Part shown: in pieces, positions 1-64,000 of the stretch
Layout of the letters: each line of letters starts with the position of its first letter
Position numbering within the stretch: the first letter of the stretch is position 1
Virus record (IMG/VR): IMGVR_UViG_3300023210_000011
Location: 1 to 64,000 of that record
DNA: 64,000 nucleotides
Reading direction: 5' to 3' (one strand)
Source of the DNA: a virus
Program-made: the position numbers and the translations under genes
The notes under the pieces: generated by a model
Told to the model about the DNA's origin: nothing
The model's database searches: none
Seen by the model: the letters and a program-made list of their open reading frames with translations, nothing else

Positions 1-141
1 GTAGGCGCATGGAGGGTCCATAGTGCCGAGCTTCTCGCACTGCTTCTTGGTGAAGACCTGGAAGAGCCAGTAGGCTCCCAGGTACTCCTTGACGTAGGGG
101 CCCAGGCGCTTCAGGTCGCCGGGGCGGAGCGGCGCAGTCAT
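1..141 (-). CDS. Partial hypothetical protein
   Basis: The reading frame starts at ATG (141) and runs off the left edge with at least 46 residues, beginning MTAPLRPGDLKRLGPYV. Its ATGA start overlaps the stop of the gene to its right, which is typical translational coupling in this array. The visible part has a Y/W/F-rich helix and one CEK cysteine but no recognised domain. Function unknown. Confidence 0.6.
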   Translation of the reverse strand, partial: MTAPLRPGDLKRLGPYVKEYLGAYWLFQVFTKKQCEKLGTMDPPCAY

Positions 142-641
142 GCAGACTCCTCGGTAGTCTTCATCTCGCGGAGCCAGTCGAGGCGCTTCTCGTAGAACCC
201 GACCTCGTGCTCCCACGAGCGGAATCTGCTGTACTCGACCGACCGGGTTCCCCCACGGGAGGGGTCGTTCTGGATGGCGCGCTGCAGCTTCCTCTCAGCC
301 TCGCGGATCGCGCCCTCGAGCTTCTTCTGGGTCTGCCTGCGGATGTCGTACCCCAGCGCATTGAGGCACATCTCGAGCGCATCGACCTGGTTCCTGGGCT
401 CATTGTGGCGGTACCCACGCCCGAGCCCGAGGACGGTGGCGGTGTTGCCGCCGACCAAGATCACGGCGGTCTGGTCGGCGTGATGCGTCTCGATGACCCC
501 GCTCTGCGAACCGTGGAAGTCCCGAGGGACAGGCCCGCGGGCCTGGCCGCTACCGGCCATCCGGCTCAACTCTCGGACGAAGCCTTCTTCGATCTCTCTC
601 AGCCGGTCATTCAAGACCAGCACAGTCGTGTTGAAGCCCAC
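138..641 (-). CDS. Hypothetical protein, helical, 167 aa
   Basis: The chosen start is GTG at 641 because AAGGAGG lies four bases upstream; a longer frame would run into the upstream metallopeptidase-like gene. The N-terminal third (FNTTVLVLNDRLREIEEGF) resembles a beta-hairpin plus helix, and the C-terminal half is charged and helical (EAERKLQRAIQ, EKRLDWLREMK). No family recognised. It is cotranscribed leftwards with the genes from 1915 downward. Confidence 0.65.
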   Translation of the reverse strand: MGFNTTVLVLNDRLREIEEGFVRELSRMAGSGQARGPVPRDFHGSQSGVIETHHADQTAVILVGGNTATVLGLGRGYRHNEPRNQVDALEMCLNALGYDIRRQTQKKLEGAIREAERKLQRAIQNDPSRGGTRSVEYSRFRSWEHEVGFYEKRLDWLREMKTTEESA

Positions 642-661
642 CGGGCCTCCTTGTGGCTGCT

Positions 662-1183
662 CTAAACAGCGTAGGGGGTTTCTTTGAGGAATCGGGACGC
701 CCTCTCGAGGACCCCTTCTCGTACATCGCGCCACCCTCTGGACGCCGAATACCGAATCCGGTAGTCAGAGAAATCGTCGTACCTGGAGAAGCGGTCGCTG
801 TCCCAGAAGTCATCGACGAGATTCAGGGCGTCCGCGCATGCCTTCCAGGGCAAGTTCATCTGGATGAGAAGCGCCACGTTCACGGAACACGAAGGGAACT
901 CATTTCCGTCGGCGCGGAGCTCTTGGGCGCCGCCCTGCTCTGTTCCCCAGTTGCGGAGAGCGAGGAACTCTGGGGAGATCTTCCGGGTCACCAAGAAGTG
1001 CCCCACCTCATGCACCACCCACATCTTGGGGCAGGATTCTTCGATGACGAGCTCCTTCCCTGTCCAGTAGGTATCCCCGGGGGAAGACCCGAGCTCTTCG
1101 GGGGTGATGTGCTCTTTGGTTCGCCAGGGGATCCCGAAGTGCTCCAGGAGGCGGAGTGTGGCGGGGCCCCAGAGCCACCGCAT
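662..1183 (-). CDS. Putative zinc metallopeptidase (HEVGH motif)
   Basis: The 173-residue product contains HEVGH at residues 58-62 within WVVHEVGHFLV, the HExxH signature in which the two histidines bind zinc and the glutamate is catalytic. A third ligand cannot be assigned; an aspartate/glutamate-rich segment follows (FWDSDRFSRYDDFSDY). No signal peptide or membrane segment is seen, so it would act in the cytoplasm or as a virion protein. A second, unrelated HExxH protein lies at 17,649-18,236. The motif is clear; peptidase activity is inference. Confidence 0.6.
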   Translation of the reverse strand: MRWLWGPATLRLLEHFGIPWRTKEHITPEELGSSPGDTYWTGKELVIEESCPKMWVVHEVGHFLVTRKISPEFLALRNWGTEQGGAQELRADGNEFPSCSVNVALLIQMNLPWKACADALNLVDDFWDSDRFSRYDDFSDYRIRYSASRGWRDVREGVLERASRFLKETPYAV

Positions 1184-1434
1184 CAGATCACCTCCTTGAT
1201 GAACACGCCCTGCCAGATCTCACCGCTTGCCTGCCTCGACATGACCGCGAGGCACTCCAGGCAGAGAGACATGCTCCCCGCGTGTCCGTCCTCTCCGGGG
1301 CGCCGCTCCTCTACGATGACGTGCGGCGAAGTTTCGCACCGGACATGCTTCGGCCCAGGACCCATGCTGAGAAAACTGTGCCCTGTCGGAACATCTGCCT
1401 GGCAGCGTGCGCGATCAGGGGGAATCAGTGCCAT
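1183..1434 (-). CDS. Small putative zinc-binding protein, 83 aa
   Basis: Starts at ATG 1434 (MALIPPDRARCQ) with AAAGGA upstream; it overlaps the upstream gene by 20 bases and its stop abuts the start of the HEVGH gene. CQ, RCE and CLEC cysteines with nearby histidines (GHS, KHV, GHAG) suggest a treble-clef or rubredoxin-like zinc site. No known family recognised. Confidence 0.55.
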   Translation of the reverse strand: MALIPPDRARCQADVPTGHSFLSMGPGPKHVRCETSPHVIVEERRPGEDGHAGSMSLCLECLAVMSRQASGEIWQGVFIKEVI

Positions 1435-1915
1435 TTGGGGTTTCCTTTCTGTAGTTGAGTTTGTACAGGAAGGACTGGCCCACAGGGGAGCCAAGCCATT
1501 GGATTGCGGTTGCCGCAGCCACTCGCGCCTCATCACTCACAGGAGAGACGTACAAATCGTTGGGGTCTTCGGCCATCAGCTTGTCGATGTGGTGGTGTCC
1601 GCGCGCATCTTGGTACTTGGACGTACACTCCGCCCAGGCCTCTGCGAACCTGCGCTCCTCCGCATGGCTTCCCCACCGGTACGTCTTCGCTCCGTACAGA
1701 GTCTCGGCCTCCACCTCCCTGACTCGCAAGAGGGCGTCAACCTCCCGCAAGCGGCTGTGCGCCCAGTAGCGGAGAATCGTGCCTGCTGTGCCCAGCTTGA
1801 ACAGCCAGTGCAGCAGGTTGCTGAGGAGGGATCTGAGCTCTTCCAGGTGCACAGTCTCGATGTATGCCTCGTTGATCAGCCGCTCCAGGTGGCGGTCTAC
1901 ATCTTCTCGGGTCAT
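1415..1915 (-). CDS. Hypothetical protein, 166 aa
   Basis: First gene of the leftmost operon, placed directly after the promoter-like element at 1966-1991. It begins MTREDVDRHLERLINEAYIE and is helical with a hydrophobic central helix (LLSNLLHWLFKLGTAGTIL) that could be amphipathic or membrane-associated. The C-terminal part (EERRFAEAWAECTSKYQDARGHHHIDKL) is typical of small soluble phage proteins. Function unknown. Confidence 0.6.
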   Translation of the reverse strand: MTREDVDRHLERLINEAYIETVHLEELRSLLSNLLHWLFKLGTAGTILRYWAHSRLREVDALLRVREVEAETLYGAKTYRWGSHAEERRFAEAWAECTSKYQDARGHHHIDKLMAEDPNDLYVSPVSDEARVAAATAIQWLGSPVGQSFLYKLNYRKETPNGTDSP

Positions 1916-1965
1916 CGGGTCTCCGTGGGATGAATACGAGGAGTATGGGTCTCCTGTACAGATGG

Positions 1966-1991
1966 CTTATGGCGCAGAAAACCTAAAGTTT
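1966..1991 (-). promoter_or_regulatory. Phage promoter-like element P1
   Basis: Read leftwards: AAACT, 14 bases, CCATAAG. It lies about 50 bases upstream of the gene starting at 1915 and follows a terminator hairpin. Member of the 26-copy family described in the findings. Confidence 0.65.
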
Positions 1992-2001
1992 ACTCGAGGT
2001 G

Positions 2002-2027
2002 TGTGGGGCCTCAAACGGGGCCCCACA
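2002..2027 (-). terminator. Terminator hairpin after the 2053 gene
   Basis: TGTGGGGCC / GGCCCCACA stem of nine pairs around a short loop, just past the stop of the leftward gene ending at 2053. No long U tract follows. Confidence 0.6.
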
Positions 2028-2052
2028 GCACATTACGCGTCTCTGCAAGACG

Positions 2053-2346
2053 CTACTGGTACAGCCTCCGCAGCCCCTCCATGATGAACTCCCGCATACA
2101 GGTCAGCAGGATTCGCCACTTGATCGGGTCGTCATCACCCTCGAAGACGAAGATGAGGACAATGTTGCCCTCCTCCAACTCGTAGTCGGTGGTGAAGATG
2201 AGATCCATCAGACTCACGAGCTCTCCCCCGAGGTTGTTGAGGTCCTGGGGAGCCTGCGGGAAGACACTCCACCCCGGCGCAAGCAGGACATCTACGGAGA
2301 CATCTGCCCCCCGCGCCCGAAGGATGATCTTCGTATTCACGTCCAT
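2053..2346 (-). CDS. Hypothetical protein, 97 aa
   Basis: The ATG at 2346 (MDVNTKIILRARG) is preferred over the GTG two codons earlier because AAGGAG sits at normal distance from it. The product looks like a compact alpha/beta protein with strands KIILRA and NIVLIFVFEGD and a helical C-terminus (REFIMEGLRRLYQ). Last gene of the 3813-to-2053 operon. Function unknown. Confidence 0.6.
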   Translation of the reverse strand: MDVNTKIILRARGADVSVDVLLAPGWSVFPQAPQDLNNLGGELVSLMDLIFTTDYELEEGNIVLIFVFEGDDDPIKWRILLTCMREFIMEGLRRLYQ

Positions 2347-2348
2347 GT

Positions 2349-3008
2349 TCACTCCTTTTCTGTGGAATCGCGAGGGGTGCCCTCGTGCTTTTCGAAGTCT
2401 CTGGCACGTCTGTAGGCTTCCTCCTGCGCAGAGCCGTCATCCACACCCCAGAAGGTGGAATGCACTACCGCCCCGTCCGTGTCTCGCGTGAGCACGACAC
2501 GGAACCGGGTCTTGTCTTTGTTGAACTCGGTGGTCTGCGTCCAGGCCATGTGTTTGGGCCAGCGGGGGAGCGCAGGATCGCCGGTCATCCGGCGGCGCCA
2601 GTACATGCTGTTGACCGGCGCGGAAGAGCAGTCCGACGGTTGGATCTCTCTCCCCAGGCGCACTCCCATACATCTCGGGCACGCATGCCCGTTCTTGGGG
2701 TAGAGCCGCTCCCACAGGGCATCCTTCAGCATCACCATGTCGAAGTCCTCTCGATGGCAATCCTGGCAGAAGTACCGGTGGGTGTAGAACCACTTGTTGT
2801 TGGCCTTCACTCTCCGCTCGAGCTCCCCCGGCATCACAACTTCCCAGGGGGCAGCATTCAAGGTCTCCAGCACCCCAGGCTCATCCATCTCCAGGGCCGC
2901 GTACTCCTGGGATCCATAGTAGTAGTCGGACGACAGGTGGGTCCGATCGTCAGCACGGACGTAGATCGGCCCGGTCACCTCGGTGAGCAGCGCCTCGGGA
3001 AGGCTCAT
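2349..3008 (-). CDS. Hypothetical protein with zinc ribbon, 219 aa
   Basis: Residues around 80-120 hold two CxxC knuckles, CQDC and CPRC, about 35 residues apart, a spacing compatible with one zinc ribbon. The C-terminal half (KTRFRVVLTRDTDG, EEAYRRARDFEKH) resembles a beta-sheet plus helix module. It overlaps the upstream gene by four bases. No enzymatic motif is visible. Confidence 0.6.
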   Translation of the reverse strand: MSLPEALLTEVTGPIYVRADDRTHLSSDYYYGSQEYAALEMDEPGVLETLNAAPWEVVMPGELERRVKANNKWFYTHRYFCQDCHREDFDMVMLKDALWERLYPKNGHACPRCMGVRLGREIQPSDCSSAPVNSMYWRRRMTGDPALPRWPKHMAWTQTTEFNKDKTRFRVVLTRDTDGAVVHSTFWGVDDGSAQEEAYRRARDFEKHEGTPRDSTEKE

Positions 3009-3358
3009 GGCCCTCTCCGACTCTCTGCGTAGTCCTTGCAGAGTGACTGGAACTTGGGGTCGCCTTCGATCTCAATACCCATCGCCTTGGCGCGGGCCAA
3101 GACTGCCTCGGGTCCGTGAGGAAACACGGACCCGATCAGCTTCTCCCGCACCGACGACTTCAGGTACCGGCTGCCGTCTCCCGACTCATTGGCCCGGTCG
3201 AAGGTGGCATTCATGTCCCTTCGCCACTCCTTGAGCATCTGCGCTTCGAGGTCGGCCAGCAGTTCCTCGCGCGTGTAGTTGTAGTGAGTGAAGCTGTCGA
3301 CGATGGAGCTCCAGCGGCAGAACTTGCCGTTGGGCTGCTTCATGATTCGGGATCCCAT
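3005..3358 (-). CDS. Hypothetical protein, 117 aa
   Basis: Starts at ATG 3358 overlapping the upstream stop (TGATG) with GAGGGG upstream. The product is charged and helical (REELLADLEAQMLKEWRRD) with an N-terminal basic segment. No recognised domain. Translationally coupled to both neighbours. Confidence 0.6.
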   Translation of the reverse strand: MGSRIMKQPNGKFCRWSSIVDSFTHYNYTREELLADLEAQMLKEWRRDMNATFDRANESGDGSRYLKSSVREKLIGSVFPHGPEAVLARAKAMGIEIEGDPKFQSLCKDYAESRRGP

Positions 3359-3813
3359 CAGTTCATCCCCTCCCGGCCGCTCAGGTTGTGGAAGCGGCCA
3401 CTCACCGCACTTCCTTCCTGGATCTCGACTTCTCCGAGGGTCTTGGGTCCCAGGATCTGCCGGGTCATCATGAGGTTCACACCCTCCCCGGAAGCGGTGA
3501 TCATGATGATCTCCATCCTCGCCGGGTCTTTACTGGGTGCCCCAGAGAGTGGGTTCATGCTCAACCAGGCCTCAGAGACCATGAAGACGCACTTGGCGCC
3601 CTTCTCCTCTGCGATCGACTGGACGATCGCCGCCAGGTGGTCCTTGTTCGCCGCAGGGAACACGGCGCCAGGGACCAGCTGCACCGTGTTGTCGATGAGG
3701 AAGCCGAACATCTGCTGGACCTCCTCTCCCTGCTCCTCACGAAAGCTCGAGGCGACGTCCATCAGGTCGTATGCGATGTTCTTCGCCCTGTCAGAGAGGC
3801 TCTGTTCTACCAT
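3358..3813 (-). CDS. Hypothetical alpha/beta protein, 151 aa
   Basis: First gene after promoter element P2 at 3857-3882. The N-terminal 60 residues are helical (SDRAKNIAYDLMDVASSF); the middle has strand-like stretches KCVFMVSEAW and MEIIMITASGEG. The layout recalls small phage proteins of unknown function with an alpha/beta core. No catalytic residues can be assigned. Confidence 0.6.
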   Translation of the reverse strand: MVEQSLSDRAKNIAYDLMDVASSFREEQGEEVQQMFGFLIDNTVQLVPGAVFPAANKDHLAAIVQSIAEEKGAKCVFMVSEAWLSMNPLSGAPSKDPARMEIIMITASGEGVNLMMTRQILGPKTLGEVEIQEGSAVSGRFHNLSGREGMN

Positions 3814-3856
3814 TTTGCACCTCCGGGCCGGCTACGGATGTCCGACCTCTGAGGGC

Positions 3857-3882
3857 TTTATGGCCTCATTAGGACTAAGATT
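3857..3882 (-). promoter_or_regulatory. Phage promoter-like element P2
   Basis: Leftward AATCT, 14 bases, CCATAAA, 44 bases upstream of the gene starting at 3813. Confidence 0.6.
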
Positions 3883-3890
3883 TTGCCGCG

Positions 3891-3920
3891 AGGATGCGGG
3901 CCCCGAAGGGCCCGCATCCT
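3891..3920 (-). terminator. UUCG-loop terminator hairpin
   Basis: Perfect 12-base arms AGGATGCGGGCC / GGCCCGCATCCT around a six-base centre containing UUCG on the transcribed strand. It begins at the stop codon of the gene ending at 3920 and separates two operons. Confidence 0.75.
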
Positions 3921-4522
3921 CAATCCGCCATGTACAGACCACCGGGGTTGTGGTCCGTCAGCATCCCTACGATGTCGATGGGAATCGTTCCACGAATGCG
4001 CTCATCTCGGTAGCAGGCGTCGATGAGCTCTCTCAAGATGGGCGGGTTCGCCATCGGGCACTGGGAGAAGAACCTCATCCACCATCCGTAGCTCAGGGGC
4101 CCACCCACCTGGGCCTTCAGGAACGCCAGGAAGGCGGTCGCCCCGCCAGTGATCGGCTCTCGCGGGATCAGCTCATCGCCGCCGACAGACTGCGGACAGC
4201 TGAAGTCCCACAAGTCTCCCGCACCCTTCGGGGTGTGCCAAGGAGTCCCGCCGGCAGTGTTGAAGTACAGACCTTCGACATCATCTCGGTAGGTCCACAG
4301 TGTCGGATCGAGGATCGGCACCTTCTTCTCGAACATGGAACCCGGACGCCCAGAGAGGACGACCCAGCTGTGCTGACTGCCCACTCCCGAGCACATCCCT
4401 CTCGCGACCCGAGAAGGGCCATACAGCTTCTTCTGCGCGATGGCCAGGCTCACCTCGTGGCACTTGCCATGCCATGTGGCCAGGGGGATTCCGATGGCCG
4501 CGGCCACCTCTTCTTGGTTCAT
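3920..4522 (-). CDS. Putative transglutaminase-like cysteine protein
   Basis: The start is ATG 4522 (MNQEEVAAAIGIP); the longer frame overlaps the upstream gene. In order the product has GKCHEVSLAI, SGVGSQHSWVVL and PILDPTLWTY. This Cys...His-x-W...Asp-P-T arrangement is the pattern of the transglutaminase/papain-like catalytic triad. If real, the enzyme would act on amide bonds, as a protease or amidotransferase. It is 200 residues and lacks a signal peptide. The triad is seen in the sequence; the fold is inferred and no homologue was checked. Confidence 0.5.
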   Translation of the reverse strand: MNQEEVAAAIGIPLATWHGKCHEVSLAIAQKKLYGPSRVARGMCSGVGSQHSWVVLSGRPGSMFEKKVPILDPTLWTYRDDVEGLYFNTAGGTPWHTPKGAGDLWDFSCPQSVGGDELIPREPITGGATAFLAFLKAQVGGPLSYGWWMRFFSQCPMANPPILRELIDACYRDERIRGTIPIDIVGMLTDHNPGGLYMAD

Positions 4523-4923
4523 GCCTTTTCCTTTGGGGCCCAGTCGATGTCGAGCTCTCGCGCCCTCTCTACGAGGCGCTCCTTCCAGTGAACCGGAGAG
4601 AAGGAGTCGTGCAGCCACTGGAGCCAGCTCAGGAGGTCGACGAGGTCGTGTCTGTCGATCTCCGCATCGGGGAGGCCCTGACTCTTCTGGATTGCACGCA
4701 GAACCTCGGACTCTACGGAGGCTTGTCCCTCGAGGTCCTCAGTGTAGAACTCACTGGTGATCAGACAGCCCAGGGCGCACTTCAGTCCTTCTGGGGATCG
4801 GTACCTGCAGGAGGAGGGCGGGGTGAGAGGCGTATCAAGGCCTACGATGGCCTTCTTTCCCTGCTTCATCAGGTGGTCGGCACTCTTGATGAAGATCTTC
4901 TTGACCACGTCAGTCGTCTGCAT
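4519..4923 (-). CDS. Hypothetical protein with conserved-looking CALGCL motif
   Basis: Starts at ATG 4923 (MQTTDVVKKIFIKSADHLMKQ). The centre reads SSCRYRSPEGLKCALGCLIT, a layout resembling a small family found in bacteria and phages in which a C...G.KCA.GCL core precedes an acidic helix. The C-terminus is rich in W, H and D (WLQWLHDSFSPVHWKERL). It overlaps both neighbours by a few bases. Function unknown. Confidence 0.55.
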   Translation of the reverse strand: MQTTDVVKKIFIKSADHLMKQGKKAIVGLDTPLTPPSSCRYRSPEGLKCALGCLITSEFYTEDLEGQASVESEVLRAIQKSQGLPDAEIDRHDLVDLLSWLQWLHDSFSPVHWKERLVERARELDIDWAPKEKA

Positions 4924-5383
4924 TCTTGCTCCACGAATACGTCTGGCGCATCCTGCGTACGTGGGGGGTGTGCTCGTCCAAGGCAGGGATGTCTGCCATC
5001 TTGTCGATCTCCGGACCAAGGACTGAGCGGAGGTACTCCACATGCTCCCGGTTGAAGTCTATGGTCCAGCGCCAGCCTCGCAGGTCTCTGGCCCTTCGGC
5101 GCAGACATCTGCGGCATGTCGTATGTGTGATCTCCCAGGACAGCGGGTGTCGGTTCATCTGTGCCTGATCTGGGACGCAGTCCGGGTAGTAGTGAAGGCG
5201 GCGCGTCGCACGCTCCACCTGGGTCACTCCCTTGTAGATGTCGGACATGTTCTCGCGAAGGCCCAGCCCCTGAAATGTCCCATCGTTCAGTGCCCTCGCC
5301 TCCACGGCATCCAGGACATGCCCTACTCTCGTCTCCCCACTGTAGTGGAACCAGACAGCATCTCCCTCTTTGAACTCAGCCAT
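4910..5383 (-). CDS. Hypothetical protein, putative SH3-like N-terminus
   Basis: Begins MAEFKEGDAVWFHYSGETRVGHVLDA, typical of a small SH3-like or KOW-like barrel (GDxVWFxYxGExxxGxV). A CRRC pair and a basic stretch (CLRRRARDLRGWRW) follow, then a Tyr/Trp-rich C-terminus. Strong AAGGAGG is present before ATG 5383. A nucleic-acid or protein-binding role is possible but not shown. Confidence 0.55.
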   Translation of the reverse strand: MAEFKEGDAVWFHYSGETRVGHVLDAVEARALNDGTFQGLGLRENMSDIYKGVTQVERATRRLHYYPDCVPDQAQMNRHPLSWEITHTTCRRCLRRRARDLRGWRWTIDFNREHVEYLRSVLGPEIDKMADIPALDEHTPHVRRMRQTYSWSKNADD

Positions 5384-5566
5384 GTGGGGCCTCCTTGTCT
5401 TGTCCAGGCTTGTGGATGTTGCCGACGTGGATGATCCGGGCGGTGCCGTACACCTTCAGAGCCACATCATTCGCACGCTCCCACGTCGTGTAGGAACCCC
5501 ATCGCTGCCAGCTGGGGTTGCGTTCCCATCGCTGACTTCCACCCTCCAGGGGCGCTTCTTCGACAT
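5376..5566 (-). pseudogene. Small gene split by an apparent frameshift
   Basis: A start at ATG 5566 (MSKKRPWRVEV) overlaps the preceding stop, but this frame ends after 36 codons. The -1 frame, open to 5376, encodes QRWERNPSWQRWGSYTTW and RANDVALKVYGTARI, which look protein-like and end just inside the start region of the next gene. Together they would make one 63-residue protein if one base were gained or lost near the GGGAAC at about 5500-5520. No canonical slippery heptamer is visible, so an indel or base-call error is the simplest reading. Confidence 0.4.
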
Positions 5567-5655
5567 CAGTAGTCGTCCTCTCCGCGTGGGACCGGGAGCG
5601 CCCGGCCGGTGTCGTCGCTCACGAGGATGCGGGGCGCGGTTATGGGGTCAGCCAT
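5566..5655 (-). CDS. Mini-protein, 29 aa
   Basis: ATG 5655 follows GGAGG at six bases, inside the end of the upstream gene. The peptide is MADPITAPRILVSDDTGRA plus a ten-residue acidic tail ending DDY. Its stop overlaps the next start (TGATG), so it sits in a translational chain. Too short for family assignment. Confidence 0.4.
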   Translation of the reverse strand: MADPITAPRILVSDDTGRALPVPRGEDDY

Positions 5656-6178
5656 GGGGCGCCTCCGGGTACATCGCAGCGCACAGCCCATCGACCCCGT
5701 AGCCCTCAAACCACGCCGGCCAGCATTCGGGCCCATCGTCGTGCATCTTCACGACCTCATAGGCGGCGGAGATGGTGGCCGACTTCCAGGCCCGCAGTCC
5801 CTCGACCTCGGCGCGCAGGGCGTCGCGCTCCCTCTCGGCCGCCCGCAGCGCATCGGTCCGCCGGGTCAACAGTCGCTCGCGCGCGGCGGCGTTCTTCCGC
5901 TCCCGGGCGCGCTCCGCTCTGGCCAGATCAATGTGCCCCAGGGCGGAGTCCATATTGCTGTGCAGGAACTCGATATTCTCGTGCAGCGCGATGACTGTGC
6001 GGGCGAGGGCGGGGGCGGCGGCGAACAACGCCCCCGCCGCGCGCAAGGCGGCAGCCTCCTCGGGCGAGGTCGTCCACGTCCACTCCTTCAGCGTGAACAG
6101 TGCCGGACCAGACAGCCCCTCGACGGCGTCCAGCAGCGCCCGCGCCTCGGCGGCGGTCACGGCGTCGGCGGCGCTCAC
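5648..6178 (-). CDS. Alanine-rich coiled-coil protein, 176 aa
   Basis: The centre (residues about 75-130) is a heptad-rich basic/acidic helix with repeated ERARERKNAAARERLL and RAAERERDALRAEVEGL, typical of a coiled coil. The C-terminus is aromatic (ECWPAWFEGYGVDGL). Probably an oligomeric binding protein; function unknown. It is higher in GC and alanine than its neighbours, suggesting separate acquisition. Confidence 0.6.
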   Translation of the reverse strand: MSAADAVTAAEARALLDAVEGLSGPALFTLKEWTWTTSPEEAAALRAAGALFAAAPALARTVIALHENIEFLHSNMDSALGHIDLARAERARERKNAAARERLLTRRTDALRAAERERDALRAEVEGLRAWKSATISAAYEVVKMHDDGPECWPAWFEGYGVDGLCAAMYPEAPHG

Positions 6179-6474
6179 GAGGTCACATCACCCTCGTCCG
6201 TCTCCGGCTTCCGGGGCTCCAAGAGCCCCACCGCGGCGCCGACCATGAGATCCCGCACCCTCAGGTGCTCGCTGGAGAGGATGAAGTCCCCCACTCTCTT
6301 GTCGGCAGCTACAGTCGTCATGGCGACTTCTTCCTCATCGAGCGACATGAAGTGCGGGCACTCCTTGCCTCCCTCGAAGTGAGCGACACTCTGTCGCTTC
6401 CCCCACTCCGCACGGTAGCGGAAGCACTTGTTCCGCACATCGCACCCGGCGTTCGTACACAGCGTGATGTCCAT
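6175..6474 (-). CDS. Small cysteine-rich protein, 99 aa
   Basis: The ATG at 6474 has AAGGAGG at seven bases. The N-terminus carries CTNAGCDVRNKCFRYRA followed about 27 residues later by CPHF, a four-cysteine pattern seen in small phage/plasmid proteins likely to bind zinc. The rest is acidic and helical. First gene after promoter P3. Confidence 0.6.
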   Translation of the reverse strand: MDITLCTNAGCDVRNKCFRYRAEWGKRQSVAHFEGGKECPHFMSLDEEEVAMTTVAADKRVGDFILSSEHLRVRDLMVGAAVGLLEPRKPETDEGDVTS

Positions 6475-6503
6475 GCTCACACCTCCTTAGATTGAGCAGA
6501 GAG

Positions 6504-6529
6504 CTTATGGCGCCTAATGACCTAAATTT
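6504..6529 (-). promoter_or_regulatory. Phage promoter-like element P3
   Basis: Leftward AAATT, 14 bases, CCATAAG, 30 bases upstream of the gene at 6474. The flanking GCGAAATTT is shared with element P4. Confidence 0.7.
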
Positions 6530-6553
6530 CGCACCCTAAGAGAGTGCCACGAG

Positions 6554-6575
6554 GGGGGGCCCCGAAGGACCCCCA
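6554..6575 (-). terminator. UUCG-loop terminator hairpin
   Basis: GGGGGGGCCC / GGACCCCC arms around CGAA (UUCG on the transcribed strand), immediately past the stop at 6579. Confidence 0.65.
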
Positions 6576-6578
6576 CCT

Positions 6579-6773
6579 CTACTCGCACTCTGCGTACTCA
6601 CGCAGCTCCTCGATCTCTGCCTCGAGCTCGACGATATGAACGACGATGCCCAGATTTTCGCACCTGTTCAGTGATCCTCCATGAAGGTACCAAGTCACTC
6701 CGTACCAGGGGCACACGCCAAGGCCGTGATTTCTCCTCGCAGCTGCTCTCGGAGCCCCTGAAGGTACTTGCAC
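6579..6773 (-). CDS. Small acidic-tailed protein, start uncertain
   Basis: The frame ends with VELEAEIEELREYAECE, a short acidic coiled coil, and is followed by a terminator. The listed GTG start gives 64 residues; a later GTG (about 6698) that overlaps the stop of a competing frame would give 39. No good ribosome site decides between them. It is the last gene of the methyltransferase operon. Confidence 0.35.
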   Translation of the reverse strand: MQVPSGAPRAAARRNHGLGVCPWYGVTWYLHGGSLNRCENLGIVVHIVELEAEIEELREYAECE

Positions 6774-6804
6774 TCAACAGAGAGCTCCTGGGCGTGCGCG
6801 CTCC

Positions 6805-9270
6805 TTACTTCAGAAATCCGAAGTTGTAGACGCCATCCTTGAGCCGTGCGGCCAAGGTCTTGTGCGCTTCCTTGAGCGCATTCCATTCGCTCTCGTACAG
6901 CTCACGCCACAGGTGCTTGAGCTGGTACACGCCTGCATCCCATGCCACCAGGTGGAGCTCGGGATGCTCATCTGCGAACCGCTGACGATCGACCAGACTC
7001 TCTGCCCACAGGTCATCGAGAAGATCGAGCACCTTCTGCGCATCCGGCGAGAGCGTGAGCCCCTCCTTCAGCAGCTGTGCGAAGTACGGGTCGTTCTTGT
7101 GCTCTCGGCAGTCCTTCGAGATCTTCTTCGTGTACGCGCTCTGCTTCAAGAGCTTGTGCGCGTCTTCTCGAGTTCGCCAGAACCAGTGGTTGTGGATCTG
7201 CCAGTCCTCCCCCTTGTACGGCACATCGCGCATGGCCGTGCAGTTGTTCCGCCGTGGGTAGACGAGCGCGTAGACGTGGCAGTCATTCACCCACTGCTCG
7301 TAGCCAGGGGCGCCTCCGGAGGGGGCGAGGTATTCGTCCGCACGATTCACCCATGAGCTCTCAGTCAACAGCCGGGCCCCACAAAGAGACACCGCACGAC
7401 GCCAGTTGCTCGGGGCTATCCGGACCTCCCCATTTGCTCTATTGGAGCAAGGACCTATCCAGTACACGTCAGTATCCGATTTGGTTACTGAGTTGGAGTC
7501 GTTGTGGAGACAGGGGAGCCCACTCGGGTCTGCCTTGCCTGTGCCGCTGTCTCTCACCTTCAGCCCACTGCTCATCTGAGGGGCGTCCACACCCTTGCGC
7601 CCTCTGACGGGCTCGCGGACCCACTTGGAGGCCTCTCGACCGTCACTGTTGTAGACCTGCTTCAGCCCCGTAGGGTGTACGACTCCGTGCTCATCGTCCC
7701 GGGAGTACAACCACATCGGGAGATCTACATCCGTGTGGGTCATGCCGTGACCATCCCACACAGTGAAGCAGACACCCCAGCTCCCCTTCACATCCGCGAA
7801 CTGCGACGCCTGGAACATGAAGCCGCCGTCGTAGTGGTGCGCGCCGTACCACCACTCGCGGAACTTCCGGTATGAGCCGGAACACATGAACTTCGGCATC
7901 GAGAACAGCGCGACCGTGTAGTACTCGAACCCGAACTCCTCTGCGATCTGACGGCACTGGAACATGAACTGGACGTAGAGCTGGCGGGAAGCAAGGCCCA
8001 TCTTCTGGGACTTCATGGCGGCGTTCACTGCCGTCTGGGCCACACCCGTCTTTGCCTTTCCTGACGTACCTGCTGTGCTGTGTTCTGCATACGGCGGGTT
8101 GATGAAGAACACCAGCCGCTTTCCGGCCTTGGCCTTTTCGCGAAGAAGACGATCTACATCAGCAGGCACCTGACTGATGCCGTCGAAGAAGGGACTCTCC
8201 GCACCATCGTTGAGGAAGTCGTACTGGAAGACCGTGCCGCCCCAGCCGAATCGCTGCATCACAGCTACGTCCGTGCGTTCCACCGTCGAAGACAGCAGGC
8301 ACCCCCAGTCCAGGTCGCGCGTGAGGTTGCCGGTCCCGGCAGCGCAGTCCCACACCACGCATTCTTCCTTCCAGTTCGACCCCAGTGACTTTTCGATCTC
8401 CTTCACGGCTTCATTACGCCAGATTTCAGGAGTGTAGAAGGCACCCTGGAAGCGACGTGCCTCATCTTCAATCAGCTCATCTCGACGCGAAAGGAGGAGA
8501 GTGCTCTCCTCCTCAGAGTAGCCAGTCTTGTACGTGTTCCCGAAGAGCGCCAGCTGCATTTCCTTCACCTTGATCTTGCCGAAGCCGTCCACGTAGATCT
8601 GCCCGCCCGTGCGCGGAAGTTCAGAGATTCCCCGCTCGATGATCGCAAAGAACATCATCACGCGCTCGATCGGATTCGCAGGAGGGGAAACGATCACTCC
8701 CTTCTGCTTCCACACCTCGTACACCCGAGACAGGTTCGAGGGGGTGATGCAGATGGCGTAGCTCTGGCCCCCGCTCAGTGCCTCCGCATGACGAAGCACG
8801 TCCTCGAGGTCGAAGCCTTCTCGCACGGGATGGACGAAGTATTCCAGCTGTGCGTCCCTCAACAGCGCAGCCGTCAGCTTCTTGTTCCCTTTCGACGCCG
8901 CCGCTCCCCAGTCAATCCGCATCTTCGTGTGGGGCATCAACACGTCAGACGACACGATGAAGCACTCGTTCTTGTCCGCGACCATCACGACCGTCGGAGG
9001 CGCATGCCCCGCGCCCACGAACGCGCGCAAGTAGAAGACGGCCTGAGCCAAGACCTCACACGCGTCCTTCCGACTGAGCAGGTCCTTGTCCAGCTTCGCT
9101 TCCAGAAGAAGACGAGTCCGCCCCCACTTCGTGAACCCATCCAGCCGCGCCCCGACATCAGGCGTCTCCCATGAGCATCCGCGCAGTCGAGTGACCTCCT
9201 GCCGGTACACTCCCTCCACGAACTTCTCTTCTTGCGCTCGAGCAAGCTCTTCAATGGCTCGCTGCTTCAT
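6805..9270 (-). CDS. Nuclease-DNA adenine methyltransferase fusion (type IIG-like)
   Basis: The 821-residue product starts at ATG 9270 (MKQRAIEELARAQ) after AGGAGG. Near residue 45-60 it has RLDGF...LLLEAKLDKD, the D-x(n)-E-x-K pattern of PD-(D/E)xK nucleases. FYTPEIW precedes methyltransferase motif I DCAAGTGN (about residue 307) and motif IV NPPY (about 390), as in N6-adenine enzymes using S-adenosylmethionine. The C-terminal 350 residues would hold target recognition. Such one-chain enzymes are usually type IIG/BREX-like. Here it may methylate phage DNA against host restriction or attack competitors. The nuclease domain needs confirmation. Confidence 0.75.
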   Translation of the reverse strand: MKQRAIEELARAQEEKFVEGVYRQEVTRLRGCSWETPDVGARLDGFTKWGRTRLLLEAKLDKDLLSRKDACEVLAQAVFYLRAFVGAGHAPPTVVMVADKNECFIVSSDVLMPHTKMRIDWGAAASKGNKKLTAALLRDAQLEYFVHPVREGFDLEDVLRHAEALSGGQSYAICITPSNLSRVYEVWKQKGVIVSPPANPIERVMMFFAIIERGISELPRTGGQIYVDGFGKIKVKEMQLALFGNTYKTGYSEEESTLLLSRRDELIEDEARRFQGAFYTPEIWRNEAVKEIEKSLGSNWKEECVVWDCAAGTGNLTRDLDWGCLLSSTVERTDVAVMQRFGWGGTVFQYDFLNDGAESPFFDGISQVPADVDRLLREKAKAGKRLVFFINPPYAEHSTAGTSGKAKTGVAQTAVNAAMKSQKMGLASRQLYVQFMFQCRQIAEEFGFEYYTVALFSMPKFMCSGSYRKFREWWYGAHHYDGGFMFQASQFADVKGSWGVCFTVWDGHGMTHTDVDLPMWLYSRDDEHGVVHPTGLKQVYNSDGREASKWVREPVRGRKGVDAPQMSSGLKVRDSGTGKADPSGLPCLHNDSNSVTKSDTDVYWIGPCSNRANGEVRIAPSNWRRAVSLCGARLLTESSWVNRADEYLAPSGGAPGYEQWVNDCHVYALVYPRRNNCTAMRDVPYKGEDWQIHNHWFWRTREDAHKLLKQSAYTKKISKDCREHKNDPYFAQLLKEGLTLSPDAQKVLDLLDDLWAESLVDRQRFADEHPELHLVAWDAGVYQLKHLWRELYESEWNALKEAHKTLAARLKDGVYNFGFLK

Positions 9271-9300
9271 CGGGTACCTCCTATGTCTTGTACCACCAGC

Positions 9301-9326
9301 CTTATCACTCGCGTCAAACAAAATTT
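9301..9326 (-). promoter_or_regulatory. Phage promoter-like element P4
   Basis: Leftward AAATT, 14 bases, TGATAAG, 31 bases upstream of the methyltransferase start. Its upstream half is duplicated at 10,026-10,044. Confidence 0.6.
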
Positions 9327-9332
9327 CGCACC
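9314..9332. repeat. 19-bp direct repeat, left copy
   Basis: TCAAACAAAATTTCGCACC here is identical to 10,026-10,044. The copies flank the only rightward gene of the left arm and each carries the upstream half of a promoter element; only this copy retains the -10-like half. Confidence 0.85.
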
Positions 9333-9433
9333 ACCAGAGAACACCCCAAGTACATACACACCCTCCATGTACTCAAGAGACCCCAGTAACCAGAGAGGGT
9401 ATACTCGTGGCACAGAGTAGCGGAGTGGAGATC

Positions 9434-10012
9434 ATGGACTACGACCAGATGTACTTCTTTCGTGATGAACTCGAGAAGATCGCAGTGATCGCAGGAACCC
9501 TGGGGTTCCTCGGGAGGTACGCGGCCAAAGGCAGTCCGGTCTCCAGGGCGGCCTTGTCCGTGCTGGGTAAGACACCCACAGGCAGAGCCGCCATGGCCAA
9601 CTCCATTCCAAGAATCGCGAAAGGCCCTGCTCAGACGGCCGTGTCGAACTCCTGGATGTCTGCTCACCGGGCAAGGCCCCCCGCCGTCCCATCTTCCAAG
9701 ATGCTGGATGGGGTACCCGTACCCAAAGAAGCCCTGGGGGTCAGGGGAGCGGTGTCGAGGGCAGGCATGAGCGCAGTGAAGGGCACGCAGAAGGCATCGG
9801 ATACCGCACAACGACTCGCGGCCACCCCAACTGCGCAGAGGTTCGCCCAGGGGCTGCGCGGTGCTGATGGAGGGATCTTCGAGGCAGGAGTGGCGGCTGC
9901 CGCACCACACGTCGCCAAGGCCACCGCACCACACGTCGCGAAAGCATCCAAGACGCTCAAGGGAGCCATTCAGCCTCTGCGCCTACCCAGGACAGGCTTC
10001 GCTGGCGGGTGA
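9434..10012 (+). CDS. Alanine-rich protein with N-terminal FFRDELEKIA motif
   Basis: A lone rightward gene inside the leftward array, starting ATG 9434 with GGAG five bases upstream. The N-terminus MDYDQMYFFRDELEKIA resembles that of the small structural-module protein at 53,651 (SAFFFDELTKEA). The remainder is Ala/Gly/Pro-rich, basic and low in acidic residues (RPAVPSS-type segments, VAAAAPHVAKATAPHVAKA with an internal PHVAKA repeat). It could be a packaged internal virion protein or DNA-associated protein. A TATACT lies 30 bases upstream but without a convincing -35. Confidence 0.55.
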   Translation: MDYDQMYFFRDELEKIAVIAGTLGFLGRYAAKGSPVSRAALSVLGKTPTGRAAMANSIPRIAKGPAQTAVSNSWMSAHRARPPAVPSSKMLDGVPVPKEALGVRGAVSRAGMSAVKGTQKASDTAQRLAATPTAQRFAQGLRGADGGIFEAGVAAAAPHVAKATAPHVAKASKTLKGAIQPLRLPRTGFAGG

Positions 10013-10025
10013 CGTCCTCCACCGA

Positions 10026-10044
10026 TCAAACAAAATTTCGCACC
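10026..10044. repeat. 19-bp direct repeat, right copy
   Basis: Second copy of the 9314-9332 repeat, 14 bases after the stop of the inserted rightward gene. It lacks the CATAA half of the promoter element and looks like a promoter remnant. Confidence 0.8.
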
Positions 10045-10585
10045 CTCTCGGTGATCTACCAATAGATACCTATACCAAGAGGTACCAGGAGAGGATGCGA
10101 AGCGTCCCCACGACACGAGGCATCCCCCAGTGGGGGGTGCCTTGACTGTCGTGATGTGGCTGCGTGTAGAGGAAGGTGCAGAGGAAGATGTAGAGGAATG
10201 AGCAGAGAAAAAGAACCGGAAAGAGCCCGATGGGGGCGAGGAAAGAATGAGGGGAAAAGGTAAGTTAATCAGTATGCCCTTTAGAAGTCTAAAGGCCGTT
10301 AGGACCCTTTATAGGCCATTCCCCGATGGGACACGCGGTTAGAGCCTGTATTCCCCCGATGGGAAGGGTGCGAATAAGTGTACTCCAGACCCCCCCCTAT
10401 ACGGTGTAAGGCACTGCTTCCTACTGAAATCTCTTTTCGTACTCTTTCTATGGGCTAAGAAAAGGCCACGACTCATCCCTCTTCCGGGGGGGAGTCGCGC
10501 CTTACCGGGGTGAGGGAGAGGCTTACCCAAGGAGGTGCGAATGCTTGTTGGAAGACAGCAGGTAGTGTGCCCCTCCCTCGAGTTC
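10045..10585. other. Gene-poor interval with repeats and a possible mini-ORF
   Basis: No convincing gene except the candidate at 10,339-10,476. The interval is AG-rich on the plus strand at 10,160-10,265, holds three copies of CCGATGGG (near 10,229, 10,323 and 10,356) and an imperfect inverted repeat around 10,470-10,500 that would place the mini-ORF start in a stem. Transcription should enter from P5 on the right. Confidence 0.5.
10339..10476 (-). CDS. Possible basic mini-protein, 45 aa
   Basis: ATG 10476 has GGAAG at four bases and encodes a basic peptide beginning MSRGLFLAHRKSTKRDFSRK. It is the only frame with a plausible start downstream of promoter P5. Composition is consistent with a small nucleic-acid-binding peptide, but length and the poor context make it tentative. 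Confidence 0.3.
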   Translation of the reverse strand: MSRGLFLAHRKSTKRDFSRKQCLTPYRGGSGVHLFAPFPSGEYRL

Positions 10586-10611
10586 CTTATGGCGCGGAAT
10601 CTTCCCTTTTT
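10586..10611 (-). promoter_or_regulatory. Phage promoter-like element P5
   Basis: Leftward AAAAA, 14 bases, CCATAAG. An ACTTCTTAGC motif lies just upstream, as also at P20. Confidence 0.6.
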
Positions 10612-10640
10612 GTGAAACAGCTAAGAAGTGGGCCAGTGGC

Positions 10641-10666
10641 GCGGGACCCCCCGAAGGAGGCCCCGC
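10641..10666 (-). terminator. UUCG-type terminator hairpin
   Basis: GCGGG...CCCGC arms with an internal GG/CC stem and CGAA centre, ten bases past the stop at 10,677. Confidence 0.55.
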
Positions 10667-10676
10667 ACCGCGGTCT

Positions 10677-11054
10677 CTACATCATCGACAACTCGTCGGC
10701 CAGGTCCTTGAGCTTCCGTCCCTCCCCCGCGGGGACGGACGGGGCGGAAGCGATGGTCTTCATCGCCCCCGACAGCTGGCGGGACGCCTTGGCGGCGTAG
10801 TAGCCGTCACCGGACCCGAAGGCCCAATCTGCCGCGCCGTGGGCCACGGCAGTCACGCCCGCCCCGACCAGCCCACCGCCGACGACGTTGGCCCCGGCGA
10901 GGTGGGCGATGCCCGCCCCCGCCGCGCCCCCGAGCCCCGCCACCGCCAGGTGGCGGGGGATGCGGGAGCCCCCGAGAATCCCGTCCACATTCCCACTGTA
11001 CTTCTCGTACAGCGTCACGCCCGTCGCGCCCTTCTCGCCCGTGGTGTTACCCAT
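10677..11054 (-). CDS. Glycine-zipper putative membrane protein, 125 aa
   Basis: The ATG at 11054 (MGNTTGEKGATGV) has GAGGAGG upstream. The centre is a long small-residue hydrophobic stretch (LAVAGLGGAAGAGIAHLAG followed by VVGGGLVGAGVTAVAHGA), compatible with two glycine-zipper membrane helices, then a charged C-terminus (EGRKLKDLADEL). Glycine-zipper proteins include membrane-permeabilising and tail-tip proteins, so a holin-like or membrane-pore role is possible. A related GG-rich stretch occurs in the 80-residue protein at 53,651. Confidence 0.55.
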   Translation of the reverse strand: MGNTTGEKGATGVTLYEKYSGNVDGILGGSRIPRHLAVAGLGGAAGAGIAHLAGANVVGGGLVGAGVTAVAHGAADWAFGSGDGYYAAKASRQLSGAMKTIASAPSVPAGEGRKLKDLADELSMM

Positions 11055-11109
11055 GATGTCCTCCTCAGGACAGTAGCGAGAGGGGGGTTTACTCCTCCCG
11101 CTACAATAC

Positions 11110-11135
11110 TTATGCCCTCGAACACCCCCAAATTG
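11110..11135 (-). promoter_or_regulatory. Phage promoter-like element P6
   Basis: Leftward CAATT, 14 bases, GGCATAAG, 56 bases upstream of the gene at 11,054; the stretch downstream of the -10 reads TATTGTAG, near the ATAGTAG seen at other sites. Confidence 0.65.
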
Positions 11136-11451
11136 AAGATCTGCGCACCTCAAAGAAAGACCTTCAAGCTCGGTGTATGTCCTTAGGAACCTCAGAAGGG
11201 CCCGAACCGTTACTTACGTGGGTCACAGGGGTCCCCATCGCACTGCCCCCATTTTACTTACCGGGGAAAATCCGAGAAGAAGCGCCTCCCCCTGGTAGCC
11301 GCCACTCCGGGAGCATTCTGCCAACCGTCACATTTCCCAGAAGAAGTCCTCCCTGCTCATCCGCCGCACCCCACGTGATAGGACACTGAGATATTTTCTG
11401 GGGTAGAATTTACTTCTTGGATATTTCTGGGCTAAGAAGTAAGAGAGGGGG
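11136..11451. other. Non-coding interval, nothing assignable
   Basis: About 315 bases with only very short frames (10-20 codons) on the leftward strand. An imperfect inverted repeat ACTTCTT...AAGAAGT lies near 11,410-11,440. No CATAA-type element is associated with it. Confidence 0.5.
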
Positions 11452-11456
11452 CGGAG

Positions 11457-11478
11457 CCCCGCCCCCGGAGGGGCGGGG
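11457..11478 (-). terminator. Terminator hairpin, TCCG loop
   Basis: Perfect nine-pair CCCCGCCCC / GGGGCGGGG stem with a four-base loop just past the stop at 11,482. Confidence 0.7.
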
Positions 11479-11481
11479 CCG

Positions 11482-11667
11482 CTACAGGGGCTCCATGTCC
11501 AGGCCCTCGACGGCCAGGACCAGAAGGTCCTGGGCTCGCCGGGCCTTGTGGTCCGCCTTCTGGAGGCCCTCGACGGCCTCCTCGAGGCGAGCCTTGGCCC
11601 GCTCGTGTCGGGCGGCCGAGGCCGCCTTGTGGTTCTCGAACCATGTCTTCATCTCGCTCGCGGTCAT
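11482..11667 (-). CDS. Small coiled-coil protein, 61 aa
   Basis: The ATG at 11667 (MTASEMKTWFENHKA) is preferred because GGAG lies six bases upstream; an ATG four codons earlier would give 65 residues but has no ribosome site. The body is one amphipathic helix (ARHERAKARLEEAVEGLQK) ending LDMEPL. Single-gene operon between its own promoter and terminator. Confidence 0.55.
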   Translation of the reverse strand: MTASEMKTWFENHKAASAARHERAKARLEEAVEGLQKADHKARRAQDLLVLAVEGLDMEPL

Positions 11668-11718
11668 GTCGAACTCCATAGAGAGAAAGGGGGGTTCAAT
11701 CCTTCCTCGCTACTATTA

Positions 11719-11744
11719 TTATGCCTTTTTTGAGGGGTAAATTA
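11719..11744 (-). promoter_or_regulatory. Phage promoter-like element P7
   Basis: Leftward TAATT, 14 bases, GGCATAATAATAGTAG; one of the clearest copies of the extended -10 region. Confidence 0.75.
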
Positions 11745-11762
11745 AGGAATGGGCCGCCACCG

Positions 11763-11790
11763 CCTCCGGCCTGGAGAACCAGGCCGGAGG
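11763..11790 (-). terminator. Terminator hairpin
   Basis: CCTCCGGCCTGG / CCAGGCCGGAGG, twelve perfect pairs with a four-base loop, eight bases past the stop at 11,798. Confidence 0.75.
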
Positions 11791-11797
11791 CAGTTGT

Positions 11798-12196
11798 CTA
11801 CCGGGCGGGGAGCAGCGTGCCCCCGCGGAGGACGCCGACCCCTCCGTAGAGGTCGGCCACCATGTTCGCCACTCGGGCGAACGTGACGTCCTCGTCCGTG
11901 ACGAAGTCGGGGCGGGGCAAGCCCGCCTGGACGACCTCGTCGACGAAGAACGTGACGTCCTCCGCCGACTTCGCCCCACGGGGCTGGAAGAAGAAGGTGA
12001 TCCGCAGGCCACCCCCCTGATCCTCAGTGCGGATGGCGAAGAAGCCCTCGCGGGCCTCCTCGCCGACCACCAGCTCTGCGCGAGCGCGGAGCTGGTGCCA
12101 GGGGGTGTCTCCCCCCAGCTGGATCACGCCCCGGCCGCAGCCGGGGCAGGTGGGGGTGAAAGTCTCGGTCTCGGTCCCACAGTGCATGCAATGCAT
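11798..12196 (-). CDS. Zinc-ribbon protein, 132 aa
   Basis: The N-terminus has CMHCG and CPGCG separated by about ten residues, a classic zinc ribbon. The rest resembles an alpha/beta domain (EGFFAIRTEDQGGGLRITF, SAEDVTFFVDEVVQAG). Such ribbon-headed small proteins often bind nucleic acid or RNA polymerase. Monocistronic between P8 and a terminator. Confidence 0.6.
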   Translation of the reverse strand: MHCMHCGTETETFTPTCPGCGRGVIQLGGDTPWHQLRARAELVVGEEAREGFFAIRTEDQGGGLRITFFFQPRGAKSAEDVTFFVDEVVQAGLPRPDFVTDEDVTFARVANMVADLYGGVGVLRGGTLLPAR

Positions 12197-12251
12197 CAGA
12201 ACATCCAGTGAGGAGAGAAGGGGGTGAAATCTACCCTCGTCACTACTATTA

Positions 12252-12277
12252 TTATGCCGTTTTCCAACCTGGATTTA
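12252..12277 (-). promoter_or_regulatory. Phage promoter-like element P8
   Basis: Leftward TAAAT, 14 bases, GGCATAATAATAGTAG. Confidence 0.75.
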
Positions 12278-12291
12278 TGATAGGGAGGGAT

Positions 12292-12313
12292 GCCCGCCCC
12301 CGGAGGGGCGAGG
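12292..12313 (-). terminator. Terminator hairpin
   Basis: GCCCGCCCC / GGGGCGAGGC stem with TCCG-type loop, downstream of the stop at 12,336; it closes the long operon that begins at 17,567. Confidence 0.6.
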
Positions 12314-12335
12314 CGCGGAAGGTCACGTAGAGGGG

Positions 12336-12848
12336 CTACTTCTGCATGGCCCTCAGTCGGACCTCCGCTGGGGAGAGCACACAGCGCAGGTAGTAGATGT
12401 TGGTCCCCCGGACCATCTCCAGCGCGCTGCGCCAGTTCTGACTCTTCTGCCAGTCCCGCACCGCCGTCTCGTACTTTGAGCATCCCTTGCTGAAATGCTG
12501 CTCGCGGAACATCTCCTGAAGCTGCTCCTCGGAGAAGGGAGACTCCTCCCGCGTCTCGCTATCCAGGGGGCGCATCCACCAGACCGATCCCGACCTCCGG
12601 TTCTGATTCTTCTGCCCGACCCAGAACCGGAGGTCGAGCGTCTCTCCGTCCAGCTGGACGGTCAGGTTGAACCCATCCCGGATGGAGGCGACGGTTTCCT
12701 GGAGGACCTGATCCCACGTCTTGCACTTGAAGTGCGCCTCGAGCGCCACTGTCCGCGGGGAGCAGTGGGCCATGAAATCTGTGTTGATGAGGCTCTGCCT
12801 CTCGGAGTTGTCGGCGCTCGGGAGGCAGGGCAGCATGATGAGTGCCAT
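12336..12848 (-). CDS. Hypothetical protein, 170 aa
   Basis: ATG 12848 has AAGGA seven bases upstream. The product includes KCKTWDQVLQETVASIRDGF, a beta-rich centre (LTVQLDGETLDLRFWVGQK) and a helical C-terminus. No motif recognised. A hairpin AGAGAGG/CCTCTCT lies between it and the upstream gene and might modulate readthrough. Confidence 0.55.
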   Translation of the reverse strand: MALIMLPCLPSADNSERQSLINTDFMAHCSPRTVALEAHFKCKTWDQVLQETVASIRDGFNLTVQLDGETLDLRFWVGQKNQNRRSGSVWWMRPLDSETREESPFSEEQLQEMFREQHFSKGCSKYETAVRDWQKSQNWRSALEMVRGTNIYYLRCVLSPAEVRLRAMQK

Positions 12849-12912
12849 TATCGATCCTTGGATTGCACTTAGAGAGGCTCATCCTCTCTGTACGTTTTGT
12901 GGCGCGCGGGAG

Positions 12913-13365
12913 TCACCCCTCGCTGCCATCCGAGATGGTCGTGTCGAATTCGAAGGCGTCCAGCACAGCGAAGAGGGCCGCACTGCACGCGGCGTGGTCT
13001 GCGCTCTCGAAGGAGATGTGGCCCTCGCCAGGCGACCAGAAGTCACACGACCACCCATTCTCGTTGGCCTTCTCCCAGATCAGCTCCCGGCGAGCCGTCT
13101 CGTCCTTCGAGTCCTTGGGGACCGCATACCCGAAGGCGATCCGGGTGTTCCACCGACGGTGCACAACGGTGCGCCCGACCAGGATGTCCTGCCAGCGGTA
13201 ATCCTCGTGAATGGGGTTGTTGTTCAGACCGATCACCCCCGGGGAGATCTCCTTCGCCCACATGGTCTCGCCCGGGATCAGCCCGGTGCGGGTATCCTGG
13301 AGGTCCCACCACCCTTCGTAGATCTTGTTGATGTCGAGCCCTTCGGGCAGCTGTACTTCACTCAT
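12913..13365 (-). CDS. Hypothetical protein, 150 aa
   Basis: Starts ATG 13365 (MSEVQLPEGLDINKIYEGWW) with AGGAG upstream. It has WWDLQDTRTGLIPGETMW and an acidic Ala-rich C-terminus (FESADHAACSAALFAVLDAF). Overlaps the upstream gene by eight bases. No domain recognised. Confidence 0.55.
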   Translation of the reverse strand: MSEVQLPEGLDINKIYEGWWDLQDTRTGLIPGETMWAKEISPGVIGLNNNPIHEDYRWQDILVGRTVVHRRWNTRIAFGYAVPKDSKDETARRELIWEKANENGWSCDFWSPGEGHISFESADHAACSAALFAVLDAFEFDTTISDGSEG

Positions 13366-13624
13366 CAGGGAGCTCCTGGTTGTACCCCGCCGTGGCATTG
13401 CGCAGGCGGAGCATCTCTTCTCGGTAGTTGCTGTGGTGAACGTCGGCGCGGAGATCGAGAGACCCCACGCTCATCCGGACCTCGAGACCGGGCACTACGA
13501 CCCAGCTCACGAACGCGTCAAGGTCCGCATCATCCGTGTTCGCGATCCAGTCTCCACCGGATGGCGCCCAATCTTCCGGCGCCACCAGGCTGGCGACGCT
13601 GTCTGCCCACTCAGGAGGCGGCAA
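13358..13624 (-). CDS. Hypothetical protein, 88 aa
   Basis: Likely uses TTG 13624 (MPPPEWADSVASL), overlapping the end of the upstream gene by 14 bases; no in-frame ATG fits. The centre alternates acidic turns and strands (DDADLDAFVSWVVVPGLEV). Function unknown. Confidence 0.5.
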   Translation of the reverse strand: MPPPEWADSVASLVAPEDWAPSGGDWIANTDDADLDAFVSWVVVPGLEVRMSVGSLDLRADVHHSNYREEMLRLRNATAGYNQELPDE

Positions 13625-13928
13625 GGCCGAAGTCCTGCGGGTTCAGCCGGCACTCCTCGACGAAGCGCTCAGCGATGTAGTTGTACGCGCCCTGAATCAG
13701 CGCGTCGGACACCTCCGGAGCTTCCTTCCTCTCGTAGTACTCACGGTGGCGCCGACGGAACTCCGGGACGTGCCGCTCGATGACCGGACGGAACTTCCAG
13801 GCGAAGTGCCGCCACACCCTCTTCTCGTCGCTGACGAACGGCGCCAGCTCTCGGTACAGCTTCTCGAGCTCGGGGTAGAGCTCGGACTCGTTGAGAACCT
13901 GCTCAGCCAGGTTCCGGGACGTCAGCAT
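13611..13928 (-). CDS. Hypothetical helical protein, 105 aa
   Basis: ATG 13928 follows AAGGAG. The product is strongly helical and basic/aromatic (EKRVWRHFAWKFRPVIERH, PEFRRRHREYYERK), a composition compatible with nucleic-acid binding. No family recognised. Confidence 0.55.
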   Translation of the reverse strand: MLTSRNLAEQVLNESELYPELEKLYRELAPFVSDEKRVWRHFAWKFRPVIERHVPEFRRRHREYYERKEAPEVSDALIQGAYNYIAERFVEECRLNPQDFGLAAS

Positions 13929-14181
13929 TGGCGTTCTCCTTCAGTGGGGCCAGAGCCTCTGCGTAGCGTTCGACCAGGGCCAGATCATCGGGATGGACGT
14001 TGGACATGGCCTCGATGCAGTCGTTCTGGTGTGGGTCGTCCTCACACCCCAGCGCCAGCAGGCGCCGCAGGCCCGTGAGGGACCGCAGCGCCTGCGCAGC
14101 AGTGGCCTGCCCAGAGCAGATCTCCCAGACCTTCAGGCAGTCTTCGGCCTCCTTGTGGCCGATGAGGCGCTTGCTGTCCAT
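13903..14181 (-). CDS. Hypothetical protein, 92 aa
   Basis: ATG 14181 (MDSKRLIGHKEAEDCLKVW) overlaps the stop of the upstream gene. Three spaced cysteines and a helical repeat (LRSLTGLRRLLALG). Coupled to both neighbours; function unknown. Confidence 0.5.
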   Translation of the reverse strand: MDSKRLIGHKEAEDCLKVWEICSGQATAAQALRSLTGLRRLLALGCEDDPHQNDCIEAMSNVHPDDLALVERYAEALAPLKENANADVPEPG

Positions 14182-14495
14182 CAGGGAGCCTCAGTGAGTG
14201 CGGCGTGGATAGCTCGCGCCGCGGTGTAGCTGTCGTCCCCGGGATCACCCTGCGGTTCCCAGGGCACCTCCCCCGGAGGGGGCATCTCGCTGACCATCTC
14301 CACCAGCATGTCGCTGTCGATCTCAAGGACCCCCAGACGATCCATGTGCCGCAGCAGACGACGACAGAACGTGGCCGTATCGAGCCGAGGACGGGTCAGG
14401 GCGGCCTTCAGCTCGTCCCAGGCCCGATCACGCTCCTCCGGAGTCTCCGCCTCCTGGACGACGCCCAGAAGCGCATGCGCGCGCAGCTCATCCAT
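14181..14495 (-). CDS. Hypothetical protein, 104 aa
   Basis: Start ATG 14495 (MDELRAHALLGVVQEAET) overlaps the upstream stop. Helical N-terminus, then LLRHMDRLGVLEIDSDML and a C-terminal TAARAIHAALTEAP helix. No recognised domain. Confidence 0.5.
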   Translation of the reverse strand: MDELRAHALLGVVQEAETPEERDRAWDELKAALTRPRLDTATFCRRLLRHMDRLGVLEIDSDMLVEMVSEMPPPGEVPWEPQGDPGDDSYTAARAIHAALTEAP

Positions 14496-14731
14496 CAGCA
14501 GCTCCCGTGCCGGTAGGACTTGAAGCCCCCGTCGTCCTCGAAGAATCCGAGTTCGTCGAGCCTCTTCTTGTCCTCCTCGGACACCTTCTCTCCGTCGATG
14601 CAGAGCCACATCTCGTCGTGCTCGCAGTGGGTGATCCACTTCTTGTCCCCGTACTTGCTGGCGATGGTGAACACCTCGACCAGCTGCTCTGCGCCAGACA
14701 TGACGTCGGGGTTCTTCTTCTCAGTTGCCAC
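14495..14731 (-). CDS. Hypothetical protein, 78 aa
   Basis: GTG 14731 has GGGAGG at a good distance. The product (MATEKKNPDVMSGAEQL...) ends DELGFFEDDGGFKSYRHGSC and has a HCEHDEMWLC segment with possible metal ligands. Function unknown. Confidence 0.5.
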   Translation of the reverse strand: MATEKKNPDVMSGAEQLVEVFTIASKYGDKKWITHCEHDEMWLCIDGEKVSEEDKKRLDELGFFEDDGGFKSYRHGSC

Positions 14732-14780
14732 TGGGTACCTCCCTCTTGGCGATTTCCTCGTCGCAGTGCGCGCACTTCAC
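14721..14780 (-). CDS. Possible 19-residue zinc-knuckle peptide
   Basis: A GTG at 14780 overlapping the upstream stop (GTGA) opens MKCAHCDEEIAKREVPSGN, which fits the operon's coupled style and carries one CxxC. Only a weak AAGG precedes it. Could be a chance frame. Confidence 0.3.
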   Translation of the reverse strand: MKCAHCDEEIAKREVPSGN

Positions 14781-15031
14781 GGCGCCGCCTTCAGTCGGTC
14801 GATCTTCTCCTGCAGCTCTTCCTGGGTCTCGAAGGACCAGGAGCAGTGATAGGGCCCGTTGGGGTCATCCCAGCAGTTGAACTTCGCCAGACAGGGGAAC
14901 TCATCGGGCTTCCCGTCGTGCTCGTAGGCGTACTCATGGCTCACGAAACCATTGCCGGCATCGACATGGCCGCAGGCCTTCTCGAAGTCCTCCATCGTCT
15001 GGAGGAGGAACGGGTAGACATTGAGGTTCAT
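14777..15031 (-). CDS. Hypothetical protein, 84 aa
   Basis: ATG 15031 (MNLNVYPFLLQTMEDFEKA) has AAGGAGG. Contains ACGHVDAGNGF and a YEHDGKPDEFPC...NCWDDPNGPYHCSW segment with several Cys/His that may bind metal. Ends in a helix (QEELQEKIDRLKAAP). Confidence 0.5.
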   Translation of the reverse strand: MNLNVYPFLLQTMEDFEKACGHVDAGNGFVSHEYAYEHDGKPDEFPCLAKFNCWDDPNGPYHCSWSFETQEELQEKIDRLKAAP

Positions 15032-15399
15032 AGGACCTCCTTGAATGAGTGGATCTCGTCTGCGTTCTCCTCGCATGCCCGGATGGCAGCGCGGAGGCAG
15101 TCATGCACTCCCACGGGGGTGAGCCATTTCGCGTGCGGAAGCGGGACCACCCGGGCGAACCCGGGCTTGATCCACTGTCCGCTGCAGTGGAGGCCCCATC
15201 CGGTGGGGATGCACCCACAGCACCACCCCTCCTCATACCATTCCGCTTCTCCGATCTGGAACCAGCCCCCAGGCTCGGAGATGATGTGTCGAAGGTCCAC
15301 CGATTCGATCTCACCGATCTCGCGCTTCCCGCAGACCATGCAACGAAATGCCGGTCGTAGCCCCGCGGCATTCAGGAAGTCATGCGTGATCGTACTCAT
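15028..15399 (-). CDS. Putative zinc-binding protein, 123 aa
   Basis: Cysteines occur as CMVCG near residue 20 and as WCCGC about 40 residues later, plus LHCSG. This suggests a two-knuckle zinc fold. The C-terminal part is helical (HDCLRAAIRACEENADEI). Start ATG 15399 overlaps the upstream stop. Confidence 0.55.
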   Translation of the reverse strand: MSTITHDFLNAAGLRPAFRCMVCGKREIGEIESVDLRHIISEPGGWFQIGEAEWYEEGWCCGCIPTGWGLHCSGQWIKPGFARVVPLPHAKWLTPVGVHDCLRAAIRACEENADEIHSFKEVL

Positions 15400-15656
15400 C
15401 CCATGAATCCCTGCATGAAGGTGGTGCGAACCTTCCGAAAGCCTTCGGCCATGGCCTCCGCCTCGTAGTACAGGCCCATGCTGATCATCTGGCGGAGTCG
15501 GAGCTCAAAGCTCTCAGAGCTCACGAACCCTTGCCCCTCGAGGGCCCCGATGACCATCAGAACCTCGCGGGTCCTCTTGTCCAGCGGCTCGCCGGGATCG
15601 AAGGAGAACTCCGGCCCGGTCTTCATTGAAGAGGGGCGAGCTGCATCCGGAGTCAT
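15396..15656 (-). CDS. Hypothetical protein, start uncertain
   Basis: The C-terminal 75 residues (DKRTREVLMVIGALEGQ, LRLRQMISMGLYYEAEAMA) look like a helical protein. ATG 15656 or 15626 are both possible; neither has a strong ribosome site. It overlaps the cysteine-rich gene above by more than 100 bases in another frame. Confidence 0.45.
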   Translation of the reverse strand: MTPDAARPSSMKTGPEFSFDPGEPLDKRTREVLMVIGALEGQGFVSSESFELRLRQMISMGLYYEAEAMAEGFRKVRTTFMQGFMG

Positions 15657-15867
15657 CCCCGAATCCCCCGACTTCACTACCCCCCGCTGAGATCTTCCCG
15701 TCCTCTGCGAGGCCACAGCGGTATCCCCCGGGTCCTGTCCCCCGGAGGAAGTCACATGTTCTCCCATTGCCTTTTCTCCCGGTCCCCTCGGACCTGTGGT
15801 ACATGCCCGCAGCACAGGTGACCTGCTTGCAGCAGAACCCGCTCCGGACGCATGGTGCGAATTTCAT
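15514..15867 (-). CDS. Cysteine-rich small protein, possibly frameshift-extended
   Basis: ATG 15867 overlaps the upstream stop. The first about 85 residues hold CVRSGFCCKQVTCAAG, CDFLRGTGPGGYRCG and GCSSPLFNEDR. From memory this resembles a small phage/bacterial family with a CCK...YRCG...GC(C/S)SPLFN layout, likely metal-binding. The family would normally end soon after LFN; here the frame continues 35 residues into what looks like antisense-frame sequence of the next gene, so a lost stop or indel is suspected. Confidence 0.45.
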   Translation of the reverse strand: MKFAPCVRSGFCCKQVTCAAGMYHRSEGTGRKGNGRTCDFLRGTGPGGYRCGLAEDGKISAGGSEVGGFGDDSGCSSPLFNEDRAGVLLRSRRAAGQEDPRGSDGHRGPRGARVREL

Positions 15868-16370
15868 GCCTCCGCAGGACGACGCGCCCCACGGACCTGT
15901 ACATTCGGGCTCTGTGCGAGCTGCTGCAGGGCCGCATCCTGCCGGAGAGCTTCCTTCTTCCGGTACGGGAGCAGCCCGGCGAGGAACGTCTCTGCGTCCT
16001 CTCTTGTGAGTACGAGGAGCCCATAGATCTGCGACCACCGGTACGCCTCAAGCTTCCCGTAGAGCTTCGGAGGCTTCGCCAGGCGCTCCTCCAGCAGGGC
16101 GCATGCCACCGGCACCTTCGACGGCATCACACACATCGCCCAGCCACGAAGGCGGACCCGGATGAAGGGGTCCTGGAAGTTGAGCATCGGGCCCCCGGGG
16201 TCGAACATCCCCCTACGGACCCGCGAGGTAGCCTCTGGCGCCGCTTGGTACTCTTCTGTGATGTAGTTCCTGACCGCCGCTCCGAGCCCGGGGGCGCAGA
16301 GGTGGGTCTGGATCTGCGCGCCGTGCCGGACCCTCGGGTACTGCAACAACGCCGCACGGCGGTCGCTCAT
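15864..16370 (-). CDS. Hypothetical protein, 168 aa
   Basis: MSDRRAALLQYPRVRHGAQ start. The middle (FIRVRLRGWAMCVMPSKVP) suggests beta strands and the C-terminal half is helical (YGLLVLTREDAETFLAGLLPY). No family recognised. Coupled by four-base overlaps on both sides. Confidence 0.55.
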   Translation of the reverse strand: MSDRRAALLQYPRVRHGAQIQTHLCAPGLGAAVRNYITEEYQAAPEATSRVRRGMFDPGGPMLNFQDPFIRVRLRGWAMCVMPSKVPVACALLEERLAKPPKLYGKLEAYRWSQIYGLLVLTREDAETFLAGLLPYRKKEALRQDAALQQLAQSPNVQVRGARRPAEA

Positions 16371-16516
16371 CGTCCCTGCATCCAGTGAGTGATCTCACTG
16401 TTGAGGAGCCGGATGAGCTTGTCGTCGCCGTCTTCCTGCGGCTCCGCCCGGCCCAGAAGGCGGAGAATCCGCAAAACCTCTTTCTCCGTGAGCGGGATGT
16501 TCTTGGTGTGCCGCAT
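16367..16516 (-). CDS. Small helical protein, 49 aa
   Basis: ATG 16516 opens MRHTKNIPLTEKEVLRILR with GGAGCC upstream. Two predicted amphipathic helices. Its stop overlaps the next ATG. Function unknown. Confidence 0.5.
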   Translation of the reverse strand: MRHTKNIPLTEKEVLRILRLLGRAEPQEDGDDKLIRLLNSEITHWMQGR

Positions 16517-16524
16517 GTGGGCTC

Positions 16525-16698
16525 CTACTGTTGGACGTCGCCGGGTTTCCACCGGTCAAAGGTTGGGTTTCGTGGATAGAGGTCCCCGTAGAGGTACCGA
16601 CCCTCCCGCGAAACCTTGAACCGGATGCACGGGAAGTCCGCCGTTCCGGTCTCCTCAATGATCTCCTTCGCGCGAACTGCGCTCTCAGTGTCCGGCAT
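16525..16698 (-). CDS. Hypothetical protein, 57 aa
   Basis: ATG 16698 (MPDTESAVRAKEIIEETG) directly follows the TGA of the gene above. A helix is followed by strands (FPCIRFKVSREGRYLYG). Short but consistent with the chain of coupled genes around it. Confidence 0.5.
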   Translation of the reverse strand: MPDTESAVRAKEIIEETGTADFPCIRFKVSREGRYLYGDLYPRNPTFDRWKPGDVQQ

Positions 16699-16806
16699 TC
16701 ACCAGAAGTCTCCGTTCGGTGCGTACAGCCGCGCGCGACCTCCGATGAGGGGCCCGATGACGAGCTCCTCCCCGGGCGCCAGGTGTACGGGGAACTGGTG
16801 GTTCAC
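16699..16806 (-). CDS. Small protein, 35 aa
   Basis: GTG 16806 overlaps the stop of the pyrophosphohydrolase gene (GTGA), with GGAG just upstream. The peptide is MNHQFPVHLAPGEELVIGP followed by a strand-rich end (RARLYAPNGDFW). Probably real because it fills the coupled gap exactly. Confidence 0.45.
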   Translation of the reverse strand: MNHQFPVHLAPGEELVIGPLIGGRARLYAPNGDFW

Positions 16807-17567
16807 AGCTCCAACACGTCGATGTCGCCGTCCACCAAGGTCACCGTGTCCGCGGCGATGCTCCCCACGAGGGGGGAAGCGACCTCTCCTTCGAGGGCGG
16901 CCCGCTCTCCCTTGAGATCTCGGGTATTCGCGGCATCGTCGCTGTAGCCTTCAGGGAACCGCTTCTTGTGGAGCTTCGCGATGTTGCGCTCCATGGTCTT
17001 CTCGAGGTTGAACTCCCCGCCCCGGCCGAAGCGCAGGATGAGGAGGTCTTCCACTGCCCGCACGATCATCCCCAGGTGGAAGGCCAGCACGGGAGGATCG
17101 AGGGGACGGCGGTACATCGCCTTCTTCTTGGGGCCGTCTCCGAACGCGCTGATGTGATAGATCAGCCGCTTCTCCGCGTCTGTCGCCATCTCTCCCGTCC
17201 TGTCTACGGGCGGAGCTGACATCTGCCCGACCTGCCAGACGTGCAGAGGGTTGAGACCCAGAGCTGAGACGGCAACCGCCCAGTACCACAGGATGTCTCC
17301 GAGCTCCTCCATGACGTTGATGTCGTCTTCCGCGTCGCAGGCGTCCTGGTACTCGTGGATCTCCGAGCTCATGCCCATGCTGACATGAACCAGCCGGACA
17401 GTCTGTCCTCCGTAGATCGCCGGGACCGTCTCGTGGGTCTCGAAGACCTCACTGCTGTCCACGAGCTCTTGGAACTGGGGCGTCCAGGCCCCCGAATCGG
17501 TGTAGTTGAACGTCGGAACGCTCTCGGTGACGAGAGCATCGCGAACGTAGTTGTGTAGATGAGACAT
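16803..17567 (-). CDS. MazG-type nucleoside triphosphate pyrophosphohydrolase
   Basis: The 254-residue product has SEIHEYQDACDAEDD followed by INVMEELGDILWYWAVAV, the all-alpha NTP pyrophosphohydrolase pattern (E-x-x-E ... E-E-x-x-D) that binds Mg2+ and cleaves NTPs to NMP and PPi. RNIAKLHKKRFPEGYSD, a common feature of phage MazG-like proteins, follows near residue 200. It would act in the cytoplasm, cleaning nucleotide pools or lowering (p)ppGpp-linked signals. First gene of a long operon extending to 12,336. Confidence 0.75.
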   Translation of the reverse strand: MSHLHNYVRDALVTESVPTFNYTDSGAWTPQFQELVDSSEVFETHETVPAIYGGQTVRLVHVSMGMSSEIHEYQDACDAEDDINVMEELGDILWYWAVAVSALGLNPLHVWQVGQMSAPPVDRTGEMATDAEKRLIYHISAFGDGPKKKAMYRRPLDPPVLAFHLGMIVRAVEDLLILRFGRGGEFNLEKTMERNIAKLHKKRFPEGYSDDAANTRDLKGERAALEGEVASPLVGSIAADTVTLVDGDIDVLEL

Positions 17568-17589
17568 TATACCTCCGGCCTCTTTGGCC

Positions 17590-17615
17590 TTATGACGGGT
17601 AATAAGGGGGTTTCA
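17590..17615 (-). promoter_or_regulatory. Phage promoter-like element P9
   Basis: Leftward TGAAA, 14 bases, GTCATAAG, 23 bases upstream of ATG 17567; it would drive the longest leftward operon (about 5 kb). Confidence 0.6.
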
Positions 17616-17619
17616 AGCA

Positions 17620-17643
17620 GGGGGCCCACCGAAGTGGGGCCCC
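17620..17643 (-). terminator. UUCG-loop terminator hairpin
   Basis: GGGGCCCAC / GTGGGGCCCC with CGAA loop, six bases past the stop of the lipoprotein gene at 17,649. Confidence 0.75.
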
Positions 17644-17648
17644 GCTAT

Positions 17649-18236
17649 TCAACGAATGTACCGACGCTTCCGCTGCACGACGTAGTCCGCTTCTCCGTCG
17701 TCCACTCCGAGCTCTGCGAAGCTCTCGGCGAACTGGATGCACCACCCGTACGGGCCGTCCATCCCGAAGTCGTACTTCCCCTGGAGATCGTGACCTCCGT
17801 AGGAGCTGTGACGTCCCTCATGGACCACCGTACATCCGGCCGAAGCCACGCCATGCTGGACGTTCAGACTGGCGTGCCCCAATCGGATCTCGGAGGCACC
17901 TGGCTCGGAGGAGATGATCCCCGAGGCCACAGCGTCGTACTTCTCTTCTCGAGCGTGCAGATCGATCGGGGCGCGAGCCAAGGCCCACATCCCACGAATG
18001 ATGAACTCGAGATCACGCGCCTCGTCCTCCCAGTCCGTAGGCTCGATGCCCAGGTGAGAGATCAAAGCCTCCTCGCAGTCCGGGGCAGGGTAGCCCTCGT
18101 ACTCCCAGGAGTCCCCACACGCGACGTCCAGGTCCCGGAATCGGTCCCCGTCGTCTACCGTGCAGGCACTCAGCGCAAGCGACGCGCCGAGAAGACCTGC
18201 GACCCGAAGGTCACTTCCGCGTTGACGTGGTCCCAC
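17649..18236 (-). CDS. Putative lipoprotein with HExxH motif
   Basis: The N-terminus has arginines, a hydrophobic run (VAGLLGASLALSAC) and a lipobox ending at Cys25, so the product is probably exported and lipidated. Near residue 135 it reads CTVVHEGRHSSYGGHD, an HExxH zinc signature. GTG 18236 is the only in-frame start that keeps the signal; it overlaps the upstream lipoprotein gene by 67 bases. A zinc-dependent peptidase on the host outer membrane is plausible, but activity is inferred. Confidence 0.6.
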   Translation of the reverse strand: MGPRQRGSDLRVAGLLGASLALSACTVDDGDRFRDLDVACGDSWEYEGYPAPDCEEALISHLGIEPTDWEDEARDLEFIIRGMWALARAPIDLHAREEKYDAVASGIISSEPGASEIRLGHASLNVQHGVASAGCTVVHEGRHSSYGGHDLQGKYDFGMDGPYGWCIQFAESFAELGVDDGEADYVVQRKRRYIR

Positions 18237-19771
18237 TGGAACTCCGTGCCCATGAAGGCGTTGAGGGAGTCAGCGGGGACCGTGACGATGTCACGGCGAC
18301 CGCTGAGCTGGAGGCGGAGCGCGCCGATGGGCGCATTCTCGCCGTTGTCGTGGTCGACGTGGGGGATCCACGTCTCGGTGACCAGGAGATCCTGGTCCCC
18401 GTAGATGTCCGTGACGAGCCAGGTGGGCTCATCACCGATCTCCGAGACCACCGTGGGATCGCAGTCCCACGCGATGGTGATCTCCGTACCGGGGTCCACC
18501 TCCGCGTAGGTGAGCCCGAGCGGCCAGGGTGCGCCCTGGATGTTGCCGAACTTGAAGTCCAGCCCGCTCTCCTGTCCTCGGACGTGCATCCGCAGGGACT
18601 CGGGCCCCTGCGTGATGACCGACCGCGCCCCCGGGGCGCCCTCGTAGATCTCGATCGGGACCAGCATGGCCCGGCCGCCCTTCGAAGGGGTCCGGCTGGG
18701 GAGAGCCATGAAGATGCCCTCACCCGGCACACAGTCGTCCTCGGCCTCCGGGATGAGCTCCTGCTCGAACGAGCAGTCCCGGGTCATGACTCCCTCGCCG
18801 TCATCGAGACACTGCTCGATGCACTCCGAGACCTCCACGGGGTCCGCGGTCATCTCCCGGCACCAGTCCTCGCAGTAGCTGCGGAGGGCCTCGTCCTCAT
18901 CCTCTCCCCCGTCCTCGTTGTCGTTGAGGTTCGGGATCTCAGCGGTGCATTCCGCCGACCGCTCCGTGCCATCGCCACCCCACTCGAGGGCAGTCTTGGC
19001 CACGTGCGCGACCAGGTCGCTCTCGATGTGGGTCGAGAGACCGAACTCGATCCCGGCACCGCCGCTGCCGAACTCGAGAGAGACGTCTTCCGCCTCCACC
19101 CAGTCGTCCGCGAGGTACCTCGTGAGGTGGAGCCCGCAGGGGGCGTCGTTGTAGATCTCGGAGATCTCGGTATTGACGACGCCGCTCTCGGCGAGGATGC
19201 GCGGGTCCGGGTGGCTGAACCGGAAGCTGGCCACCGCGCCGTAGGCGGCGAAGAGCTCACCCACGAAGCCCTGCGGCTTCTGGCTCTCCGTACCGGCCGT
19301 CTGTGCAGCTCGGTACGACCAGCCGTCCGTACGCCCCCGCCCGTCACGGTCGATGACCGTCCCGTGGAAGCGGTCGTTGGCCCAGATCATACGACCGTGG
19401 GCGGGGCACCAGGTCAGGAGTGCCGCGTTCGCCCGCATGGGGGCGGTGACCAGCTTGTGGTCTCCGGCGGAGTCGCCACCGCTGACGCTGGTGACCCAGC
19501 GGTTCAGGGTGTACATCTCCTCTCGCGCGTAGCTGTCGGGGGCCTCCTGCAGATGCTTCTCGAGGAGGCACGCGTACCCGTCCGGGTACGGCAGACCGAC
19601 GGTGCTCTCGTACGGGTACGAGAGCGCATCAGATCCAGCGTGCTTCTGCCCCCACCGGACCTCCTGGCACTCGTGGCGCCCCTGGACGAAGAGGCTGTCG
19701 GGCTCGGGGTCCTCCTTCCCGTTGCATGCGGCGAGGGTCGCGAGGGTCGCGAGCAAAATCAGACGATTCAT
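18170..19771 (-). CDS. Large secreted lipoprotein, 533 aa
   Basis: MNRLILLATLATLAAC is a textbook signal with lipobox and Cys16, followed by an acidic linker (NGKEDPEPD). The mature part is beta-rich with many cysteines; a D/E-rich linker (DNEDGGEDEDEA) and CEDWCREM...CIEQCLDDG form a paired-cysteine helical segment near residues 300-330. The C-terminal 150 residues (IEIYEGAPGARSVI, EITIAWDCDP) look Ig-like. Start ATG 19771 is chosen over one four codons upstream. Confidence 0.65.
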   Translation of the reverse strand: MNRLILLATLATLAACNGKEDPEPDSLFVQGRHECQEVRWGQKHAGSDALSYPYESTVGLPYPDGYACLLEKHLQEAPDSYAREEMYTLNRWVTSVSGGDSAGDHKLVTAPMRANAALLTWCPAHGRMIWANDRFHGTVIDRDGRGRTDGWSYRAAQTAGTESQKPQGFVGELFAAYGAVASFRFSHPDPRILAESGVVNTEISEIYNDAPCGLHLTRYLADDWVEAEDVSLEFGSGGAGIEFGLSTHIESDLVAHVAKTALEWGGDGTERSAECTAEIPNLNDNEDGGEDEDEALRSYCEDWCREMTADPVEVSECIEQCLDDGEGVMTRDCSFEQELIPEAEDDCVPGEGIFMALPSRTPSKGGRAMLVPIEIYEGAPGARSVITQGPESLRMHVRGQESGLDFKFGNIQGAPWPLGLTYAEVDPGTEITIAWDCDPTVVSEIGDEPTWLVTDIYGDQDLLVTETWIPHVDHDNGENAPIGALRLQLSGRRDIVTVPADSLNAFMGTEFQWDHVNAEVTFGSQVFSARRLR

Positions 19772-19818
19772 TGTGTTTCTCACATTCGCAGTGCGGGTCT
19801 AATTGTCCCGTATGCTCG

Positions 19819-19844
19819 TTATGACCCCTAATGATAGGATTTTA
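19819..19844 (-). promoter_or_regulatory. Phage promoter-like element P10
   Basis: Leftward TAAAA, 14 bases, GTCATAAC, 48 bases upstream of the lipoprotein operon. Confidence 0.6.
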
Positions 19845-19866
19845 AGCTAAAGAACCACCCACGAGA

Positions 19867-19890
19867 GGCGGCCCCTCGCGGAGCCGCCTT
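19867..19890 (-). terminator. Terminator hairpin
   Basis: AAGGCGGCTCC / GGGGCCGCC-type stem just past the stop at 19,893. Confidence 0.6.
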
Positions 19891-19892
19891 CT

Positions 19893-20663
19893 CTACTTCA
19901 CGCGCCGCAAGTCCTTCTTGCTCGCGCTCTTGCACCTCATCACGATCTCCTCCGCATCCATTGGCGGGAGAGTGAGGTCCTCCGGGAACGACGCCGGGCT
20001 GTGGACCAGCTCCCTCACGACACCCTCGAGGGTGTCGATCTCCCGGTACTCCTGCCGGGCCACGGTGACCCGGAACCAGAGCTTGGAGCCCGGGTTCTGG
20101 CAGAGCCACTCCCCGCCTCCGAGGGAGAGTGCCGTGCTCGGGCGCGCGCCGGGGCGCTTCTTCGGCGCCACCCCCCGGCGGAGGATCCCCTGGTGGTCCT
20201 CCCAGAGCCAGGAGTTCCGGCGGGAGCCGGTGAACTCCAGGAGGGCCAGCCCCCCACCATATAGGCGGCGGCGGTGGGGAACTCCATCCACCACCACAAC
20301 TTCCGCCGCCGGGACGACGTAGTCCCAGAGGTGTTGGAAGATGTGCCCCCCGACCGCGCTTCGACGGTCCATGCCCTCGCAGAGCTCCGAGTACACGGAG
20401 CTCCAGTTCCGTCCTACCTGCGCGCACAGGTAGCGGAACAACGGGGAGAGGTTCTCCCCAGGGCTCTTTCGGTCGTGCGTCCGGCCCCGTGGCCGGATGC
20501 TGCCCCGTCGGGGGGCGCTGTCGTCCTCTCGGACGGGCCCCCGAAGGCTCTTGACGCTCCCGTTGAGCACCGTGCCCTTGCCGCGGCCCTTGCCGCTGCG
20601 CCGCTGCCAGGACGCGCCCTCACGGTAGGTCTCGACCAGCTTCCTGGCCATGTCTTTTCGCAT
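19893..20663 (-). CDS. Basic hypothetical protein, 256 aa
   Basis: ATG 20663 has AGGAG upstream. Residues 15-70 are very basic (RRSGKGRGKGTVLNGS, PRRGSIRPRGRTHDRKS), suggesting nucleic-acid binding or disorder. The middle (FRYLCAQVGRNWSSVYSEL) and the strands (LWFRVTVARQEYREIDTL) form a folded domain of unknown type. Confidence 0.55.
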   Translation of the reverse strand: MRKDMARKLVETYREGASWQRRSGKGRGKGTVLNGSVKSLRGPVREDDSAPRRGSIRPRGRTHDRKSPGENLSPLFRYLCAQVGRNWSSVYSELCEGMDRRSAVGGHIFQHLWDYVVPAAEVVVVDGVPHRRRLYGGGLALLEFTGSRRNSWLWEDHQGILRRGVAPKKRPGARPSTALSLGGGEWLCQNPGSKLWFRVTVARQEYREIDTLEGVVRELVHSPASFPEDLTLPPMDAEEIVMRCKSASKKDLRRVK

Positions 20664-20689
20664 CTGACACTCCTAATGGAAGAGGGGTG

Positions 20690-20722
20690 AGAGGGGCAGG
20701 GGGGTACCCTGCCCCTCTCGGG
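20690..20722 (-). terminator. Long GC hairpin
   Basis: GAGAGGGGCAGGG / CCCTGCCCCTCTC, 13 perfect pairs with a short loop, about 30 bases upstream of ATG 20663. It would end transcripts from P11 or act as an attenuator for the 20,663 gene, which has no promoter of its own. Confidence 0.6.
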
Positions 20723-20782
20723 TGTTGCGAAGGGGCGACTCTCCCGCCCGTGTTGTTTTGCCTCTACGAGGGATGTCTCGCG

Positions 20783-20860
20783 TCAACGGCCTTCTGTGCC
20801 CTCCAGCATCTGCTGGTTTCCCCTCTGGTCCGGCTGGGCAGCCGTAGTGCGCTTAAACAT
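20783..20860 (-). CDS. Possible mini-protein, 25 aa
   Basis: ATG 20860 with GGAAAGGA at good spacing opens MFKRTTAAQPDQRGNQQML and six more residues. The ribosome site is its main support. Confidence 0.3.
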   Translation of the reverse strand: MFKRTTAAQPDQRGNQQMLEGTEGR

Positions 20861-20879
20861 CCCGAATCCTTTCCGCGCT

Positions 20880-20969
20880 CTACGTCAGGGGGATGGAGGT
20901 CCCGTCACCGGGGGACCTCTTCCTGGCGCTGCCGCCAGGCGAGGACTTGATTGGGCGCGTCAGCGTCAT
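20880..20969 (-). CDS. Possible basic mini-protein, 29 aa
   Basis: ATG 20969 preceded by GGGGG opens MTLTRPIKSSPGGSARKR and a short Pro/Thr tail. It lies about 45 bases downstream of P11, where a gene would be expected. Confidence 0.3.
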   Translation of the reverse strand: MTLTRPIKSSPGGSARKRSPGDGTSIPLT

Positions 20970-21012
20970 ACCCCCAGTCAAGCGTCAAGGCATAGCCTTC
21001 CCTCTACTACTA

Positions 21013-21038
21013 TTATGCCGTTTTTCGGCGGGGAATTT
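21013..21038 (-). promoter_or_regulatory. Phage promoter-like element P11
   Basis: Leftward AAATT, 14 bases, GGCATAATAGTAGTAG. The upstream box overlaps the stop codon of the receiver-domain gene. Confidence 0.75.
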
Positions 21039-21624
21039 ACTCCCCCGTCGGAGTCTCGAACGCCGCCGCGATCGCCTCGAAGACCCGGTCCGGGCAGAAC
21101 CCGTCGCGGGGCTGCGGCGATGAGATGTGGCAGTGGTCGCAGAACCACTGGAATCCGGAGGTTCCCGGGTTGTGTTCCCACTCGTGGTGACACCTGGACA
21201 TCACGTCCTGGACCCGCCACTTCAGTCCGGGATCTACGGTGGCCACATCCTCGCGCCACAGATCCTGCAGATCCCCCAGGCGGGACATCATATTGATTTC
21301 GGGCTGCCCCTTCTCGAAGACAGTCAGCTCGCCGCGCACGGCCGCCTCCGAGAGTCCGGGGAGGCGCGGCTCCCCCGTGTAGACCCAGCAGGAAGCGCAC
21401 CCCTGCTTCCGCGTGTCCCTCGACACGTCTGTCCAAAGACCCTCGAGGCCATCGGTGATCACCACCGACTTGGGCCCGATCTCGAGCATACTGAAGGCGG
21501 CATACGCCGCCTCACCGTTGTTCCCCGTCACCACCGTGATGGTGCTGTCGGGGAATCTGAGCCTGATCCGCCTCTTCAGGGCGTACGCCGCCCTGATGTC
21601 GTCTTCCACGATGTAGACATGCAT
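21037..21624 (-). CDS. CheY-like receiver-domain protein with zinc-binding tail
   Basis: The first 120 residues follow a response-regulator receiver: MHVYIVEDD (D8, D9 metal site), VVITDG with D58 as phospho-acceptor, VYTGE with T83, and FEKG with K105. All conserved positions are present and spaced as in CheY. The C-terminal 70 residues hold CHHEWEH and WFCDHCH, a likely zinc site, instead of a usual DNA-binding domain. ATG 21624 is chosen for its AGGAGG spacing. It might intercept host phosphorelay signals; no kinase gene is nearby. Confidence 0.7.
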   Translation of the reverse strand: MHVYIVEDDIRAAYALKRRIRLRFPDSTITVVTGNNGEAAYAAFSMLEIGPKSVVITDGLEGLWTDVSRDTRKQGCASCWVYTGEPRLPGLSEAAVRGELTVFEKGQPEINMMSRLGDLQDLWREDVATVDPGLKWRVQDVMSRCHHEWEHNPGTSGFQWFCDHCHISSPQPRDGFCPDRVFEAIAAAFETPTGE

Positions 21625-21658
21625 CTGCACCTCCTACAGGTTGAGTCCTGTAGGAGAC

Positions 21659-21684
21659 TTATGCCGTGATAGACAGCCGGTTTC
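21659..21684 (-). promoter_or_regulatory. Phage promoter-like element P12
   Basis: Leftward GAAAC, 14 bases, GGCATAAG, 35 bases upstream of the receiver-domain gene. Confidence 0.65.
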
Positions 21685-21690
21685 GGGTGT

Positions 21691-21822
21691 CTACGCGATG
21701 GCGATGTCCGCGCAAACCGAGATCCAGTTCCACCAGATGATCACCATGGTGGGCTGCTCCTCCATCCAGTCCAGGAGCTCATCCCAGCTCTCAGATTCGA
21801 CTGTGTCAGCATCCGCCACCAT
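21691..21822 (-). CDS. Small acidic protein, 43 aa
   Basis: ATG 21822 with GGAGG upstream; MVADADTVESESWDELLDW then a hydrophobic tryptophan-rich end (MVIIWWNWISVCADI) that could insert in a membrane or bind a partner. No promoter separates it from the gene at 21,902, but a terminator hairpin does. Confidence 0.5.
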   Translation of the reverse strand: MVADADTVESESWDELLDWMEEQPTMVIIWWNWISVCADIAIA

Positions 21823-21867
21823 ACTGCCTCCGGGGTCACAGCTAACGTATCGCGCGAGTGCGCCCTG

Positions 21868-21898
21868 GCCGCCCACAAGGGACGGCCAGGGCACGGAG
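21868..21898 (-). terminator. Terminator hairpin
   Basis: GCCCTGGCCG / CGGCCAGGGC stem just past the stop at 21,902. Confidence 0.65.
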
Positions 21899-21901
21899 AT
21901 C

Positions 21902-22363
21902 TCAGGAGGCGGAGCGGAGCGCCTTGATGCGCTCCGTCTCCGCGTTCTTCTGCTTGACCTCGAGCTCACCCTCGCGCGTCTGCGCGAGGGTGAGCTGCGC
22001 CTCGGCGAGGCGCAGCTGCGCCTCCGCCTCGGTCTCCCGCACCGCCGCCTCCTCGGCGGCGACGTCGAGCGCGCGCATCGCGACGCGCTCGGCGACGGGC
22101 AGGACCGCCGCCGTGAGATTGTTGAGACCCTTGAGGCTCACCTGGAGGGCCCTGCGGCCCTCCTTGGCGAGATTCGAGCGGAGGGCCACGTAGCCCTCCG
22201 CCCCGACGGAGGTGGCCAGGGCCACCTCCGCCTCGGCCATCTTACTGGCCAGCGTGATCTCGGCGAGGCCCAGGGCCTCGCCGACGTCCAGGGCCCGCAG
22301 GCCCAGGATGCGGACGAGCTTGCGCTCGCCCTCGTCCGACTTCATCCGCTTCTTCCGTCCCAT
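21902..22363 (-). CDS. Alpha-helical coiled-coil protein, 153 aa
   Basis: Starts MGRKKRMKSDEGERKL and is almost wholly helical; residues about 105-150 (AEEAAVRETEAEAQLRLAE, QTREGELEVKQKNAETER) show clear heptads. Likely an oligomeric scaffold. Monocistronic after P13. Confidence 0.6.
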   Translation of the reverse strand: MGRKKRMKSDEGERKLVRILGLRALDVGEALGLAEITLASKMAEAEVALATSVGAEGYVALRSNLAKEGRRALQVSLKGLNNLTAAVLPVAERVAMRALDVAAEEAAVRETEAEAQLRLAEAQLTLAQTREGELEVKQKNAETERIKALRSAS

Positions 22364-22417
22364 TGTGCCCTCCTGGGCAAGTGGAGAGGTTGGTCATACT
22401 CCTCCCCACTACTATAT

Positions 22418-22443
22418 TTATGCCCGAAATCAGCCTGTATTTA
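22418..22443 (-). promoter_or_regulatory. Phage promoter-like element P13
   Basis: Leftward TAAAT, 14 bases, GGCATAAATATAGTAG. It overlaps the stop of the gene at 22,441. Confidence 0.75.
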
Positions 22444-22728
22444 CAGACTGAGATCGATACCGTTGACTGCGAATGCCGCAGCGGCGTAGGAGATCTCAGT
22501 CTCCGTGGCTCCCATGGCCTGCCGGAGAACATGCCGCGTCATAGCGGCCGTCTGCGCCTCCTCCGTCAGGGAAGACCACCACTCCCGCGCCGCTCCGGGG
22601 TAGCCCTTGTAGGCCAGGTAGCCGACGTAGTCGGTGACCATGCGGAACTCTCGATCCGCCACCTTCAGGATCCCCTCGGGGACTCCGGTGACCTCTATTG
22701 AGGACTCGATCGTAGGAATACGAAGCAT
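22441..22728 (-). CDS. Hypothetical protein, 95 aa
   Basis: MLRIPTIESSIEVTGVPEG start with GGAGG. A small beta/helical protein (FRMVTDYVGYLAYKGYP, EEAQTAAMTRHVLRQAMG). Monocistronic. Function unknown. Confidence 0.55.
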   Translation of the reverse strand: MLRIPTIESSIEVTGVPEGILKVADREFRMVTDYVGYLAYKGYPGAAREWWSSLTEEAQTAAMTRHVLRQAMGATETEISYAAAAFAVNGIDLSL

Positions 22729-22764
22729 TGGACGCCTCCAGTGTTGAAGTCCTTAGCTTCATTG

Positions 22765-22790
22765 TTATGCCTCCGTATAGGGAGAAATTG
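22765..22790 (-). promoter_or_regulatory. Phage promoter-like element P14
   Basis: Leftward CAATT, 14 bases, GGCATAAC, 37 bases upstream of ATG 22728. Confidence 0.65.
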
Positions 22791-22815
22791 CACAAGCTAA
22801 GGCAACAAATCTGTA

Positions 22816-22895
22816 CAGCCCGCACAGAGGCGGGCCCAGAAAAGTGCGGGGAGAGGGCAGCTTTTACCTGCTTTCCCGAGAGCTTTCGCTCTCCG
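22816..22895 (-). terminator. Two successive hairpins
   Basis: GCCCGC/GCGGGC near 22,818-22,836 and GAGAGC/GCTCTC with a GAAA-type loop near 22,878-22,895, both past the stop of the gene at 22,915. Confidence 0.5.
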
Positions 22896-22914
22896 TTACG
22901 TCTCCATCACCTCT

Positions 22915-23028
22915 TCAGAGGTTCAGGAGGGCGTGCAGTTTGCGCTGCGCCGCCGGGCGAGAGGTCGCGAAGACCACCTCGACACTGCCGTCGCTCATCA
23001 CAAACCGAAACGCACGAAGCTGGGGCAT
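22915..23028 (-). CDS. Small protein, 37 aa
   Basis: ATG 23028 has a strong GGAGGG and opens MPQLRAFRFVMSDGSVEVV followed by a basic helix (SRPAAQRKLHALLNL). It is the sole gene of its promoter-terminator unit, which supports it despite its length. Confidence 0.5.
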   Translation of the reverse strand: MPQLRAFRFVMSDGSVEVVFATSRPAAQRKLHALLNL

Positions 23029-23093
23029 TGAACCCTCCGTGAATTTCTCGAGAGACTACAGTACACCGCGTACTGCTCTCCTCTCTACTTATA

Positions 23094-23119
23094 TTATGCC
23101 CGGAACTGACCCGTATTTT
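23094..23119 (-). promoter_or_regulatory. Phage promoter-like element P15
   Basis: Leftward AAAAT, 14 bases, GGCATAATATAAGTAG, upstream of the 37-residue gene. Confidence 0.7.
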
Positions 23120-23211
23120 ACGTTTCTGCATGATAGGATATGCAAGTTAAAGAGGAAGCCCAGCTTTTGCCTGGTACCTCTACCGCCAGACGAGAGCGGC
23201 ACTTTTCGACG

Positions 23212-23649
23212 TCAGCCTTCCAGCTCGAATCCGCCGACCAAGTCGGAGACCCAACCCCACTGCACGTCTTCGACGCCGTGGAACCCCAGAATCCGCGTCA
23301 CTTTCGTGCGCTTCCTGAAGTTGGACCCGCCTTTCAGCGACTCTGGATTGAACTCCACCCCGTGCTGCGTGCAGATCTCCGCCCAGGTGTCAAACCGGGC
23401 AGCGAACTTCACGCAGCTCGAGTGGCCGAGACCTTTCGGAATCGTCCACCCGAGCACACTCGGGACTGCTTGGCCGAGAAGAGCCCAGAGGCAGAACCAG
23501 ACGTCATTCCACTCCTCGCGGATGTGGGGGACGTCCAGGTCCCTGACTGCCTCGGCGAGTTCATGGAACTCCCCAAAACAGAACCTCCAGGTCATCGGAC
23601 CTGCCAGAAGATGACGCCTCAGGTCTGAGACCTTGAAGTGTTTCTTCAT
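23212..23649 (-). CDS. MazG-like pyrophosphohydrolase-type protein, 145 aa
   Basis: Residues 40-60 read VPHIREEWNDVWFCLWALLG, resembling the E-E-x-x-D helix of phage MazG-like proteins, and the C-terminal SNFRKRTKVTRILGFHG recalls the NxRKxxKV segment of that family. ATG 23649 lies only seven bases after the -10-like box with no ribosome site, so a leaderless message or a later start (residue 19, after AGG) is possible. Moderate confidence in family. Confidence 0.5.
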   Translation of the reverse strand: MKKHFKVSDLRRHLLAGPMTWRFCFGEFHELAEAVRDLDVPHIREEWNDVWFCLWALLGQAVPSVLGWTIPKGLGHSSCVKFAARFDTWAEICTQHGVEFNPESLKGGSNFRKRTKVTRILGFHGVEDVQWGWVSDLVGGFELEG

Positions 23650-23656
23650 ATCTATG

Positions 23657-23682
23657 TTATGCCCGTTCTACGGGCTAAATTT
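23657..23682 (-). promoter_or_regulatory. Phage promoter-like element P16
   Basis: Leftward AAATT, 14 bases, GGCATAAC; the predicted start of transcription falls at ATG 23649. Confidence 0.7.
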
Positions 23683-23693
23683 GACATCGGGGC

Positions 23694-23711
23694 GGGGGCC
23701 CGAAGGCCCCC
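23694..23711 (-). terminator. UUCG-loop terminator hairpin
   Basis: GGGGGCC / GGCCCCC with CGAA loop, extendable by three pairs, ten bases past the stop at 23,721. Confidence 0.75.
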
Positions 23712-23720
23712 ACCCACGCT

Positions 23721-25160
23721 TCACGCCATCGCTCCGTCGATCAGCTCCTGAACGCTCCACTTGGGGTGCGCGTCCTGGAGCTCGAGACACTTCTCCAAGA
23801 TCGGGCCAAAGTGCCATCCCGGCTTCATCTTCCGTGCAATCAGGTCCCGGCCCTGCACCTTCGGATCCGGAGGAGCGTTCTCGAACTCCGCCGCCCGGTC
23901 CAGAACCAACTGGGAGGTCTTGTGGTTCCAGTCGGGACTGCCAGTCTTGAGGGACCGAGTCTTCCAGTCTGCCGAGGTGGCGCATGAATCGCACTGGCAG
24001 ACACTCGCCAGATGCCGCAGAGTGAGGCCGCACGCCCCGAGGCGCCGGTGGAGCCTCGCCCACGCACCGCCCGACGCGTTCCCCTGCATGAGGTTCCACG
24101 GCTGCATGTGCTCACCAACCAAGCACGTGACCTTCTGCCGGAGCTTCTTTCCGCCCCGCTCCCCCGTGAATCGGGAGAGGAATAGATCTGCGGGAGCCCT
24201 CCCCTTCTGGTCGTGTCCCCAGGCGGTCCACAGCCGCTCCTTGGGCGCCTCGTCCCGGGCCACCATCTCCGGAGTGATAGTGGTCAGCGGCTTTCCGATG
24301 TCATGCAGGAAAGCCGCCAGCATGATGACCAGGCGATCCTCCTCGGGCAAGAAGCTCCGGAGCTCAGCCGCCGCATCCAAGGCCAGCAGGCTGTGCACCA
24401 TGACATTGCCCTCTGGGTGGTGATCCGGGCTCTGACCGGTACTCGCCAGCGCCGACAGCTCCGGAGCCATGAACTCCCAGAGTCCGAGGTCGCTGGCCAG
24501 CTGGACCCCGATGCTCGGCTTCTCGGCCTTGAGCATCAGCTTCTCCAGCTCCGCGAAGAGCCGCTCCGGGGGCAGATGCTCCGTCTCCCGCACCATGCTG
24601 CGCATCAGCAGCATGGTGTGTGGGTCCACCGATAGGGCCTTCCGGGGAAGGAGCTGGACGGCCCTCCACACACGAAGGGAGTCCTCCCGGAAGAGGTCGG
24701 GATCCGTTGCCCGGAGAACCCCAAAAGACAGGTCCCGGAGCCCACCCCACTCATCCACAATCTCGCCCGTAGCGATGTCCATCGCCAGGGTGTTGATCGT
24801 GAAGTCGCGACGGCGGGCAGCCTCGCGCACAGACATCGTGGGGTCCACCTCCACCACGAAGTCCTTGTGTCCCTTGCCGACCTTGTTGTCGGTGCGCGGC
24901 ACGTTGATGTCGACGTCCACCCCATCGACGTTCAGCTTGAGGATGCCGAAGGCCCGACCAGCCTCCTTGACGGGATGGTCGGGGAAGAGGGCCGTGATCT
25001 GGTCGAAGTCGAGGCCGAACACCTCGAGATCCCAGTCCTTCGCGGCCCGGTCGCAAAGGAGGTCGATGACAGAGCCACCGACCAGAAGAGCGCGGCCCCC
25101 GCCGCGCTGGATTCGCCGAGCCACCATGTGGACCTCAGCAGGGATTGCGTGGGTGTTCAT
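23721..25160 (-). CDS. CCA-adding/poly(A) polymerase-type nucleotidyltransferase with HD domain
   Basis: ATG 25160 follows GGAGGG. Near residue 25 the product has LLVGGSVIDLL and KDWDLEVFG, the class II nucleotidyltransferase G-G and acidic motif; VDVDINVPR supplies the next acidic pair, and RRDFTINTLAMDI is the motif that binds the incoming nucleotide. A C-terminal HD domain contains FLHDIGKP. These enzymes add CCA or A tails to RNA 3' ends in the cytoplasm; HD versions also hydrolyse 2',3'-cyclic phosphates. In this genome it may repair the phage tmRNA, host tRNAs or structured RNAs. Confidence 0.85.
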   Translation of the reverse strand: MNTHAIPAEVHMVARRIQRGGGRALLVGGSVIDLLCDRAAKDWDLEVFGLDFDQITALFPDHPVKEAGRAFGILKLNVDGVDVDINVPRTDNKVGKGHKDFVVEVDPTMSVREAARRRDFTINTLAMDIATGEIVDEWGGLRDLSFGVLRATDPDLFREDSLRVWRAVQLLPRKALSVDPHTMLLMRSMVRETEHLPPERLFAELEKLMLKAEKPSIGVQLASDLGLWEFMAPELSALASTGQSPDHHPEGNVMVHSLLALDAAAELRSFLPEEDRLVIMLAAFLHDIGKPLTTITPEMVARDEAPKERLWTAWGHDQKGRAPADLFLSRFTGERGGKKLRQKVTCLVGEHMQPWNLMQGNASGGAWARLHRRLGACGLTLRHLASVCQCDSCATSADWKTRSLKTGSPDWNHKTSQLVLDRAAEFENAPPDPKVQGRDLIARKMKPGWHFGPILEKCLELQDAHPKWSVQELIDGAMA

Positions 25161-25176
25161 GTTCCCTCCTACTCCC

Positions 25177-25202
25177 TTATGCCGTGTTGTTTCGGCCTTT
25201 TG
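25177..25202 (-). promoter_or_regulatory. Phage promoter-like element P17
   Basis: Leftward CAAAA, 14 bases, GGCATAAG, 17 bases upstream of the nucleotidyltransferase ATG; a second AAATCTTAG box lies further upstream. Confidence 0.65.
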
Positions 25203-25224
25203 AGGGCTAAGATTTCGGCATGAT

Positions 25225-25248
25225 GGCGGGCCCCACCCGGGGCCCGCC
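25225..25248 (-). terminator. Terminator hairpin of the structured RNA
   Basis: GGCGGGCCCC / GGGGCCCGCC, ten pairs with a short loop. Confidence 0.75.
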
Positions 25249-25545
25249 TGGTCTCTTGGTCTCACACGCCCACGTGGGGCCAAGTGAGCTCGTGGGAGAG
25301 CACAGGACTCCCTTCTTCTACCTCCCGGCAAGCCGCCCAACTGGACAGCCTGCGCACAAAGGGGGCAGGAGTCCTGCGCCGTTACCGTACTACCAGCGAC
25401 CCCTCACCTTCCGGTGAGACAACACGCGCCCCGCGCTTTCGCGCTTAAGGTCCCGCCAAGGGACCAGGGTATCTCCCTTTCGGGGGCACGGTTGAGAGCG
25501 ACGTCACCACTGATGTTGGGCGCCCTCTGGTCACTATGTTCCTCT
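25225..25545 (-). ncRNA. Candidate structured non-coding RNA (about 320 nt)
   Basis: This unit runs from promoter P18 to its own terminator without a convincing gene. The leftward transcript can form GGTCCC/GGGACC (25,449-25,465), GCGC-GAAA-GCGC (25,433-25,444), CTCACC-GGAA-GGTGAG (25,403-25,418), a long-range 12-pair helix between 25,368-25,379 and 25,300-25,311, and CCCACG/CGTGGG within 25,270-25,296. Two loops are GNRA type, common in tertiary contacts of large RNAs. A 29-codon GTG frame (25,445-25,534) is the only alternative. No known class recognised. Confidence 0.6.
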
Positions 25546-25554
25546 CTATACATA

Positions 25555-25580
25555 TTATGCCCGAATACGGGCACTATTTA
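25555..25580 (-). promoter_or_regulatory. Phage promoter-like element P18
   Basis: Leftward TAAAT, 14 bases, GGCATAAT; drives the structured-RNA unit. Confidence 0.75.
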
Positions 25581-25591
25581 AGCCAGCGGCC

Positions 25592-25621
25592 CCGGCCCGC
25601 CCCCATTCAGGGGCGGGCCGG
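25592..25621 (-). terminator. Terminator hairpin overlapping a stop codon
   Basis: CCGGCCCGCCCC / GGGGCGGGCCGG, twelve pairs; the stop of the gene at 25,607 sits in the loop. Confidence 0.75.
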
Positions 25622-25753
25622 CTTCTTCATCTTCTTTGGCTTGGTGTAGAACACCGGACAGCCCTTCCGACTGCACGCCACCGTCACGATGGTGGCCTTC
25701 TCTCGCTCGATTAGCTCGCCCCCGCAGCGGCTGCACCAATCCACTACCTTCAC
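25607..25753 (-). CDS. Small zinc-ribbon protein, 48 aa
   Basis: GTG 25753 overlaps the upstream stop (GTGA) with GAGGGA upstream. CSRCGG and CSRKGC form a four-cysteine ribbon, and the tail is basic (KPKKMKKPARP). Likely binds zinc and possibly nucleic acid. Confidence 0.6.
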   Translation of the reverse strand: MKVVDWCSRCGGELIEREKATIVTVACSRKGCPVFYTKPKKMKKPARP

Positions 25754-26019
25754 GGCGTCCCTCGAAGCGCGGAAAGGAACTCGAGGTACGAGGTCTCGAA
25801 CTCCGGACACGGGACCGGATTCTTTCCCGAGTTCCCGGTCATGACCCGCTCCTGCGGGAGCTTCCACCCGCTGTCCTCAATCTCGACCGTGTCGCAGCGG
25901 TGAACCGTCCACACGCCCCGCCACTCAACCGAGGCCATCCCCGGGACGCCCTCACCAACGGGGACGGGGTCAGGCGGCGTCCCAATCCCAATACACCCAC
26001 ACGGGTACTTGTACAGCAT
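25750..26019 (-). CDS. Hypothetical protein, 89 aa
   Basis: ATG 26019 has AAGGAGG. The N-terminus carries CGC, then VEWRGVWTVHRCDTVEIED, a strand-rich segment, and VPCPEFETSYLEFL. No family recognised. Confidence 0.55.
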   Translation of the reverse strand: MLYKYPCGCIGIGTPPDPVPVGEGVPGMASVEWRGVWTVHRCDTVEIEDSGWKLPQERVMTGNSGKNPVPCPEFETSYLEFLSALRGTP

Positions 26020-26043
26020 ATGAACCTCCTTGGCTCATACACC

Positions 26044-26069
26044 TTATGCCCCAATAGAGGTCGGTTTTG
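26044..26069 (-). promoter_or_regulatory. Phage promoter-like element P19
   Basis: Leftward CAAAA, 14 bases, GGCATAAG, 25 bases upstream of ATG 26019. Confidence 0.65.
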
Positions 26070-26070
26070 G

Positions 26071-26295
26071 CTATGTGGGATCGATGAGCCACAGGGGGCA
26101 CACCACCTCGACTCCCTCTTCGTAGTGCCGCTTCTTGGGGATCCAGACGTAGCCCTCGGGGGTGTCCACCAGGCAGGACTCCTCGGTGCATTGATCGATC
26201 ACACATTCGGGGACTGTGGGCTGCTTGAACGCGAGCAGAACAGCGAGGGCCATGAGCATGATAGGGATCCCAGTGGAAGCCCTCTGGTGTAGCAC
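26071..26295 (-). CDS. Small membrane or secreted cysteine protein, 74 aa
   Basis: An N-terminal hydrophobic helix (IPIMLMALAVLLAF) is followed by a short domain with four cysteines (PECVIDQCTEESCLV ... VVC). It could be a single-pass membrane protein or have a signal peptide, with disulfides outside the cytoplasm. GTG 26295 or a later ATG (about 26259) may be the start. Confidence 0.5.
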   Translation of the reverse strand: MLHQRASTGIPIMLMALAVLLAFKQPTVPECVIDQCTEESCLVDTPEGYVWIPKKRHYEEGVEVVCPLWLIDPT

Positions 26296-26323
26296 GGCGG
26301 CTAAAGAGTTGTCCCGCGCCCAG

Positions 26324-26358
26324 GCGCAGGCGAGCCCCCGAAGGGACCCGCCTGCGCC
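26324..26358 (-). terminator. UUCG-loop terminator hairpin
   Basis: GCGCAGGCG / CGCCTGCGC outer arms, CCC/GGG inner pairs and a CGAA loop, past the stop at 26,368. Confidence 0.75.
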
Positions 26359-26367
26359 ACACTGTGC

Positions 26368-27183
26368 TCAGGCGAACTTCAGGAACACCGGCCAGACCGT
26401 GTCCCAGCCGAGGCTGGAACGCAGTCCGCCCTCCTTGCGGGGGGCGCCGCCGATGGTGCTGCCGCCGCCCCACCCGTCCTCGATCTCGTTCATGGCAGCC
26501 AGGAAGCCGGGGATGTCCCCGGGTGCGAAGTCCGACCGCTTGCCGACGGTCCAGCCGAAGGTCCCCTCCGGGCCGGGGACCTTCGCCAGCGCCATGATGG
26601 CGCCGGCGGCGTAGGCGGCGGCGAAGTCTCCGCTGACCTCCACCACATTGCCGTTCTTGTCCACGCCGTGCACGGGGCACGGCGGGAACGCGAAGGGCTC
26701 CGGGAGCTGCTCGTCTCCGTGGTCGTACCAGCAGCAGATGTGCTGCTGGTCCTCCCACATCATGTCCCGCGTCTGCGCGACGCGGGGATTCCGCGAGAGA
26801 ATCTTGTGGAGCTTCTCCGGCTTCCGAACCGGCCCGTGGCTGTCCACGAACCCGATGGCCCGGACCAGGTTCCGGACCCGGTCGTCGACCTTGTCCGGGT
26901 TCATCAGCAGCCACAGGCTCAGGCTGCCGTCGGCATCGAGGTCGTTCAAGACGATCTCCATGCCCTCGGGGTTGAACCCGAGGTCGAGGGCGAGCAAGAC
27001 CTGCTCGCAGGTGGAGAGGGTTGCGAAGCGCGAGCACTCCGCGTGGTGGTCGAAGGAGTACGACCGCTTCTCGACGTCGATCTTGGGGCCCCGGCAGGCC
27101 CCGTCGAGGTAGATGGTGCCCGGGGCCATCTCCTCGGGGTTGATGGTGGAACCATAGCGGAAAGTGACGACGGTGTCGCCCAT
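26368..27183 (-). CDS. DHH-family phosphoesterase-like protein, 271 aa
   Basis: Early residues read KRSYSFDHHAECSRFATLS, containing DHH, followed by VLNDLDADGSLSLWLL, the D-x-D metal pattern of DHH phosphoesterases. RAIGFVDSHG may add another ligand. The C-terminal half is Gly/Ala-rich. DHH enzymes act on cyclic dinucleotides, nanoRNA or single-stranded DNA; which applies here cannot be told. It is the first gene after the 27.2-27.65 kb RNA-like leader. Confidence 0.6.
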   Translation of the reverse strand: MGDTVVTFRYGSTINPEEMAPGTIYLDGACRGPKIDVEKRSYSFDHHAECSRFATLSTCEQVLLALDLGFNPEGMEIVLNDLDADGSLSLWLLMNPDKVDDRVRNLVRAIGFVDSHGPVRKPEKLHKILSRNPRVAQTRDMMWEDQQHICCWYDHGDEQLPEPFAFPPCPVHGVDKNGNVVEVSGDFAAAYAAGAIMALAKVPGPEGTFGWTVGKRSDFAPGDIPGFLAAMNEIEDGWGGGSTIGGAPRKEGGLRSSLGWDTVWPVFLKFA

Positions 27184-27199
27184 GTGATGTTCCGAAGCA

Positions 27200-27640
27200 G
27201 GCAGGGAAAGAACGCACCACTCACGAGCCCGAGGGCCGCCTGCGTGTGGGTGATGCGCGAATCAAGGTGCAGCCAGCCTCAACCCGTAGGGAGGCCAACC
27301 GCGGTATTTGCGGTGAGGAGGGGGACTCGAACCCCCCGAGCTCCAAATCACGGTCTCACACAGATCGGTCACGCTCCCCTTCGCCCCTCCCATTGGAGGT
27401 CGGCACGCCCGGCAGGTTGTCCGTCTTCTGCTCCGGCGGTGGCGTGTAGGGTAGACTGGTGCTTAGCAGAAGGGGAAGTTGCTACAGCAGCGCGACTGTG
27501 TGATTCCGATTTGGTGCTCCCCCCCGTATGCTTGGGGTCCTCTCACCATATATGAAGTGTGGTCCGGGTTCCGGAGCCCCGTTGCCCCGTGTTCTCCGGA
27601 ACCCGGCCACACTTGAAATCTTCGAGCTGGTTACTCACCT
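27200..27640 (-). ncRNA. Candidate structured RNA or leader with tRNA-like T-arm
   Basis: About 440 bases between promoter P20 and the DHH-like gene hold no convincing frame. Near the 5' end of the leftward transcript is a 21-pair hairpin with one bulge (27,555-27,576 with 27,594-27,614). Near 27,320-27,336 is a canonical T-arm, GGGGG-TTCGAGT-CCCCC, whose 3' flank CTCACC can pair with GGTGAG at about 27,541-27,546, as in a tmRNA-like tRNA domain. It does not fold into an ordinary tRNA by eye. It may be an independent RNA or a 5' leader. Confidence 0.45.
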
Positions 27641-27654
27641 CTGCTCTACTTACT

Positions 27655-27680
27655 TTATGCCCCAAACAGGTACGGAATTT
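27655..27680 (-). promoter_or_regulatory. Phage promoter-like element P20
   Basis: Leftward AAATT, 14 bases, GGCATAAAGTAAGTAG; ACTTCTTAGC lies 15 bases upstream of the first box. Confidence 0.7.
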
Positions 27681-27707
27681 AGGGTACGAGCTAAGAAGTG
27701 CGTGATA

Positions 27708-27731
27708 GGCGCCGCCCTTTCGGGCGACGCC
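27708..27731 (-). terminator. Terminator hairpin
   Basis: GGCG..GCCC / GGGC..CGCC stem with GAAA loop on the transcribed strand, five bases past the stop at 27,736. Confidence 0.6.
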
Positions 27732-27735
27732 ATTC

Positions 27736-27981
27736 TCAGTCCTCTGGAATGGAGACCACGAAGTAGTCTCCCCTCCTGTGGATCTCCAGGTCCAGCTGGA
27801 CCGTCCAGGTCTCCCCGCACTGCGGGCAGGTGACCTCCCCTCTCCATGCGGGATCCCAGATAGACCCGCAGTGCGCTCCCTCTTGCAGGAAGGGGTCCCC
27901 TGTGACGGAGATCTCCTTCTCGCACGAGTCGCACGCCACCGAGTCGATCTCTCGTCCTCGGTAGCGCGCGGGGGAGCTCAC
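27736..27981 (-). CDS. Zinc-ribbon protein, 81 aa
   Basis: GTG 27981 overlaps the upstream stop. CDSC near residue 17 and CPQC about 35 residues later form a zinc ribbon, with VQLDLEIHRRGDYFVVS strands at the end. Function unknown. Confidence 0.55.
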   Translation of the reverse strand: MSSPARYRGREIDSVACDSCEKEISVTGDPFLQEGAHCGSIWDPAWRGEVTCPQCGETWTVQLDLEIHRRGDYFVVSIPED

Positions 27982-28121
27982 AGGAACGCCGCCCGAAGGG
28001 CGGCGTCGTGTTGTCCCACCCACCAGGCCCACATGACGAGCATGCTCGTCACGAGGAACCCGGCGGCGTAGAGGGCCGCAAGGTCGGCGGCCCTCTCCAG
28101 CTTCGCTTCTTTGCTACTCAT
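27978..28121 (-). CDS. Small single-pass membrane protein, 47 aa
   Basis: ATG 28121 has GGAGGTG upstream. A charged N-terminus (MSSKEAKLERAAD) precedes a hydrophobic helix (LYAAGFLVTSMLVMWAWWVG). Size and topology fit a holin-like or membrane-anchoring phage protein, but one helix is not diagnostic. Confidence 0.55.
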   Translation of the reverse strand: MSSKEAKLERAADLAALYAAGFLVTSMLVMWAWWVGQHDAALRAAFL

Positions 28122-28138
28122 TCTCACCTCCACCTATA

Positions 28139-28164
28139 TTATGACCTTTTGGGGCCAGAAATAA
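28139..28164 (-). promoter_or_regulatory. Phage promoter-like element P21
   Basis: Leftward TTATT, 14 bases, GTCATAATATAGGTGG; the upstream box is the weakest of the set. Confidence 0.5.
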
Positions 28165-28175
28165 GGCAGTTGGGC

Positions 28176-28409
28176 CTATGGGACGATCTCGGAGATCTTG
28201 CCGGCCTTCACCAGTCGGTCTCTGATCTGCTTGATCATTTCCCCATCCCTCAAGAACTCCTCCACGAACATGGCGCACAGTCCCGTTGCCGAGAGGGGCG
28301 CGTCCGGAGAGGAAGGCCGCGGGAGGATCATGTCGAGATCCCCGGATTCCCGGAAGATGAGGGCTGCGTCCCCCTCCACCATGGTCATCTGCTGCATGCC
28401 GTCATCCAT
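28176..28409 (-). CDS. Hypothetical protein, 77 aa
   Basis: Starts MDDGMQQMTMVEGDAAL overlapping the upstream stop. A beta-then-helix protein ending IKQIRDRLVKAGKISEIV. Coupled to the gene above. Function unknown. Confidence 0.5.
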   Translation of the reverse strand: MDDGMQQMTMVEGDAALIFRESGDLDMILPRPSSPDAPLSATGLCAMFVEEFLRDGEMIKQIRDRLVKAGKISEIVP

Positions 28410-29004
28410 TCTGGGGCCCCGGGAAGAGGAACCTACGGTGGTAGAAGATCCGCTGGTCGGCAGAATTCACGATCGAGAACGTGTAGCGGGGGGGCCCGTC
28501 GAGGAAGGCGTTCGCCATGACCGCTCCGGTCATGACCTCCGCGAGTGTTCCCGACACGATGACCCTCCGTGTCGCTGTGCAGGAGAAGCGGTAGTAGTAG
28601 CCGGGGACACCCACATCCCCCGGGTAGTCCTTGAGCGAGATCTTGACCTCCCGGAGTGATTGCCGCAGGCCCCCCGCATTCGAGACCACCGTATCCAGGG
28701 GGTCTCGAGGCTTCTCCACCTTCACCGCCTCCTCGTCTTCCTCATCGTCTTCGCCGAAGATTGCGACGTAGAGGTCCGCGATCTGATCGGGGGAGATCTT
28801 AATCGACTTCACTGTACCGGTGGGGAGCACCTCGAAGAGCTCGCTGATGTCCAGGTGGTACTTGATCTCGTCACTCACGTCGATCCGGCCCAGGGCTTCC
28901 TCAGCTTCGATCAGCTGTCGGGAGAGGTCTTCCCGCTGCCTCTCGAGCTCGGCGAGGGCATTCTCGCAGTATCGCTTGGCTTCCAGTGCGTCTTTGAACC
29001 CCAT
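28402..29004 (-). CDS. Hypothetical protein with N-terminal coiled coil, 200 aa
   Basis: ATG 29004 has GGAGG. Residues 5-45 are a coiled coil (LEAKRYCENALAELERQR, QLIEAEEALGRID), the middle is very acidic (GEDDEEDEEA), and the C-terminal 90 residues are beta-rich (VPGYYYRFSCTATRRVIVS). The upstream tmRNA terminator separates it from the RNA. Confidence 0.55.
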   Translation of the reverse strand: MGFKDALEAKRYCENALAELERQREDLSRQLIEAEEALGRIDVSDEIKYHLDISELFEVLPTGTVKSIKISPDQIADLYVAIFGEDDEEDEEAVKVEKPRDPLDTVVSNAGGLRQSLREVKISLKDYPGDVGVPGYYYRFSCTATRRVIVSGTLAEVMTGAVMANAFLDGPPRYTFSIVNSADQRIFYHRRFLFPGPQNG

Positions 29005-29016
29005 GGGGCCTCCAGT

Positions 29017-29047
29017 GAAAAGGCCCCTCCAGAGATGGAGGGGCCTT
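29017..29047 (-). terminator. tmRNA terminator
   Basis: AAGGCCCCTCC / GGAGGGGCCTT, eleven pairs, followed by TTTT, eleven bases after the tmRNA 3' end. Confidence 0.85.
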
Positions 29048-29057
29048 ACGATGAAAG

Positions 29058-29460
29058 TGGTGGACCTGGTGGGAGTCGAACCCACGTCCGCAGCATCATT
29101 CCTCAGTCCGTTCGCTACATCCCCGTACTTGACCCAGCGGGGCGGGTGTCCCAGGTGGCTTCCCCTGGCTCCAGTTGTCCTTCACGCGAGGCTCTAAAGG
29201 CCTCGCCGCATTCCAGCCCGCTGAGCAACTTCCTCTCTCTTGAGCTTGCGAAGTCTCGTTTTACACCTGGTGAAGCTCGACCAGCTTCCTCACCAAGCAC
29301 CGGGGCTCACGGAGTCCCCGGACTTCTCTCACGCGGCCGCGGCCACGGGAGCGAAGTGGTTGTTGTTGTTGGCAATTGTCGTTTGCCTCACCGTTAGGCC
29401 GGTGAGCACGCCGCAGCGCGAACTTTCGTGCAGATACCCCGTCGAAACCGTTTCAGGCCC
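29058..29460 (-). ncRNA. ssrA: Transfer-messenger RNA (tmRNA)
   Basis: The 5' end GGGCCTGAAACGGTTTCGACGG and the 3' end GGACGTGGGTTCGACTCCC...CAGGTCCACCA match the tmRNA tRNA-like domain; GGGCCTG pairs with CAGGTCC (one G-U) and CCA is encoded. A PK1-like stem CTCACCG/CGGTGAG lies before the tag reading frame. The best tag, from GCC at 29,373 to TGA at 29,329, is ANNNNHFAPVAAAA (14 residues). tmRNA rescues stalled ribosomes and marks products for proteolysis. Phage copies are known mainly in large phages. Tag start is inferred. Confidence 0.9.
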
Positions 29461-29595
29461 AGAGGGATGGAGCGATGTTTTTGCGTAAATCTACAGGCCG
29501 TAGATTATTTTCGCTTCCCCGATCGCTTCCACCGGGGAAAGGGACGAACCGGATGATTCGTCCTCCACCACCTCCCGCCTTGCGGCGGGAAGATC
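29461..29595. other. Hairpin-rich spacer upstream of tmRNA
   Basis: Stems CCCGCC-GCAA-GGCGGG (about 29,571-29,590), GACGAA/TTCGTC and AATCTAC/GTAGATT lie between the stop at 29,596 and the tmRNA 5' end. The first may be the terminator of the 29,883 gene. No 26-base promoter element is present, so the tmRNA promoter is unclear. Confidence 0.45.
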
Positions 29596-29883
29596 TTACG
29601 TCGCCGACCCGGGAGCCGACACCTGATTCGTGAGAACCGTCGAGGGAGGCGGAGCGTGACGCGCCTGGCGCTGCGCACGCTGCGTCTCCTCCCGATTCCG
29701 AACCCGCGGAGGAATCGGGGTCCGGGGGGTCCCCCTCTTCACCATCTCGATGTGATGGCTGATGCGCGCCTGGACGTAGTCCGACGCACCGCGGTCCTTC
29801 GCACGCCGGAGGCTGCGCCGCTGTCGGCGGAGCTCCCGGTTCTTGCGCGACTCCCGAGTCGCCTCGCTTGCCTTTCCTGCCAT
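29596..29883 (-). CDS. Basic hypothetical protein, 95 aa
   Basis: ATG 29883 with GGAGG opens MAGKASEATRESRKNRELR. It is extremely basic and probably disordered (RRQRRSLRRAKDRGAS), consistent with nucleic-acid or ribosome binding. Located directly upstream of tmRNA. Confidence 0.5.
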   Translation of the reverse strand: MAGKASEATRESRKNRELRRQRRSLRRAKDRGASDYVQARISHHIEMVKRGTPRTPIPPRVRNREETQRAQRQARHAPPPSTVLTNQVSAPGSAT

Positions 29884-29892
29884 GGGGCCTCC

Positions 29893-30249
29893 CTACTTGT
29901 TCCGCATCTGGCTGCGGGTGTGCGCGTTCTTCAGTCGACACTTCTTGGAGCAGTACTTCAACGGTTTCCCGCCCCTCCCCATCTTTGTGGGCTTATCGCA
30001 CTCGGTCCACGTGCAGCTGGGCCAGTTGGGGTCCGTGTTGACCTCTTCCTGAGCCTGGACTCTCTTGAGGTCCTTCAGAAGGACTTTGTGCCCGGCCCGC
30101 TGCTTCTCGACCAGTTCTTCGATCTTCTCATCTCCGTAGAGCGCCCACCCACAGGAGTAGCAGCTCACTATTCCAACCTTCGCCCTTCTGCCCCGTTCGT
30201 ATGCCAGCGGTTTGTGGCTACATTTCGGGCACCAAGGGCGGTAGGTCAT
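29893..30249 (-). CDS. Double zinc-ribbon protein, 118 aa
   Basis: CPKC and CYSC form an N-terminal ribbon; CTWTEC and YCSKKC form a second near the C-terminus, the latter resembling zinc knuckles of restriction-associated or ribosomal proteins. A basic helix (AGHKVLLKDLKRVQAQ) joins them. Probably nucleic-acid binding. Confidence 0.6.
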   Translation of the reverse strand: MTYRPWCPKCSHKPLAYERGRRAKVGIVSCYSCGWALYGDEKIEELVEKQRAGHKVLLKDLKRVQAQEEVNTDPNWPSCTWTECDKPTKMGRGGKPLKYCSKKCRLKNAHTRSQMRNK

Positions 30250-30446
30250 CAGGAACGCTCGAGCTCAAGACTCAGCTGGCGGAGCTCCGGGAGGAGCTTG
30301 CGGAGCGCGCTGATACCCTGCCGGACTCGCTTGTTCGCCGCCTTCGAGCCACGTTCTCCGGAGAGGGCGGCTTCGCCGTCCTCGTCGAGCTGGTTGGCCA
30401 GCTGGAGAATCTCCGCCATCTTGTTCGAGAAGTCATCGTTGATCAA
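30249..30446 (-). CDS. Small H1-like basic helical protein, 65 aa
   Basis: TTG 30446 (GGAG upstream) opens MINDDFSNKMAEILQLANQ. The segment GSKAANKRVRQGISALRKL resembles the AA(R/K)RARKAL repeats of bacterial histone H1-like (Hc1) proteins, which bind DNA. Short for that family; role in nucleoid or virion DNA packing is conjecture. Confidence 0.45.
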   Translation of the reverse strand: MINDDFSNKMAEILQLANQLDEDGEAALSGERGSKAANKRVRQGISALRKLLPELRQLSLELERS

Positions 30447-30485
30447 GGGTCACTCCAGTCGGGGTTAGATCTTCTGACATCAGCG

Positions 30486-30511
30486 TTATGCCGCGAAAAA
30501 TCGGGGGTTTT
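30486..30511 (-). promoter_or_regulatory. Phage promoter-like element P22
   Basis: Leftward AAAAC, 14 bases, GGCATAAC, 40 bases upstream of the 30,446 start. Confidence 0.6.
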
Positions 30512-30513
30512 CG

Positions 30514-30834
30514 CTACTCCTTGAGCTGACGCCAGGTACCCGTCTCCTCTGTCCAGTTGTAGATGCGGAACTTCCCGCCCTCCACCTTGCGGCGGATGGT
30601 CTCCACTCCCAGGAGCCACCCCTTGTCCGTAGACGTGATGGGCTCGTAGATGGTGTCGTCATCTCCAGACATGGCACCTCGAAGGAGGCCGTACCGCACA
30701 GTATCATCCCCCTCAGAGAAGGTGTTGCTACGCACGCACTCCCAGACCACTCCCTCTCGGGGGTCCTCGAGCTGGTCCCCTGTTCCGGGGAAGTAGGTCT
30801 TGCGGCTCAGGGCGCCGATACGGCCTCGGGGCAT
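30514..30834 (-). CDS. Hypothetical protein, 106 aa
   Basis: ATG 30834 (MPRGRIGALSRKTYFPG) with AAAGGAG. A beta-rich small protein (EGVVWECVRSN, DTVRYGLLRGAMSG, FRIYNWTEETGTW). Rightmost gene of the leftward arm, divergent from the late genes. Confidence 0.55.
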   Translation of the reverse strand: MPRGRIGALSRKTYFPGTGDQLEDPREGVVWECVRSNTFSEGDDTVRYGLLRGAMSGDDDTIYEPITSTDKGWLLGVETIRRKVEGGKFRIYNWTEETGTWRQLKE

Positions 30835-30887
30835 GGGACTCTCCTTTGCTACATGGGTATTGGTAGCGTATTTTCTTCTCTAAATAG

Positions 30888-30913
30888 TTATGTGACCCTT
30901 TACCAGCTCTTTG
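30888..30913 (-). promoter_or_regulatory. Phage promoter-like element P23
   Basis: Leftward CAAAG, 14 bases, CACATAAC; it overlaps the ribosome site of the divergent rightward gene at 30,923. Confidence 0.5.
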
Positions 30914-30922
30914 GAGAAGAAA

Positions 30923-31150
30923 ATGCCTTGTAGACCCGGAGAAACCGCAGCGGCCTACTTCCGGAGGCGGAAGCAGCTGAGCCTGGCATCGCGGCGCGGG
31001 GTCGAACGTGCAGAGGGGCGGCGCTGGGTGAAGGCGCCTCTCTCGTATGTGTGCCGTCCAGGGGATAGACTGCGGGTAGCCGCGTCGGAAGATCCTGGCG
31101 TGCTCGGTCCCCTCGTAGAAGCCCTGCAGCGCGTCGGAGTGAAACTGTGA
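30923..31150 (+). CDS. Basic hypothetical protein, 75 aa
   Basis: ATG 30923 has GGAGAA four bases upstream. MPCRPGETAAAYFRRRKQL is followed by a strand-like segment (PLSYVCRPGDRLRVAASED). First gene of the rightward arm. Function unknown; its stop overlaps the next GTG. Confidence 0.55.
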   Translation: MPCRPGETAAAYFRRRKQLSLASRRGVERAEGRRWVKAPLSYVCRPGDRLRVAASEDPGVLGPLVEALQRVGVKL

Positions 31151-31803
31151 ACCTGGTCATCCCCGGCGAGGAACTCCCTATCACTGTGGCGGAGGCGTTC
31201 ACCGCGACCCCAGTGTCCCTTCCTGCGAAGCGGAAGATCTTGGAGGATGCCCGCCTGGGGCGCATCTCCGAGAGCTCCCCGGTGTCGGGAGCAGACATCG
31301 CACAGGTGGTGGATGGGATGCTGCAGCTACGAAAGGCGTGGGCAGCGCCGACCTCCAACACCTTCGTGGAGGCCCTACGTTCTGGGGTGGGACGGCGGCG
31401 GCTGGTGGTCTACCCGACCATCTTGGACTCGAGTGGGAGCTACGTCCCCTCAACCCGGCGGGCGCGCTCCCAGCAGGAGAAGACCCGGGACTATGAGCTG
31501 CCGGGAGCGAGCCCTTCAACGGTATGGGTACACGTCGGCTACGTCGATCGTGGTGCGGGAGTCCCCACCCTGATCGACATCACCGCGGACGTCGTGGCGG
31601 GGAACTCCACGGTGTCTTCCGCTGTGGAGGTCTCGCCCGGAGTCATCCAGGTCAAACTCCTCCCGGGGTCGGGCGACCTGGGAGTCGTACTCAGGCTTCG
31701 GGCTGTGGATGATCTGAAGTTCACCGATCCACGGTCGGGTGGGGCGTGGGATCTGGACGCGGCGAAGCCCCGGCTCGACCAGCAGATCTACATCGAATTC
31801 TGA
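31147..31803 (+). CDS. Hypothetical structural-type protein, 218 aa
   Basis: GTG 31147 (MNLVIPGEELPITVAEAF) overlaps the upstream stop. The N-terminal half is helical, the C-terminal half beta-rich (STVWVHVGYVDRGAGVPTL, GVIQVKLLPGSGDLGVVL). A virion or assembly protein is likely from context only. Confidence 0.5.
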   Translation: MNLVIPGEELPITVAEAFTATPVSLPAKRKILEDARLGRISESSPVSGADIAQVVDGMLQLRKAWAAPTSNTFVEALRSGVGRRRLVVYPTILDSSGSYVPSTRRARSQQEKTRDYELPGASPSTVWVHVGYVDRGAGVPTLIDITADVVAGNSTVSSAVEVSPGVIQVKLLPGSGDLGVVLRLRAVDDLKFTDPRSGGAWDLDAAKPRLDQQIYIEF

Positions 31804-31813
31804 TGGAAAATCC

Positions 31814-31842
31814 TTGACTGTGCTCACGAATGTCAGTACACA
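31814..31842 (+). promoter_or_regulatory. Possible sigma-70-type promoter, leaderless gene
   Basis: TTGACT, 17 bases, TACACA. Transcription would begin near 31,849, the ATG of the next gene, which has no ribosome site, so a leaderless message is suggested. The -10 match is weak. Confidence 0.4.
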
Positions 31843-31848
31843 CTCGTC

Positions 31849-32274
31849 ATGGATCCAAACGACCCGCTCGATGAATTCCTGAAGCAAGAAAGCATCAAGG
31901 AGTTCCACAAGGACGCCCAGCAGACTGAGGCCAAGCCCCAGAGACTGCGCACGGCTGCCGATGAGATCATCGAGACCATCGGGGGCGAGCCCCCGAAGAA
32001 AGACGCGCGCAGGACTTGTCCTGTGTGCTCCGGGACCGAGTTCAAGATCCGTCGCCCCATCACCGGGCAGATGACCGCCAAGTGCCAGGGCTGCGGATTC
32101 AAGATGCACGGGCCAGGTCCACGAGTAGTGGACAGCACTCCGAAGATGCACGGCCAGCTCCCCCACGGGCCGACGTACCGGGGGACTCGTTCCCCTCCCA
32201 AGCAGGCTCCCCACTCCCCCATTGCCAGATTGAAGGGCCGTGACTACCGCGCCCTCAAGGCCAAGGACGACTGA
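31849..32274 (+). CDS. Zinc-ribbon protein, 141 aa
   Basis: Charged N-terminus (MDPNDPLDEFLKQESIKEF) and a ribbon with CPVC and CQGC about 19 residues apart, then a basic proline-rich tail. Precedes the tail-assembly chaperone genes. Role unknown. Confidence 0.55.
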   Translation: MDPNDPLDEFLKQESIKEFHKDAQQTEAKPQRLRTAADEIIETIGGEPPKKDARRTCPVCSGTEFKIRRPITGQMTAKCQGCGFKMHGPGPRVVDSTPKMHGQLPHGPTYRGTRSPPKQAPHSPIARLKGRDYRALKAKDD

Positions 32275-32275
32275 C

Positions 32276-33043
32276 ATGCCCAAGAAGCAGCCGGTGCGAC
32301 CCAGCTCCGCGCCCGTATCTTTCCATGACGCCCCTGCCGGCAAGTCCGGAAAGTACAAGGCGATCATCGAGCGGGCGAAGGCCGCCCAGGTCCCCGACCG
32401 TCCAGGAGACCTGACGGGTACGCCGAACTTCGAGGACACCCAGAAGAGCTGGGAGTCTCGGCAGCCTGCCCAGACCCATCTCTCTCCGAACACCGCCGCG
32501 CAGCTCGAGGCGGTCGCCCACGCGACCGCGAACGCCCCTGTGCCGGAGGAGGAGCCGGAGGAGGAGGAGTTCTCTGCACCGCCGGAGCCTGAGGAGGAGC
32601 TCTCCGATGATGAGCGCCTCCGGCGTGCCGTAGAGGACCGGATCACCAACACGATCGACATCGGCCGGTACCTGATGAACGGGGAGACCACGCAGACGGT
32701 TCCGATCATCCCGGGGAAGCTGGAGGTCACCTTCCGGACGGTCACGGACCTGGAGGAGTCGTACGTGGACGGGAAGCTGGCGGAGGACAAGGGGGCCACC
32801 GCCCGCGTGTTCCTCCGTCAGTCCAACGAGTGGGCGCTGGCGTTTCACATCGCGGCGGTCAACGGCAAGTCGTGGCCGGCGACCACCATCCAGGGGGACA
32901 TCAATGACGTCTCCCTGCAGAAGCGCCTCGGCCACATCAAGAAGCTGTCCTCCCCCGTGTTCTCCATGATCACGCAGAACCTCGTCTGGTTCCTCGAGCG
33001 GGTCAACTCCGCCCTGACCGTGGAGGCCCTGGGAAATGGATAG
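32276..33043 (+). CDS. Tail-assembly chaperone, short form (G-like)
   Basis: 255 residues from ATG 32276. An acidic linker (EEEPEEEEFSAPPEPEEE) precedes a folded domain (TQTVPIIPGKLEVTFRTVT, RVFLRQSNEWALAFHIAAV). This arrangement, with a slippery GGGAAAT immediately before the stop and a -1 frame open beyond it, is the hallmark of phage tail-assembly chaperone pairs, which coat the tape-measure protein during tail assembly. The tape-measure-like gene is 11.7 kb downstream rather than adjacent. Confidence 0.65.
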   Translation: MPKKQPVRPSSAPVSFHDAPAGKSGKYKAIIERAKAAQVPDRPGDLTGTPNFEDTQKSWESRQPAQTHLSPNTAAQLEAVAHATANAPVPEEEPEEEEFSAPPEPEEELSDDERLRRAVEDRITNTIDIGRYLMNGETTQTVPIIPGKLEVTFRTVTDLEESYVDGKLAEDKGATARVFLRQSNEWALAFHIAAVNGKSWPATTIQGDINDVSLQKRLGHIKKLSSPVFSMITQNLVWFLERVNSALTVEALGNG

Positions 33044-33060
33044 CCACCCCGGTGGGGTGG
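33031..33060 (+). promoter_or_regulatory. Programmed -1 frameshift site
   Basis: G-GGA-AAT (33,031-33,037) is a perfect X-XXY-YYZ heptamer in the frame of the upstream gene. Six bases later CCACCCC/GGGGTGG (33,044-33,060) forms a seven-pair hairpin with a three-base loop. The zero-frame stop TAG is at 33,041. Confidence 0.8.
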
Positions 33061-33396
33061 GCCCGCGCGAATGTCATCTACGACACCGCGCCCGGACCTC
33101 CGAGGTTCGGCACCCTCTCGGAAGCGATGTTCCTGATGGTCTGGCAGACCAGGATCTCGCAGGATGTGGCAGCCACCCGGGCCGTAGCACAGGCCGCCAT
33201 CGGCGGTGAGAAGGCCACTGAGGCTTTCAGCGACTACACGAACCTCATCAACCGCACCACCACAACCACCGACAAGAAGAAGATGGCAACCAGGCTCGAG
33301 GACCTCAAGAAGATGCAGGCGGTCAAGTTCCGCCCAGCAGAGAGGGCCATGGGGCAGAAGGCCAGTAGTCTTCGCACCGTACGGAGGAAGCAGTGA
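33037..33396 (+). CDS. Tail-assembly chaperone, frameshift extension (T-like)
   Basis: The -1 frame is open through the slippery site and adds 119 residues (WIATPVGWARANVIYD...) to give a fusion of about 373 residues. A GTG at 33,052 has no ribosome site, so frameshifting is the likely way it is made. The extension is helical (SEAMFLMVWQTRISQDVAA) with a Thr-rich turn and basic end. The G-T ratio would set tail assembly. Confidence 0.65.
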   Translation, partial: WIATPVGWARANVIYDTAPGPPRFGTLSEAMFLMVWQTRISQDVAATRAVAQAAIGGEKATEAFSDYTNLINRTTTTTDKKKMATRLEDLKKMQAVKFRPAERAMGQKASSLRTVRRKQ

Positions 33397-33701
33397 AAAT
33401 GATCGGAATCGTCGAGTTCCACCCACTCGACGGGACAGAACGGGGACTATTTCTACTGGCGCATGGCCCCTCGGGAGAGTTCCGGGTGCCCGTCACCCAG
33501 GATCAGGCCGTCGCGCTTCTCTCTCGGATCCAGGAGGCCCCTGCCCCCGCGGAGGAGGAGGAGGAGGAGGAGGAGGAGTTCGGTGGGTACGAGGAGTTCG
33601 AGCAGGCTCTGCACGGAGAGCCCTCGTCCAGTCCGGCCCCTGATGGGTTCAGGATGGGGGCTGCTGAGCTCGACGACGACGACGACGACGGTGATCTGTG
33701 A
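33393..33701 (+). CDS. Acidic-tailed hypothetical protein, 102 aa
   Basis: GTG 33393 is favoured by GGAGG at five bases. Strand-rich first half (GLFLLAHGPSGEFRVPV) and a very acidic linker and tail (nine consecutive Glu; DDDDDD). Overlaps neighbours by four bases. Function unknown. Confidence 0.5.
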   Translation: MKMIGIVEFHPLDGTERGLFLLAHGPSGEFRVPVTQDQAVALLSRIQEAPAPAEEEEEEEEEFGGYEEFEQALHGEPSSSPAPDGFRMGAAELDDDDDDGDL

Positions 33702-34021
33702 ACCTCGATCGGATGAGACTCGAGTACAAGCTCGACCTGATCATCCGTGCCCTGCAGCAGAGCGGGGCCATGCTGGGGGAACTCCCCGGCCTCGAGGGAA
33801 TCGAGAAGGACTGCTGCCCCATCTGTGAGACTCCGGTTCGCGTCATCGCGGACATGGAGACCGAGACCCCCCTCTACACCTGTGAATGCCGGTCCCCCAA
33901 GGTGATCGTGACCGGCATCTCCGCCCTCGTTCCCCCCAGGAGCCATGATGTCTACGCCGACCGGAATCCAGAAGAAGAAGTTCCACACGAACGCACGCCG
34001 CCAGGTGATCGCGACAGCTGA
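33698..34021 (+). CDS. Putative zinc-binding protein, 107 aa
   Basis: GTG 33698 (MNLDRMRLEYKLDLIIRAL). CCPICE and YTCEC suggest a small zinc site about 30 residues apart. The last 25 residues overlap the next gene in another frame and may be unconserved. Confidence 0.5.
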   Translation: MNLDRMRLEYKLDLIIRALQQSGAMLGELPGLEGIEKDCCPICETPVRVIADMETETPLYTCECRSPKVIVTGISALVPPRSHDVYADRNPEEEVPHERTPPGDRDS

Positions 34022-34334
34022 TGTGTCCATTCGGCAGGTCCAGGTGATCGACAAGGTCGGTGCCGTTCGCGGCATCGTGGTGTGGCAGTGTGGCCCCGAC
34101 ATCTTCTGGGCGGACACCATGGACGGCATGTTCGACGCAGCGCGTCGGAAGTCCGCCCCTCCGTGGCTGGTGGAGCAGATCAAGAACCTGCCGCAGTCGC
34201 AGAAGTTCTTCAGCGACGGGACCGCGTACGACTCCGCCGTGGAGGTCTCCACACCGGTGGGCTCCGTGGATACGTCCCCAGATCACGTCCCCGGAGACGC
34301 GGACACCGACCTCCCCAGCTTCGCGCAGGCCTGA
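33945..34334 (+). CDS. Hypothetical protein, 129 aa
   Basis: ATG 33945 or 33948 with AGGAG. MSTPTGIQKKKFHTNARRQ opens a beta-rich protein (VRGIVVWQCGPDIFWADTM). The 77-base overlap with the upstream frame is the longest in this region. Function unknown. Confidence 0.5.
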   Translation: MMSTPTGIQKKKFHTNARRQVIATADVSIRQVQVIDKVGAVRGIVVWQCGPDIFWADTMDGMFDAARRKSAPPWLVEQIKNLPQSQKFFSDGTAYDSAVEVSTPVGSVDTSPDHVPGDADTDLPSFAQA

Positions 34335-34335
34335 C

Positions 34336-34680
34336 ATGTCCGGACTCCGACCCATGCCGGGGTGGGCGCTGTGCAGAGCAGCCCCGCACTCTCTGAAGAC
34401 CAAGTCCGGGCTCTACCTGGCCACAGAGATCGACAAGAACGTCCAGTCTGAGGGCGTCGCAGTCATCGAGAGCGTGGTGCCCCGTGAGGGGATGCCTGCT
34501 GGGGTCTCGGCAGGAGACCAGGTCATCTACCGAGGGTTCCTGAGGTTCGCCAACCAGGTGGGGAATCTCATGGGGGTAGACCGAGACTGCGAGTTCTTCC
34601 TGCTCAACCTGCAGGACATCCTTGCAGTGGTCTCGGGTCCCGGGACTGTGGGTGTCCACGGAGAATACGAGGTGCAGTGA
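34336..34680 (+). CDS. GroES-like co-chaperonin (Cpn10)
   Basis: The 114-residue product aligns by eye with the Cpn10 barrel: KTKSGLYLATEIDKNVQSEG and VAVIESVVP, then SAGDQVIYRGF, and CEFFLLNLQDILAVV at the end, matching the typical G-D-x-V-x-(F/Y) and (D/E)-(D/S)-I-L-A-(V/I) segments. Phage co-chaperonins such as T4 gp31 pair with host GroEL to fold capsid proteins. No GroEL gene is in the window. Confidence 0.7.
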   Translation: MSGLRPMPGWALCRAAPHSLKTKSGLYLATEIDKNVQSEGVAVIESVVPREGMPAGVSAGDQVIYRGFLRFANQVGNLMGVDRDCEFFLLNLQDILAVVSGPGTVGVHGEYEVQ

Positions 34681-34844
34681 TGGGCAAGAAGAGCCGCCGG
34701 CTTCAGGTTCGGCTGGAGGGGGAGGACCATGACTTCCTCCTCCTCTACGCGGAGCGCAACGGACTGACCATCAGCCAGATGGTCCGGGACTTCATTCAGT
34801 GGCTGAAGCGGAGGGAGGAATCTGATGGATCTTCGACGTCGTAG
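34680..34844 (+). CDS. Ribbon-helix-helix DNA-binding protein, 54 aa
   Basis: ATG 34680 overlaps the upstream stop. RLQVRLEGEDHDFLLLYAE then RNGLTISQMVRDFIQWLKR fits the Arc/MetJ ribbon-helix-helix pattern (one strand, two helices), which binds DNA as a dimer. Probably a small transcription regulator. Confidence 0.6.
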   Translation: MGKKSRRLQVRLEGEDHDFLLLYAERNGLTISQMVRDFIQWLKRREESDGSSTS

Positions 34845-35349
34845 TCGCGTTGTCGTCTCGGAAGAGGTTCCGCTCCAGCGGAATACTGTTCAGGCGTTGA
34901 TGGACGCCCTGGGGTCCCTGTTCGGAAGGAAGGACAAGCCCACACGACTCCTCTACGTGAAGGGGGAGGCGCTGCAGGTGGAGACGCCCAAGCTCCTGGA
35001 TGCTCCAGACATTGAAGGTCTGGATAGCGGCCTGTTCACCCCGTACCAGGCAATCCGGCAGCACTGCGAGGTAGACGTGATGGAGACCGAAGCCAGCCCA
35101 TTGATGGCCGCGTGTCTGGCGGTGGCCAAGGTTCGGGGACAGGCAGACGTTCTCTCGGGGGTAGTCATCCAGTCCAAGGACTCCCTCGATGACTGGCTGC
35201 CTGGGGTGAAGCTGGACGAGATCTTCGGGATCCCGGTCTACATCGACCCCGAGACTCCAGAGGGCTTCGTGTTTTTCTGCAGTAGCTCCCGCAGTACGAT
35301 GGTTCGTGACTTCGAGCAGGCGGTCGCCTGCCACACCAACGGGAGCTGA
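34825..35349 (+). CDS. Hypothetical protein, 174 aa
   Basis: ATG 34825 overlaps the previous gene by 20 bases. MDLRRRSRVVVSEEVPLQR, then an alpha/beta body (FGIPVYIDPETPEGFVFF). No recognised motif. The N-terminal basic strand may hint at DNA or RNA binding. Confidence 0.5.
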   Translation: MDLRRRSRVVVSEEVPLQRNTVQALMDALGSLFGRKDKPTRLLYVKGEALQVETPKLLDAPDIEGLDSGLFTPYQAIRQHCEVDVMETEASPLMAACLAVAKVRGQADVLSGVVIQSKDSLDDWLPGVKLDEIFGIPVYIDPETPEGFVFFCSSSRSTMVRDFEQAVACHTNGS

Positions 35350-35351
35350 CC

Positions 35352-35693
35352 ATGGCGTGTGTAGGACGTTGCGGGGACTACGAGTCCCGACCCCAGTTCT
35401 GCAAGGACTACCCACAGGTGACGGACTTCGTCCCTTCGGGCTGTACCTTCTCGTTCCTCGGTGCAGAGCGGCAGGGGTCGTGCCAGCCGGAGGAGTGCCA
35501 GCAGGACATCTGTTGCGGCTACCCCCGGGAGGGGGGAGAGCCGGAAGGGACGTCCCTCGACGCCATGATCGGCGGAGAGCCCTGCAAGCATCTGACATGG
35601 ATCGAGATCACCACCAAGGAAGCCTCAGATGAGGAGGTAGCCCCGATGGAGGTCCTTCACTCCCTGATCGCTGACGCTCTCGGAGGATTCTGA
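35352..35693 (+). CDS. YkgJ-like cysteine-rich protein, 113 aa
   Basis: CVGRCGDYESRPQFCKDYP recalls the C-x(3)-C...R-P-x-x-C-x-x-(F/Y)-P core of the YkgJ/UPF0153 family, thought to bind zinc or an iron-sulfur centre; CQPEECQQDICCG adds more ligands. The family is uncharacterised enzymatically. Confidence 0.55.
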   Translation: MACVGRCGDYESRPQFCKDYPQVTDFVPSGCTFSFLGAERQGSCQPEECQQDICCGYPREGGEPEGTSLDAMIGGEPCKHLTWIEITTKEASDEEVAPMEVLHSLIADALGGF

Positions 35694-35695
35694 GC

Positions 35696-36229
35696 ATGTT
35701 CGCCCCCTATATGACTCGCTCGAAGAGCCTCGAGATGATCGAGGAGGAAAGCAGCGAGGACGGGCTGGCCCACAAGGTCACCTTTCGCGTCACAGATCTC
35801 ACTGCGTGGAACTCGCAGCTGGTCGATGTCCTGAAGTTCGCGGAGGACGAGGAAGACTACGTCTTGTCCGTGCGCAAGGAGTACTACGTCCTGGACGGCG
35901 CTCCTCGATTCGTCTGGAACATGATGATCTGGGGCGACTACGCCTCTGCTGCTCGAGATCTCGGTCCTCTGATGCAGATCGTTCCGCAAAGGGCGTCGCC
36001 CCCGGCACCCGCGGAGAAGGCGGCGGCCCCCGCTGCGCAGCGAGGCCGTGCATCGATCCTGGCCGTCCGGAAGATCGGCGTAGAGGATGACGGCACCACT
36101 CGGGTCGTGAAGAAAGTGCGGCTGCCGCACCGTCGCGGAAACCGCGACAACCCCGGAGAGGGGATCACCAAGAAGATGGGAGACAAGCGCATGGGCGCCT
36201 ATGTGTCTACTGCCAGTGGAGCGATCTGA
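35696..36229 (+). CDS. Hypothetical protein, 177 aa
   Basis: MFAPYMTRSKSLEMIEEES start. A folded N-terminal domain (VTFRVTDLTAWNSQLVDVL, EEDYVLSVRKEYYVL), an Ala/Pro linker and a basic C-terminus (TTRVVKKVRLPHRRGN). Its stop overlaps the next ATG region. Function unknown. Confidence 0.55.
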   Translation: MFAPYMTRSKSLEMIEEESSEDGLAHKVTFRVTDLTAWNSQLVDVLKFAEDEEDYVLSVRKEYYVLDGAPRFVWNMMIWGDYASAARDLGPLMQIVPQRASPPAPAEKAAAPAAQRGRASILAVRKIGVEDDGTTRVVKKVRLPHRRGNRDNPGEGITKKMGDKRMGAYVSTASGAI

Positions 36230-36873
36230 TGGACATGAATCTCGCCACCCGCCGCTTCCACGCGAAGCTGGCGCAAGAGCAGGAAGCGCACGCAGCCGAG
36301 ATGGCCAAGCGCGCCAAGTACAAGATTCAGATCTGGTTCCGCTCCGACCGGTCCCTGCATCGTCCGATGACCTTCTCGATGTCCTTCTGGGAGTCTGGGA
36401 AGCGTCTGCACGGAGGAGGGGACGAGCTCCTCTTCATCTGTCGTCGGCACGCCGACGCCCCCAAGATCTCCCCCTTCGAGATGGCCAACGCCGCCAAGAA
36501 GAAGGGAAGCGACACGGGGTGTGGGGGGTTGATCTCCGGAGACAGCATCAGCCCAGAGGGGATCGTGGTCTGCCCCCACTGCTTCCTCCAGCACCGCACG
36601 GAGCAGATCGGGGACTCGATCTTCTACAGGGTCCAGGTGGGCCAGGCTGCGAAGATCCTCGCGGACTGGTGGCGCAAGGTCGGCAGCAACGCTGACATCT
36701 ACGCCAAGTACAGTCCCGAAGATCCACGTACGGTTATGATGAGCCGTACCTACTCTCCCCGCAAGGCGCGGGAGAGGAAGGGCCTGACCATCTACCCCCT
36801 GGCCAACATCCTCAAGGACACCCTCAACGGTGCGTCCCTCGAGTCCAGGATGAGGGCCTTCATCACGGCGTGA
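36229..36873 (+). CDS. Hypothetical protein, 214 aa
   Basis: Charged helical N-terminus (FHAKLAQEQEAHAAEMAKR), a beta-rich body with CPHC (VVCPHCFLQHRTEQ) and one further cysteine pair, suggesting a zinc ribbon. The C-terminus RERKGLTIYPLANILKDTL is helical. No family recognised. Confidence 0.55.
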   Translation: MDMNLATRRFHAKLAQEQEAHAAEMAKRAKYKIQIWFRSDRSLHRPMTFSMSFWESGKRLHGGGDELLFICRRHADAPKISPFEMANAAKKKGSDTGCGGLISGDSISPEGIVVCPHCFLQHRTEQIGDSIFYRVQVGQAAKILADWWRKVGSNADIYAKYSPEDPRTVMMSRTYSPRKARERKGLTIYPLANILKDTLNGASLESRMRAFITA

Positions 36874-36876
36874 GAC

Positions 36877-39753
36877 ATGGACCACTTCTACCCGGAGTTC
36901 GAAAAGGAGGCGGACCTCGCCTCCTTCCTCGCCCCGGTAACGGAGAGAATCCAGGGCTTCTTCCAGTCCAAGGAGAAGAAGCGCGCGGCTCGCCGGGTGG
37001 AGGGGTTCCACAAGACGGAAGACAAGGACTGGGACGGGTTCACCGACCAGACTTCCCGCAAGAGCTTCGTCAAGCAGCTGGGGTCGGACACGCGCTCCGA
37101 TCCCAAGCTCCTGCAGTACGCCGACAACATGAACCGCCTCAAGACGGGCAAGCAGGTCGGAGAGGTCCAGGGAAGCCGGGGCACCTACAAGATCGTGAAG
37201 CTGCGGGGCCAGGATCGACTGGGGTGCTCCTGCAACGACTGGCGCTACAAGAAGTCCGTCGCGCAGCCTGGTGAGCAGGTGGACTGCAAGCACATCCGGC
37301 AGTTTCAGCAGCTGAAGGTTGCGGGTGTGAAGAAGCTCGAGCCCTCGCAGGGCGAGCGGGCTGAGTGGGAAAAGCGGGTAGCGCAGGCTGCGCTCTCGGG
37401 CGGGGACGGCGCCTCTCTGATGAAGACGGAAGAGGGCTTCGCAGCCTACACGCACCGCTCCCGTTCGAAGTTCTACCCAAGCCCCGCCTCCATTCCTCTT
37501 GGGAAGATCCGCTCCGTCGCGAAGACGGCGTCCTACCGCGAGGGCGGATCTTTCACGCACGACGGGCAGAAGTACTCTCTTGACGCCGCACTTCGATCCG
37601 CGGAGTCTCGCCCAGCCCTGCAGTTCTCGGTGGACGAGCTCAAGTGGGTGCTTCAGCATGACCGCCCCGACCCTTCGCGGGTACGAGCGGCAGACCTGCG
37701 TGCCCCTCTCTTGCTCGCACCCGACCGCAGGGGGCGGTGGACAGTCATTGATGGGCTGCACCGGCTCGCAAAGGCCGTGCGCGCAGGGAAAGACTCGGTC
37801 CCGGTCAAGATCTTGGCGCTGAGTGAGCTCCAGAAGACGGCCGCAGCAGTCACCTCCACGCTCAAGCCGCACCAGGAGCGGGTGCTGCGCAAGCTCGAGG
37901 ACAGCGACGGAGTCATCGTCGCGCACCGCGTAGGCGCCGGGAAGACGCTGACATCGATCGCCGCGGGCGTAGCGAGTGGCCGTCCCATGGAGGTCATCAC
38001 CCCTGCCTCCCTGACCAAGAACTACGAGAAGGAGCTCAAGAAGCACGTGAAGGGTGAGGTGAAGGCTCGTATCAGCTCCTACGAGAAGGCTGTACGGCGC
38101 GGAGCCAAAGAAGGGGAAGACAGCGTCGAGCCGGGATCTTTCCTGGTGCTCGACGAGGCGCACCGGCTGCGGAACGGAGGGACGCTAACCTCGAAGACCC
38201 TCCGTCCCGCGGCGCTGGAGGCCCACAAGCGGCTCCTCCTCACAGGCACCACGCTCTACAACCGCCCCTCTGATGTGGGGCCCCTGGCGAACGTGGCGGC
38301 GGGAGAGACAGTGCTCCCAGCGGACCCCACCAGGTTCGATCAGAAGTTCATCCAGGAGTCCGAGGTGTCCCCCGGGCTCTGGAACAGGCTGCGAGGGGTG
38401 AAGCCCGGTCTGCGGAAAGATCTGAAGAACGCCTCTCTTCTCCGCAAGGCGCTGTCAGGGCGCATTGATGTCCACTCAGAGGCATCGGCGGAGGACTTCC
38501 CTGAGCAGATCGAAGAGCGGATCGCAGTTCCGATGTCTCCGAAGCAGGAGCAGGTCTACGAGGCCGTGATGGGTGCCGCCCCGGCCCATGTGCGGAGGAA
38601 GATCCGCGCAGGGCTCCCGCCGTCGAAGCAGGAGTCCCGAATGTTGAACGCATTCACTACTGCAGGCCGGCAGGCTTCCCTCTCTCCGCGCCCCTATGTC
38701 GACGACATGACGAACGCGCAGGAGGCGGAGAACACCCCCAAGATCCAAGAGGCTGCGCGGCGGCTCCTGGACGCGCGGAAGACGGATCGAAGGTTCCGGG
38801 GGGTGGTGTACTCGAACTACATCGAGGCGGGCCTGAAGCCCTACGAGCGTGCCCTGAAGAGGCGGAAGATCAAGTTCAACACCCTCACGGGCAAGCTCAA
38901 CGCCAAGCAGAAAGCCCGCATGGTGGATGAGTACAACTCGGGGCAGACGCCCATCCTCCTCGTCTCGAGCTCGGGGACTGAGGGGCTGGACCTGAAGGGC
39001 ACGAAGATGGTCCAGGTCTTGGAGCCGCACTGGAACAACTCCAAGATCGACCAGGTGATTGGACGAGGAGTCCGGTACCAGAGCCACGCCCACCTCCCGA
39101 AGAAGGAGCGCAAGGTTCAGGTCCAGCGGTTCTACTCATCGCTGCCGAAGGGCTTCTTGGGCCGGAACAAGGGCAAGTCCACTGAGCAGTGGATCCAAGA
39201 TCGGGCGGACGACAAGACGCGCCTCTCCAACCAGCTGCGGGAAGTGTTCCAGCAGGCGAGTGACGAGCCCCCGCAGTCGCTACAGGGCCATGTGGCTCAG
39301 CGCATCCAGGAGCGCGCCCCCGGTTCCGGGTACGAGGTCGCCAAGATCCAGGCGCGCATCCCCAAGATGACGCTCCGCCCAGGAAAGACCTACCATGTGC
39401 CGCTCGCCAGAGGGCGGGGCTGGGTCGTGATAGGCGACATCGGTGGCCGGCACGTCGTGAAGACGGTCTTCGGTCCCAATATGCGGCCCCCGGGAGAGCG
39501 CGTGCTGGTCAAGCAGGCCCGCGCACCCCGCGACTACAAGAAGGAGTATGCGGAGTACCACGCCACCCCAGAGCAGCGGAAGAACCGTAGCCTCCGGAAC
39601 CAGGCCCGCCGGAAGGTGGGGCTAAGCAAAGGTGATCCCCGAGAGGTAGACCACAAGACTCCGCTCTCTCGTGGCGGCGGAAATGGCTCTGGGAACCTGC
39701 GTGCAGTTAGCTTCGAGCTCAACCGCAAAAAGTCAAACGGAGAAGCACGATGA
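36877..39753 (+). CDS. SWIM / ParB-like / SNF2 helicase / HNH nuclease fusion
   Basis: 958 residues. An N-terminal segment ends in LGCSCNDWRYKKS...VDCKH (residues 117-139), a SWIM-type C-x-C...C-x-H zinc motif. A ParB/Srx-like domain (about residues 265-310, with DGLHRLAKAV) follows. The SNF2-type superfamily 2 motor has HRVGAGKT (about 351), LVLDEAHRL (about 425), LLLTGTTLYN and IDQVIGRGVRYQS. The last 40 residues (EVDHKTPLSRGGGNGSGNL) are an HNH nuclease. The motor plus nuclease suggests DNA translocation and cutting. N-terminus FYPEFEKEA resembles a shared motif of this module. Confidence 0.8.
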   Translation: MDHFYPEFEKEADLASFLAPVTERIQGFFQSKEKKRAARRVEGFHKTEDKDWDGFTDQTSRKSFVKQLGSDTRSDPKLLQYADNMNRLKTGKQVGEVQGSRGTYKIVKLRGQDRLGCSCNDWRYKKSVAQPGEQVDCKHIRQFQQLKVAGVKKLEPSQGERAEWEKRVAQAALSGGDGASLMKTEEGFAAYTHRSRSKFYPSPASIPLGKIRSVAKTASYREGGSFTHDGQKYSLDAALRSAESRPALQFSVDELKWVLQHDRPDPSRVRAADLRAPLLLAPDRRGRWTVIDGLHRLAKAVRAGKDSVPVKILALSELQKTAAAVTSTLKPHQERVLRKLEDSDGVIVAHRVGAGKTLTSIAAGVASGRPMEVITPASLTKNYEKELKKHVKGEVKARISSYEKAVRRGAKEGEDSVEPGSFLVLDEAHRLRNGGTLTSKTLRPAALEAHKRLLLTGTTLYNRPSDVGPLANVAAGETVLPADPTRFDQKFIQESEVSPGLWNRLRGVKPGLRKDLKNASLLRKALSGRIDVHSEASAEDFPEQIEERIAVPMSPKQEQVYEAVMGAAPAHVRRKIRAGLPPSKQESRMLNAFTTAGRQASLSPRPYVDDMTNAQEAENTPKIQEAARRLLDARKTDRRFRGVVYSNYIEAGLKPYERALKRRKIKFNTLTGKLNAKQKARMVDEYNSGQTPILLVSSSGTEGLDLKGTKMVQVLEPHWNNSKIDQVIGRGVRYQSHAHLPKKERKVQVQRFYSSLPKGFLGRNKGKSTEQWIQDRADDKTRLSNQLREVFQQASDEPPQSLQGHVAQRIQERAPGSGYEVAKIQARIPKMTLRPGKTYHVPLARGRGWVVIGDIGGRHVVKTVFGPNMRPPGERVLVKQARAPRDYKKEYAEYHATPEQRKNRSLRNQARRKVGLSKGDPREVDHKTPLSRGGGNGSGNLRAVSFELNRKKSNGEAR

Positions 39754-40688
39754 AACCCGACTACCGAGGCCTGCGGGCGCACATGCAGAAGGCGAGTCCG
39801 TTCCAGGAAAAGGCGGGCGGCATCCATGGGAGCCCTCATGGAGGCCACAGCCGAGAGGCCCTCCTCGCAGAGCAGGAGCGGGTACGCAGGCAGTTGGCCG
39901 GGGAGAAGGTAGCGGGCGCCCGAGAAGCTCTGCGAGTTTTTCTCACGGGAAAGGTTCCGGTCCGCCACGGAACTACCAAGGCGGTGGCAAAGAAGATTCG
40001 CGCCACCGGCCTGCGTCCGCAGGGGTCAGCAGGCATCTCTTCGTTGCTCGCCGTTCCCGGAGAAGAAGGACTTGCCTTCACTACGAGGTCGAAGGCCATG
40101 GCGAAAAACTACGCTCAGCAGGCTGAAGGCCTCGCCAAGGCGAAGGCGCTGAGGAGGCACATACCGATTGAGCAGAAGCGGCAGATCCTGAACTCCCCTG
40201 CGGTGCAGGGCATGCAGCGCCAGTTCGAGGCTACCGGAAGCTCTGCGAATATGGGAGACGTGTTGCAGGCTCAAGCGGGCAGGGCCCTATCCTTCTTCGG
40301 CAAGGGAGATGTTGTGGAGGCCCGCGTTCCCTGGAAGAAGCTGCGGGCGCGCGAGGCTCCTGGGAGGGAACTCCATGCACCCGTGGTAAAGAGCCAGAGG
40401 GAGGCGCTGTCCCAGATTCACCCCTCTCTCGAACAAGTCCCGGCCGCAGCGTTCATGACTGATGTTCCTGTTCGCGGGGGCTTGCCGGCTGAGTACATCA
40501 AAGGGTCTCCCTCGTATATGCGCACGAGTGTGGGCAGCCTCCGTGACCACCTTCGGAGCATCAAGGACGAGCCCAAGGCCTTTGGCAAGGAGGTTCTTCG
40601 CGCCTACGCCGGCATGCAGCATCGTCCCTCGACTCTGCTGGGCCAGGATCCTGCTCTCCGCAGAAGGCTCCTCGGAGTAGCCGAGTAG
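39750..40688 (+). CDS. Putative ADP-ribosyltransferase-fold protein, 312 aa
   Basis: VPVRHGTTKAVAKKIRATG, LAFTTRSKAMAKNYAQQA and VVEARVPWKKL follow the order of ADP-ribosyltransferase-fold proteins: H/R-G-T-x strand, G-(L/V)-x-F/Y-T strand with A-x-x-Y/YA helix, and a final V-V-(E/x)-x-x-V-P strand with glutamate. T4 packages such an enzyme (Alt) to modify host proteins at infection. It overlaps the helicase-nuclease by four bases, so the two are coupled. Confidence 0.5.
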   Translation: MKPDYRGLRAHMQKASPFQEKAGGIHGSPHGGHSREALLAEQERVRRQLAGEKVAGAREALRVFLTGKVPVRHGTTKAVAKKIRATGLRPQGSAGISSLLAVPGEEGLAFTTRSKAMAKNYAQQAEGLAKAKALRRHIPIEQKRQILNSPAVQGMQRQFEATGSSANMGDVLQAQAGRALSFFGKGDVVEARVPWKKLRAREAPGRELHAPVVKSQREALSQIHPSLEQVPAAAFMTDVPVRGGLPAEYIKGSPSYMRTSVGSLRDHLRSIKDEPKAFGKEVLRAYAGMQHRPSTLLGQDPALRRRLLGVAE

Positions 40689-40860
40689 TCAACACCGCGA
40701 ATAGTCCATTTGCCCTTGGCATGAAAAAGAAGATAATTCGCTTCATCGTGGCCCCTGTAAAGGTGTCACACCAGGCTTTCCCGGACAATCCAGTACGTCC
40801 CTGGTGCGGTGAATACTCCTTCGATTTCTCCGGAGATTTCTCGGTTTCCTCACACCGATG

Positions 40861-40886
40861 TTATACCGGAAAAACGGAGGGAATTT
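40861..40886 (-). promoter_or_regulatory. Orphan phage promoter-like element P24
   Basis: Leftward AAATT, 14 bases, GGTATAAC. It fits the family but points into the rightward late region and ends one base before the ATG at 40,887, with no leftward gene next to it. It may give antisense RNA. Confidence 0.45.
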
Positions 40887-41150
40887 ATGCCGCCACAGAA
40901 GAAGACCATTGCGGTCCTGCTGACGCAGGTGACGGAGCTCCGGCAGCGTGCTGCGGTCCAGACTGCCCTCGTGCAGATCTTGCGGACCCGGTATCTGCCG
41001 AGGGATGGGGTCCCGGAGGCCCTGGCCCAGATTGACTGCGAGGGGGCACCCGTCTCTGCCGACATCATCGAGGAGATGGTGGAGGAGTTGGAGGATGTGG
41101 TGTCGGAAATCAACAAGGAAGTCCGCTCGATTCTGAGCCAGGAGGCCTGA
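40887..41150 (+). CDS. Helical hypothetical protein, 87 aa
   Basis: ATG 40887 with ACGGAGG. MPPQKKTIAVLLTQVTELR and DIIEEMVEELEDVVSEINK are helical, suggesting a coiled-coil protein. Coupled to the next gene. Function unknown. Confidence 0.5.
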   Translation: MPPQKKTIAVLLTQVTELRQRAAVQTALVQILRTRYLPRDGVPEALAQIDCEGAPVSADIIEEMVEELEDVVSEINKEVRSILSQEA

Positions 41151-41531
41151 ATGCCATCGCGCACCGAACGACTCGAAGCCAAGTTCACTGAGCTCGAGCA
41201 GCGCATCGCCCTACTGGAGAAGATCCAGTCCGAGGGCATCGATCACCTGATCACCGAGATCCAGAGGCTGTCAGAGAATGACGGAGTACTCGGGGAAGTC
41301 GCAGAGCAGCATGACAACCTCCTCGCAGCACTGCGAGCACTGCTCGATGAGAAGAAGGTCGTGAGTGACGCCGAGGTCACCGCGAAGACCCAGGAGATCT
41401 CAGATCTCCGAGAGCGTGCTCAGAAGAGCCGGGACCAAGAGGCCGAGCTCCGGCAGGTGGCCTTCCGCGCAGAGGAAGCAGCCAAGGAAGAGGCAGGTCA
41501 CCCGAAGGAAGCGTTCATCTTCGGGAGCTAA
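41151..41531 (+). CDS. Coiled-coil protein, 126 aa
   Basis: Long heptads throughout (EAKFTELEQRIALLEKIQ, EISDLRERAQKSRDQEAEL). A scaffold or fibre-like role is possible. Last gene before a bidirectional terminator. Confidence 0.55.
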   Translation: MPSRTERLEAKFTELEQRIALLEKIQSEGIDHLITEIQRLSENDGVLGEVAEQHDNLLAALRALLDEKKVVSDAEVTAKTQEISDLRERAQKSRDQEAELRQVAFRAEEAAKEEAGHPKEAFIFGS

Positions 41532-41541
41532 GGCCTTCGAG

Positions 41542-41573
41542 GCGTACGGGGGTCCCGAAGGACCCCCGTACGC
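41542..41573. terminator. Bidirectional terminator
   Basis: GCGTACGGGGGTCC / GGACCCCCGTACGC, fourteen perfect pairs around CGAA, between convergent genes ending at 41,531 and 41,580. Confidence 0.85.
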
Positions 41574-41579
41574 TCTTGC

Positions 41580-42065
41580 TCACCGCTGGCCGCACTGCCC
41601 GCAGTAGCTCTCGGTCTCTGTTCCGTGACGGCAGAAATCTCCAGACTGGAGAATTCGCTGTTGGATGGCATCTTCTCTCTCGACAAGAACTCCATCGAGA
41701 GTCTCTACCCGCAACTCCATATTGCCGAGGTCTCCGTCCCACATGCGGTCTCGCACGATGCGGTGTGCCCGAGAGTCTACGAAGTCGCGCGGGCCTGTCT
41801 GCTTTACCCAGTCTCGTGCCGGCCAAGAGGCAAAGCGCCAGCGGACCTGGAAGGTAGCAGGCGAGGGTGAGGATGGCTGATCGGGCTTCCGGACCCGGAC
41901 CCATGCGAGGGTCCAGACTTCTCCTGTCTCTGGATCTTTCCGTCCCAGGTCTTCGTCAGTGGCGAAGGTCTGGTCACTCGAGTCGATGATCGTGGAGATC
42001 TCACGATCGAAGAGCCCGCAGGGCTCAAACGTGTCGAGGTCGGGGACCTCCAGGGTACGGGGCAT
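41580..42065 (-). CDS. Hypothetical protein, zinc knuckle at C-terminus, 161 aa
   Basis: Beta-rich body (VWTLAWVRVRKPDQP, TFQVRWRFASWPARDW) and a C-terminal CRHGTETESYCGQCGQR knuckle. Last gene of the ligase operon. Confidence 0.55.
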   Translation of the reverse strand: MPRTLEVPDLDTFEPCGLFDREISTIIDSSDQTFATDEDLGRKDPETGEVWTLAWVRVRKPDQPSSPSPATFQVRWRFASWPARDWVKQTGPRDFVDSRAHRIVRDRMWDGDLGNMELRVETLDGVLVEREDAIQQRILQSGDFCRHGTETESYCGQCGQR

Positions 42066-42106
42066 CAGTCCTCCAGGTATTTGCTGTGCCAGTCCGGGAT
42101 CTTCAT
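42065..42106 (-). CDS. Possible leader peptide, 13 aa
   Basis: ATG 42106 with GAGG encodes MKIPDWHSKYLED; its stop overlaps the next ATG (TGATG), a typical reinitiation arrangement. Confidence 0.3.
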   Translation of the reverse strand: MKIPDWHSKYLED

Positions 42107-42336
42107 GTAGACCTCAAAACGTGATTGAAATGGCGCGTGGTTCGGCGTGTCCTGGTGAGGAACCCCGAGAACAGGGGGGAGTAGCCACAGCTCTTGCACT
42201 GCAGCGTGGGGGTCAGCTGGTAGCCGCCCGGAGGGGGCGTGCCTCGCTGGTTCCACGGGCACTGGACGAGCACCTGGCCCATCTTGTAGTGCTTCTTTCC
42301 GCAGTCGGGGCAGGGAATGTAGGAAGGACGCCTCAT
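42103..42336 (-). CDS. Zinc-ribbon protein, 77 aa
   Basis: MRRPSYIPCPDCGKKHYKM and LQCKSCGYSPLF form CPDC...CKSC, a ribbon about 40 residues across. The tail is basic (TRTRRTTRHFNH), so it may bind nucleic acid. Confidence 0.6.
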   Translation of the reverse strand: MRRPSYIPCPDCGKKHYKMGQVLVQCPWNQRGTPPPGGYQLTPTLQCKSCGYSPLFSGFLTRTRRTTRHFNHVLRST

Positions 42337-42599
42337 GTCGTTCCCCACCGCTCTACGGCCGTGAGCGGTGCCTTGCATCCCCAGAACCGGAGCCGAATGA
42401 CCAGTCCCCGGCCCCGGTTCTGCTCCCAGGCTCCGTGCCTGAAGTCGAGCACTCCGGCGTACACGCGCTCGGCTACTCGACGCTCAATCGGAGCACCCGG
42501 GCAGTGCGTGGTGAGCTCTCCTTCTGCGAGGTCGCAGACCACGCACTCAGAGATGCCCTCGTGTCCGGGGACATCTCTGAGCTTGTGCTCTCGGGACAT
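42333..42599 (-). CDS. Hypothetical protein with CVVC, 88 aa
   Basis: MSREHKLRDVPGHEGISEC begins a segment with CVVC and a C-P near residue 33, then a beta-rich end (GRGLVIRLRFWGCKAPL). Possible metal site. Directly follows the stop of the gene above. Confidence 0.5.
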   Translation of the reverse strand: MSREHKLRDVPGHEGISECVVCDLAEGELTTHCPGAPIERRVAERVYAGVLDFRHGAWEQNRGRGLVIRLRFWGCKAPLTAVERWGTT

Positions 42600-42764
42600 C
42601 TACCGCCCGCCCCAAGGGAGGAGAGTGCCTCCCCGGATCTCGCGTTCTACGCCGCACTCACAGCGGCACCACCAGGTCACTTGGCCGTTTTTCTTTCCGT
42701 GTCTTCGAAGTACAGACCACTTCCCATAGGCGTGCCCAGTTTCATCTTTCACTTTTGCTGCCAT
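42600..42764 (-). CDS. Small zinc-binding protein, 54 aa
   Basis: ATG 42764, inside the end of the ligase gene, encodes MAAKVKDETGHAYGKWSVL followed by WWCRCECGVEREIRGGTLL. The YGKW-S/T-V...C-x-C-x-C-G pattern is common in short phage proteins and at the N-termini of HNH homing endonucleases, where it likely binds DNA. No nuclease follows it here. Confidence 0.55.
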   Translation of the reverse strand: MAAKVKDETGHAYGKWSVLRRHGKKNGQVTWWCRCECGVEREIRGGTLLPWGGR

Positions 42765-44052
42765 AGGTCAGACTCTCCTCGATGCACTCTTCTGCCTCCT
42801 TGTCGTCGCGAAATCGAACGACCCGAGGGAACTGAAGTGCGTTGGTGGCCTCCCCGTCGGCGATGAAGGTCCGGCTGGCGAATTGAATCTCTGCGACCAC
42901 AGGGAACACGCCAGGAGTGCTGAGCCAGTTCCTGTGGTCCTGGGTGAGTCCTCCTCCGCAGTCGCACAAGTAGACCAGTTCTCCGTCGGCGTCGTATTGG
43001 TGGAGGGCTACGGACCCTACCTTTCCACGGTTCTTCCCGCGGCCGTACTTGCCGACGCCCTGTTCGGGGTCCCATAGGCAGACAGCATCCAGTTCGAAGA
43101 CGGGCTTCAGCTTGCAGCAGGTGTTCGGGCGGTCGGGCTTGCCGCGCAGGTTGAAGGACTTCTCGCCGTAGGTGGAGTGCGGGTCCACGATGACGAAGCC
43201 CTCCCACCCCTGAGCGACCAGGGTGTTGCGGAGTCCCTCGACCCCCTTGTAGTCGCCTTCGATGAAGGTCTCCGGCGGATGTACGAACTGGCCGGAGAAC
43301 AGGTCCGCGTGGTCCAGGCGGAACCGGTACTGCATCTCTCCGAGCAGCTGGAGCCCGGCAGCCCAGGCCACGTCCCAGCAGATGAAGTGCAGGAACCCGG
43401 TCTTCTCCTGGATCTCGAGGGCCTTCGGAGTCAACGACTTCATCACCTTCGCGACCCGCCATCGATCATCCGCGTCAGGCCCGTTCACGATCTCGCCCAA
43501 CAGGATGGTGTTGTTCGGGATCTCGTCGTTCTCCTCGATCTCCGTGGCGATGTGGTCGAAGCGCTCGCGCCAGGTGTGCTGATCTTCGAGGTGGTGATTC
43601 GTCAGCATCCGTCGGCTGAAGAAGATCGCCTCCCCCTCGGAGTTCTTGACGATGACCATCATCTCGCCATCGTACTTCCGCACCGCCCACGCCTTCCCGT
43701 CCTCGACCATCTTCTCCATCTTCTTGTTCAGCGAGTTCTGAGGCTTGTAGAAGGACAGGTTGTCCACGATGCCGTGCTCGAAGGGGCTGTAGTCAGCGGT
43801 CTCCTCCAGCTTCGTGTCGTAGCCCTTCCGCATCTTCTTCGAGATCAGGCGATCCATCATGTTCTGCGCGTCTTGCTCAGCCGAGACCTCGTTGCTGCGC
43901 CCCGCGTGCTTGGCGGTTCCGTAGTCCGTGACCTCCTGCATCTTCCCGTCGAGCTGGCCGAAGCGCGTGTGGACCGCGTTCCCCTCGACAGCGATTTCCC
44001 AGACCCGCACAGCGCCGGTGCGCGCACGGTTATAGAGTGTGGTGTAGTTCAT
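42742..44052 (-). CDS. ATP-dependent DNA ligase with N-terminal WGR domain
   Basis: The first about 80 residues resemble a WGR domain (YNRARTGAVRVWEIAV, HTRFGQLDGKMQEV). The ligase core has the active-site lysine in VRKYDGEMM (K126), LLGEIVNGP (motif III), WEGFVIVDP (motif IV) and CKLKP (motif V). It seals nicks with ATP, forming an enzyme-AMP intermediate; WGR domains bind DNA or nicks in PARP enzymes. Start ATG 44052 follows GGAGG. First gene of its operon. Confidence 0.85.
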   Translation of the reverse strand: MNYTTLYNRARTGAVRVWEIAVEGNAVHTRFGQLDGKMQEVTDYGTAKHAGRSNEVSAEQDAQNMMDRLISKKMRKGYDTKLEETADYSPFEHGIVDNLSFYKPQNSLNKKMEKMVEDGKAWAVRKYDGEMMVIVKNSEGEAIFFSRRMLTNHHLEDQHTWRERFDHIATEIEENDEIPNNTILLGEIVNGPDADDRWRVAKVMKSLTPKALEIQEKTGFLHFICWDVAWAAGLQLLGEMQYRFRLDHADLFSGQFVHPPETFIEGDYKGVEGLRNTLVAQGWEGFVIVDPHSTYGEKSFNLRGKPDRPNTCCKLKPVFELDAVCLWDPEQGVGKYGRGKNRGKVGSVALHQYDADGELVYLCDCGGGLTQDHRNWLSTPGVFPVVAEIQFASRTFIADGEATNALQFPRVVRFRDDKEAEECIEESLTYGSKSER

Positions 44053-44067
44053 TGTGCCTCCGGGGGA

Positions 44068-44093
44068 CTTATGGCCGGGAAAACTGAAATCTT
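44068..44093 (-). promoter_or_regulatory. Phage promoter-like element P25
   Basis: Leftward AAGAT, 14 bases, CCATAAG, drives the ligase operon; it overlaps the start of the divergent gene at 44,071. Confidence 0.6.
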
Positions 44094-44274
44094 GCAGCGC
44101 GCCGATGTGGACATCGATGCCTTCGACAAGTGGTTTCAGGAGCAGGGAGCTCAGCCTCTTGTCAGATCAGAGCGCGCTATCATCAAGACATTCTTGGTGG
44201 CGCTCCGGTCAGGCAAGCTCGCGCCCCCCGCACACGAGGGCACGACTGAAATGCCGCCGTGCCGGCTAACGTGA
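44071..44274 (+). CDS. Small protein, 67 aa
   Basis: ATG 44071 (MAGKTEILQRADVDIDAFD) with a G-rich site four bases upstream. The centre (PLVRSERAIIKTFLVALRS) resembles a common small phage protein with an E-R/K-A-I/L-L-K-T-F/Y-L helix. Encoded opposite the ligase promoter. Function unknown. Confidence 0.5.
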   Translation: MAGKTEILQRADVDIDAFDKWFQEQGAQPLVRSERAIIKTFLVALRSGKLAPPAHEGTTEMPPCRLT

Positions 44275-44283
44275 GAGCCGCTA

Positions 44284-44309
44284 CGCCCCCGCACCGAAGT
44301 GCGGGGGCG
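44284..44309. terminator. Bidirectional UUCG terminator
   Basis: CGCCCCCGCAC / GTGCGGGGGCG around CGAA between convergent genes at 44,274 and 44,319. Confidence 0.85.
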
Positions 44310-44318
44310 GGTTTCCGC

Positions 44319-44669
44319 TCATCCGACCTGGGCGTACCCATCTCGGACCAGCCCCAGTCGGCGGGGCTGGTCCATGATGATGTGACGCACCTTTCTCGAC
44401 ACATCCTCCTTACTCCTGTTGGGCCAGCCTTCCGCCAGCCACCACATCGCCTCCCTGCCGGTCATCAAGACCGAGATGTCGAGCACCTCGATCTTGACGT
44501 CGAGGAACTCAGGCCTTTGAGTAACTGGCTCCCTGCCCGTCCCCGACGACAAGTTCTTCGCGAACTTGTCGTCGTCCCGGCGGGCCTGGCGGCCCGCCTG
44601 GTTCTGGCTGTCGATTGCCTGGATGGCGCCGACAGCCGCGGCAACGATGCCGCAAGTCACAAAGAACAT
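44319..44669 (-). CDS. Putative membrane-anchored protein, 116 aa
   Basis: ATG 44669 with GGAGG. The N-terminal MFFVTCGIVAAAVGAIQAI is hydrophobic (signal anchor), followed by a basic/polar linker and a soluble part (IEVLDISVLMTGREAMWWL). Single-gene unit after P26. Confidence 0.55.
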   Translation of the reverse strand: MFFVTCGIVAAAVGAIQAIDSQNQAGRQARRDDDKFAKNLSSGTGREPVTQRPEFLDVKIEVLDISVLMTGREAMWWLAEGWPNRSKEDVSRKVRHIIMDQPRRLGLVRDGYAQVG

Positions 44670-44690
44670 CGTTCCTCCTGTGTACTATAC

Positions 44691-44716
44691 TTATGCCCGA
44701 TTCCGAGGTGTAATCC
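44691..44716 (-). promoter_or_regulatory. Phage promoter-like element P26
   Basis: Leftward GGATT, 14 bases, GGCATAAGTATAGTAC; it ends exactly at the base before the tape-measure ATG on the other strand. Confidence 0.6.
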
Positions 44717-47700
44717 ATGATTACCGCCCAGCAGGTGGCCCAGGGAATGGCCCTTCAGCAGCAGCAGCACTCGATGCTGACCGCTGGCGCGTCCGGAATG
44801 ATGCAGGCACAGCCTGCGATGGGCATGTCGCAGTACCCGCCGCAGTTCAGCTACGCGATGCCGAGCAACCCCAACCACGGTCGTGCGGCGCTGGGCAGTT
44901 CAATGGTGATGGGCGGCATGACGGGCGGCATCAACGCTGCCAGCTCCATCGCCAACCTCGCGGCGATCCCGGCGACTGCTGCGGGAATCGGCAGTTTGGG
45001 ATTCGCAGGGGCCAACTTCCTCGGACTGGGCGGCGGCGCTACCGCGGCCTCTCTCGGGGCCATGTCCGGAGGATTCATGACAGGGGCTGCCCTTCCCATG
45101 GCGGGCCTCGGCGTTGCTGCGGGCACGGCCTCGGCGATGAGATCTGGCATGCAGCAGACGCAGCAGGTCAACCAGCTCTTCGGCGGGATGCAGTTCGCCA
45201 ACATGGGCGGAGACCCTCGAACAGGTCGAGGATTCAGCCAGAACGACCTCGGGCAGATTCAGAGAGGAATCCGGGCTATCAACGCCAACAATCCCTTTGT
45301 GTCCATGTCGGATGCGCTCCGCTCATCCGAGCAGTTCACCGATATGGGGATGCACCAGGGGGTGCAGGACGCCGAGAAGATGGCGCGCAAGCTCACAGAG
45401 ATGGGCAAGACGATGCACCAGATGGCGCGGATCATGGGCACTTCCATGGAGGAGGCCGGCAAGGCGATGGGTTCGATGCGTTCTTCCGGGTTCTACTCGG
45501 CCTCCGATGTCATGGGGAACACGGCAGACATGAACTTGATGCGCGGCTACGGCATGACCTCAGACCGGTTCGCCGGCATGCAGGCTTCCGGGGCTGCCGC
45601 GACTCGAGGAGCACAGCTCTCCGGACGCGCAGGCGCCGGATTCGTCACGGGGGCTGCCCAGGACATCATGAGCGGCATCCGTACGGGCGCGCTGTCTGGT
45701 GAGCAGATCATGGACATCACAGGGGGCCGGGATCCCCTGGAAGCGGCACAGATGATGGCGCAGCAGTCCCTCGGGGCCACCATGCAGGGGCTCTCCGGTC
45801 CTGGAGGGACTGCGATGTTGGCCGCTATGGGGACCATGAAAGACGGGAAGTTCACGGGAGGGATCGACGCAGGGGTGATGCGTCAGATGGCCGAAGGGAA
45901 GCTGGGCCTCCGGGACCTGAGTGCCCGAGGCCAGAAGAAGGTCGGGTCAAGTCGGAGCTCGCAGGTGTCCTTTGTCGCGAACCAGAAGGACATCATGGAT
46001 ACTGCTCTCCAGAGTCCCGAGATGTCGGAGGCGCTGCTCAACGTCATCCGAACCGAGGCCCGTGAGATGGGGGACGAGAGCGAGGAGTACCTGCAGGTCC
46101 TGGCACAGACACAGTTCAACATGGATCGACGCCAGTTCCGCATCCTCTCTCGCATGGCTGAAGATCGGAAGAAGGGCCACCGTGAGCGCCTGTCGAGCCT
46201 GAAGCGCGAGGTGGACACTTCATCGCGCTCTGCCTACCTCCGTGAGAATCGCACCCTCGGTGGATTTGTCCAGAAGGCGACGGGCGGGGCCGCAGATCTG
46301 TGGCAGCAGGGCGCCGTTGACTTCTTCAGTGACGCCTCTCGGGACATTACCGAGGGGTTCCAGGAGGCCGAGCGTCGGATCTACGGGGACACGGAGGTTT
46401 CGGTCTCCAGATCTGCCATCCAGGACGTAATCATGGCGGGGAAGGGCAACTCCTCCGCGCTGTCGAAGGTGAGCCCCACGGTGGCTGCACGCCACGCGAT
46501 GTCCACGGGGAACATGGATGCGTTCACCGGGACGCTGGGGGTCTCGGATGAGCTCCTGGGCAGTGTAGACCTCGAGGGGGTCAACCAAGGAGCGCGGGCG
46601 GCGATGTCTGCCGAGCGTGGCGGAGTGGCGGCCCGTAAGCTGGGCCTCCCAAGCGGGCGGAGTGCCAAATTGGAAGCCCTGCGCGCCGAGGTGCGCGACC
46701 AGGTAAGGGGGAAGGGGTCAGTTGCAACCCCTGCCGAGATCGACGCCATCATCGCGAAGTCCGGGGCTGCCGGGGCGCGGTTGATTGCCCAGGACAAGTC
46801 CCAGACCCGGGTGTGGGAGGACGGATGGAACAAGGTCCCATCCTTCGGCGCCAGAGGCGGTGCCGCGGACAGTGTCATCGCCAGTCAGAAGAGCCTGGCG
46901 GCCGAGTCGGGCCTGGACGACCTCTCCAACGAGGCCGCTGGCGCCGCCGTGGCCTTCTTGGGCTCTCGTATGGTGGCAACCGGCGCCGTGCTGGCGGTGG
47001 TAGGAGGGCCGATGGGTTGGGCTGCGGGAGCAACGACCATCGCAGCTGGAGTGGCCGTTGGCGGCGTGGGGATACTCATGGGTTTGGGGGACTCAGACCT
47101 GGATGACATGCAGGAGGACTTCACCTCTGGCAAGGCGGGCACCGAGCTTGTTGCCGACTACGCGGACAAGGACAAGCAGGTCAAGATCGATGAGATCATC
47201 GCGGACGCCGCCGCGTCATCCAACACCCTGGCCGAGGGCCGAGAGAAGGCCGCCAAGAACCTCTCAAAGCTCTTGGGCCGTCCGGTGTCCGCGCGAGACG
47301 TGGAGATCGCGGACACGGTGATGCAGAAGCGCACCAACAAGAATGCGGCGGAGCGCAAGACCCTCACTTCCGCAGAGCGGGAGAAGATGGTCAAGGTCGC
47401 CAAAATGGGGAAGGCGCAGGTCGGCCTGGTCGCCACCAAGCGGGTAGCGGAGAGCCTCAAAGGTCTCGGGAACGAGATCGGAATGGCGGATGTGGATGAG
47501 ACTACGAGAGCTGCATTCCGGAAGGCCACCTCGGGGCTTGCCGGAGGGGATGGAGACGCCTTCGAGAACCTGGGCTCCGCCCTGCGTGCAGCTGCGGGAG
47601 GAGGATTTGAGGTCGGGGAGAATGCCTCGGGCACACGGCAGATCTTCGGGCTGGGCGTGGACGCCTACAACGAGCTGCAGGGGATGGGAGAAGACGGCCT

Positions 47701-48064
47701 CACCCTCGAAGAGATGGCCACGGTCACGAACTACAAGAAGGAGGATCTCGAGAAGATCCTCAAGAGGGTCGGGGTCTCGGCTACTGGTGGCGTAGTTAAG
47801 GGCCGCCGCGACATCGAGAAGGTCACTGGAGCCCTCTCCTCCCAGATGGTTGCAGGGGTACTCACGGAGGGGAAGGAGGGCATCCAGAGGGTCCTTGACT
47901 CTGGGAAGACACAGGAGCAGATCACAGCGGAGGCTGTGACTGCCATGACCACCGCGGTCAACCAGTCGGTCGAGATGACTGAAGCCCTCTACAAGACCGT
48001 GAGGAACGAGGGCCTTGACGTCCAGCTCGTAGATCCTGACAGCGCAGCTAAGGGGGAGAAGTAG
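44717..48064 (+). CDS. Tape-measure-like tail protein, 1115 aa
   Basis: ATG 44717 with GAGGTG. The N-terminal 300 residues are Met/Gln/Ala/Gly-rich with hydrophobic stretches (AAGIGSLGFAGANFLGLGG, AALPMAGLGVAAGTASAM); a further hydrophobic pair lies near residues 745-795 (VAFLGSRMVATGAVLAVVG). The rest is helical and repetitive. This layout, its size and its place before baseplate genes fit the protein that sets tail length and aids DNA entry. No lysozyme domain is seen. Confidence 0.6.
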   Translation: MITAQQVAQGMALQQQQHSMLTAGASGMMQAQPAMGMSQYPPQFSYAMPSNPNHGRAALGSSMVMGGMTGGINAASSIANLAAIPATAAGIGSLGFAGANFLGLGGGATAASLGAMSGGFMTGAALPMAGLGVAAGTASAMRSGMQQTQQVNQLFGGMQFANMGGDPRTGRGFSQNDLGQIQRGIRAINANNPFVSMSDALRSSEQFTDMGMHQGVQDAEKMARKLTEMGKTMHQMARIMGTSMEEAGKAMGSMRSSGFYSASDVMGNTADMNLMRGYGMTSDRFAGMQASGAAATRGAQLSGRAGAGFVTGAAQDIMSGIRTGALSGEQIMDITGGRDPLEAAQMMAQQSLGATMQGLSGPGGTAMLAAMGTMKDGKFTGGIDAGVMRQMAEGKLGLRDLSARGQKKVGSSRSSQVSFVANQKDIMDTALQSPEMSEALLNVIRTEAREMGDESEEYLQVLAQTQFNMDRRQFRILSRMAEDRKKGHRERLSSLKREVDTSSRSAYLRENRTLGGFVQKATGGAADLWQQGAVDFFSDASRDITEGFQEAERRIYGDTEVSVSRSAIQDVIMAGKGNSSALSKVSPTVAARHAMSTGNMDAFTGTLGVSDELLGSVDLEGVNQGARAAMSAERGGVAARKLGLPSGRSAKLEALRAEVRDQVRGKGSVATPAEIDAIIAKSGAAGARLIAQDKSQTRVWEDGWNKVPSFGARGGAADSVIASQKSLAAESGLDDLSNEAAGAAVAFLGSRMVATGAVLAVVGGPMGWAAGATTIAAGVAVGGVGILMGLGDSDLDDMQEDFTSGKAGTELVADYADKDKQVKIDEIIADAAASSNTLAEGREKAAKNLSKLLGRPVSARDVEIADTVMQKRTNKNAAERKTLTSAEREKMVKVAKMGKAQVGLVATKRVAESLKGLGNEIGMADVDETTRAAFRKATSGLAGGDGDAFENLGSALRAAAGGGFEVGENASGTRQIFGLGVDAYNELQGMGEDGLTLEEMATVTNYKKEDLEKILKRVGVSATGGVVKGRRDIEKVTGALSSQMVAGVLTEGKEGIQRVLDSGKTQEQITAEAVTAMTTAVNQSVEMTEALYKTVRNEGLDVQLVDPDSAAKGEK

Positions 48065-48319
48065 ATGAGTGACGACACCCAGATCGCTTCCAGGATTTCC
48101 GACACCCGCCCGGAGTCTTCTTTCGCATACCGAGACGAGCGAGGGATCAACCGGGAGGTCCGCATCGTGGACTACCCGACCCCCGACGACATCGCTCGGC
48201 AGGGGATGATGCAGGCGGCAGGGGAGATCGCCCTGGGTACCGGATACTCTTCCACCATGGACTACGACATGGTGACGGAGATGATCCGTACTCGAGTCCC
48301 TGTGCGGAGGACCCGATGA
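48065..48319 (+). CDS. Small structural-module protein, 84 aa
   Basis: MSDDTQIASRISDTRPESS start, followed by strand-rich FAYRDERGINREVRIVDYP. It lies between the tape-measure-like gene and a tail protein and overlaps the latter by four bases, so a virion or tail-assembly role is likely. Confidence 0.55.
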   Translation: MSDDTQIASRISDTRPESSFAYRDERGINREVRIVDYPTPDDIARQGMMQAAGEIALGTGYSSTMDYDMVTEMIRTRVPVRRTR

Positions 48320-49989
48320 GCACACCTGCGATCTTCCAGGCTCCCCTCGCGGCGGACTTCGCGGGAAGGCAGGGTCTCCATGTCTACGACGCCACCGATA
48401 CCGCAACTGTGGCCATCGAAGGTGTGGCGAGTTCCAAATTCGTACGCCGGCCCATGCGAGGGATCGTCGTCAAGAAAGACACGTACGCCAGCATCACGGT
48501 CGTCACTGCTGGGGGCGCGGCAGGGCTGTCGCTGCGGAATAGCAGTCATCCCCCCGGCACTCCCCCGAACTACACGTCGAACTTCGTCCTGCAGTCCGTG
48601 ACAGAGACCCGGAACGAGAAGGCGCAGTTCGTCACCACCTTCGGGGCCACCTACGCGTTCTTCTTCGGGGAGCAGCCACGGATCATCAACTGCTCTGCGA
48701 TCCTGCCGAACACGGCGGACTTTGAGTGGAGCAAGGAGTGGTGGCTCAACTACGAAGAGCGGCTCCGTGGGACCTCCCTGGCGAGCACGAACACGAAGGT
48801 GCGACTCCAGTACGATGAGCAGGTGGTCACCGGCTACCTGACAAACTGCACCACCATCCAGACCTCCATGGAGCCCAACTCCCTGCAGGTCAACTTCTCC
48901 CTCTTCGTAGAGAGCATCACCCGAGGTGGAGGTTCGAGAGAGTCTGATGCGCGGGCGTACCGTCGCTCGGGAACCTCAGACTACCTGGGAGTCGGTGCCT
49001 TGGATGATGTCCAGGATACCGCGCTGCTGGCCGACAGCTCCACGGCGGCTGTCCGCAAGACGAACATCAAGCTGTCCCCTCTGTCCGCTGGTGCTCCCGG
49101 GGCGATGAGCAAGTTCCTCTCTGCTCTGAACGAGATCGACGCAGCGATGGACAACGGAGTCCGCAAGATCCGGAATGCCCTCTACGGGCGGAACTTGGTC
49201 GTGCCGGTCAGCTTCACTTCCAGTCGAGCGAGCCGTGCCATCTTCGCGTCGGGCTCGGCGTCGGAAGACCTGGCGGGCCTGGAGGTCACGAACTTCTTTG
49301 GCGCGTCTCTCCTGGCGTTCAGCGACGGCACACCCCGTCCGGGACAGAACTCCGTGACGCTTCGCACGAACACGGATGGGTTCCTGGCCCTGGATGCGGC
49401 GCGCAAGGTCCAGAACGACGCGGTCTTCAACTTCCAGAACTTCGACGAGTACGTCAACTACCCGACTGCGACCTATGTGTCTGAGATCGGAGACCAGGCG
49501 ATCCGGGAATCTGAGCTCCGTGAGCTCGGCAGTGAGGAGGCCTTCTACAGCAACCGCGGGATCGCGGCATTCCAGGCATTTGGAATCAACGTGGCACCCT
49601 TCCCGCAGGTCCCCGGGGTGCCTCTTGAGCGCCAGGACACCGACATGGTGGTGCAGACCGCCCTCGGCTACCGGAGTGCGGCTGCGGCCAAGCAGCGCAC
49701 CGGGGAGATCGTGAGGACGATCGCCCGTGCGGCATTCGGCGTCGCAGTGCTCGGCTACGGGTACAGCGTGGTGAACGCACGGCGCCGTCTGCAGGAGAGT
49801 GTGAACAACCCGAACTCCGGAGGGCTCTCCGCATCTCAGCGTCAGGAGCTCCAGGGCAAGATCGACCGTGCTCAGAGGACTGAGGAGCAGCGCCGCTTGG
49901 TCAGCGAGGCTGCGGCGGCAGACCTCCGGGGCGAGACCGGCACGGTCTACCCGGGGACCCTGGGTGCGGCCCTCTCGGTGGTGCTGTGA
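48316..49989 (+). CDS. Tail/baseplate structural protein, 557 aa
   Basis: Beta-rich first half (KFVRRPMRGIVVKKDTYAS, FFFGEQPRIINCSAILPNT, WWLNYEERLRGTSLAS) resembles tail proteins near the tube-baseplate junction. The C-terminal helix (ARRRLQESVNNPNSGG...) is charged. Position directly before the hub-like protein supports a baseplate or tail-terminator role. Family uncertain. Confidence 0.5.
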   Translation: MSTPAIFQAPLAADFAGRQGLHVYDATDTATVAIEGVASSKFVRRPMRGIVVKKDTYASITVVTAGGAAGLSLRNSSHPPGTPPNYTSNFVLQSVTETRNEKAQFVTTFGATYAFFFGEQPRIINCSAILPNTADFEWSKEWWLNYEERLRGTSLASTNTKVRLQYDEQVVTGYLTNCTTIQTSMEPNSLQVNFSLFVESITRGGGSRESDARAYRRSGTSDYLGVGALDDVQDTALLADSSTAAVRKTNIKLSPLSAGAPGAMSKFLSALNEIDAAMDNGVRKIRNALYGRNLVVPVSFTSSRASRAIFASGSASEDLAGLEVTNFFGASLLAFSDGTPRPGQNSVTLRTNTDGFLALDAARKVQNDAVFNFQNFDEYVNYPTATYVSEIGDQAIRESELRELGSEEAFYSNRGIAAFQAFGINVAPFPQVPGVPLERQDTDMVVQTALGYRSAAAAKQRTGEIVRTIARAAFGVAVLGYGYSVVNARRRLQESVNNPNSGGLSASQRQELQGKIDRAQRTEEQRRLVSEAAAADLRGETGTVYPGTLGAALSVVL

Positions 49990-52900
49990 GCTCCCCCGGG
50001 TTCCACCTGCATCTCCGGCTGTTCCTCGAGGGCCTCGAGGTCCCGGTGATTGGTGCGTCGGTCACCACGCAGATCGGCTCCGCGGCGACCGCGAACATCC
50101 AGGTGGTGCCGGACGACGCGCTACTCGAGCTGCTGCCCCGCACGGTGGTCCATCTCTTCGTACTGGACTCCATGGAGTTCGCAGCCAGTGGCCGGACTCA
50201 GAGAGCCGGGGACGACTTCTACAAGCTGCTCTTCTGTGGGGAAGTCTCTGGGGTCCAGTTCTCGAAGGCAGGGGCCGGTTCACGGTCGGCCTCGCTGAAC
50301 TGCATGGATTTCTCGAACGTCTGGGACACGAACTACGCGTTCTCCCTGAACTTCGGAGCCAGCAGCGGGGACGCCACGACCATCGAGAACCGCTCAGCGT
50401 TCTTGGCGATCTCTCAGCCGTCGTTCGACAACATCATCCAGACTCCCGCGACGCTCGTGCGGTTGATCTCTCAGCAGAGGCCGCAGGCAGCGGGCCAAGC
50501 AGGGGCGCAGTCTGTGCTCGGAGGGCTGTTCAGCGTCCTGGAGGCGCTCAGTGGCGTCCAGGGGGCCTTCATGGGCGCAGGGCCCTGGCCCACAGTCCAG
50601 GAGAGGCGCACACGCGTCCTGGACTCCATCGTGTCCGATTCTGGGGAGACCGCTGCGGCGCTCTACTCCGCTGCGACGTTCTCTGAGTGGCTGAAGGGCC
50701 GACAGGGGCAGGTGGGAGCAGTCAGCTCGTTCCGCGACACCATCAACATGATCCTCGGGTTCATCTTCTACGATTTCGTGCCGAATCCGGCACCGAAGTA
50801 CATCAGAGGAGAGGACGCGGAGAAGGAGCACCCTGGTCGGGATGTGCCCTATTCATCCAAGGGCGCCCTCCGAGAGAAGATCCTGTCGGAGTTCTCTGCC
50901 AAGGACGGTGTGGTCAGCGATCCGCGAAAGCTGATCAACCTCAACCTCGAGTTCTTGGAGAAGGTGGTCATCCTGCTGTCCGGCCTCAAGGAGCGGGTCG
51001 GAGACCCTCTGATCTACAAAGGGCCGGGATCTGCCCCTGGTGGAGAGGACACGGGGTACAAGTTCGATTTCCGGATCCACGACGGGTGGCGCGAAGATGA
51101 CGTCATCAGCACGGCGCACGAGCGTGGGTTCGCAATTGACATCGGGCATCCCCAGTTCTCCGGGAGGCTGTTCGCAGGAAGTATGCCCTTCAACCTCAAA
51201 GATGGGGTGGCCCAGCCGACTCTGCTGGAAGAGGCCGTTGGTGTGCAGGGGAAGTTCCGGCACGTCATGTACCAGTGGGAGGCGCTGGGAAAGGGTAAAC
51301 TGTCGAATCTCTGGGATCTGGAGATGGCCGCGCAGGACGAGGCATACCGGCGCCTCTGGGCATCTGGTCAGGAGATCTACGACGATATTCAGATGCTGAA
51401 GGCGCTTAGCGCCTGGGTGGACGTGGTCCTGGTAGAGACCGACAAAGATCCAGACCTCCAGTCGGGAGGGGACCCCCTCGATTGGCCCTTGACCCCAGAT
51501 CCGCTCTTCGCGCTGGTCGGCGTGGCCAACGATCCTGTTCATGTCCAGGACCGGCACCACAAGACCAAGTTCTCCGAAGCTGAGGGAACCCTCCAGGCGG
51601 GGGCGACCGGAAGGGGAGTCAGAGAGAGGCTCAACTCTTTCATCTTCCGGCCCAACATCTGGTTTGCGGCACCGCCGCGGTGCAATGTCATCTACCCAGA
51701 TCAGGTCACATCTTTCAGCATGCAGCGGGCCATGCTCCGAGAGACTACGCGACTGCAGCTCAACATCGCGTTCGACCAGATCAAGGAGAAGACGAAGCAG
51801 TTGGACCGTCTGGCGTTCGCCCCCAAGCTGGTGGGAGAGGAGCAGAACGTCCAGAAGGGGCTCGGGAGCGCAGACAAGGTGATCATCCACGATCACGAGG
51901 TCTACAGCGGCGTCATCCCGAAGTTCGAGCGAGCCTCGGACCTCCTCTACTACCGGCTGAAGGGAGTGGAAACGGGAAGCGGCACGGAGTCTGAGTCTCG
52001 GATCGACACTTTCGCAGACCGCCTCGCGCACTTCCACCTGCTCTCGAATCGGTACCTGTCGCGCAGTGCGTCTGTGGCCGGAGTGTTCAACCTGAACCTC
52101 GTCTGCGGGTTCCCTGGCGTCGTGGTTGGGGCCCCCCTGTCTGCCTACGAACTGCAGAAGACGGAGAAGGGAGCCCGCTCTGACAGAGTCCACTGGTTGG
52201 GGATGCTCTCGTCAGTCACGCACTCGATCACGCAGGGCGGCGCCCAGACAAACGTGTCGCTCACGCATGTCCGGTCGCACCGTACGGGTGATAGGACGGA
52301 CGATCTCTTCTCTGAGAACATCAATAGCAGCGGGCAGCTGACGATCCAGAGCCGCGCAGAGATTCTTCAGGGGCAGGGGATCTTCTCCGTGGAGTCCGGG
52401 ACCTCTATCGGGGTCTTGAACTCCACCCCCGAGTCGGTGCCTTCGCGCCTGGGGCTGCCGCTGGACGAAGATCCGAACTCCCTCTACTTCTGGGAGGCCC
52501 TCGGAGTCCTCATCGGAGACTTTCGGACGTACCTCAGAAACCTGCCGAAAATCTACGGGGATCGTGCGGGCTTCCTCATCGACCCGAGCACGTTCCCTCC
52601 CACTGACCTGACCGCGACAGGGGTGCAGGCCGGGCAGTCTGTAGCGATCCCAGAAGTTCCAGTGCCCGGGGGCAAGACCACCAAGGGCGTCATCTGGACG
52701 GGGCCGCCCACCACGGTGGCAATCCGTGCCCGGGGGTCCATGCCTCCAGGAGAGGAAGTTGTAGCGGTACTCGAGGTGGACTCTCCCTTTTCCATACAGA
52801 ATCAGACCGGCGGCACCATCACGCAGTTCGTGAAGGAGAAGAAGTCCGCTGCGTTCTGGGACTCTGAGGACGTCCACGGCGTCGTAGAATTCCTGGTCAC

Positions 52901-53648
52901 GCTGCCCGGAAGTACGCTGACGGTAGAGGAAGTTGACGCGGACGCGCGCCTTGGCTTGCCGGTGGAGGAGGCCATCCGTCCCTCTTGGATCTCGTCGGAC
53001 TACAGCACCGAGAAGGTAGAGACGGGCAACATCACCAAGATCTCAGAGCGGGTGTACCTGCCGTTCTTCGGCTCACCGTGTATCGTCGACCGGGTCTTGT
53101 CTGAGGATCCGCCGGAAGGCCTGGTTCGCCATTCTGTGGAGCAGGCCGTAGACCGCCTGGTGTGGGACTACTCCGAGGCTGTGGACAAGGGTTCCCGCTA
53201 CGTTCTCCAGTTCATCCATGGGTCTACCCACAGGAAGGTGGCCACTCTCCGCGAGGTGCTTGCGGACAAGACCCAGAAGCTCGGACCCGATGGGTGGGTC
53301 CATGAGCCTCGTGGGCCAGGTGGATTCAAGGACAGGAAGTACGCCCGGTACGGGGGATTCCACTCCAACGCTGTGAACTTCGGTCTTGTGGACTATGGAT
53401 CCGAGCTCGAGTTCCTCGACTTGGAGGGTCCGCTACGTTCCCGATATGGGTCGGGGCGGGAAGATCTGTCCAAGCAGATCACCAACGAGCTCGATCCCCG
53501 GGCTGAGCGTGCCCGCCGGGTAATCCGGTACCGGGGCCAGGTCCGGGCAGCGACATCGCTGACCAAGCGGCCCCGAGTGTCCTTGAGCCCCGATGGCGAG
53601 GATGCTACGATCCAAAATACTCCCCTCGGCATCGCCAAAAGAGGCTGA
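49986..53648 (+). CDS. Baseplate hub-like protein, 1220 aa
   Basis: GTG 49986. The first 130 residues (FHLHLRLFLEGLEVPVIGA, SAATANIQVVPDDALLEL, RTVVHLFVLDS) resemble the gp27/gpD-type hub barrel. A later segment (SFIFRPNIWFAAPPRCNVI, YPDQVTSFSMQR) is typical of hub proteins that carry the tail tip. The C-terminal half is beta-rich with a peptidoglycan-unrelated composition. It precedes the wedge genes. Hub assignment is by context and pattern. Confidence 0.5.
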   Translation: MSSPGFHLHLRLFLEGLEVPVIGASVTTQIGSAATANIQVVPDDALLELLPRTVVHLFVLDSMEFAASGRTQRAGDDFYKLLFCGEVSGVQFSKAGAGSRSASLNCMDFSNVWDTNYAFSLNFGASSGDATTIENRSAFLAISQPSFDNIIQTPATLVRLISQQRPQAAGQAGAQSVLGGLFSVLEALSGVQGAFMGAGPWPTVQERRTRVLDSIVSDSGETAAALYSAATFSEWLKGRQGQVGAVSSFRDTINMILGFIFYDFVPNPAPKYIRGEDAEKEHPGRDVPYSSKGALREKILSEFSAKDGVVSDPRKLINLNLEFLEKVVILLSGLKERVGDPLIYKGPGSAPGGEDTGYKFDFRIHDGWREDDVISTAHERGFAIDIGHPQFSGRLFAGSMPFNLKDGVAQPTLLEEAVGVQGKFRHVMYQWEALGKGKLSNLWDLEMAAQDEAYRRLWASGQEIYDDIQMLKALSAWVDVVLVETDKDPDLQSGGDPLDWPLTPDPLFALVGVANDPVHVQDRHHKTKFSEAEGTLQAGATGRGVRERLNSFIFRPNIWFAAPPRCNVIYPDQVTSFSMQRAMLRETTRLQLNIAFDQIKEKTKQLDRLAFAPKLVGEEQNVQKGLGSADKVIIHDHEVYSGVIPKFERASDLLYYRLKGVETGSGTESESRIDTFADRLAHFHLLSNRYLSRSASVAGVFNLNLVCGFPGVVVGAPLSAYELQKTEKGARSDRVHWLGMLSSVTHSITQGGAQTNVSLTHVRSHRTGDRTDDLFSENINSSGQLTIQSRAEILQGQGIFSVESGTSIGVLNSTPESVPSRLGLPLDEDPNSLYFWEALGVLIGDFRTYLRNLPKIYGDRAGFLIDPSTFPPTDLTATGVQAGQSVAIPEVPVPGGKTTKGVIWTGPPTTVAIRARGSMPPGEEVVAVLEVDSPFSIQNQTGGTITQFVKEKKSAAFWDSEDVHGVVEFLVTLPGSTLTVEEVDADARLGLPVEEAIRPSWISSDYSTEKVETGNITKISERVYLPFFGSPCIVDRVLSEDPPEGLVRHSVEQAVDRLVWDYSEAVDKGSRYVLQFIHGSTHRKVATLREVLADKTQKLGPDGWVHEPRGPGGFKDRKYARYGGFHSNAVNFGLVDYGSELEFLDLEGPLRSRYGSGREDLSKQITNELDPRAERARRVIRYRGQVRAATSLTKRPRVSLSPDGEDATIQNTPLGIAKRG

Positions 53649-53650
53649 TC

Positions 53651-53893
53651 ATGATCGACCCGAACATCTCTGCGTTCTTCTTCGACGAGCTCACGAAGGA
53701 GGCCCTGAGTGGCAAACACCTCGGCGGAGCAGCTCTCGTCGGCGGCGGCGTCATCGCCGGTGCCGTGGGCAAGGATGCTCTCCAGGACCGCAAGGAGGGT
53801 CGCGTCATCCGCGCGCAGCGCGAGATGCAGCAGCGTCAGATGATGCAGGCCATGAAGCGTCGGAAGTCGGGCGCCTCCCAGGGGGGCTACTGA
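53651..53893 (+). CDS. Small protein with FFFDELTKEA motif, 80 aa
   Basis: MIDPNISAFFFDELTKEAL, then a glycine-rich hydrophobic stretch (GGAALVGGGVIAGAVG) and a basic helix (REMQQRQMMQAMKRRKSG). The opening motif matches that of the gene at 9,434. It may be a membrane-active or packaged tail component. Confidence 0.55.
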   Translation: MIDPNISAFFFDELTKEALSGKHLGGAALVGGGVIAGAVGKDALQDRKEGRVIRAQREMQQRQMMQAMKRRKSGASQGGY

Positions 53894-54135
53894 TGGCCAA
53901 CGACCTCTTCCAGCGAGACCATCACCTGTCTCACGCCGCAGAGATGTCGAACGTGGCCAACACGAACGAGATCTTGGATGATCTCTTCACCCGACGTGAC
54001 GATCTGGCCGCCCGGTCCTACCGGCAGCTCTCGGGCCTGTTCTCCGGCAAGGAGCACTACGGGCGCAACACCCGCTTGGGCATGTCTGCTCGCGAGGCCG
54101 GTCGCCTGGTGAACCGGGCATTCTCGGATGGCTGA
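53893..54135 (+). CDS. Small protein, 80 aa
   Basis: ATG 53893 (TGATG overlap) encodes MANDLFQRDHHLSHAAEMS, a polar, helical protein (TNEILDDLFTRRDDLAARS). Coupled to the sigma-like gene. Function unknown. Confidence 0.55.
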   Translation: MANDLFQRDHHLSHAAEMSNVANTNEILDDLFTRRDDLAARSYRQLSGLFSGKEHYGRNTRLGMSAREAGRLVNRAFSDG

Positions 54136-54940
54136 CCTCCGGAGCCGACTCGAGAAGATCGCGGCAAAGGACCCGTACCAGTTCCCGACTTCTTGGACGT
54201 CCGGGCAGCCGATGTCGTCTCGGGCCGCTCAAGATCTGGACCTGTGGCGGCAGTGGAAGACCTCCAAGGAAGACCCAGAGAAGCTGGCTCCGCTCCTCAC
54301 GTCGCTCAATCCAGTCATCTCTTCGCAGGTGAACCGGCACCGGGCCCCGAGGATCTACAAGCCTGCGATCGAGGCCCACGCGCGCACCCTGGCAGTCCAG
54401 GCACTCCGTCGGTATGACCCGACCCGGAAGGCTGCGGTCGCATCGCACGTCCAGAACAACCTCAAGGGTCTCAACCGCTACGTGAAGAAGCATCAGAACT
54501 TCACGCGGATCGTAGAGGCACAGGCCAACAAGATCGGGCCGTACTCGCGGGCCAAGGCTGTGCTCGAGGAGGAGCTGGGCAGGGAGCCCACCACCTTCGA
54601 GCTCGCAGACAAGCTCAAGATGAGCCCGAAGAAGGTCGAGCGCCTGGCGAAAGAGATCCGGCCGGACATCTTCAACCTGCCGGCAGTCGGAGAAGATGCG
54701 TTCGAGTCCTCCCCCTTCGAGGAGGAGTCCCCCAGGCACCGCGAGGTCATCGCGATGCTGCCCTACGAGCTCACAACCGACGAGACAGCAGTGTTCAACT
54801 ACCTCTTCGGTAAGGGAGGGAAGCGCAAGATGGAGGTGATGAACGACATCGCGCGTGAACTCGGGTGGTCTGCGTCCAAGGTCTCCCAGGTCAAGAACTC
54901 GATCTCGAAGAAGTACCGCGACTACCTGAGAAGCTTCTGA
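54128..54940 (+). CDS. Sigma-70-family transcription factor
   Basis: 270 residues. A region-2-like segment includes LRRYDPTRKAAVASHVQNN and RYVKKHQNFTRIVEAQ; a region-3-like helix has EEELGREPTTFELADKLKM; a region-4 helix-turn-helix lies near the C-terminus (MNDIARELGWSASKVSQVK). The order and spacing fit sigma-70/FliA proteins, which direct RNA polymerase to promoters. It sits among tail genes, so it would be made late or packaged. N-terminus ADLRSRLEKIA echoes the shared motif. Confidence 0.75.
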   Translation: MADLRSRLEKIAAKDPYQFPTSWTSGQPMSSRAAQDLDLWRQWKTSKEDPEKLAPLLTSLNPVISSQVNRHRAPRIYKPAIEAHARTLAVQALRRYDPTRKAAVASHVQNNLKGLNRYVKKHQNFTRIVEAQANKIGPYSRAKAVLEEELGREPTTFELADKLKMSPKKVERLAKEIRPDIFNLPAVGEDAFESSPFEEESPRHREVIAMLPYELTTDETAVFNYLFGKGGKRKMEVMNDIARELGWSASKVSQVKNSISKKYRDYLRSF

Positions 54941-55176
54941 TGGCGTACCCGGAGACTGTCGCGCGGGTGATCCGTCTGCGGGCACAGCTCGAGTCCGAGC
55001 TCCTCGCGGCGGAAGCAGAGGTTGCTCGCGAGGTTGCGCTGCTCAAGATCATTCATGAGGGGCGCACGGGCGATGGCGCCCTCAGTGCGCGCACGGTAGA
55101 GTTGACCACTGCGCAGACCGTGGGTTTCTTGTCGAAATACCTTCCAGATCTGTCTGCTGCGCTTGCCTCGGGTTGA
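54940..55176 (+). CDS. Helical protein, 78 aa
   Basis: ATG 54940 overlaps the sigma-gene stop. MAYPETVARVIRLRAQLES and LAAEAEVAREVALLKIIHE are a coiled coil; the end has VGFLSKYLPDLSAALAS. Function unknown. Confidence 0.5.
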   Translation: MAYPETVARVIRLRAQLESELLAAEAEVAREVALLKIIHEGRTGDGALSARTVELTTAQTVGFLSKYLPDLSAALASG

Positions 55177-55178
55177 TT

Positions 55179-55391
55179 GTGCCGTTCACTACTCAGGATA
55201 TGTCGTTCGCCGCATTCTTGGTGCAGCGGGGATTCTCGATCTCAGACGTGTCGCGGTCCAGTCGTCGGACCTCCTGGACCTTCAACATTACCCAAGAAGA
55301 CCTGTCCAAGATGGAAGCAGAGTGGCCGGGCACGCAGGAGTGCCGCTTCTTCAACTGCTACCAGACTCTCAAGAATCAGGTCCGAAAATAG
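55179..55391 (+). CDS. Small protein, 70 aa
   Basis: GTG 55179 (MPFTTQDMSFAAFLVQRGF), two bases after the previous stop; a TTG at 55,173 would add two residues. Helical with WTFNITQEDLSKMEAEWPG. No family recognised. Confidence 0.45.
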   Translation: MPFTTQDMSFAAFLVQRGFSISDVSRSSRRTSWTFNITQEDLSKMEAEWPGTQECRFFNCYQTLKNQVRK

Positions 55392-55403
55392 TAGGGAGGC
55401 GTC

Positions 55404-56075
55404 ATGTCGTTCACGACGGTTGGCCTGGCCACCACTGCCACCCTGCGGGTCACCTTCGATGGCGGCTCCGGCACCGAGACGTTCCTCAACGCCGACGATG
55501 ATCCCAGCCTCGCGGTCATCCTCGACGATGAGACCCTTGAGACGATCACCAGCTTCGTCAACGACGTCACCGGGATCTACAGTGCGCTGTGGACTCCCCT
55601 CATTGCGGGACAGTACACGCTGACCTGGACCTTCGGGGTCGCAGGCACTGAGTACACCCGCAGCGACACCGTGGACGCGCTGGACTCTGGAGATCTCCCC
55701 CCGGGGGCAGTAGACCCCGACCCAGATGTGGGGGTAGACAACACCTGTACGCTGACCGGCACATTCGTGGACTCCGCAGGGAACTTCCTGCCGGGCCACC
55801 ACGTCCGATTCAGTCCCGATCTCGCCACCTCTCAGGTCACCGGAGTCGGCTTCGTAGCTGACGATGTCACGGCCACCTCAGATGCCAATGGTGAGATCTC
55901 CTTCACGGCCGTTCGCGGCCTGACAGGCTTGCTCGCCGTCTCAGGATCTTCCCTGGTTCGGCGCGTCACCATCCCTGACCAAGCCACCATCGATATCTTC
56001 GAGCTTGCGGCTACCGCAGACGATCTGCTCGAAATCCAGGAGATTGAGCTGGTCGAGCTGCCTCGGAGATCTTGA
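55404..56075 (+). CDS. Ig-like virion protein, 223 aa
   Basis: Two beta-sandwich-like units (ATLRVTFDGGSGTETFLNA; TLTGTFVDSAGNFLPGH), with the D-x-N-G-x-x-x-F turn (SDANGEISFTAVRG) of Ig-like/transthyretin folds. Typical of surface decorations on phage tails. Followed by another Ig-like protein. Confidence 0.6.
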   Translation: MSFTTVGLATTATLRVTFDGGSGTETFLNADDDPSLAVILDDETLETITSFVNDVTGIYSALWTPLIAGQYTLTWTFGVAGTEYTRSDTVDALDSGDLPPGAVDPDPDVGVDNTCTLTGTFVDSAGNFLPGHHVRFSPDLATSQVTGVGFVADDVTATSDANGEISFTAVRGLTGLLAVSGSSLVRRVTIPDQATIDIFELAATADDLLEIQEIELVELPRRS

Positions 56076-56968
56076 TGAGCGCGGTCACCCTCTACGTCTA
56101 CGACTCCTCAGACGAGACCAAGAACACCCCCCTCGAGTCCTGCACGGTCTTCGTCTTCTCTGAGGATGGATCTACGTTCATCACCCAGGGGAACACCACC
56201 GTTGAAGGACAGGTCGTGTTCGACCTGCCCGACGCCACCTACTGGGTCCGCTTCTTCAAGACTGGGTTCTCCTTCGACACCGGACTGAGTGTCGTAGTCG
56301 AGGAGGATTCAGAGTTCGAGGTGGGCGGCGAGAACCTCGATGACCGACCTCCCGCGACGCTGAGTCACCTCTGCCGGGTGAGCGGCTTCATCATCGGGGC
56401 TGCGGGACAGCATCTGGCCAACGTGACCGCGGAGTTCATGCTCAACGAGCGCGTCCGCATCAGTGGCGGCAACGCCACCGGCAACTCCAAGGTGATCGTG
56501 GTGTCTAACGCCGCGGGCTACTTCGAGTTCGATCTCCTCCGGGGAGCCGTGTACGAAGTGGTGGTGGAGTCCTACGAGCCGGACGTCTTCGTAGTCACTG
56601 TCCCGGACAAGGTCTCTACGGGGTTCACCGACCTCATCTGGCCCTACGTCTCCCGGGTCGATCTGACTCCCTCATCTGTCAGCATCGATGAGGAGGATGA
56701 GGTCGAAGTAGAAGCCGAAGTGGTCCTGTCGAGTGGACGCGCCGCGCCGTACAAGAAGATCCAGGGCGAGGCGGTGGGGTCGAGCCTCGTGTCCGTGTCC
56801 TCCACCGATCCAGCTGTGGCCACCGCATCCATGAGTGGGTCCACGGTCACCATCGTCGGTGTCGGCGCCGGAACCTGCGAGATTGAGTTCTCGTCCTCCT
56901 TGGCGGAGGCTGAGAGAGTCCCCGCAGTGGACGTCACCTTCGACAGCATCTCCGTTACGGTGGCTTGA
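56072..56968 (+). CDS. Ig-like virion protein with BIG2-type domain, 298 aa
   Basis: Several beta units, including SNAAGYFEFDLLRGAVYEV and the C-terminal VDLTPSSVSIDEEDEVEVE...TVTIVGVGAGTCEIEF, which matches the bacterial Ig-like (BIG2) pattern. Likely surface-exposed and adhesive to cells or sugars. Confidence 0.6.
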   Translation: MMSAVTLYVYDSSDETKNTPLESCTVFVFSEDGSTFITQGNTTVEGQVVFDLPDATYWVRFFKTGFSFDTGLSVVVEEDSEFEVGGENLDDRPPATLSHLCRVSGFIIGAAGQHLANVTAEFMLNERVRISGGNATGNSKVIVVSNAAGYFEFDLLRGAVYEVVVESYEPDVFVVTVPDKVSTGFTDLIWPYVSRVDLTPSSVSIDEEDEVEVEAEVVLSSGRAAPYKKIQGEAVGSSLVSVSSTDPAVATASMSGSTVTIVGVGAGTCEIEFSSSLAEAERVPAVDVTFDSISVTVA

Positions 56969-58086
56969 TGCCGCTGAAACTCTCTGATGCTGACCTCCAG
57001 CGGAGCGCCAAGAGTGCTCTGTCCCCGGTGCCCCCTTCTGGGGCCAGCCGGGCGGAAGATCGGGAGTTCGCGTGGGACCGTTTCCGGGCGTCAGCAGCCC
57101 AGGCCGTGCTCTCCGACCCAGACACGATGCTCTACCTCAAGCTCCGCAAGATGCGGGGTCTGGTGCGTCCCGCAGCAGAGATGCACGGTCTACTCTGTAC
57201 GGCTGTCATGCTGACCGAGCTCGCAGTCCGGCCGGCAGATGTGGGCGTCTCTGACGCGCCCTCCGATGTATCGCAGATTGAGGCAGTGCTCTCTCGAGGC
57301 ACTACCCCAGACCTGGCAGCCCTCCAGGCAGCGACTGCAGCAGCGTTCCGGGACGAGGTGAAGAGAGAGGTCCGAAAGGGCTACGCCCGTCCGAGTGACG
57401 CGGGGGCGTCACTGTCTGTGGTTGTGCAGGAGATCGTCAGACGGGCGGAGGATCTCTACGAGATCTGCGTGCAGGTCAAGAGTCGGATCCCAGACCACCG
57501 CGCGATCCTCCTGGCTACCGCCGCAGGCCCGGTCAAGGATCGGGCGCTGCTGGCGCTGAGCGAGCGAGACGGGCTGGACAGGGTGCTGGCGGTCAGCAAC
57601 GCGGTGGGGGCGCTGCAGGCCCTCCAGGCTGATCCACCGACCCAGGTGCTGCTGTCCCGTCACGCCGCAGCCGGGGCACACATGGCGACACTGATGCGCG
57701 CCCTGTCCGGGCTGCTGCGGCCACGCAAGCTGGCGGCGTCACGGGCGGAGGCCGCGAGGGAAGTGGCCTTCTACGGGGAGTCGGCCTCTCTGATCTCTTC
57801 CCTCACTCCCGAGGCCTCCCGGGCGTTCGGTCTCCTGTTCTTGGACACTCCGGACTCGGTAGACACCCTGGGGAGCCTCCGGGAGATCTCGCTCGAAGCA
57901 GCCGCAGGTACGGTGTCCTCTGCCCAGCAGCTCCTGAAGTCATGTGCTGCCGAGGGATTCGACGCAGCATACCGAGACCTCGAGATGGGGAACCCCCTCC
58001 GGCTGGTGCGCTCGGGCTTCCTCTCTGGGACGCGGGTTGGGAGCATCTCTGCGGTTACCGGAGACCTCACCTACCGCTCAGGGTGA
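56965..58086 (+). CDS. Helical structural-module protein, 373 aa
   Basis: ATG 56965 overlaps the upstream stop. Mostly alpha-helical and Ala/Arg-rich (RASAAQAVLSDPDTMLYLK, EKR-type helices, LAASRAEAAREVAFYGESA). No domain recognised. Between Ig-like and wedge genes, so a baseplate or tail role is likely. Confidence 0.5.
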   Translation: MMPLKLSDADLQRSAKSALSPVPPSGASRAEDREFAWDRFRASAAQAVLSDPDTMLYLKLRKMRGLVRPAAEMHGLLCTAVMLTELAVRPADVGVSDAPSDVSQIEAVLSRGTTPDLAALQAATAAAFRDEVKREVRKGYARPSDAGASLSVVVQEIVRRAEDLYEICVQVKSRIPDHRAILLATAAGPVKDRALLALSERDGLDRVLAVSNAVGALQALQADPPTQVLLSRHAAAGAHMATLMRALSGLLRPRKLAASRAEAAREVAFYGESASLISSLTPEASRAFGLLFLDTPDSVDTLGSLREISLEAAAGTVSSAQQLLKSCAAEGFDAAYRDLEMGNPLRLVRSGFLSGTRVGSISAVTGDLTYRSG

Positions 58087-58090
58087 CCAC

Positions 58091-58435
58091 ATGCCCGACA
58101 CCAAGACCCTGGACCTGGCGACTCAGCAGCTCCTCGCCCTCGTCGGAGATGCGATCACAGAGGTCAGCACCGCCCAGGCACTGAACCAGGTCGCTTCGGC
58201 AAGCCTTCGGTCCTCCTTGGAGGATGCGATCCTGCTGCTGGACTCCGAAGCATTCGGTGAAGTGGGAGCTTTCGCGGTAGGAGGAGAGGCGTCGCCTATC
58301 ACTGGTACGCTTCCCTCCCGCACCGTGGGTGGTAAGATCCAGAGAATCCGTGAGCTCCGGGCGGCCCTTTTCGGTTCCGCTGGGAACTCAGTAGGTGCCA
58401 TGGACATCCTCCTGCAGGCCGCCTCGGTGGAGTGA
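58091..58435 (+). CDS. Small structural-module protein, 114 aa
   Basis: ATG 58091 (MPDTKTLDLATQQLLALVG). Helical, with a short strand pair (GAFAVGGEASPITGTLPSR). Lies just before the wedge protein. Function unknown. Confidence 0.5.
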   Translation: MPDTKTLDLATQQLLALVGDAITEVSTAQALNQVASASLRSSLEDAILLLDSEAFGEVGAFAVGGEASPITGTLPSRTVGGKIQRIRELRAALFGSAGNSVGAMDILLQAASVE

Positions 58436-58436
58436 C

Positions 58437-59078
58437 ATGGACTACCCCCTTCTCGCGTTCCAGCAGACCAAGAACATCCAGCGGGTGACGTTCTTCGGTC
58501 AGGGCACCGCCCTGGACATTCGCGGGCTGAACTTCCGCGACATCACTGGGGTGATCGTCAACGGGGTCCGCTCTCCGGTGTTCGTCACGGTCAGTCCGAC
58601 GCGGATCCTGGCCGACATCCCAGCCGGGGAGGTTGGGGTCATCATCCGGTCGGTGGCGGTCCTCACTGCGAACGTCAGTGGCAGCAAGGCGTCCATTGTC
58701 AGCTTTGAAGCTGCGGTCTCGGCGCAGCAGTTGGGGGACTCTGGGCTCCTCGTTCAGCGATTCCTCAAGGTGCTCCTGACTACGCAGGGGTCGGACATCT
58801 TCGCTCCGCAGGCCGGAGGAAACCTCTTGGCGTTGATCGGGGAGATCTCCGAATCAGAGCGCCAGAATGTGGAAGCACTGGCCATGCTGTACGTTCAGCA
58901 GGCGGAAGAGGTAATGATCACCTCGCAGGCACGGAACCCGCAGCTCCCCGACTCCGCCAAGCTGGGGCGGGTCACCGTTCTTCGGGCGTCATATAGTCCC
59001 CAAGAAACCGCCCTCGATATTCGGCTGCGGATCCAGTCCCTTGACGGGACGGTCGCGATCGCAGGACTCGCCCTCTAA
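58437..59078 (+). CDS. Baseplate wedge protein, TIG-like plus gp25-like, 213 aa
   Basis: Residues 20-90 (ITGVIVNGVRSPVFVTVSP, EVGVIIRSVAVLTA) resemble an IPT/TIG beta-sandwich. The C-terminal part (VLLTTQGSDIFAPQAGGNL, ALDIRLRIQSLDGTV) follows the T4 gp25/gpW-like wedge layout, where LTT-x-G and a final strand IRL/VRI are typical. Immediately followed by the gpJ-like gene, as in many contractile-tail phages. Confidence 0.5.
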   Translation: MDYPLLAFQQTKNIQRVTFFGQGTALDIRGLNFRDITGVIVNGVRSPVFVTVSPTRILADIPAGEVGVIIRSVAVLTANVSGSKASIVSFEAAVSAQQLGDSGLLVQRFLKVLLTTQGSDIFAPQAGGNLLALIGEISESERQNVEALAMLYVQQAEEVMITSQARNPQLPDSAKLGRVTVLRASYSPQETALDIRLRIQSLDGTVAIAGLAL

Positions 59079-59087
59079 GGAAGACCC

Positions 59088-62000
59088 ATGGCCAACACCG
59101 GTACGCAGGCTGATCAGATCCGTGATCTCCTCGTGGAGCTCCTCGAGGCGTACGATCCGACGCTCAATCTGGCCCCGGGTGGGGCGGTGTACGACCGTGT
59201 TGTCGCTCCGCTCTACTCCTCCCTCGGTGTGGACGCGTTCGATACGGACCTCGAGCTCTTCCTCCTGACCCGACTGCGCCAGGAGTTCCCGAGTCTGCCT
59301 GCTGAGCAGGGCGACGCCATCGTTGACCTGGTCATTCGTCCTCTGCAGCTCCTTCTTGAGGGATTCAAGCGGGAACTGCAGATCATCCGACGGGGGCAGT
59401 CCGTCCGCAACTCGGGTCAGATGCGGATCCAGGATGCAGAAGACCTGGCTGCCAACTTCTTCGTGAGCCGCCGAGAGGGGTCCCGGGCGGGAGGCACCGT
59501 CCGGATCTTCTTCGCGAACCCCACGTTCGTCTCGCTGCTGGCTTCGACCGAGCTCCGTACCTCTTCAGGGCTGGTCTTCTACCCGCGCGTTCCTCAGTTC
59601 TTCCGCCCAGAGGTGATGGCTGCTCAGCGTTCGGGGCAGCTCTACTACCTCGATGTGGGCGTAGTCGCGGCAGAAGCCGGCGAGGAGTACAACGTCGAAG
59701 AGGGTGCGATCTCCTCGGTCATCGGGCTCGCCTCTGCCGTGCGCGCCACCAACCGGTTCGCATTCAACGGGGGCAGTTACCAGGAGACGGCCGAGCAGCT
59801 CCTCCAGAGGACGCAGACCTCTCTCACGGAGCGCAGCCTGAACACCCGCCGCGGAGTTCGCGCTCGGCTGTTCTCGGAGTTTCCCACAATCCGGAATATG
59901 GAAGTCGTCGGATTCGGGGATCCGGAGATGCAGCGGGATGTGATCACAGGATCCGGCGGCGGAGATGTGATCACGTCGGGCATGAGCTTCGTTCTGGGTC
60001 GCTACGTGCTCCTGCTGTCGATGTTCGAGAATCGTGGCCGGGATGGGGCTCGTCGAATCCGAGCCGGGAGCCGGATCGAGCTCAACTTCTGGAACTTCCT
60101 CTACGGAACGCGCCCGGAGGAGGCGAACCAGTTCTTCGGGGTCGACGAGGTGGTCTACGAGAGCTCGGAGGACCTGGTTGGGCTGCCCACGATCTACCTG
60201 CTGAAGCTGGACGCGGTTCCTGATGTCGATCCCCCTTCCGTCAGCCTGATCCCTGGCCTCCTTCCTGGGGTGTTCGCTGCTGCGTACGACCGGGCGGAGA
60301 TCCGGATCTCAGACATTCCCGGGGGCATCACGAACCCCGACGCGAATGAGCAGATCATCATCCAGGACGGAGAGGTCCACATCGGCGGGCACTACGACGT
60401 GTACGTCCGCCCGTCTGCGTCCAGTTCGACCTCTACGCAGTACGCCCCGCAGGCCAGCGAGGTTGCGGTGTACGAGGGAGAGGAGCTCACCCTCTCTGGG
60501 CAGATCGATGCAACGGCTCTGCGCGACTACGGGGCCCTCAAGAACAAGGTGCATTCGCGGCTCCGGATCCACTACCGGCCCATCTCAGGAACGCTCACCG
60601 AGACCGAGGTGGTCAACCTCTTCGACGGCTCGAGCATCGAGGAGGACACCGGGGCCTACCTCCTGGATCTGAACACCGCAGAGCGGTACCTGGACCTGTG
60701 CTGCCTGACGTCCGACAACGACTGGTCTTCCGGCCAGATCAAGGGCGCGACCAGTGGTGCCGTCGTCGCCATCTCGAGCGTGGAGCAGGTCATCTGGGAG
60801 GACGTTGGGGTCTCTCGTGGGATGACCCTCAATGTGCTCACGGGACCTGATGCCGGGGTCTACAAGATCTTGGATGTGCGGGGTGTTGAGCTGGTGCTCG
60901 ACCTGGACATGACTGCGTTGTCGTCTGATGTGCGATTCCGCATCATCGACGAGACCGTAGTGGATGCGTTCTCGCCCCAGTCCCCGGTCTACCCGTTCAA
61001 CGCGGACTCTGCGACGGGACTCCGCACGACCATTGGGTCTGCGACGGTCCGGGTCTCCGAAGACCTGCAGCAGTTCGGAGTCGCCACCGGGCACACCTTC
61101 GAGATCCTCGATGGGGGCAACCAGGGGGTCTACCAGATCACCGGATTCGGCGCGAACGGGGGACGTAGCCCCATCCTGAACTCCGAGATGCGGTCTACCG
61201 ACTCCAGTGCGTCCTTCAAGATCTACAGCTCTTCCGGTGGCCTCACCCGGCCGCTGGTCCGGGTGGCTCCCGGTGGCGTGGCGCTGCTCGATACGAGCGG
61301 GCAGGACACGGGCTACACCGTGCCTCCGGCCCTCCCGGTCGGGGCCGCTGCGTACGAAGGCTTCTCCGGCGCTCGGATCACGTACAGCGGGCTCAACGGG
61401 TTCGTGCTGGCAGATGCGGGCACCTCCTGGGCGCCGCAGAGCCATACGCGGCTGCAGGTCTACGACATCGACTCCGCAACAGGTGAGCTGACGAACCCGT
61501 CTGCTGTGAGTCCGCGGTCCCCGGACGGTACGATCACGCAGAAGGACATGAAGACGATCTCCCAGTACTCTGGGCGTCCCGGCACTTGCTACACGGACGA
61601 GTGCCTCCCCAGCGATGACGACTACGTCGCTGTGATGTCTCTTGTGGAGCAGGGGCTGGGTTCTGGGTCTTTCCAGACGCACCTGGCGATTGACCTGCCC
61701 ACGGCGGCCACCGACTTCCTGCAGTCGCTCCGCGATTGGATGGTGGAGCTCACCAGCATCTCAGGCTTCGACCTGGGCGCAGACTTCGAGGCGCTGGCGA
61801 CGCTGTTCGCTCCGTTCACCCTCGACCCAGTGGATGCGGCCAACCCGATCATCGCCCAGTACGAGGTGTTGATCCCGAAGGCCATCTTCGATGGCTGCAA
61901 CAACGTCTTCATCGCCGCCCCAGAGTTCGACTGGAACAAGGCCTTCTCGGGATCCACGTTCGAAGATGCGATGGACGACTACAACAACGGAGAGCTGCGC

Positions 62001-64000
62001 AACACGCCTGCTGCGCTCTCAAACGCGAAGTCGGGGGACGTCCTCACCATCGATGTGGGAGTGAACGCCGGTTCATACGTCATCGACAAGGTCTATACCT
62101 ACAAGATCTACCACGGCGGGAGCATCGTCTCGACCGATCCGTCGTCGTCCGCCGACGACTACTTGGATGCCCGCGTGGCTTACACGTTCTCCGTGGTCAC
62201 GGTCAAGGGTGAGTTCCCGGTGGCGCCCCTTGAGGGCCTGGCGGACTTCTTCTCCACGAGGACCGCATCTCCCCTGGCCTTCCCGTCAGCTCCGAGCTTC
62301 GACGTGGAGAGCAAGATCACGACGGGCCCCTCAGCGGGCAAGGAGCTGGGACCGTGGGAAGTGGTCCAGGAGTCCTTCACCTGGCTGTTCGCGACTCTGG
62401 GCAGCGCCGGTTTCGACGTCCCCAGCGAGTTCGTCCTCGACGCCGGGGCGGTCCTGAAGAGCTTGACCAAGGGCTTCTTCGGCTCCTACCAGGTGGGCAG
62501 GCCGACGGCAGAGCAGATCGTACGGCTCTTCTTCACCGAGCCCACCTCCGTCACGACGTTCGGCCCCACCAGCTGCGCGAACTACTCCTGGAATGAGGAG
62601 GTGACCAGCCCGGCAGATGTCACCGGAGGGGACATCACCCTCCCAGTGGCCAGCAGTGAGGGCCTCGAGGCGGCGCTCACGTTCGTGGGTGCAGCTTCAC
62701 GTACCACCCTGACCGGCACAGTGACCGCTGCCATCGCGGCGCTGACCTCCTTCACTGAGCTGGCAACGGCGCTCCAAGAGCTGCTGGACCCGGACGAAGA
62801 TCTGGTCCGGTTCACGGGTGCCGAGTCTTCCTGGGGAAGCACCACCGGATCGATCACCGTGAGTCCGATTGAGCGCGGGGTGGGGACCACTCTGACAATC
62901 GCTGCAGAGGACCGTGAAGACGGATTCCGCCACTTCGGCTTCTCAGACGAGGAGGGAGGCGGAGTGCTCCAGATTCCGAACTCGGTGGCGTTCCCTGCCG
63001 CGGGCTTCCTGTCTCTGAGCGCAGAGATCGATACGACCCCGTTCGGGGTCTATTACGTCGAAGATGACGTAGTGATCGTGGTGGGAGAGACTCTCACGAT
63101 CACCCAGACTCCTGGGGACTTCGACATCACGCCGCTGGCGGTGATGCGCGTAGACGATCCGGTGTTCGGCGGCATCAAGACGGTGGTTCTGTTCGACCCG
63201 GCCAGCTTCGCGGTGCTGGACCCGGGGGACACTCCGCAGGTCACTCTGGGCTCGGGTACCTACGACATCCTGAGTGCGTCGTCGGTTCTTGGCATCAACA
63301 CCACCTCCGGCGCCACCTACCTGTACCTGGGGTACTCGGCTCTCGAAGAGACCCTGCTCACTGGAATGCAGGCATCCATCGTCTCCGCGATTCTGGCCGT
63401 GGCCATCTCCGACGGGATTCTGGGTGCGGCGACGAGCTACGAGTCCTGGGAGCAGGAGCTGATCACAGGGTTCAGCGTGGCGGGAGACGGCCTCGACCTT
63501 GAGATCTCCGTGGAGTCAGAATCGGACTGGATGGTCTTCGAGTTCCGGACCAAGCTCTACGACGGGACCACCCTCCTGTCGGTGAACATCGACACCTCCG
63601 CAGCCCTCACAGGGACGCTGACCCTCACGGAGATCTTCACCCTTGAGGTCACGCAGCTGGATGCCACGACGCTGACTGCCGCGCTGGCAGACAGTGGGGC
63701 CTCTGCGCTTGAGTTCGAGCAGGCCATTCTGGCGAACATCGCCAACGCCGATGACCTGGCGAGTGCGCTCAACGCCCTCAATGTGGCGGGAGATCTCGGT
63801 CAGTTCGTCTCCCTGTCTGCCGACGGGGGTGATCCTCAGGACGAGCTCGTCCTGCGGGTGCTGGCCGCTGACCAACAGGATGCGGTTCTGGAAGCTGCCA
63901 CGTCGCTCTGCTTCGACGCTGCTACGCCGCACACCACTCTCGAGAGCGTGGTGTGGACTGCTGACGGAACTTCAGAGCCTGGAGAACTCCAGGAAGGAGT
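59088..64000 (+). CDS. Baseplate J/gp6-like protein, partial (more than 1,637 codons)
   Basis: From ATG 59088 the frame is open to the window end with no stop in the stretches I translated. The first 300 residues have GGAVYDRVVAPLYSSLGVD, then a gpJ-like core (STELRTSSGLVFYPRVPQF, AGEEYNVEEGAISSVIGLA) and RGVRARLFSEFPTIRNMEV, matching baseplate wedge proteins that form the rim. The remaining 1,300 residues are beta-rich and very long for this family (usually 350-700), suggesting extra Ig- or fibre-like domains. C-terminus is outside the window. Confidence 0.7.
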   Translation, partial: MANTGTQADQIRDLLVELLEAYDPTLNLAPGGAVYDRVVAPLYSSLGVDAFDTDLELFLLTRLRQEFPSLPAEQGDAIVDLVIRPLQLLLEGFKRELQIIRRGQSVRNSGQMRIQDAEDLAANFFVSRREGSRAGGTVRIFFANPTFVSLLASTELRTSSGLVFYPRVPQFFRPEVMAAQRSGQLYYLDVGVVAAEAGEEYNVEEGAISSVIGLASAVRATNRFAFNGGSYQETAEQLLQRTQTSLTERSLNTRRGVRARLFSEFPTIRNMEVVGFGDPEMQRDVITGSGGGDVITSGMSFVLGRYVLLLSMFENRGRDGARRIRAGSRIELNFWNFLYGTRPEEANQFFGVDEVVYESSEDLVGLPTIYLLKLDAVPDVDPPSVSLIPGLLPGVFAAAYDRAEIRISDIPGGITNPDANEQIIIQDGEVHIGGHYDVYVRPSASSSTSTQYAPQASEVAVYEGEELTLSGQIDATALRDYGALKNKVHSRLRIHYRPISGTLTETEVVNLFDGSSIEEDTGAYLLDLNTAERYLDLCCLTSDNDWSSGQIKGATSGAVVAISSVEQVIWEDVGVSRGMTLNVLTGPDAGVYKILDVRGVELVLDLDMTALSSDVRFRIIDETVVDAFSPQSPVYPFNADSATGLRTTIGSATVRVSEDLQQFGVATGHTFEILDGGNQGVYQITGFGANGGRSPILNSEMRSTDSSASFKIYSSSGGLTRPLVRVAPGGVALLDTSGQDTGYTVPPALPVGAAAYEGFSGARITYSGLNGFVLADAGTSWAPQSHTRLQVYDIDSATGELTNPSAVSPRSPDGTITQKDMKTISQYSGRPGTCYTDECLPSDDDYVAVMSLVEQGLGSGSFQTHLAIDLPTAATDFLQSLRDWMVELTSISGFDLGADFEALATLFAPFTLDPVDAANPIIAQYEVLIPKAIFDGCNNVFIAAPEFDWNKAFSGSTFEDAMDDYNNGELRNTPAALSNAKSGDVLTIDVGVNAGSYVIDKVYTYKIYHGGSIVSTDPSSSADDYLDARVAYTFSVVTVKGEFPVAPLEGLADFFSTRTASPLAFPSAPSFDVESKITTGPSAGKELGPWEVVQESFTWLFATLGSAGFDVPSEFVLDAGAVLKSLTKGFFGSYQVGRPTAEQIVRLFFTEPTSVTTFGPTSCANYSWNEEVTSPADVTGGDITLPVASSEGLEAALTFVGAASRTTLTGTVTAAIAALTSFTELATALQELLDPDEDLVRFTGAESSWGSTTGSITVSPIERGVGTTLTIAAEDREDGFRHFGFSDEEGGGVLQIPNSVAFPAAGFLSLSAEIDTTPFGVYYVEDDVVIVVGETLTITQTPGDFDITPLAVMRVDDPVFGGIKTVVLFDPASFAVLDPGDTPQVTLGSGTYDILSASSVLGINTTSGATYLYLGYSALEETLLTGMQASIVSAILAVAISDGILGAATSYESWEQELITGFSVAGDGLDLEISVESESDWMVFEFRTKLYDGTTLLSVNIDTSAALTGTLTLTEIFTLEVTQLDATTLTAALADSGASALEFEQAILANIANADDLASALNALNVAGDLGQFVSLSADGGDPQDELVLRVLAADQQDAVLEAATSLCFDAATPHTTLESVVWTADGTSEPGELQEG

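Follow-up and report, generated by a model that had tools for sequence, protein, structure and literature searches.

The locus described here raises the question of what is accomplished by a phage protein that joins SWIM-like, ParB-like, SNF2 and HNH modules in one polypeptide, and at which stage of infection it acts. This protein, ORF A, is encoded in a window of 64,000 nucleotides (positions 1 to 64,000 of the IMG/VR record IMGVR_UViG_3300023210_000011); the same 131-kb contig encodes a fused beta-beta' phage RNA polymerase (RNAP), g128, and a homologue of the head-maturation protease, g150 (124403–126340). The features of the locus are listed in Table 1.

Table 1. Features of the ORF A locus; positions are those of the window.
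Feature	Position	Strand	Remarks
Conserved gene, left border of the variable cargo slot	36229–36873	+	64% identical in G001
ORF A, putative cargo polyprotein (SWIM-like / ParB-like / SNF2 / module C / HNH), 958 aa	36877–39753	+	ORF call, coding score 314; structure model pLDDT 71.9
ORF A N-terminal leader, MDHFYPEFEKEA	36877–36912	+	Pattern F-x-x-E-[LF]-x-K-x-A; cut predicted after A12
Module with SWIM-like CxC...CxH motif, residues 13–149	36913–37323	+	Predicted cut QLKVA149|G at end
Residues 150–218	37324–37530	+	Low-confidence model
ParB-like module, residues 219–322	37531–37842	+	PHROG match 219–321; a cut predicted at each end, VAKTA218|S and LQKTA322|A
SNF2-family ATPase module, residues 323–795	37843–39261	+	Pfam, PHROG and structure matches; pLDDT > 90 over most
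Module C, residues 804–881	39286–39519	+	Helix-helix-three strands; predicted cut LVKQA881|R at end
HNH nuclease-like module, residues 882–958	39520–39753	+	PHROG match
ORF B, ADP-ribosyltransferase-fold-like protein, 312 aa	39750–40688	+	Homology region about residues 65–266
Conserved gene, right border of the variable cargo slot	40887–41150	+	64–69% identical in G001 and G002

Domain architecture of ORF A

The fusion proposed in the original prediction is real, with a SWIM-like motif and ParB-like, SNF2 and HNH modules, but the listed order missed module C, located between SNF2 and HNH. The SNF2 module matches the Pfam families SNF2-rel_dom (2e-18) and Helicase_C (3.2e-14), both over the cut-off, and shows the two RecA lobes and the intact Walker A (GAGKT) and DEAH motifs of the SNF2 family; NPH-I (6rfl_Y) and other transcription ATPases of large DNA viruses are among its sequence and structure matches. 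The ParB-like module was assigned from PHROG 17560 (E 1.1e-18) and the HNH module from PHROG 4590 (4.3e-14, residues 885–953), the Pfam HNH match (E 0.01) being below the cut-off. SWIM is a motif call, since a Pfam search with this module gave no match; the CxC...CxH motif, at about residues 117–139, is kept in the relative L006. When the ParB-like module alone was used as query in viral_contigs, none of the 51 pattern matches was a relative; likewise, residues 150–218 had no match in PHROG and module C none in the PDB. The order of helices and strands in module C may point to a RelE/barnase-like RNase. The leader (residues 1–12) was modelled with pLDDT < 50. Given that homologues were found at 57–79% identity, the domain architecture of ORF A is not a product of chance.

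Domains are interchanged freely between the members of this family: L006 has another module in the place of ParB as well as a C92 papain-like insert, and InPase or LigD_N is present in other SNF2-family members. The polyvalent proteins described in PMC5512222 combine several domains in one phage protein, for which injection into the host is predicted, and carry SNF2, DdrB-like ParB, ART (ADP-ribosyltransferase), InPase and nucleotidyltransferase domains; module types of this set are found in the relatives of ORF A. The SNF2, ParB-like and HNH calls in ORF A correspond to the two or more unrelated activities in one polypeptide that define the group, and free domain exchange, another of its marks, is seen in the ORF A family. 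The earlier statement that no standard phage protein has this domain order is correct as regards the precise order, although proteins of this type are known. In the account given in PMC5512222, processing of polyvalent proteins is ascribed mainly to built-in zincin-like peptidases, and to assemblin-like ones in a few; the zincin-like metallopeptidase is not obligatory, but it is the commonest polyvalent domain, at about 36% in the published set. In contrast, Pfam and PHROG searches detected neither a zincin-like metallopeptidase nor any other peptidase inside ORF A, and its predicted cuts use the K-x-A head-maturation signal of its clade.

A signal common to head genes, capsid protein and ORF A

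The new observation at this locus is that one signal, (L/F/I)-x-K-x-A, is common to the head genes, the capsid protein and the module borders of ORF A. It is strongly enriched in the head genes adjoining the head-maturation-protease gene, where K-x-A is the most over-represented P3-x-P1 residue pair (60 versus 20.8 expected). The same pair ranks at the top in the head genes of contig G003 (73 versus 25.4 expected), Arash (46 versus 20.5) and Vibrio phage D69 (51 versus 22.0), and lies outside the top pairs in early genes 1–56 of this contig. In 16 head-type genes K-x-A-S was found 28 times versus 2.3 expected. Contig G004 has an SNF2 relative, yet it shows no K-x-A excess. A search of 39 contigs gave a capsid match in 35 and loci that were scored in 30; in 29 of these 30, the major capsid protein has K-x-[A/S] ahead of its conserved N-arm (shuffles, mean 7.6, maximum 15).

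ORF A has the motif for which the capsid and scaffold-like proteins of this phage are enriched, both at its N-terminus and at most module borders. Considering three ORF A-family proteins, K-x-A lies within 12 residues of 11 of the 14 module borders, and 0 of 10000 random draws gave as many. The predicted cut QLKVA149|G is aligned with MSKTA144|A of L006; the site at the border of SNF2 and module C is kept in L006 and L007 and lost in ORF A, and one K-x-A of ORF A (519) falls within the folded ATPase. A wider set of 78 SNF2 loci was reduced to 59 by dropping 15 (5 in which the GKT motif was not found and 10 for the Q motif, several of the latter visibly leader-bearing and several not) and 4 duplicates. 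K-x-A occurs at most 30 residues ahead of the ATPase in 42 of these 59 relatives (shuffles, mean 15.1, maximum 25) and is absent from this place in 17, the controls R-x-A and K-x-S being found in 10 each; since they are drawn from related proteins, the border and leader counts are not independent. Because the signal between the modules of ORF A is the one present in coat and scaffold-like proteins, the head protease could release the enzymes.

Leaders of a related type are present on other genes. An MNKYLEKIA-type N-terminal peptide was found on seven otherwise unrelated genes of contig G060, one of them the ART relative, and on five otherwise unrelated genes of contig G036, one of them the SNF2 gene. 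Full copies of the leader also occur inside fusions, ahead of SNF2 in L110 and ahead of InPase in L105.

ORF B and the variable slot

ORF A overlaps ORF B by the four bases ATGA (39750–39753), as originally described, and the two genes had been regarded as a coupled pair. This pairing was rejected as a conserved unit on account of the genes that occupy the slot in relatives: the two nearest ones have a zinc-ribbon gene instead of ORF B, with an identical four-base overlap, and ORF B-type genes are placed elsewhere in other phages.

An ADP-ribosyltransferase fold is likely, though not proven, for ORF B, which gave no match of its own in family searches (including Pfam and PHROG) and no relative when used as query in viral_contigs and phages. 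Its relative in G060, aligned over 218 columns (E 2e-9), has weak matches to Tpt1/KptA (E 0.001) and PARP (E 0.012), which agree with the predicted fold but are both below the cut-off; the structure model of ORF B is poor (pLDDT 40.8).

Evidence from virions

Delivery with the virion, also anticipated in the original prediction, is supported by homology and by the leader and cut signals of ORF A. According to the Arash virion data in PMC10585845, mass spectrometry of purified virions detected the SNF2 homologue Gp217 by 38 unique peptides and 1148 spectra, which places it among the most abundant virion proteins. The stand-alone ParB homologue of PA5oct is annotated as 'structural protein, ESI-MS/MS'. 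Since Gp217 has no leader, it must be packaged without the help of one. A role of the fusion in DNA packaging, in turn, found no supporting evidence.

Published Arash coverage was compared with the predicted cuts for 55 of 114 translated proteins (116 in the table), using a threshold of at least 7 unique peptides. Eight well-detected proteins have an N-terminal site; 4 of the 8 show 100% coverage, coverage is clearly under the post-cut maximum in only two, gp222 and gp226, and a third, gp206, is below it but only within a 0.3-point tolerance. These values do not support cutting, though they are not decisive because the table looks inflated: the 965-residue Gp183 is given 89.7% coverage from 2 unique peptides.

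Probable processing of ORF A and alternative explanations

From what was observed, namely the domains, the enrichment and positions of the signal, the module swapping, the co-occurrence with RNAP and the published detection of homologues in virions, ORF A is probably a capsid-targeted polyvalent polyprotein that the head protease divides into its component enzymes, which are injected together with the phage-encoded virion RNAP. According to this model, the leader FYPEFEKEA would take ORF A into the prohead, where g150 would cleave after (L/F/I)-x-K-x-A and remove it; cleavage would also free the SWIM-like module, two nucleases (ParB-like and HNH) and the SNF2 ATPase still joined to module C, and these would enter the host along with the DNA and g128. 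Packaging of ORF A in this phage and the biochemical activity of each module and of ORF B are predicted. The swappable ParB and HNH modules, and the putative ART of ORF B, would be host-directed or anti-defence accessories, host takeover and counter-defence both being possible.

SNF2, ParB and HNH-type domains are already described in polyvalent proteins (PMC5512222), and ORF A could be an ordinary one, packaged and injected whole, with flexible K/A-rich linkers at its borders. Cleavage is itself predicted from the motif, and the Arash coverage gave it no support. We consider such an uncut protein unlikely, given that the enrichment is specific to K-x-A, with R-x-A, K-x-S and other pairs not comparably enriched, that the motif holds one aligned place in the capsid N-terminus in nearly all scored contigs, and that it matches a common N-terminal leader. 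It is quite improbable that ORF A is an intracellular enzyme of replication, repair or remodelling, kept out of the virion, in which an SNF2-nuclease fusion acts on replicating phage DNA: SNF2 and HNH are indeed common in DNA metabolism, and a recombination role has been proposed for jumbo-phage Snf2 helicases (PMC7824862), but the abundance of the Arash homologue in virions (PMC10585845), the leader and cut signals that ORF A has in common with capsid and scaffold-like genes, and its location in a variable slot that also houses other leader-bearing proteins, all argue against it. Least probable of all, the leader would direct proteins to a membrane or a replication factory and be removed by some other protease. 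Many small genes whose product location is not assigned also bear leaders, and the link between g150 and K-x-A is drawn from gene position and enrichment; nevertheless, the genes adjoining the head-maturation protease carry the same K-x-A repeatedly, and the major capsid protein has it ahead of its N-arm.

Returning to the cut polyprotein, a broader version of it seems to us evenly balanced: large phages of one clade, each encoding its own beta-beta' RNAP, would mark proteins for import into the head with a general tag (F-x-x-E-[L/F]-x-K-x-A or NKYLEKIA type), to be removed by the head protease, any tagged enzyme would be injected cargo, and fused tagged genes, ORF A being one, would be polyproteins cut back into their parts. 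If so, the capsid protease would mature the shell and, in addition, process a cargo of several enzymes destined for injection, and the phage proteins that enter the host could be predicted from a short tag in their sequence. What large phages inject would become a sequence query, with virion cargo readable from sequence alone, and the tag would be available for loading enzymes into laboratory phage heads.

Comparison with head-packaged cargo of other phages

The known cargo of T4 consists of single proteins rather than strings of enzymes, and its leader and protease motif differ from those of ORF A; the N-terminal leader of Alt is removed. Alt is a head-packaged ART (PMC5512222). Alt and the internal proteins with a capsid targeting sequence resemble what is predicted for ORF A, a head cargo with a removable N-terminal leader. 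The ejected head proteins of SPN3US, which include a virion RNAP, are cut by the protease gp245 at the motif A-X-E (P3, P1), with Ser preferred at P1'; here the motif would also be read at P3 and P1, as K-x-A with Ser or Ala frequent at P1'. The mapped SPN3US cuts remove N-terminal propeptides in 13 of 14 cases, the other being a self-cleavage, whereas those predicted in ORF A would also separate the enzyme modules joined in a single cargo protein, a type of cut that is not reported in the available text on SPN3US (PMC10052503). The literature searched, in which few subscription journals were covered, yielded no enzyme polyprotein cut by a head protease.

Possible link to the phage RNA polymerase

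RNAP is present in all 31 of the SNF2-family contigs of at least 100 kb, a count made in SNF2-family contigs only; this co-occurrence may reflect the shared descent of one phage clade. By analogy, the SNF2 ATPase most likely serves the phage RNAP on incoming DNA: it would assist g128 as RapA does the bacterial RNAP and NPH-I the poxvirus RNAP. SNF2-type ATPases tied to a multi-subunit RNAP include RapA, poxvirus NPH-I and jumbo-phage Snf2 near RNAP genes (PMC7824862); if the model is correct, such an ATPase would be tied to virion transcription in phages as it is in poxviruses. Unlike these, the ATPase of this window's lineage is embedded in a polyprotein, distant from the RNAP gene. In Arash and in 6 of the 78 loci, RNAP is directly upstream of SNF2.

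Organization of ORF A and ORF B

ORF A is a real, unusual polyvalent protein, and both it and ORF B are genuine reading frames that share an ATGA overlap. The original prediction that the two form a coupled pair was not supported. The order of modules in ORF A is SWIM-like, ParB-like, SNF2 ATPase, module C and HNH-like. The SWIM-like part (CxC...CxH) was called from its motif only, the ParB-like module corresponds to a match to PHROG 17560 (residues 219–321), the SNF2 ATPase gave two Pfam matches (2e-18 and 3.2e-14), and the unassigned module C (residues 804–881) separates it from the HNH-like module, which matches PHROG 4590. The AlphaFold model has a mean pLDDT of 71.9; the ATPase (about residues 327–795) is very confident, and the low-confidence stretches include residues 1–12, 107–157, 170–250, 308–320 and 874–885.

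ORF B itself gave no match in the family searches, and its predicted structure was unusable. It aligns with a relative in the viral contig G060 (E 2e-9) that shows weak Tpt1/KptA and PARP matches; from these, an ADP-ribosyltransferase (ART) fold is likely, albeit not proven, for ORF B. The codon-based gene caller scored ORF B low for its length (38.7 versus 314 for ORF A), which may reflect a recent acquisition.

Features of the 131,435-base source contig, whose first 64 kb form the window
Feature	Positions	Strand	Description
tmRNA gene	29058-29460	-	Tag ANNNNHFAPVAAAA (ARAGORN)
Conserved gene	36229-36873		Border of variable slot
ORF A	36877-39753	+	958 aa reading frame
ORF B	39750-40688	+	312 aa reading frame
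Conserved gene	40887-41150		Border of variable slot
DNA ligase gene	42742-44052	-	ATP-dependent; near ORF B; conserved in contigs G001, G002 and G003
RNA polymerase gene	101896-108222 (L004:5896-12222)		Fused beta-beta' multi-subunit type, 2108 aa; outside the window

The K-x-A signal, the leader and the candidate cut sites

When every residue pair two apart was compared, K-x-A ranked first in the tested head genes of the window's contig, contig G003, phage Arash and Vibrio phage D69, and was not a top pair in early genes of the window's contig or in genes 1–40 of contig G004. Followed by S or A, it is strongly enriched in the head-type genes of the window's contig (K-x-A-S, 28 observed versus 2.3 expected). 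The K-x-A-rich genes adjoin the major capsid protein gene (PHROG 2522) and g150, a head-maturation-protease homologue (E 1e-4) with relatives in G001, G003, Arash and D69 (E 0.014 to 7e-7). In the G003 homologue g180 (L090:17254-19377), residues 305–442 match virion and DarB-like antirestriction families. The capsid protein carries K-x-A (K-x-S in one) directly before its conserved N-arm in 29 of 30 contigs. By analogy with phage SPN3US, for which a passage of PMC10052503 gives A-X-E as the head protease motif, K-x-A is predicted to be the head protease site.

ORF A starts with MDHFYPEFEKEA. The leader pattern is F-x-x-[ED]-[LFMIY]-x-K-x-[AS], with F, Y, W or L allowed at the first position. 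In G000 (the window's contig) to G003 its density within the first 40 residues is 6 to 13 times that in the rest of the proteins, and in G036 2.7 times, from one match versus one; G004 has no match and G060 no N-terminal match. The leader in G060 is of the NKYLEKIA type, found on seven proteins including the ART relative of ORF B, and a similar leader occurs on five proteins of G036, including its SNF2 gene (MNKYLVKIA). A very short leader relative, M[DN]K[ILV]AAY, starts several otherwise different genes (g129 and g141 of G000; g27, g28, g32 and g82 of G001).

Within ORF A, K-x-A ends at residues 12, 37, 149, 218, 322, 519 and 881. Sites 149 (end of the SWIM-like module), 322 (ahead of SNF2) and 881 (following module C) align with sites of its relatives, and the ParB match is flanked by sites 218 and 322; site 37 lies in a helix and site 519 inside the ATPase, and both are probably unused. 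Across three related, hence not independent, proteins, a site lies no more than 12 residues from 11 of 14 module borders, where the chance per border is 0.15 and none of 10000 random draws reached as many. Of 59 family members, 42 also have a K-x-A before the SNF2 core, where shuffling gives 15.1. Leader copies occur inside fusions, as FVDELQKLA before SNF2 (L110), FVGELDKIA before InPase (L105) and YLEKIA before SNF2 in LigD_N fusions; read most simply, this means that cargo genes bearing leaders were fused, whereby former leaders would become internal cut sites. We favour ORF A as a head-packaged cargo polyprotein, predicted to be cut by g150. The arrangement extends across a clade of large phages, with cutting, packaging in this phage and all activities as predictions, and we believe its novelty to be a head-maturation signal tied to cargo, as an address leader plus predicted cut sites between swappable enzyme modules.

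Virion evidence and the link to RNA polymerase

Published mass spectrometry counted 1148 spectra and 38 unique peptides for Arash Gp217, a SNF2 homologue 38.6% identical, making it one of the most abundant proteins of the virion, alongside the RNA polymerase (RNAP) proteins Gp206 and Gp216. Likewise, the ParB homologue in phage PA5oct is annotated as a structural protein detected by mass spectrometry. The Arash coverage table gave no support for leader removal, with four of eight site-bearing proteins at 100% coverage: Gp97, Gp100, Gp221, Gp223 and Gp242 exceed the maximum expected if cut, Gp206 is within tolerance of it, and cutting is compatible with the values for Gp222 and for the capsid protein Gp226 (86.6%, where the cut form could reach at most 90.6%). 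The same table lists a 965-aa protein at 89.7% coverage from 2 unique peptides, and for this reason the test was not taken as decisive.

The SNF2 ATPase most likely works with the phage RNAP on incoming DNA. RNAP (PF00562) was found in 40 of 50 SNF2-family contigs, that is, all 31 of at least 100 kb and 9 of the 19 shorter ones; G000, which encodes the 2108-aa enzyme, is just 131 kb long. Arash Gp216, which corresponds in alignment to the C-terminal portion of beta', is encoded by a gene overlapping the SNF2 gene by one base, and this order recurs in 6 of 78 loci. After the top entry, taken to be a PA-SR01 protein, the viral structure models nearest to SNF2 come from large eukaryotic DNA viruses and represent their transcription ATPases and SNF2-like helicases. 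PA-SR01 has a SNF2 relative without RNAP, and in D69 the interval from the RNAP part to the following large gene contains no SNF2-sized gene. A RapA-like function is not a new idea: a passage of PMC7824862 already proposes it for Snf2 proteins of jumbo phages encoded close to RNAP genes.

Relatives and module exchange

Two close relatives of ORF A, L006 (1129 aa) and L007 (895–907 aa, according to which start is taken), have the SNF2 core, module C and HNH in common with it and differ in the modules between shared borders. In place of ParB, L006 has a different module that by eye resembles a nucleotidyltransferase, and it also carries a C92 papain-like insert (29.0 bits against a cut-off of 27); L007 has a long linker. 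The SNF2 family is encoded in 225 viral contigs, from which 80 loci were kept; its members are mostly single-domain, and in others SNF2 is preceded or followed by InPase (PF18823, E 1e-25 to 7e-30) or preceded by LigD_N.

The HNH module also occurs by itself as a short gene in many contigs, and it may derive from a mobile nuclease. The short module (RDYKKEYAEYH...) was found at 50 viral loci (L010-L059), mostly in short free-standing ORFs, with 39–60% identity to that of ORF A. The slot between the two conserved border genes differs in gene content in each relative. In G001 it holds g83 (L074:12115-14634), of 839 aa, with two HExxH-type segments (HEMGH, HELGH), several K-x-A sites and weak reprolysin matches in Pfam, below cut-off.

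Follow-up and report, generated by a model that had tools for sequence, protein, structure and literature searches.

The sigma factor gene and its neighbourhood

The window analysed here, a stretch of 64,000 nucleotides, covers positions 1-64000 of record G000, a fragment of 131,435 bases that terminates within a capsid gene. At 54128-54940 on the plus strand it harbours a gene that starts with ATG and encodes a protein of 270 aa, a proposed virion sigma factor. This protein is a genuine member of the sigma-70 family. The initial annotation had recognised segments resembling regions 2, 3 and 4 in it, and its sigma-70 identity is borne out by searches with Pfam, PHROG and a profile built from 26 relatives of the protein, all of which gave matches. 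Region 3 (residues 135-176; 54530-54655, plus strand) matches Pfam PF04539 Sigma70_r3 with E=1.9e-11, scoring 44.3 bits where the cut-off is 25.3, and phrog_351 'RNA polymerase sigma factor' matches residues 124-267 (4.3e-9). The profile of the 26 relatives retrieved SigA chains at 1.3e-14, in an alignment that spans region 2 through region 4. Domain 2 (residues 31-126; 54218-54505, plus strand) was identified by the family profile and by its fold. The AlphaFold model, whose mean pLDDT of 75 and pTM of 0.42 make domain placement uncertain, matches several sigma region-2 domains over ~92 residues at 2.1-2.5 A (Z ~11). A putative region-4-like helix-turn-helix (residues 203-269; 54734-54934, plus strand) appears in the profile alignment to SigA and as helices in the model, although a Pfam region-4 match is absent.

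In the window's family, domain 2 carries Y-D-P-x-K/R plus the invariant residues R117, Q123 and N124, and the D-P and S/T-H signature is retained in region 2.3, where the Trp pair of housekeeping sigmas is missing. The N-terminal 30 residues are peculiar to the window's branch. The top NCBIfam match is to the bacterial FliA/WhiG sigma subfamily (1.6e-9, residues 90-267), yet its 37.9 bits fall far below the cut-off of 189.6 and the protein is not a member of that subfamily. Within G000 this gene is the sole match to the sigma-family (A2) profile; since the record ends inside the capsid gene, the absence of other factors there carries little meaning.

The location of the gene in a late module, pointed out in the initial annotation, is confirmed by neighbours that match tail and baseplate genes of Salmonella phage Arash and Vibrio phage D69. 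The product of 48316-49989 (plus strand) is a homologue of Arash gp6 (5e-6) and D69 gene 7 (7e-7), that of 49986-53648 (plus strand) is a homologue of D69 gene 9 (2e-6) and stands in the same place as Arash gp8, and downstream of the sigma gene a Baseplate_J protein is encoded whose Arash homologue is gp13. Arash shows the same gene order as the window, with a large structural gene, a small gene, the sigma gene, another small gene and structural genes, and D69 has this order around its sigma gene as well. The location is therefore old and conserved, and not a chance insertion. The window also encodes, at 36877-39753 (plus strand), an SNF2-type helicase homologous to Arash gp217, which adjoins the Arash RNA polymerase (RNAP) gene and is listed in the particle.

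The particle proteome of Arash comprises 116 proteins, among them both RNAP pieces and the sigma factor gp10 (PMC10585845). Unique peptides numbered 24 for gp10 (234 aa), 128 for gp206 (1525 aa) and 40 for gp216 (606 aa), the two latter being the RNAP, compared with 30 for the capsid protein (307 aa), 32 for the portal (579 aa) and 2 peptides for the DNA primase (965 aa) (PMC10585845), the lengths being taken from the sequence records used in this analysis. Metabolic enzymes are on the list too, as is an RNA ligase (14 peptides); the list likely includes some carry-over, which its authors acknowledge (PMC10585845). A second Arash sigma, gp196, is missing from the virion table (PMC10585845). 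The initial annotation had offered two readings of a sigma gene among tail genes, namely a factor packaged in the virion and injected, or a late-gene role. The former is the better of the two, because the homologue in the same position, Arash gp10, is in the particle together with the phage RNAP. Among the proteins of G000, the pattern K[AILET]A, one of several tried, occurs within the first 40 residues in 18/65 plus-strand (late) and 8/87 minus-strand proteins (p=0.004), the plus-strand set including the sigma N-terminus; a packaging signal near the N-terminus of late proteins is a possible interpretation.

Promoters of the non-structural strand

A repeat search of the window returned ten copies of a 24-nt family. 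Shine-Dalgarno (SD) sequence and ATG stand downstream in the minus orientation, and the repeats are thus read in that direction. The promoter form is T.AAAT, about 14 nt, and G[GTC][CT]ATAA, the last element reading G[GT]CATAA in the ten repeat copies. Next to the core comes an AT-rich stretch that ends in GTAG, and a short leader leading to the SD and ATG comes after it. The cores recovered both by the repeat search and by matrix score lie on the minus strand at 11710-11725 and 12243-12258 (both GGCATAATAATAGTAG), 21004-21019 (GGCATAATAGTAGTAG), 22409-22424 (GGCATAAATATAGTAG), 23085-23100 (GGCATAATATAAGTAG), 23648-23663 (GGCATAACATAGATAT), 25546-25561 (GGCATAATATGTATAG), 27646-27661 (GGCATAAAGTAAGTAG), 28130-28145 (GTCATAATATAGGTGG, followed by SD and ATG) and 44682-44697 (GGCATAAGTATAGTAC). 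One more, at 11101-11116 (GGCATAAGTATTGTAG, minus strand), was found by matrix score. The GGCATAAGTATAGTAC core lies within the structural region, upstream of a minus-strand gene at 44319-44669. Weaker candidate promoters, all on the minus strand, were given by the pattern at 1958-1973 (GCCATAAGCCATCTGT, in a minus-strand leader), 3849-3864 (GCCATAAAGCCCTCAG), 6496-6511 (GCCATAAGCTCTCTGC), 19810-19825 (GTCATAACGAGCATAC), 30477-30492 (GGCATAACGCTGATGT) and 44060-44075 (GCCATAAGTCCCCCGG), and by matrix score and pattern at 21650-21665 (GGCATAAGTCTCCTAC) and 26035-26050 (GGCATAAGGTGTATGA).

That these sites form a uniform promoter class, as initially annotated, is borne out. With the matrix score set at 16 or above, 11 sites are recovered; reversing the matrix leaves 0, and shuffled genomes yield 0.5 each. 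The simple pattern gives 27 matches on the minus strand and 0 on the plus strand of the whole record, while its reversed control gives 2 and 2. In G000 the minus strand is the non-structural one and the plus strand the structural one, and when only genes whose upstream space measures 40 nt or more are counted, 19/47 minus-strand leaders contain a promoter as opposed to 0/19 on the plus strand (Fisher p=6e-4; the gene calls come from a simple codon-usage model, which makes these denominators approximate). The class had been thought to serve an accessory array, and this proved too narrow, as it fronts minus-strand operons generally, including the start of the DNA-polymerase block at 80-96 kb. 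Scans for host-type TTGACA/TATAAT consensus promoters over 60 of the 64 kb of the window (all but 40001-44000) revealed no excess over shuffles (3 vs 2.9, 3 vs 2.6 and 0 vs 2.1).

A stable 5' hairpin is predicted at the transcript start in the leaders after 11116, 22424, 23100 and 23663. The mean leader hairpin z is -1.55 in G000 (12 sites), -1.41 in the 164 kb record G003 (17), -1.08 in D69 (25) and 0.0 in Arash (35), random controls being near 0. The Arash value led us to reject the hairpins as a general trait of the promoter class; they are confined to some branches.

The phage RNA polymerase and its lineage

Beyond the window, at 101896-108222 of G000, an RNAP gene adjoins the portal gene, which precedes it as in Arash. 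It encodes a fused beta-beta' enzyme, a single chain of 2108 aa with the domains Rpb2_6 (3.3e-63), Rpb1_2 (7.3e-32), Rpb1_5 (4.8e-23) and Rpb1_3 (1.1e-9) and an intact catalytic motif, NADFDGD, at 1398. The chain aligns to bacterial beta' through the clamp-helix region, which in bacterial beta' binds sigma domain 2. The fused RNAP is the likely partner of the window sigma, lying where the initial annotation could not see it. Eleven IMG/VR loci encode the fused RNAP at 70-100% identity, 2 of the 11 contigs being the window's own phage (100% identity). A site of the promoter family at 101859-101874 of G000 stands 22 nt before the RNAP start codon and is oriented away from the gene, and such an outward-pointing site occurs 20-22 nt from the start codon in 11/11 RNAP contigs.

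A profile scan returned 39 sigma loci. Rpb1_2 is present in 17/20 large sigma-bearing records, and the three negative ones (G019, G023 and G027) are contigs of 107-117 kb. With a single pattern, GGTATAAGTAANRTRK, allowing up to 2 mismatches, a one-strand promoter family was found in 15/20 records, at 9-33 sites on one strand against 0-5 for controls. G003 carries its own promoter form, GTCATAATA, and G015 has 35 plus and 1 minus sites of the form GGTATAAGAA; the family counts 35 minus and 1 plus in Arash, and 25 minus and 1 plus in D69. The 107 kb contig G008 holds a weak promoter set only, and in G012 and G013, where sigma and RNAP are present, de novo seeds gave no strand-biased family. When the viral collection was scanned by exact motif first, 20 stretches in 12 contigs were obtained, of which 13 fall in 5 contigs already known to have sigma and RNAP. 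Sigma was seen in none of the remaining 7 motif-scan contigs, three of which are too short or sparse to be judged. Among these 7, a 40 kb contig with 11 one-strand matches resembles a piece of a genome from this lineage, another of 9 kb has 3 matches, and the matches in G033 and G034 look like chance. The motif is common to phages of Salmonella, of Vibrio and of a GC-rich host. Sigma, RNAP and homologous one-strand promoters repeatedly co-occur in a deep lineage of phages that includes Arash and D69.

Two further features of the promoters were considered. The first base of the -10 element is C in the window's branch and T elsewhere, and it covaries with differences in sigma region 2.4; with two branches only, this covariation was given no weight. 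In 8/34 loci, all in Arash-like records (L072, L074-L077, L092, L101 and L005; the Arash site is at 11588-11603, plus strand), the strand of the sigma gene carries a match to the promoter family 293-325 nt ahead of that gene. Autoregulation of sigma is possible in the Arash-like branch, and was discarded for the window's branch, where the upstream match is missing.

The second Arash sigma, gp196 (OQ632216.1, 120656-121693; L124:43656-44693), matches Sigma70_r2 at 6e-10 and has the canonical TYAGWW melting motif. Relatives of gp196 occur in 14/21 records searched, a set that includes G000 and D69 and leaves out Arash itself; none was found in G000, G003, G008, G011, G012, G023 or G027, and the best E values in a profile search for a second sigma were 0.57 in G000 and 0.59 in G003. 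Since G003 and G000 keep their promoters without a detected gp196, this factor seems not to be required to read them. A core resembling T4 late promoters, TAAAATA, prefers the structural strand in Arash (8:1) and D69 (14:1), and in G015 it favours the strand opposite the early sites by 7:3, whereas no excess was found in G000 and G003 (0:1 each) or in G008; the counts are small and the pattern was noticed post hoc. This distribution suggests a two-sigma switch in the Arash-like relatives, in which gp196 would serve the TAAAATA late class and the virion sigma the non-structural class.

A candidate virion holoenzyme and its alternatives

We consider that the window sigma is probably the promoter-specificity subunit of the phage-encoded RNAP, packaged and injected, and that it reads the minus-strand non-structural promoters early. 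The sigma and RNAP genes stand in structural modules, and their products would be made late. Both the sigma and the fused RNAP would then be packaged, entering the next cell alongside the DNA, where the promoter recognised by the holoenzyme would be bipartite, with T.AAAT near -33 and G[GTC][CT]ATAA plus the AT-rich discriminator at -10. It would thus begin early transcription of the minus-strand non-structural operons, host sigma not being needed. Binding of sigma to RNAP, reading of the class by this sigma, packaging in the window phage and early timing are the steps that we infer. Late synthesis followed by packaging and injection would resolve the oddity of an early-type sigma among tail genes. 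A broader proposal, on which we are evenly divided, is that the virions of a whole lineage of tailed phages bring in a complete bacterial-style holoenzyme, made of a fused core and a sigma-70 factor with a bipartite promoter code. In Arash-like phages gp196 and TAAAATA would complete a host-independent cascade from early to late genes, while in the window's branch the early step would be carried out by the virion sigma alone.

The position of the gene in the late module could instead mean a late sigma, produced along with the tail genes or shortly before them, that activates the structural operons while host holoenzyme reads the minus-strand promoters. The model is T4 gp55, a phage sigma relative that redirects transcription as a late sigma for the host core, acts at a -10-only promoter and is devoid of regions 3 and 4. 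The preference of TAAAATA for the structural strand in Arash and D69 would fit such a role, but relatives of the Arash/D69 type own gp196, which is missing from the virion table and is a better candidate for serving late genes. In G000 and G003 the tail sigma is present, yet TAAAATA shows no excess. Unlike gp55, the window sigma has a region 3 above the cut-off, a region-4-like part and a bipartite promoter. If the family is cognate, promoters before structural genes, as in the gp55 type, are found in 0/19 plus-strand leaders of G000. A late role appears unlikely. Phage sigmas usually act on the host core, according to the reviews drawn on here, and the family is bacterial-like across regions 2-4, so the packaged sigma might steer host core to the class, leaving the phage RNAP to serve later genes or to work with another factor. 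That RNAP is among the strongest proteins listed for the Arash particle (PMC10585845), and it co-occurs with the sigma across the lineage, which makes this arrangement decidedly improbable.

The host -10 consensus is TATAAT, and the Arash-form TATAAG matches it at 5/6; given this, the host may read the promoter class. Carried further, host sigmas would read the promoters and the tail protein would be a domesticated structural part that has lost its role in transcription. The tail-module position, the loss of the Trp pair from region 2.3 and the closeness of TATAAG/CATAAT to a generic -10 agree with this, but generic TTGACA/TATAAT promoters are no commoner than in shuffles over the 60 of 64 kb scanned, the motif is found alike in Salmonella phages, in Vibrio phages and in those of a GC-rich host, and regions 2, 3 and the region-4-like part are all kept. 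We regard such domestication as very improbable indeed.

The closest known system to the one we prefer, a virion sigma paired with the phage RNAP, is Arash gp10 with gp206/gp216 (PMC10585845). Its sigma and RNAP are homologous to those of the window phage, the order of genes around the sigma is shared, and our scan found a homologous promoter family on one strand. Arash differs in having the second sigma gp196, an RNAP split by inserted genes, and the promoter core GGTATAAG in place of GGCATAA. The Arash paper describes no promoters, the word 'promoter' being used 0 times (PMC10585845). In phiKZ-type phages, a multisubunit-type RNAP is packaged and injected for early genes (PMC7598289, PMC13282480). 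The window phage likewise encodes a multisubunit-type RNAP with its catalytic motif. The phiKZ-type enzyme consists of several polypeptides with no sigma homologue by sequence, whereas the window phage has one 2108-aa chain and a sigma-70-family protein. In the Thermus phage P23-45, the RNAP is fused to the tape measure and delivered with the tail/virion, and an AT-rich early promoter motif is described (PMC10770324); that fusion sets it apart from the window phage, and the part of the paper drawn on here reports no sigma. Tailed phages of the mReC lineage resemble the window phage in having an RNAP similar enough to the cellular enzymes to be detected by HMMs, and in the mReC paper 'sigma', 'promoter' and 'virion' have 0 occurrences each.

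Reviews, in the portions used here, state that at the sequence level phage multisubunit RNAPs have no sigma homologues, phiKZ gp68 being a structural analogue, and that phages with clear sigmas have no RNAP; phage sigmas are regarded as tools for using host RNAP. Here sigma and phage RNAP occur together, with position conserved and promoters kept from Salmonella to Vibrio phages. Among open-licence PMC papers, we found none that brings a phage sigma together with a phage multisubunit RNAP and a shared class of promoters. That Arash carries both a sigma and an RNAP is already in print; within that search, the new element is the lineage-wide linkage with a promoter code. If the pairing is true, it would explain how such phages can begin transcription, and one core chain with one sigma would form a minimal holoenzyme that can be purified and directly tested. 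It would also offer a natural comparison for sigma-core function without alpha and omega.

Two other genes of the window lie on the minus strand. A tmRNA gene with the tag ANNNNHFAPVAAAA is found at 29058-29460, and a PolyA_pol/CCA-adding-type nucleotidyltransferase with an HD domain is encoded at 23721-25160, in the minus-strand array.
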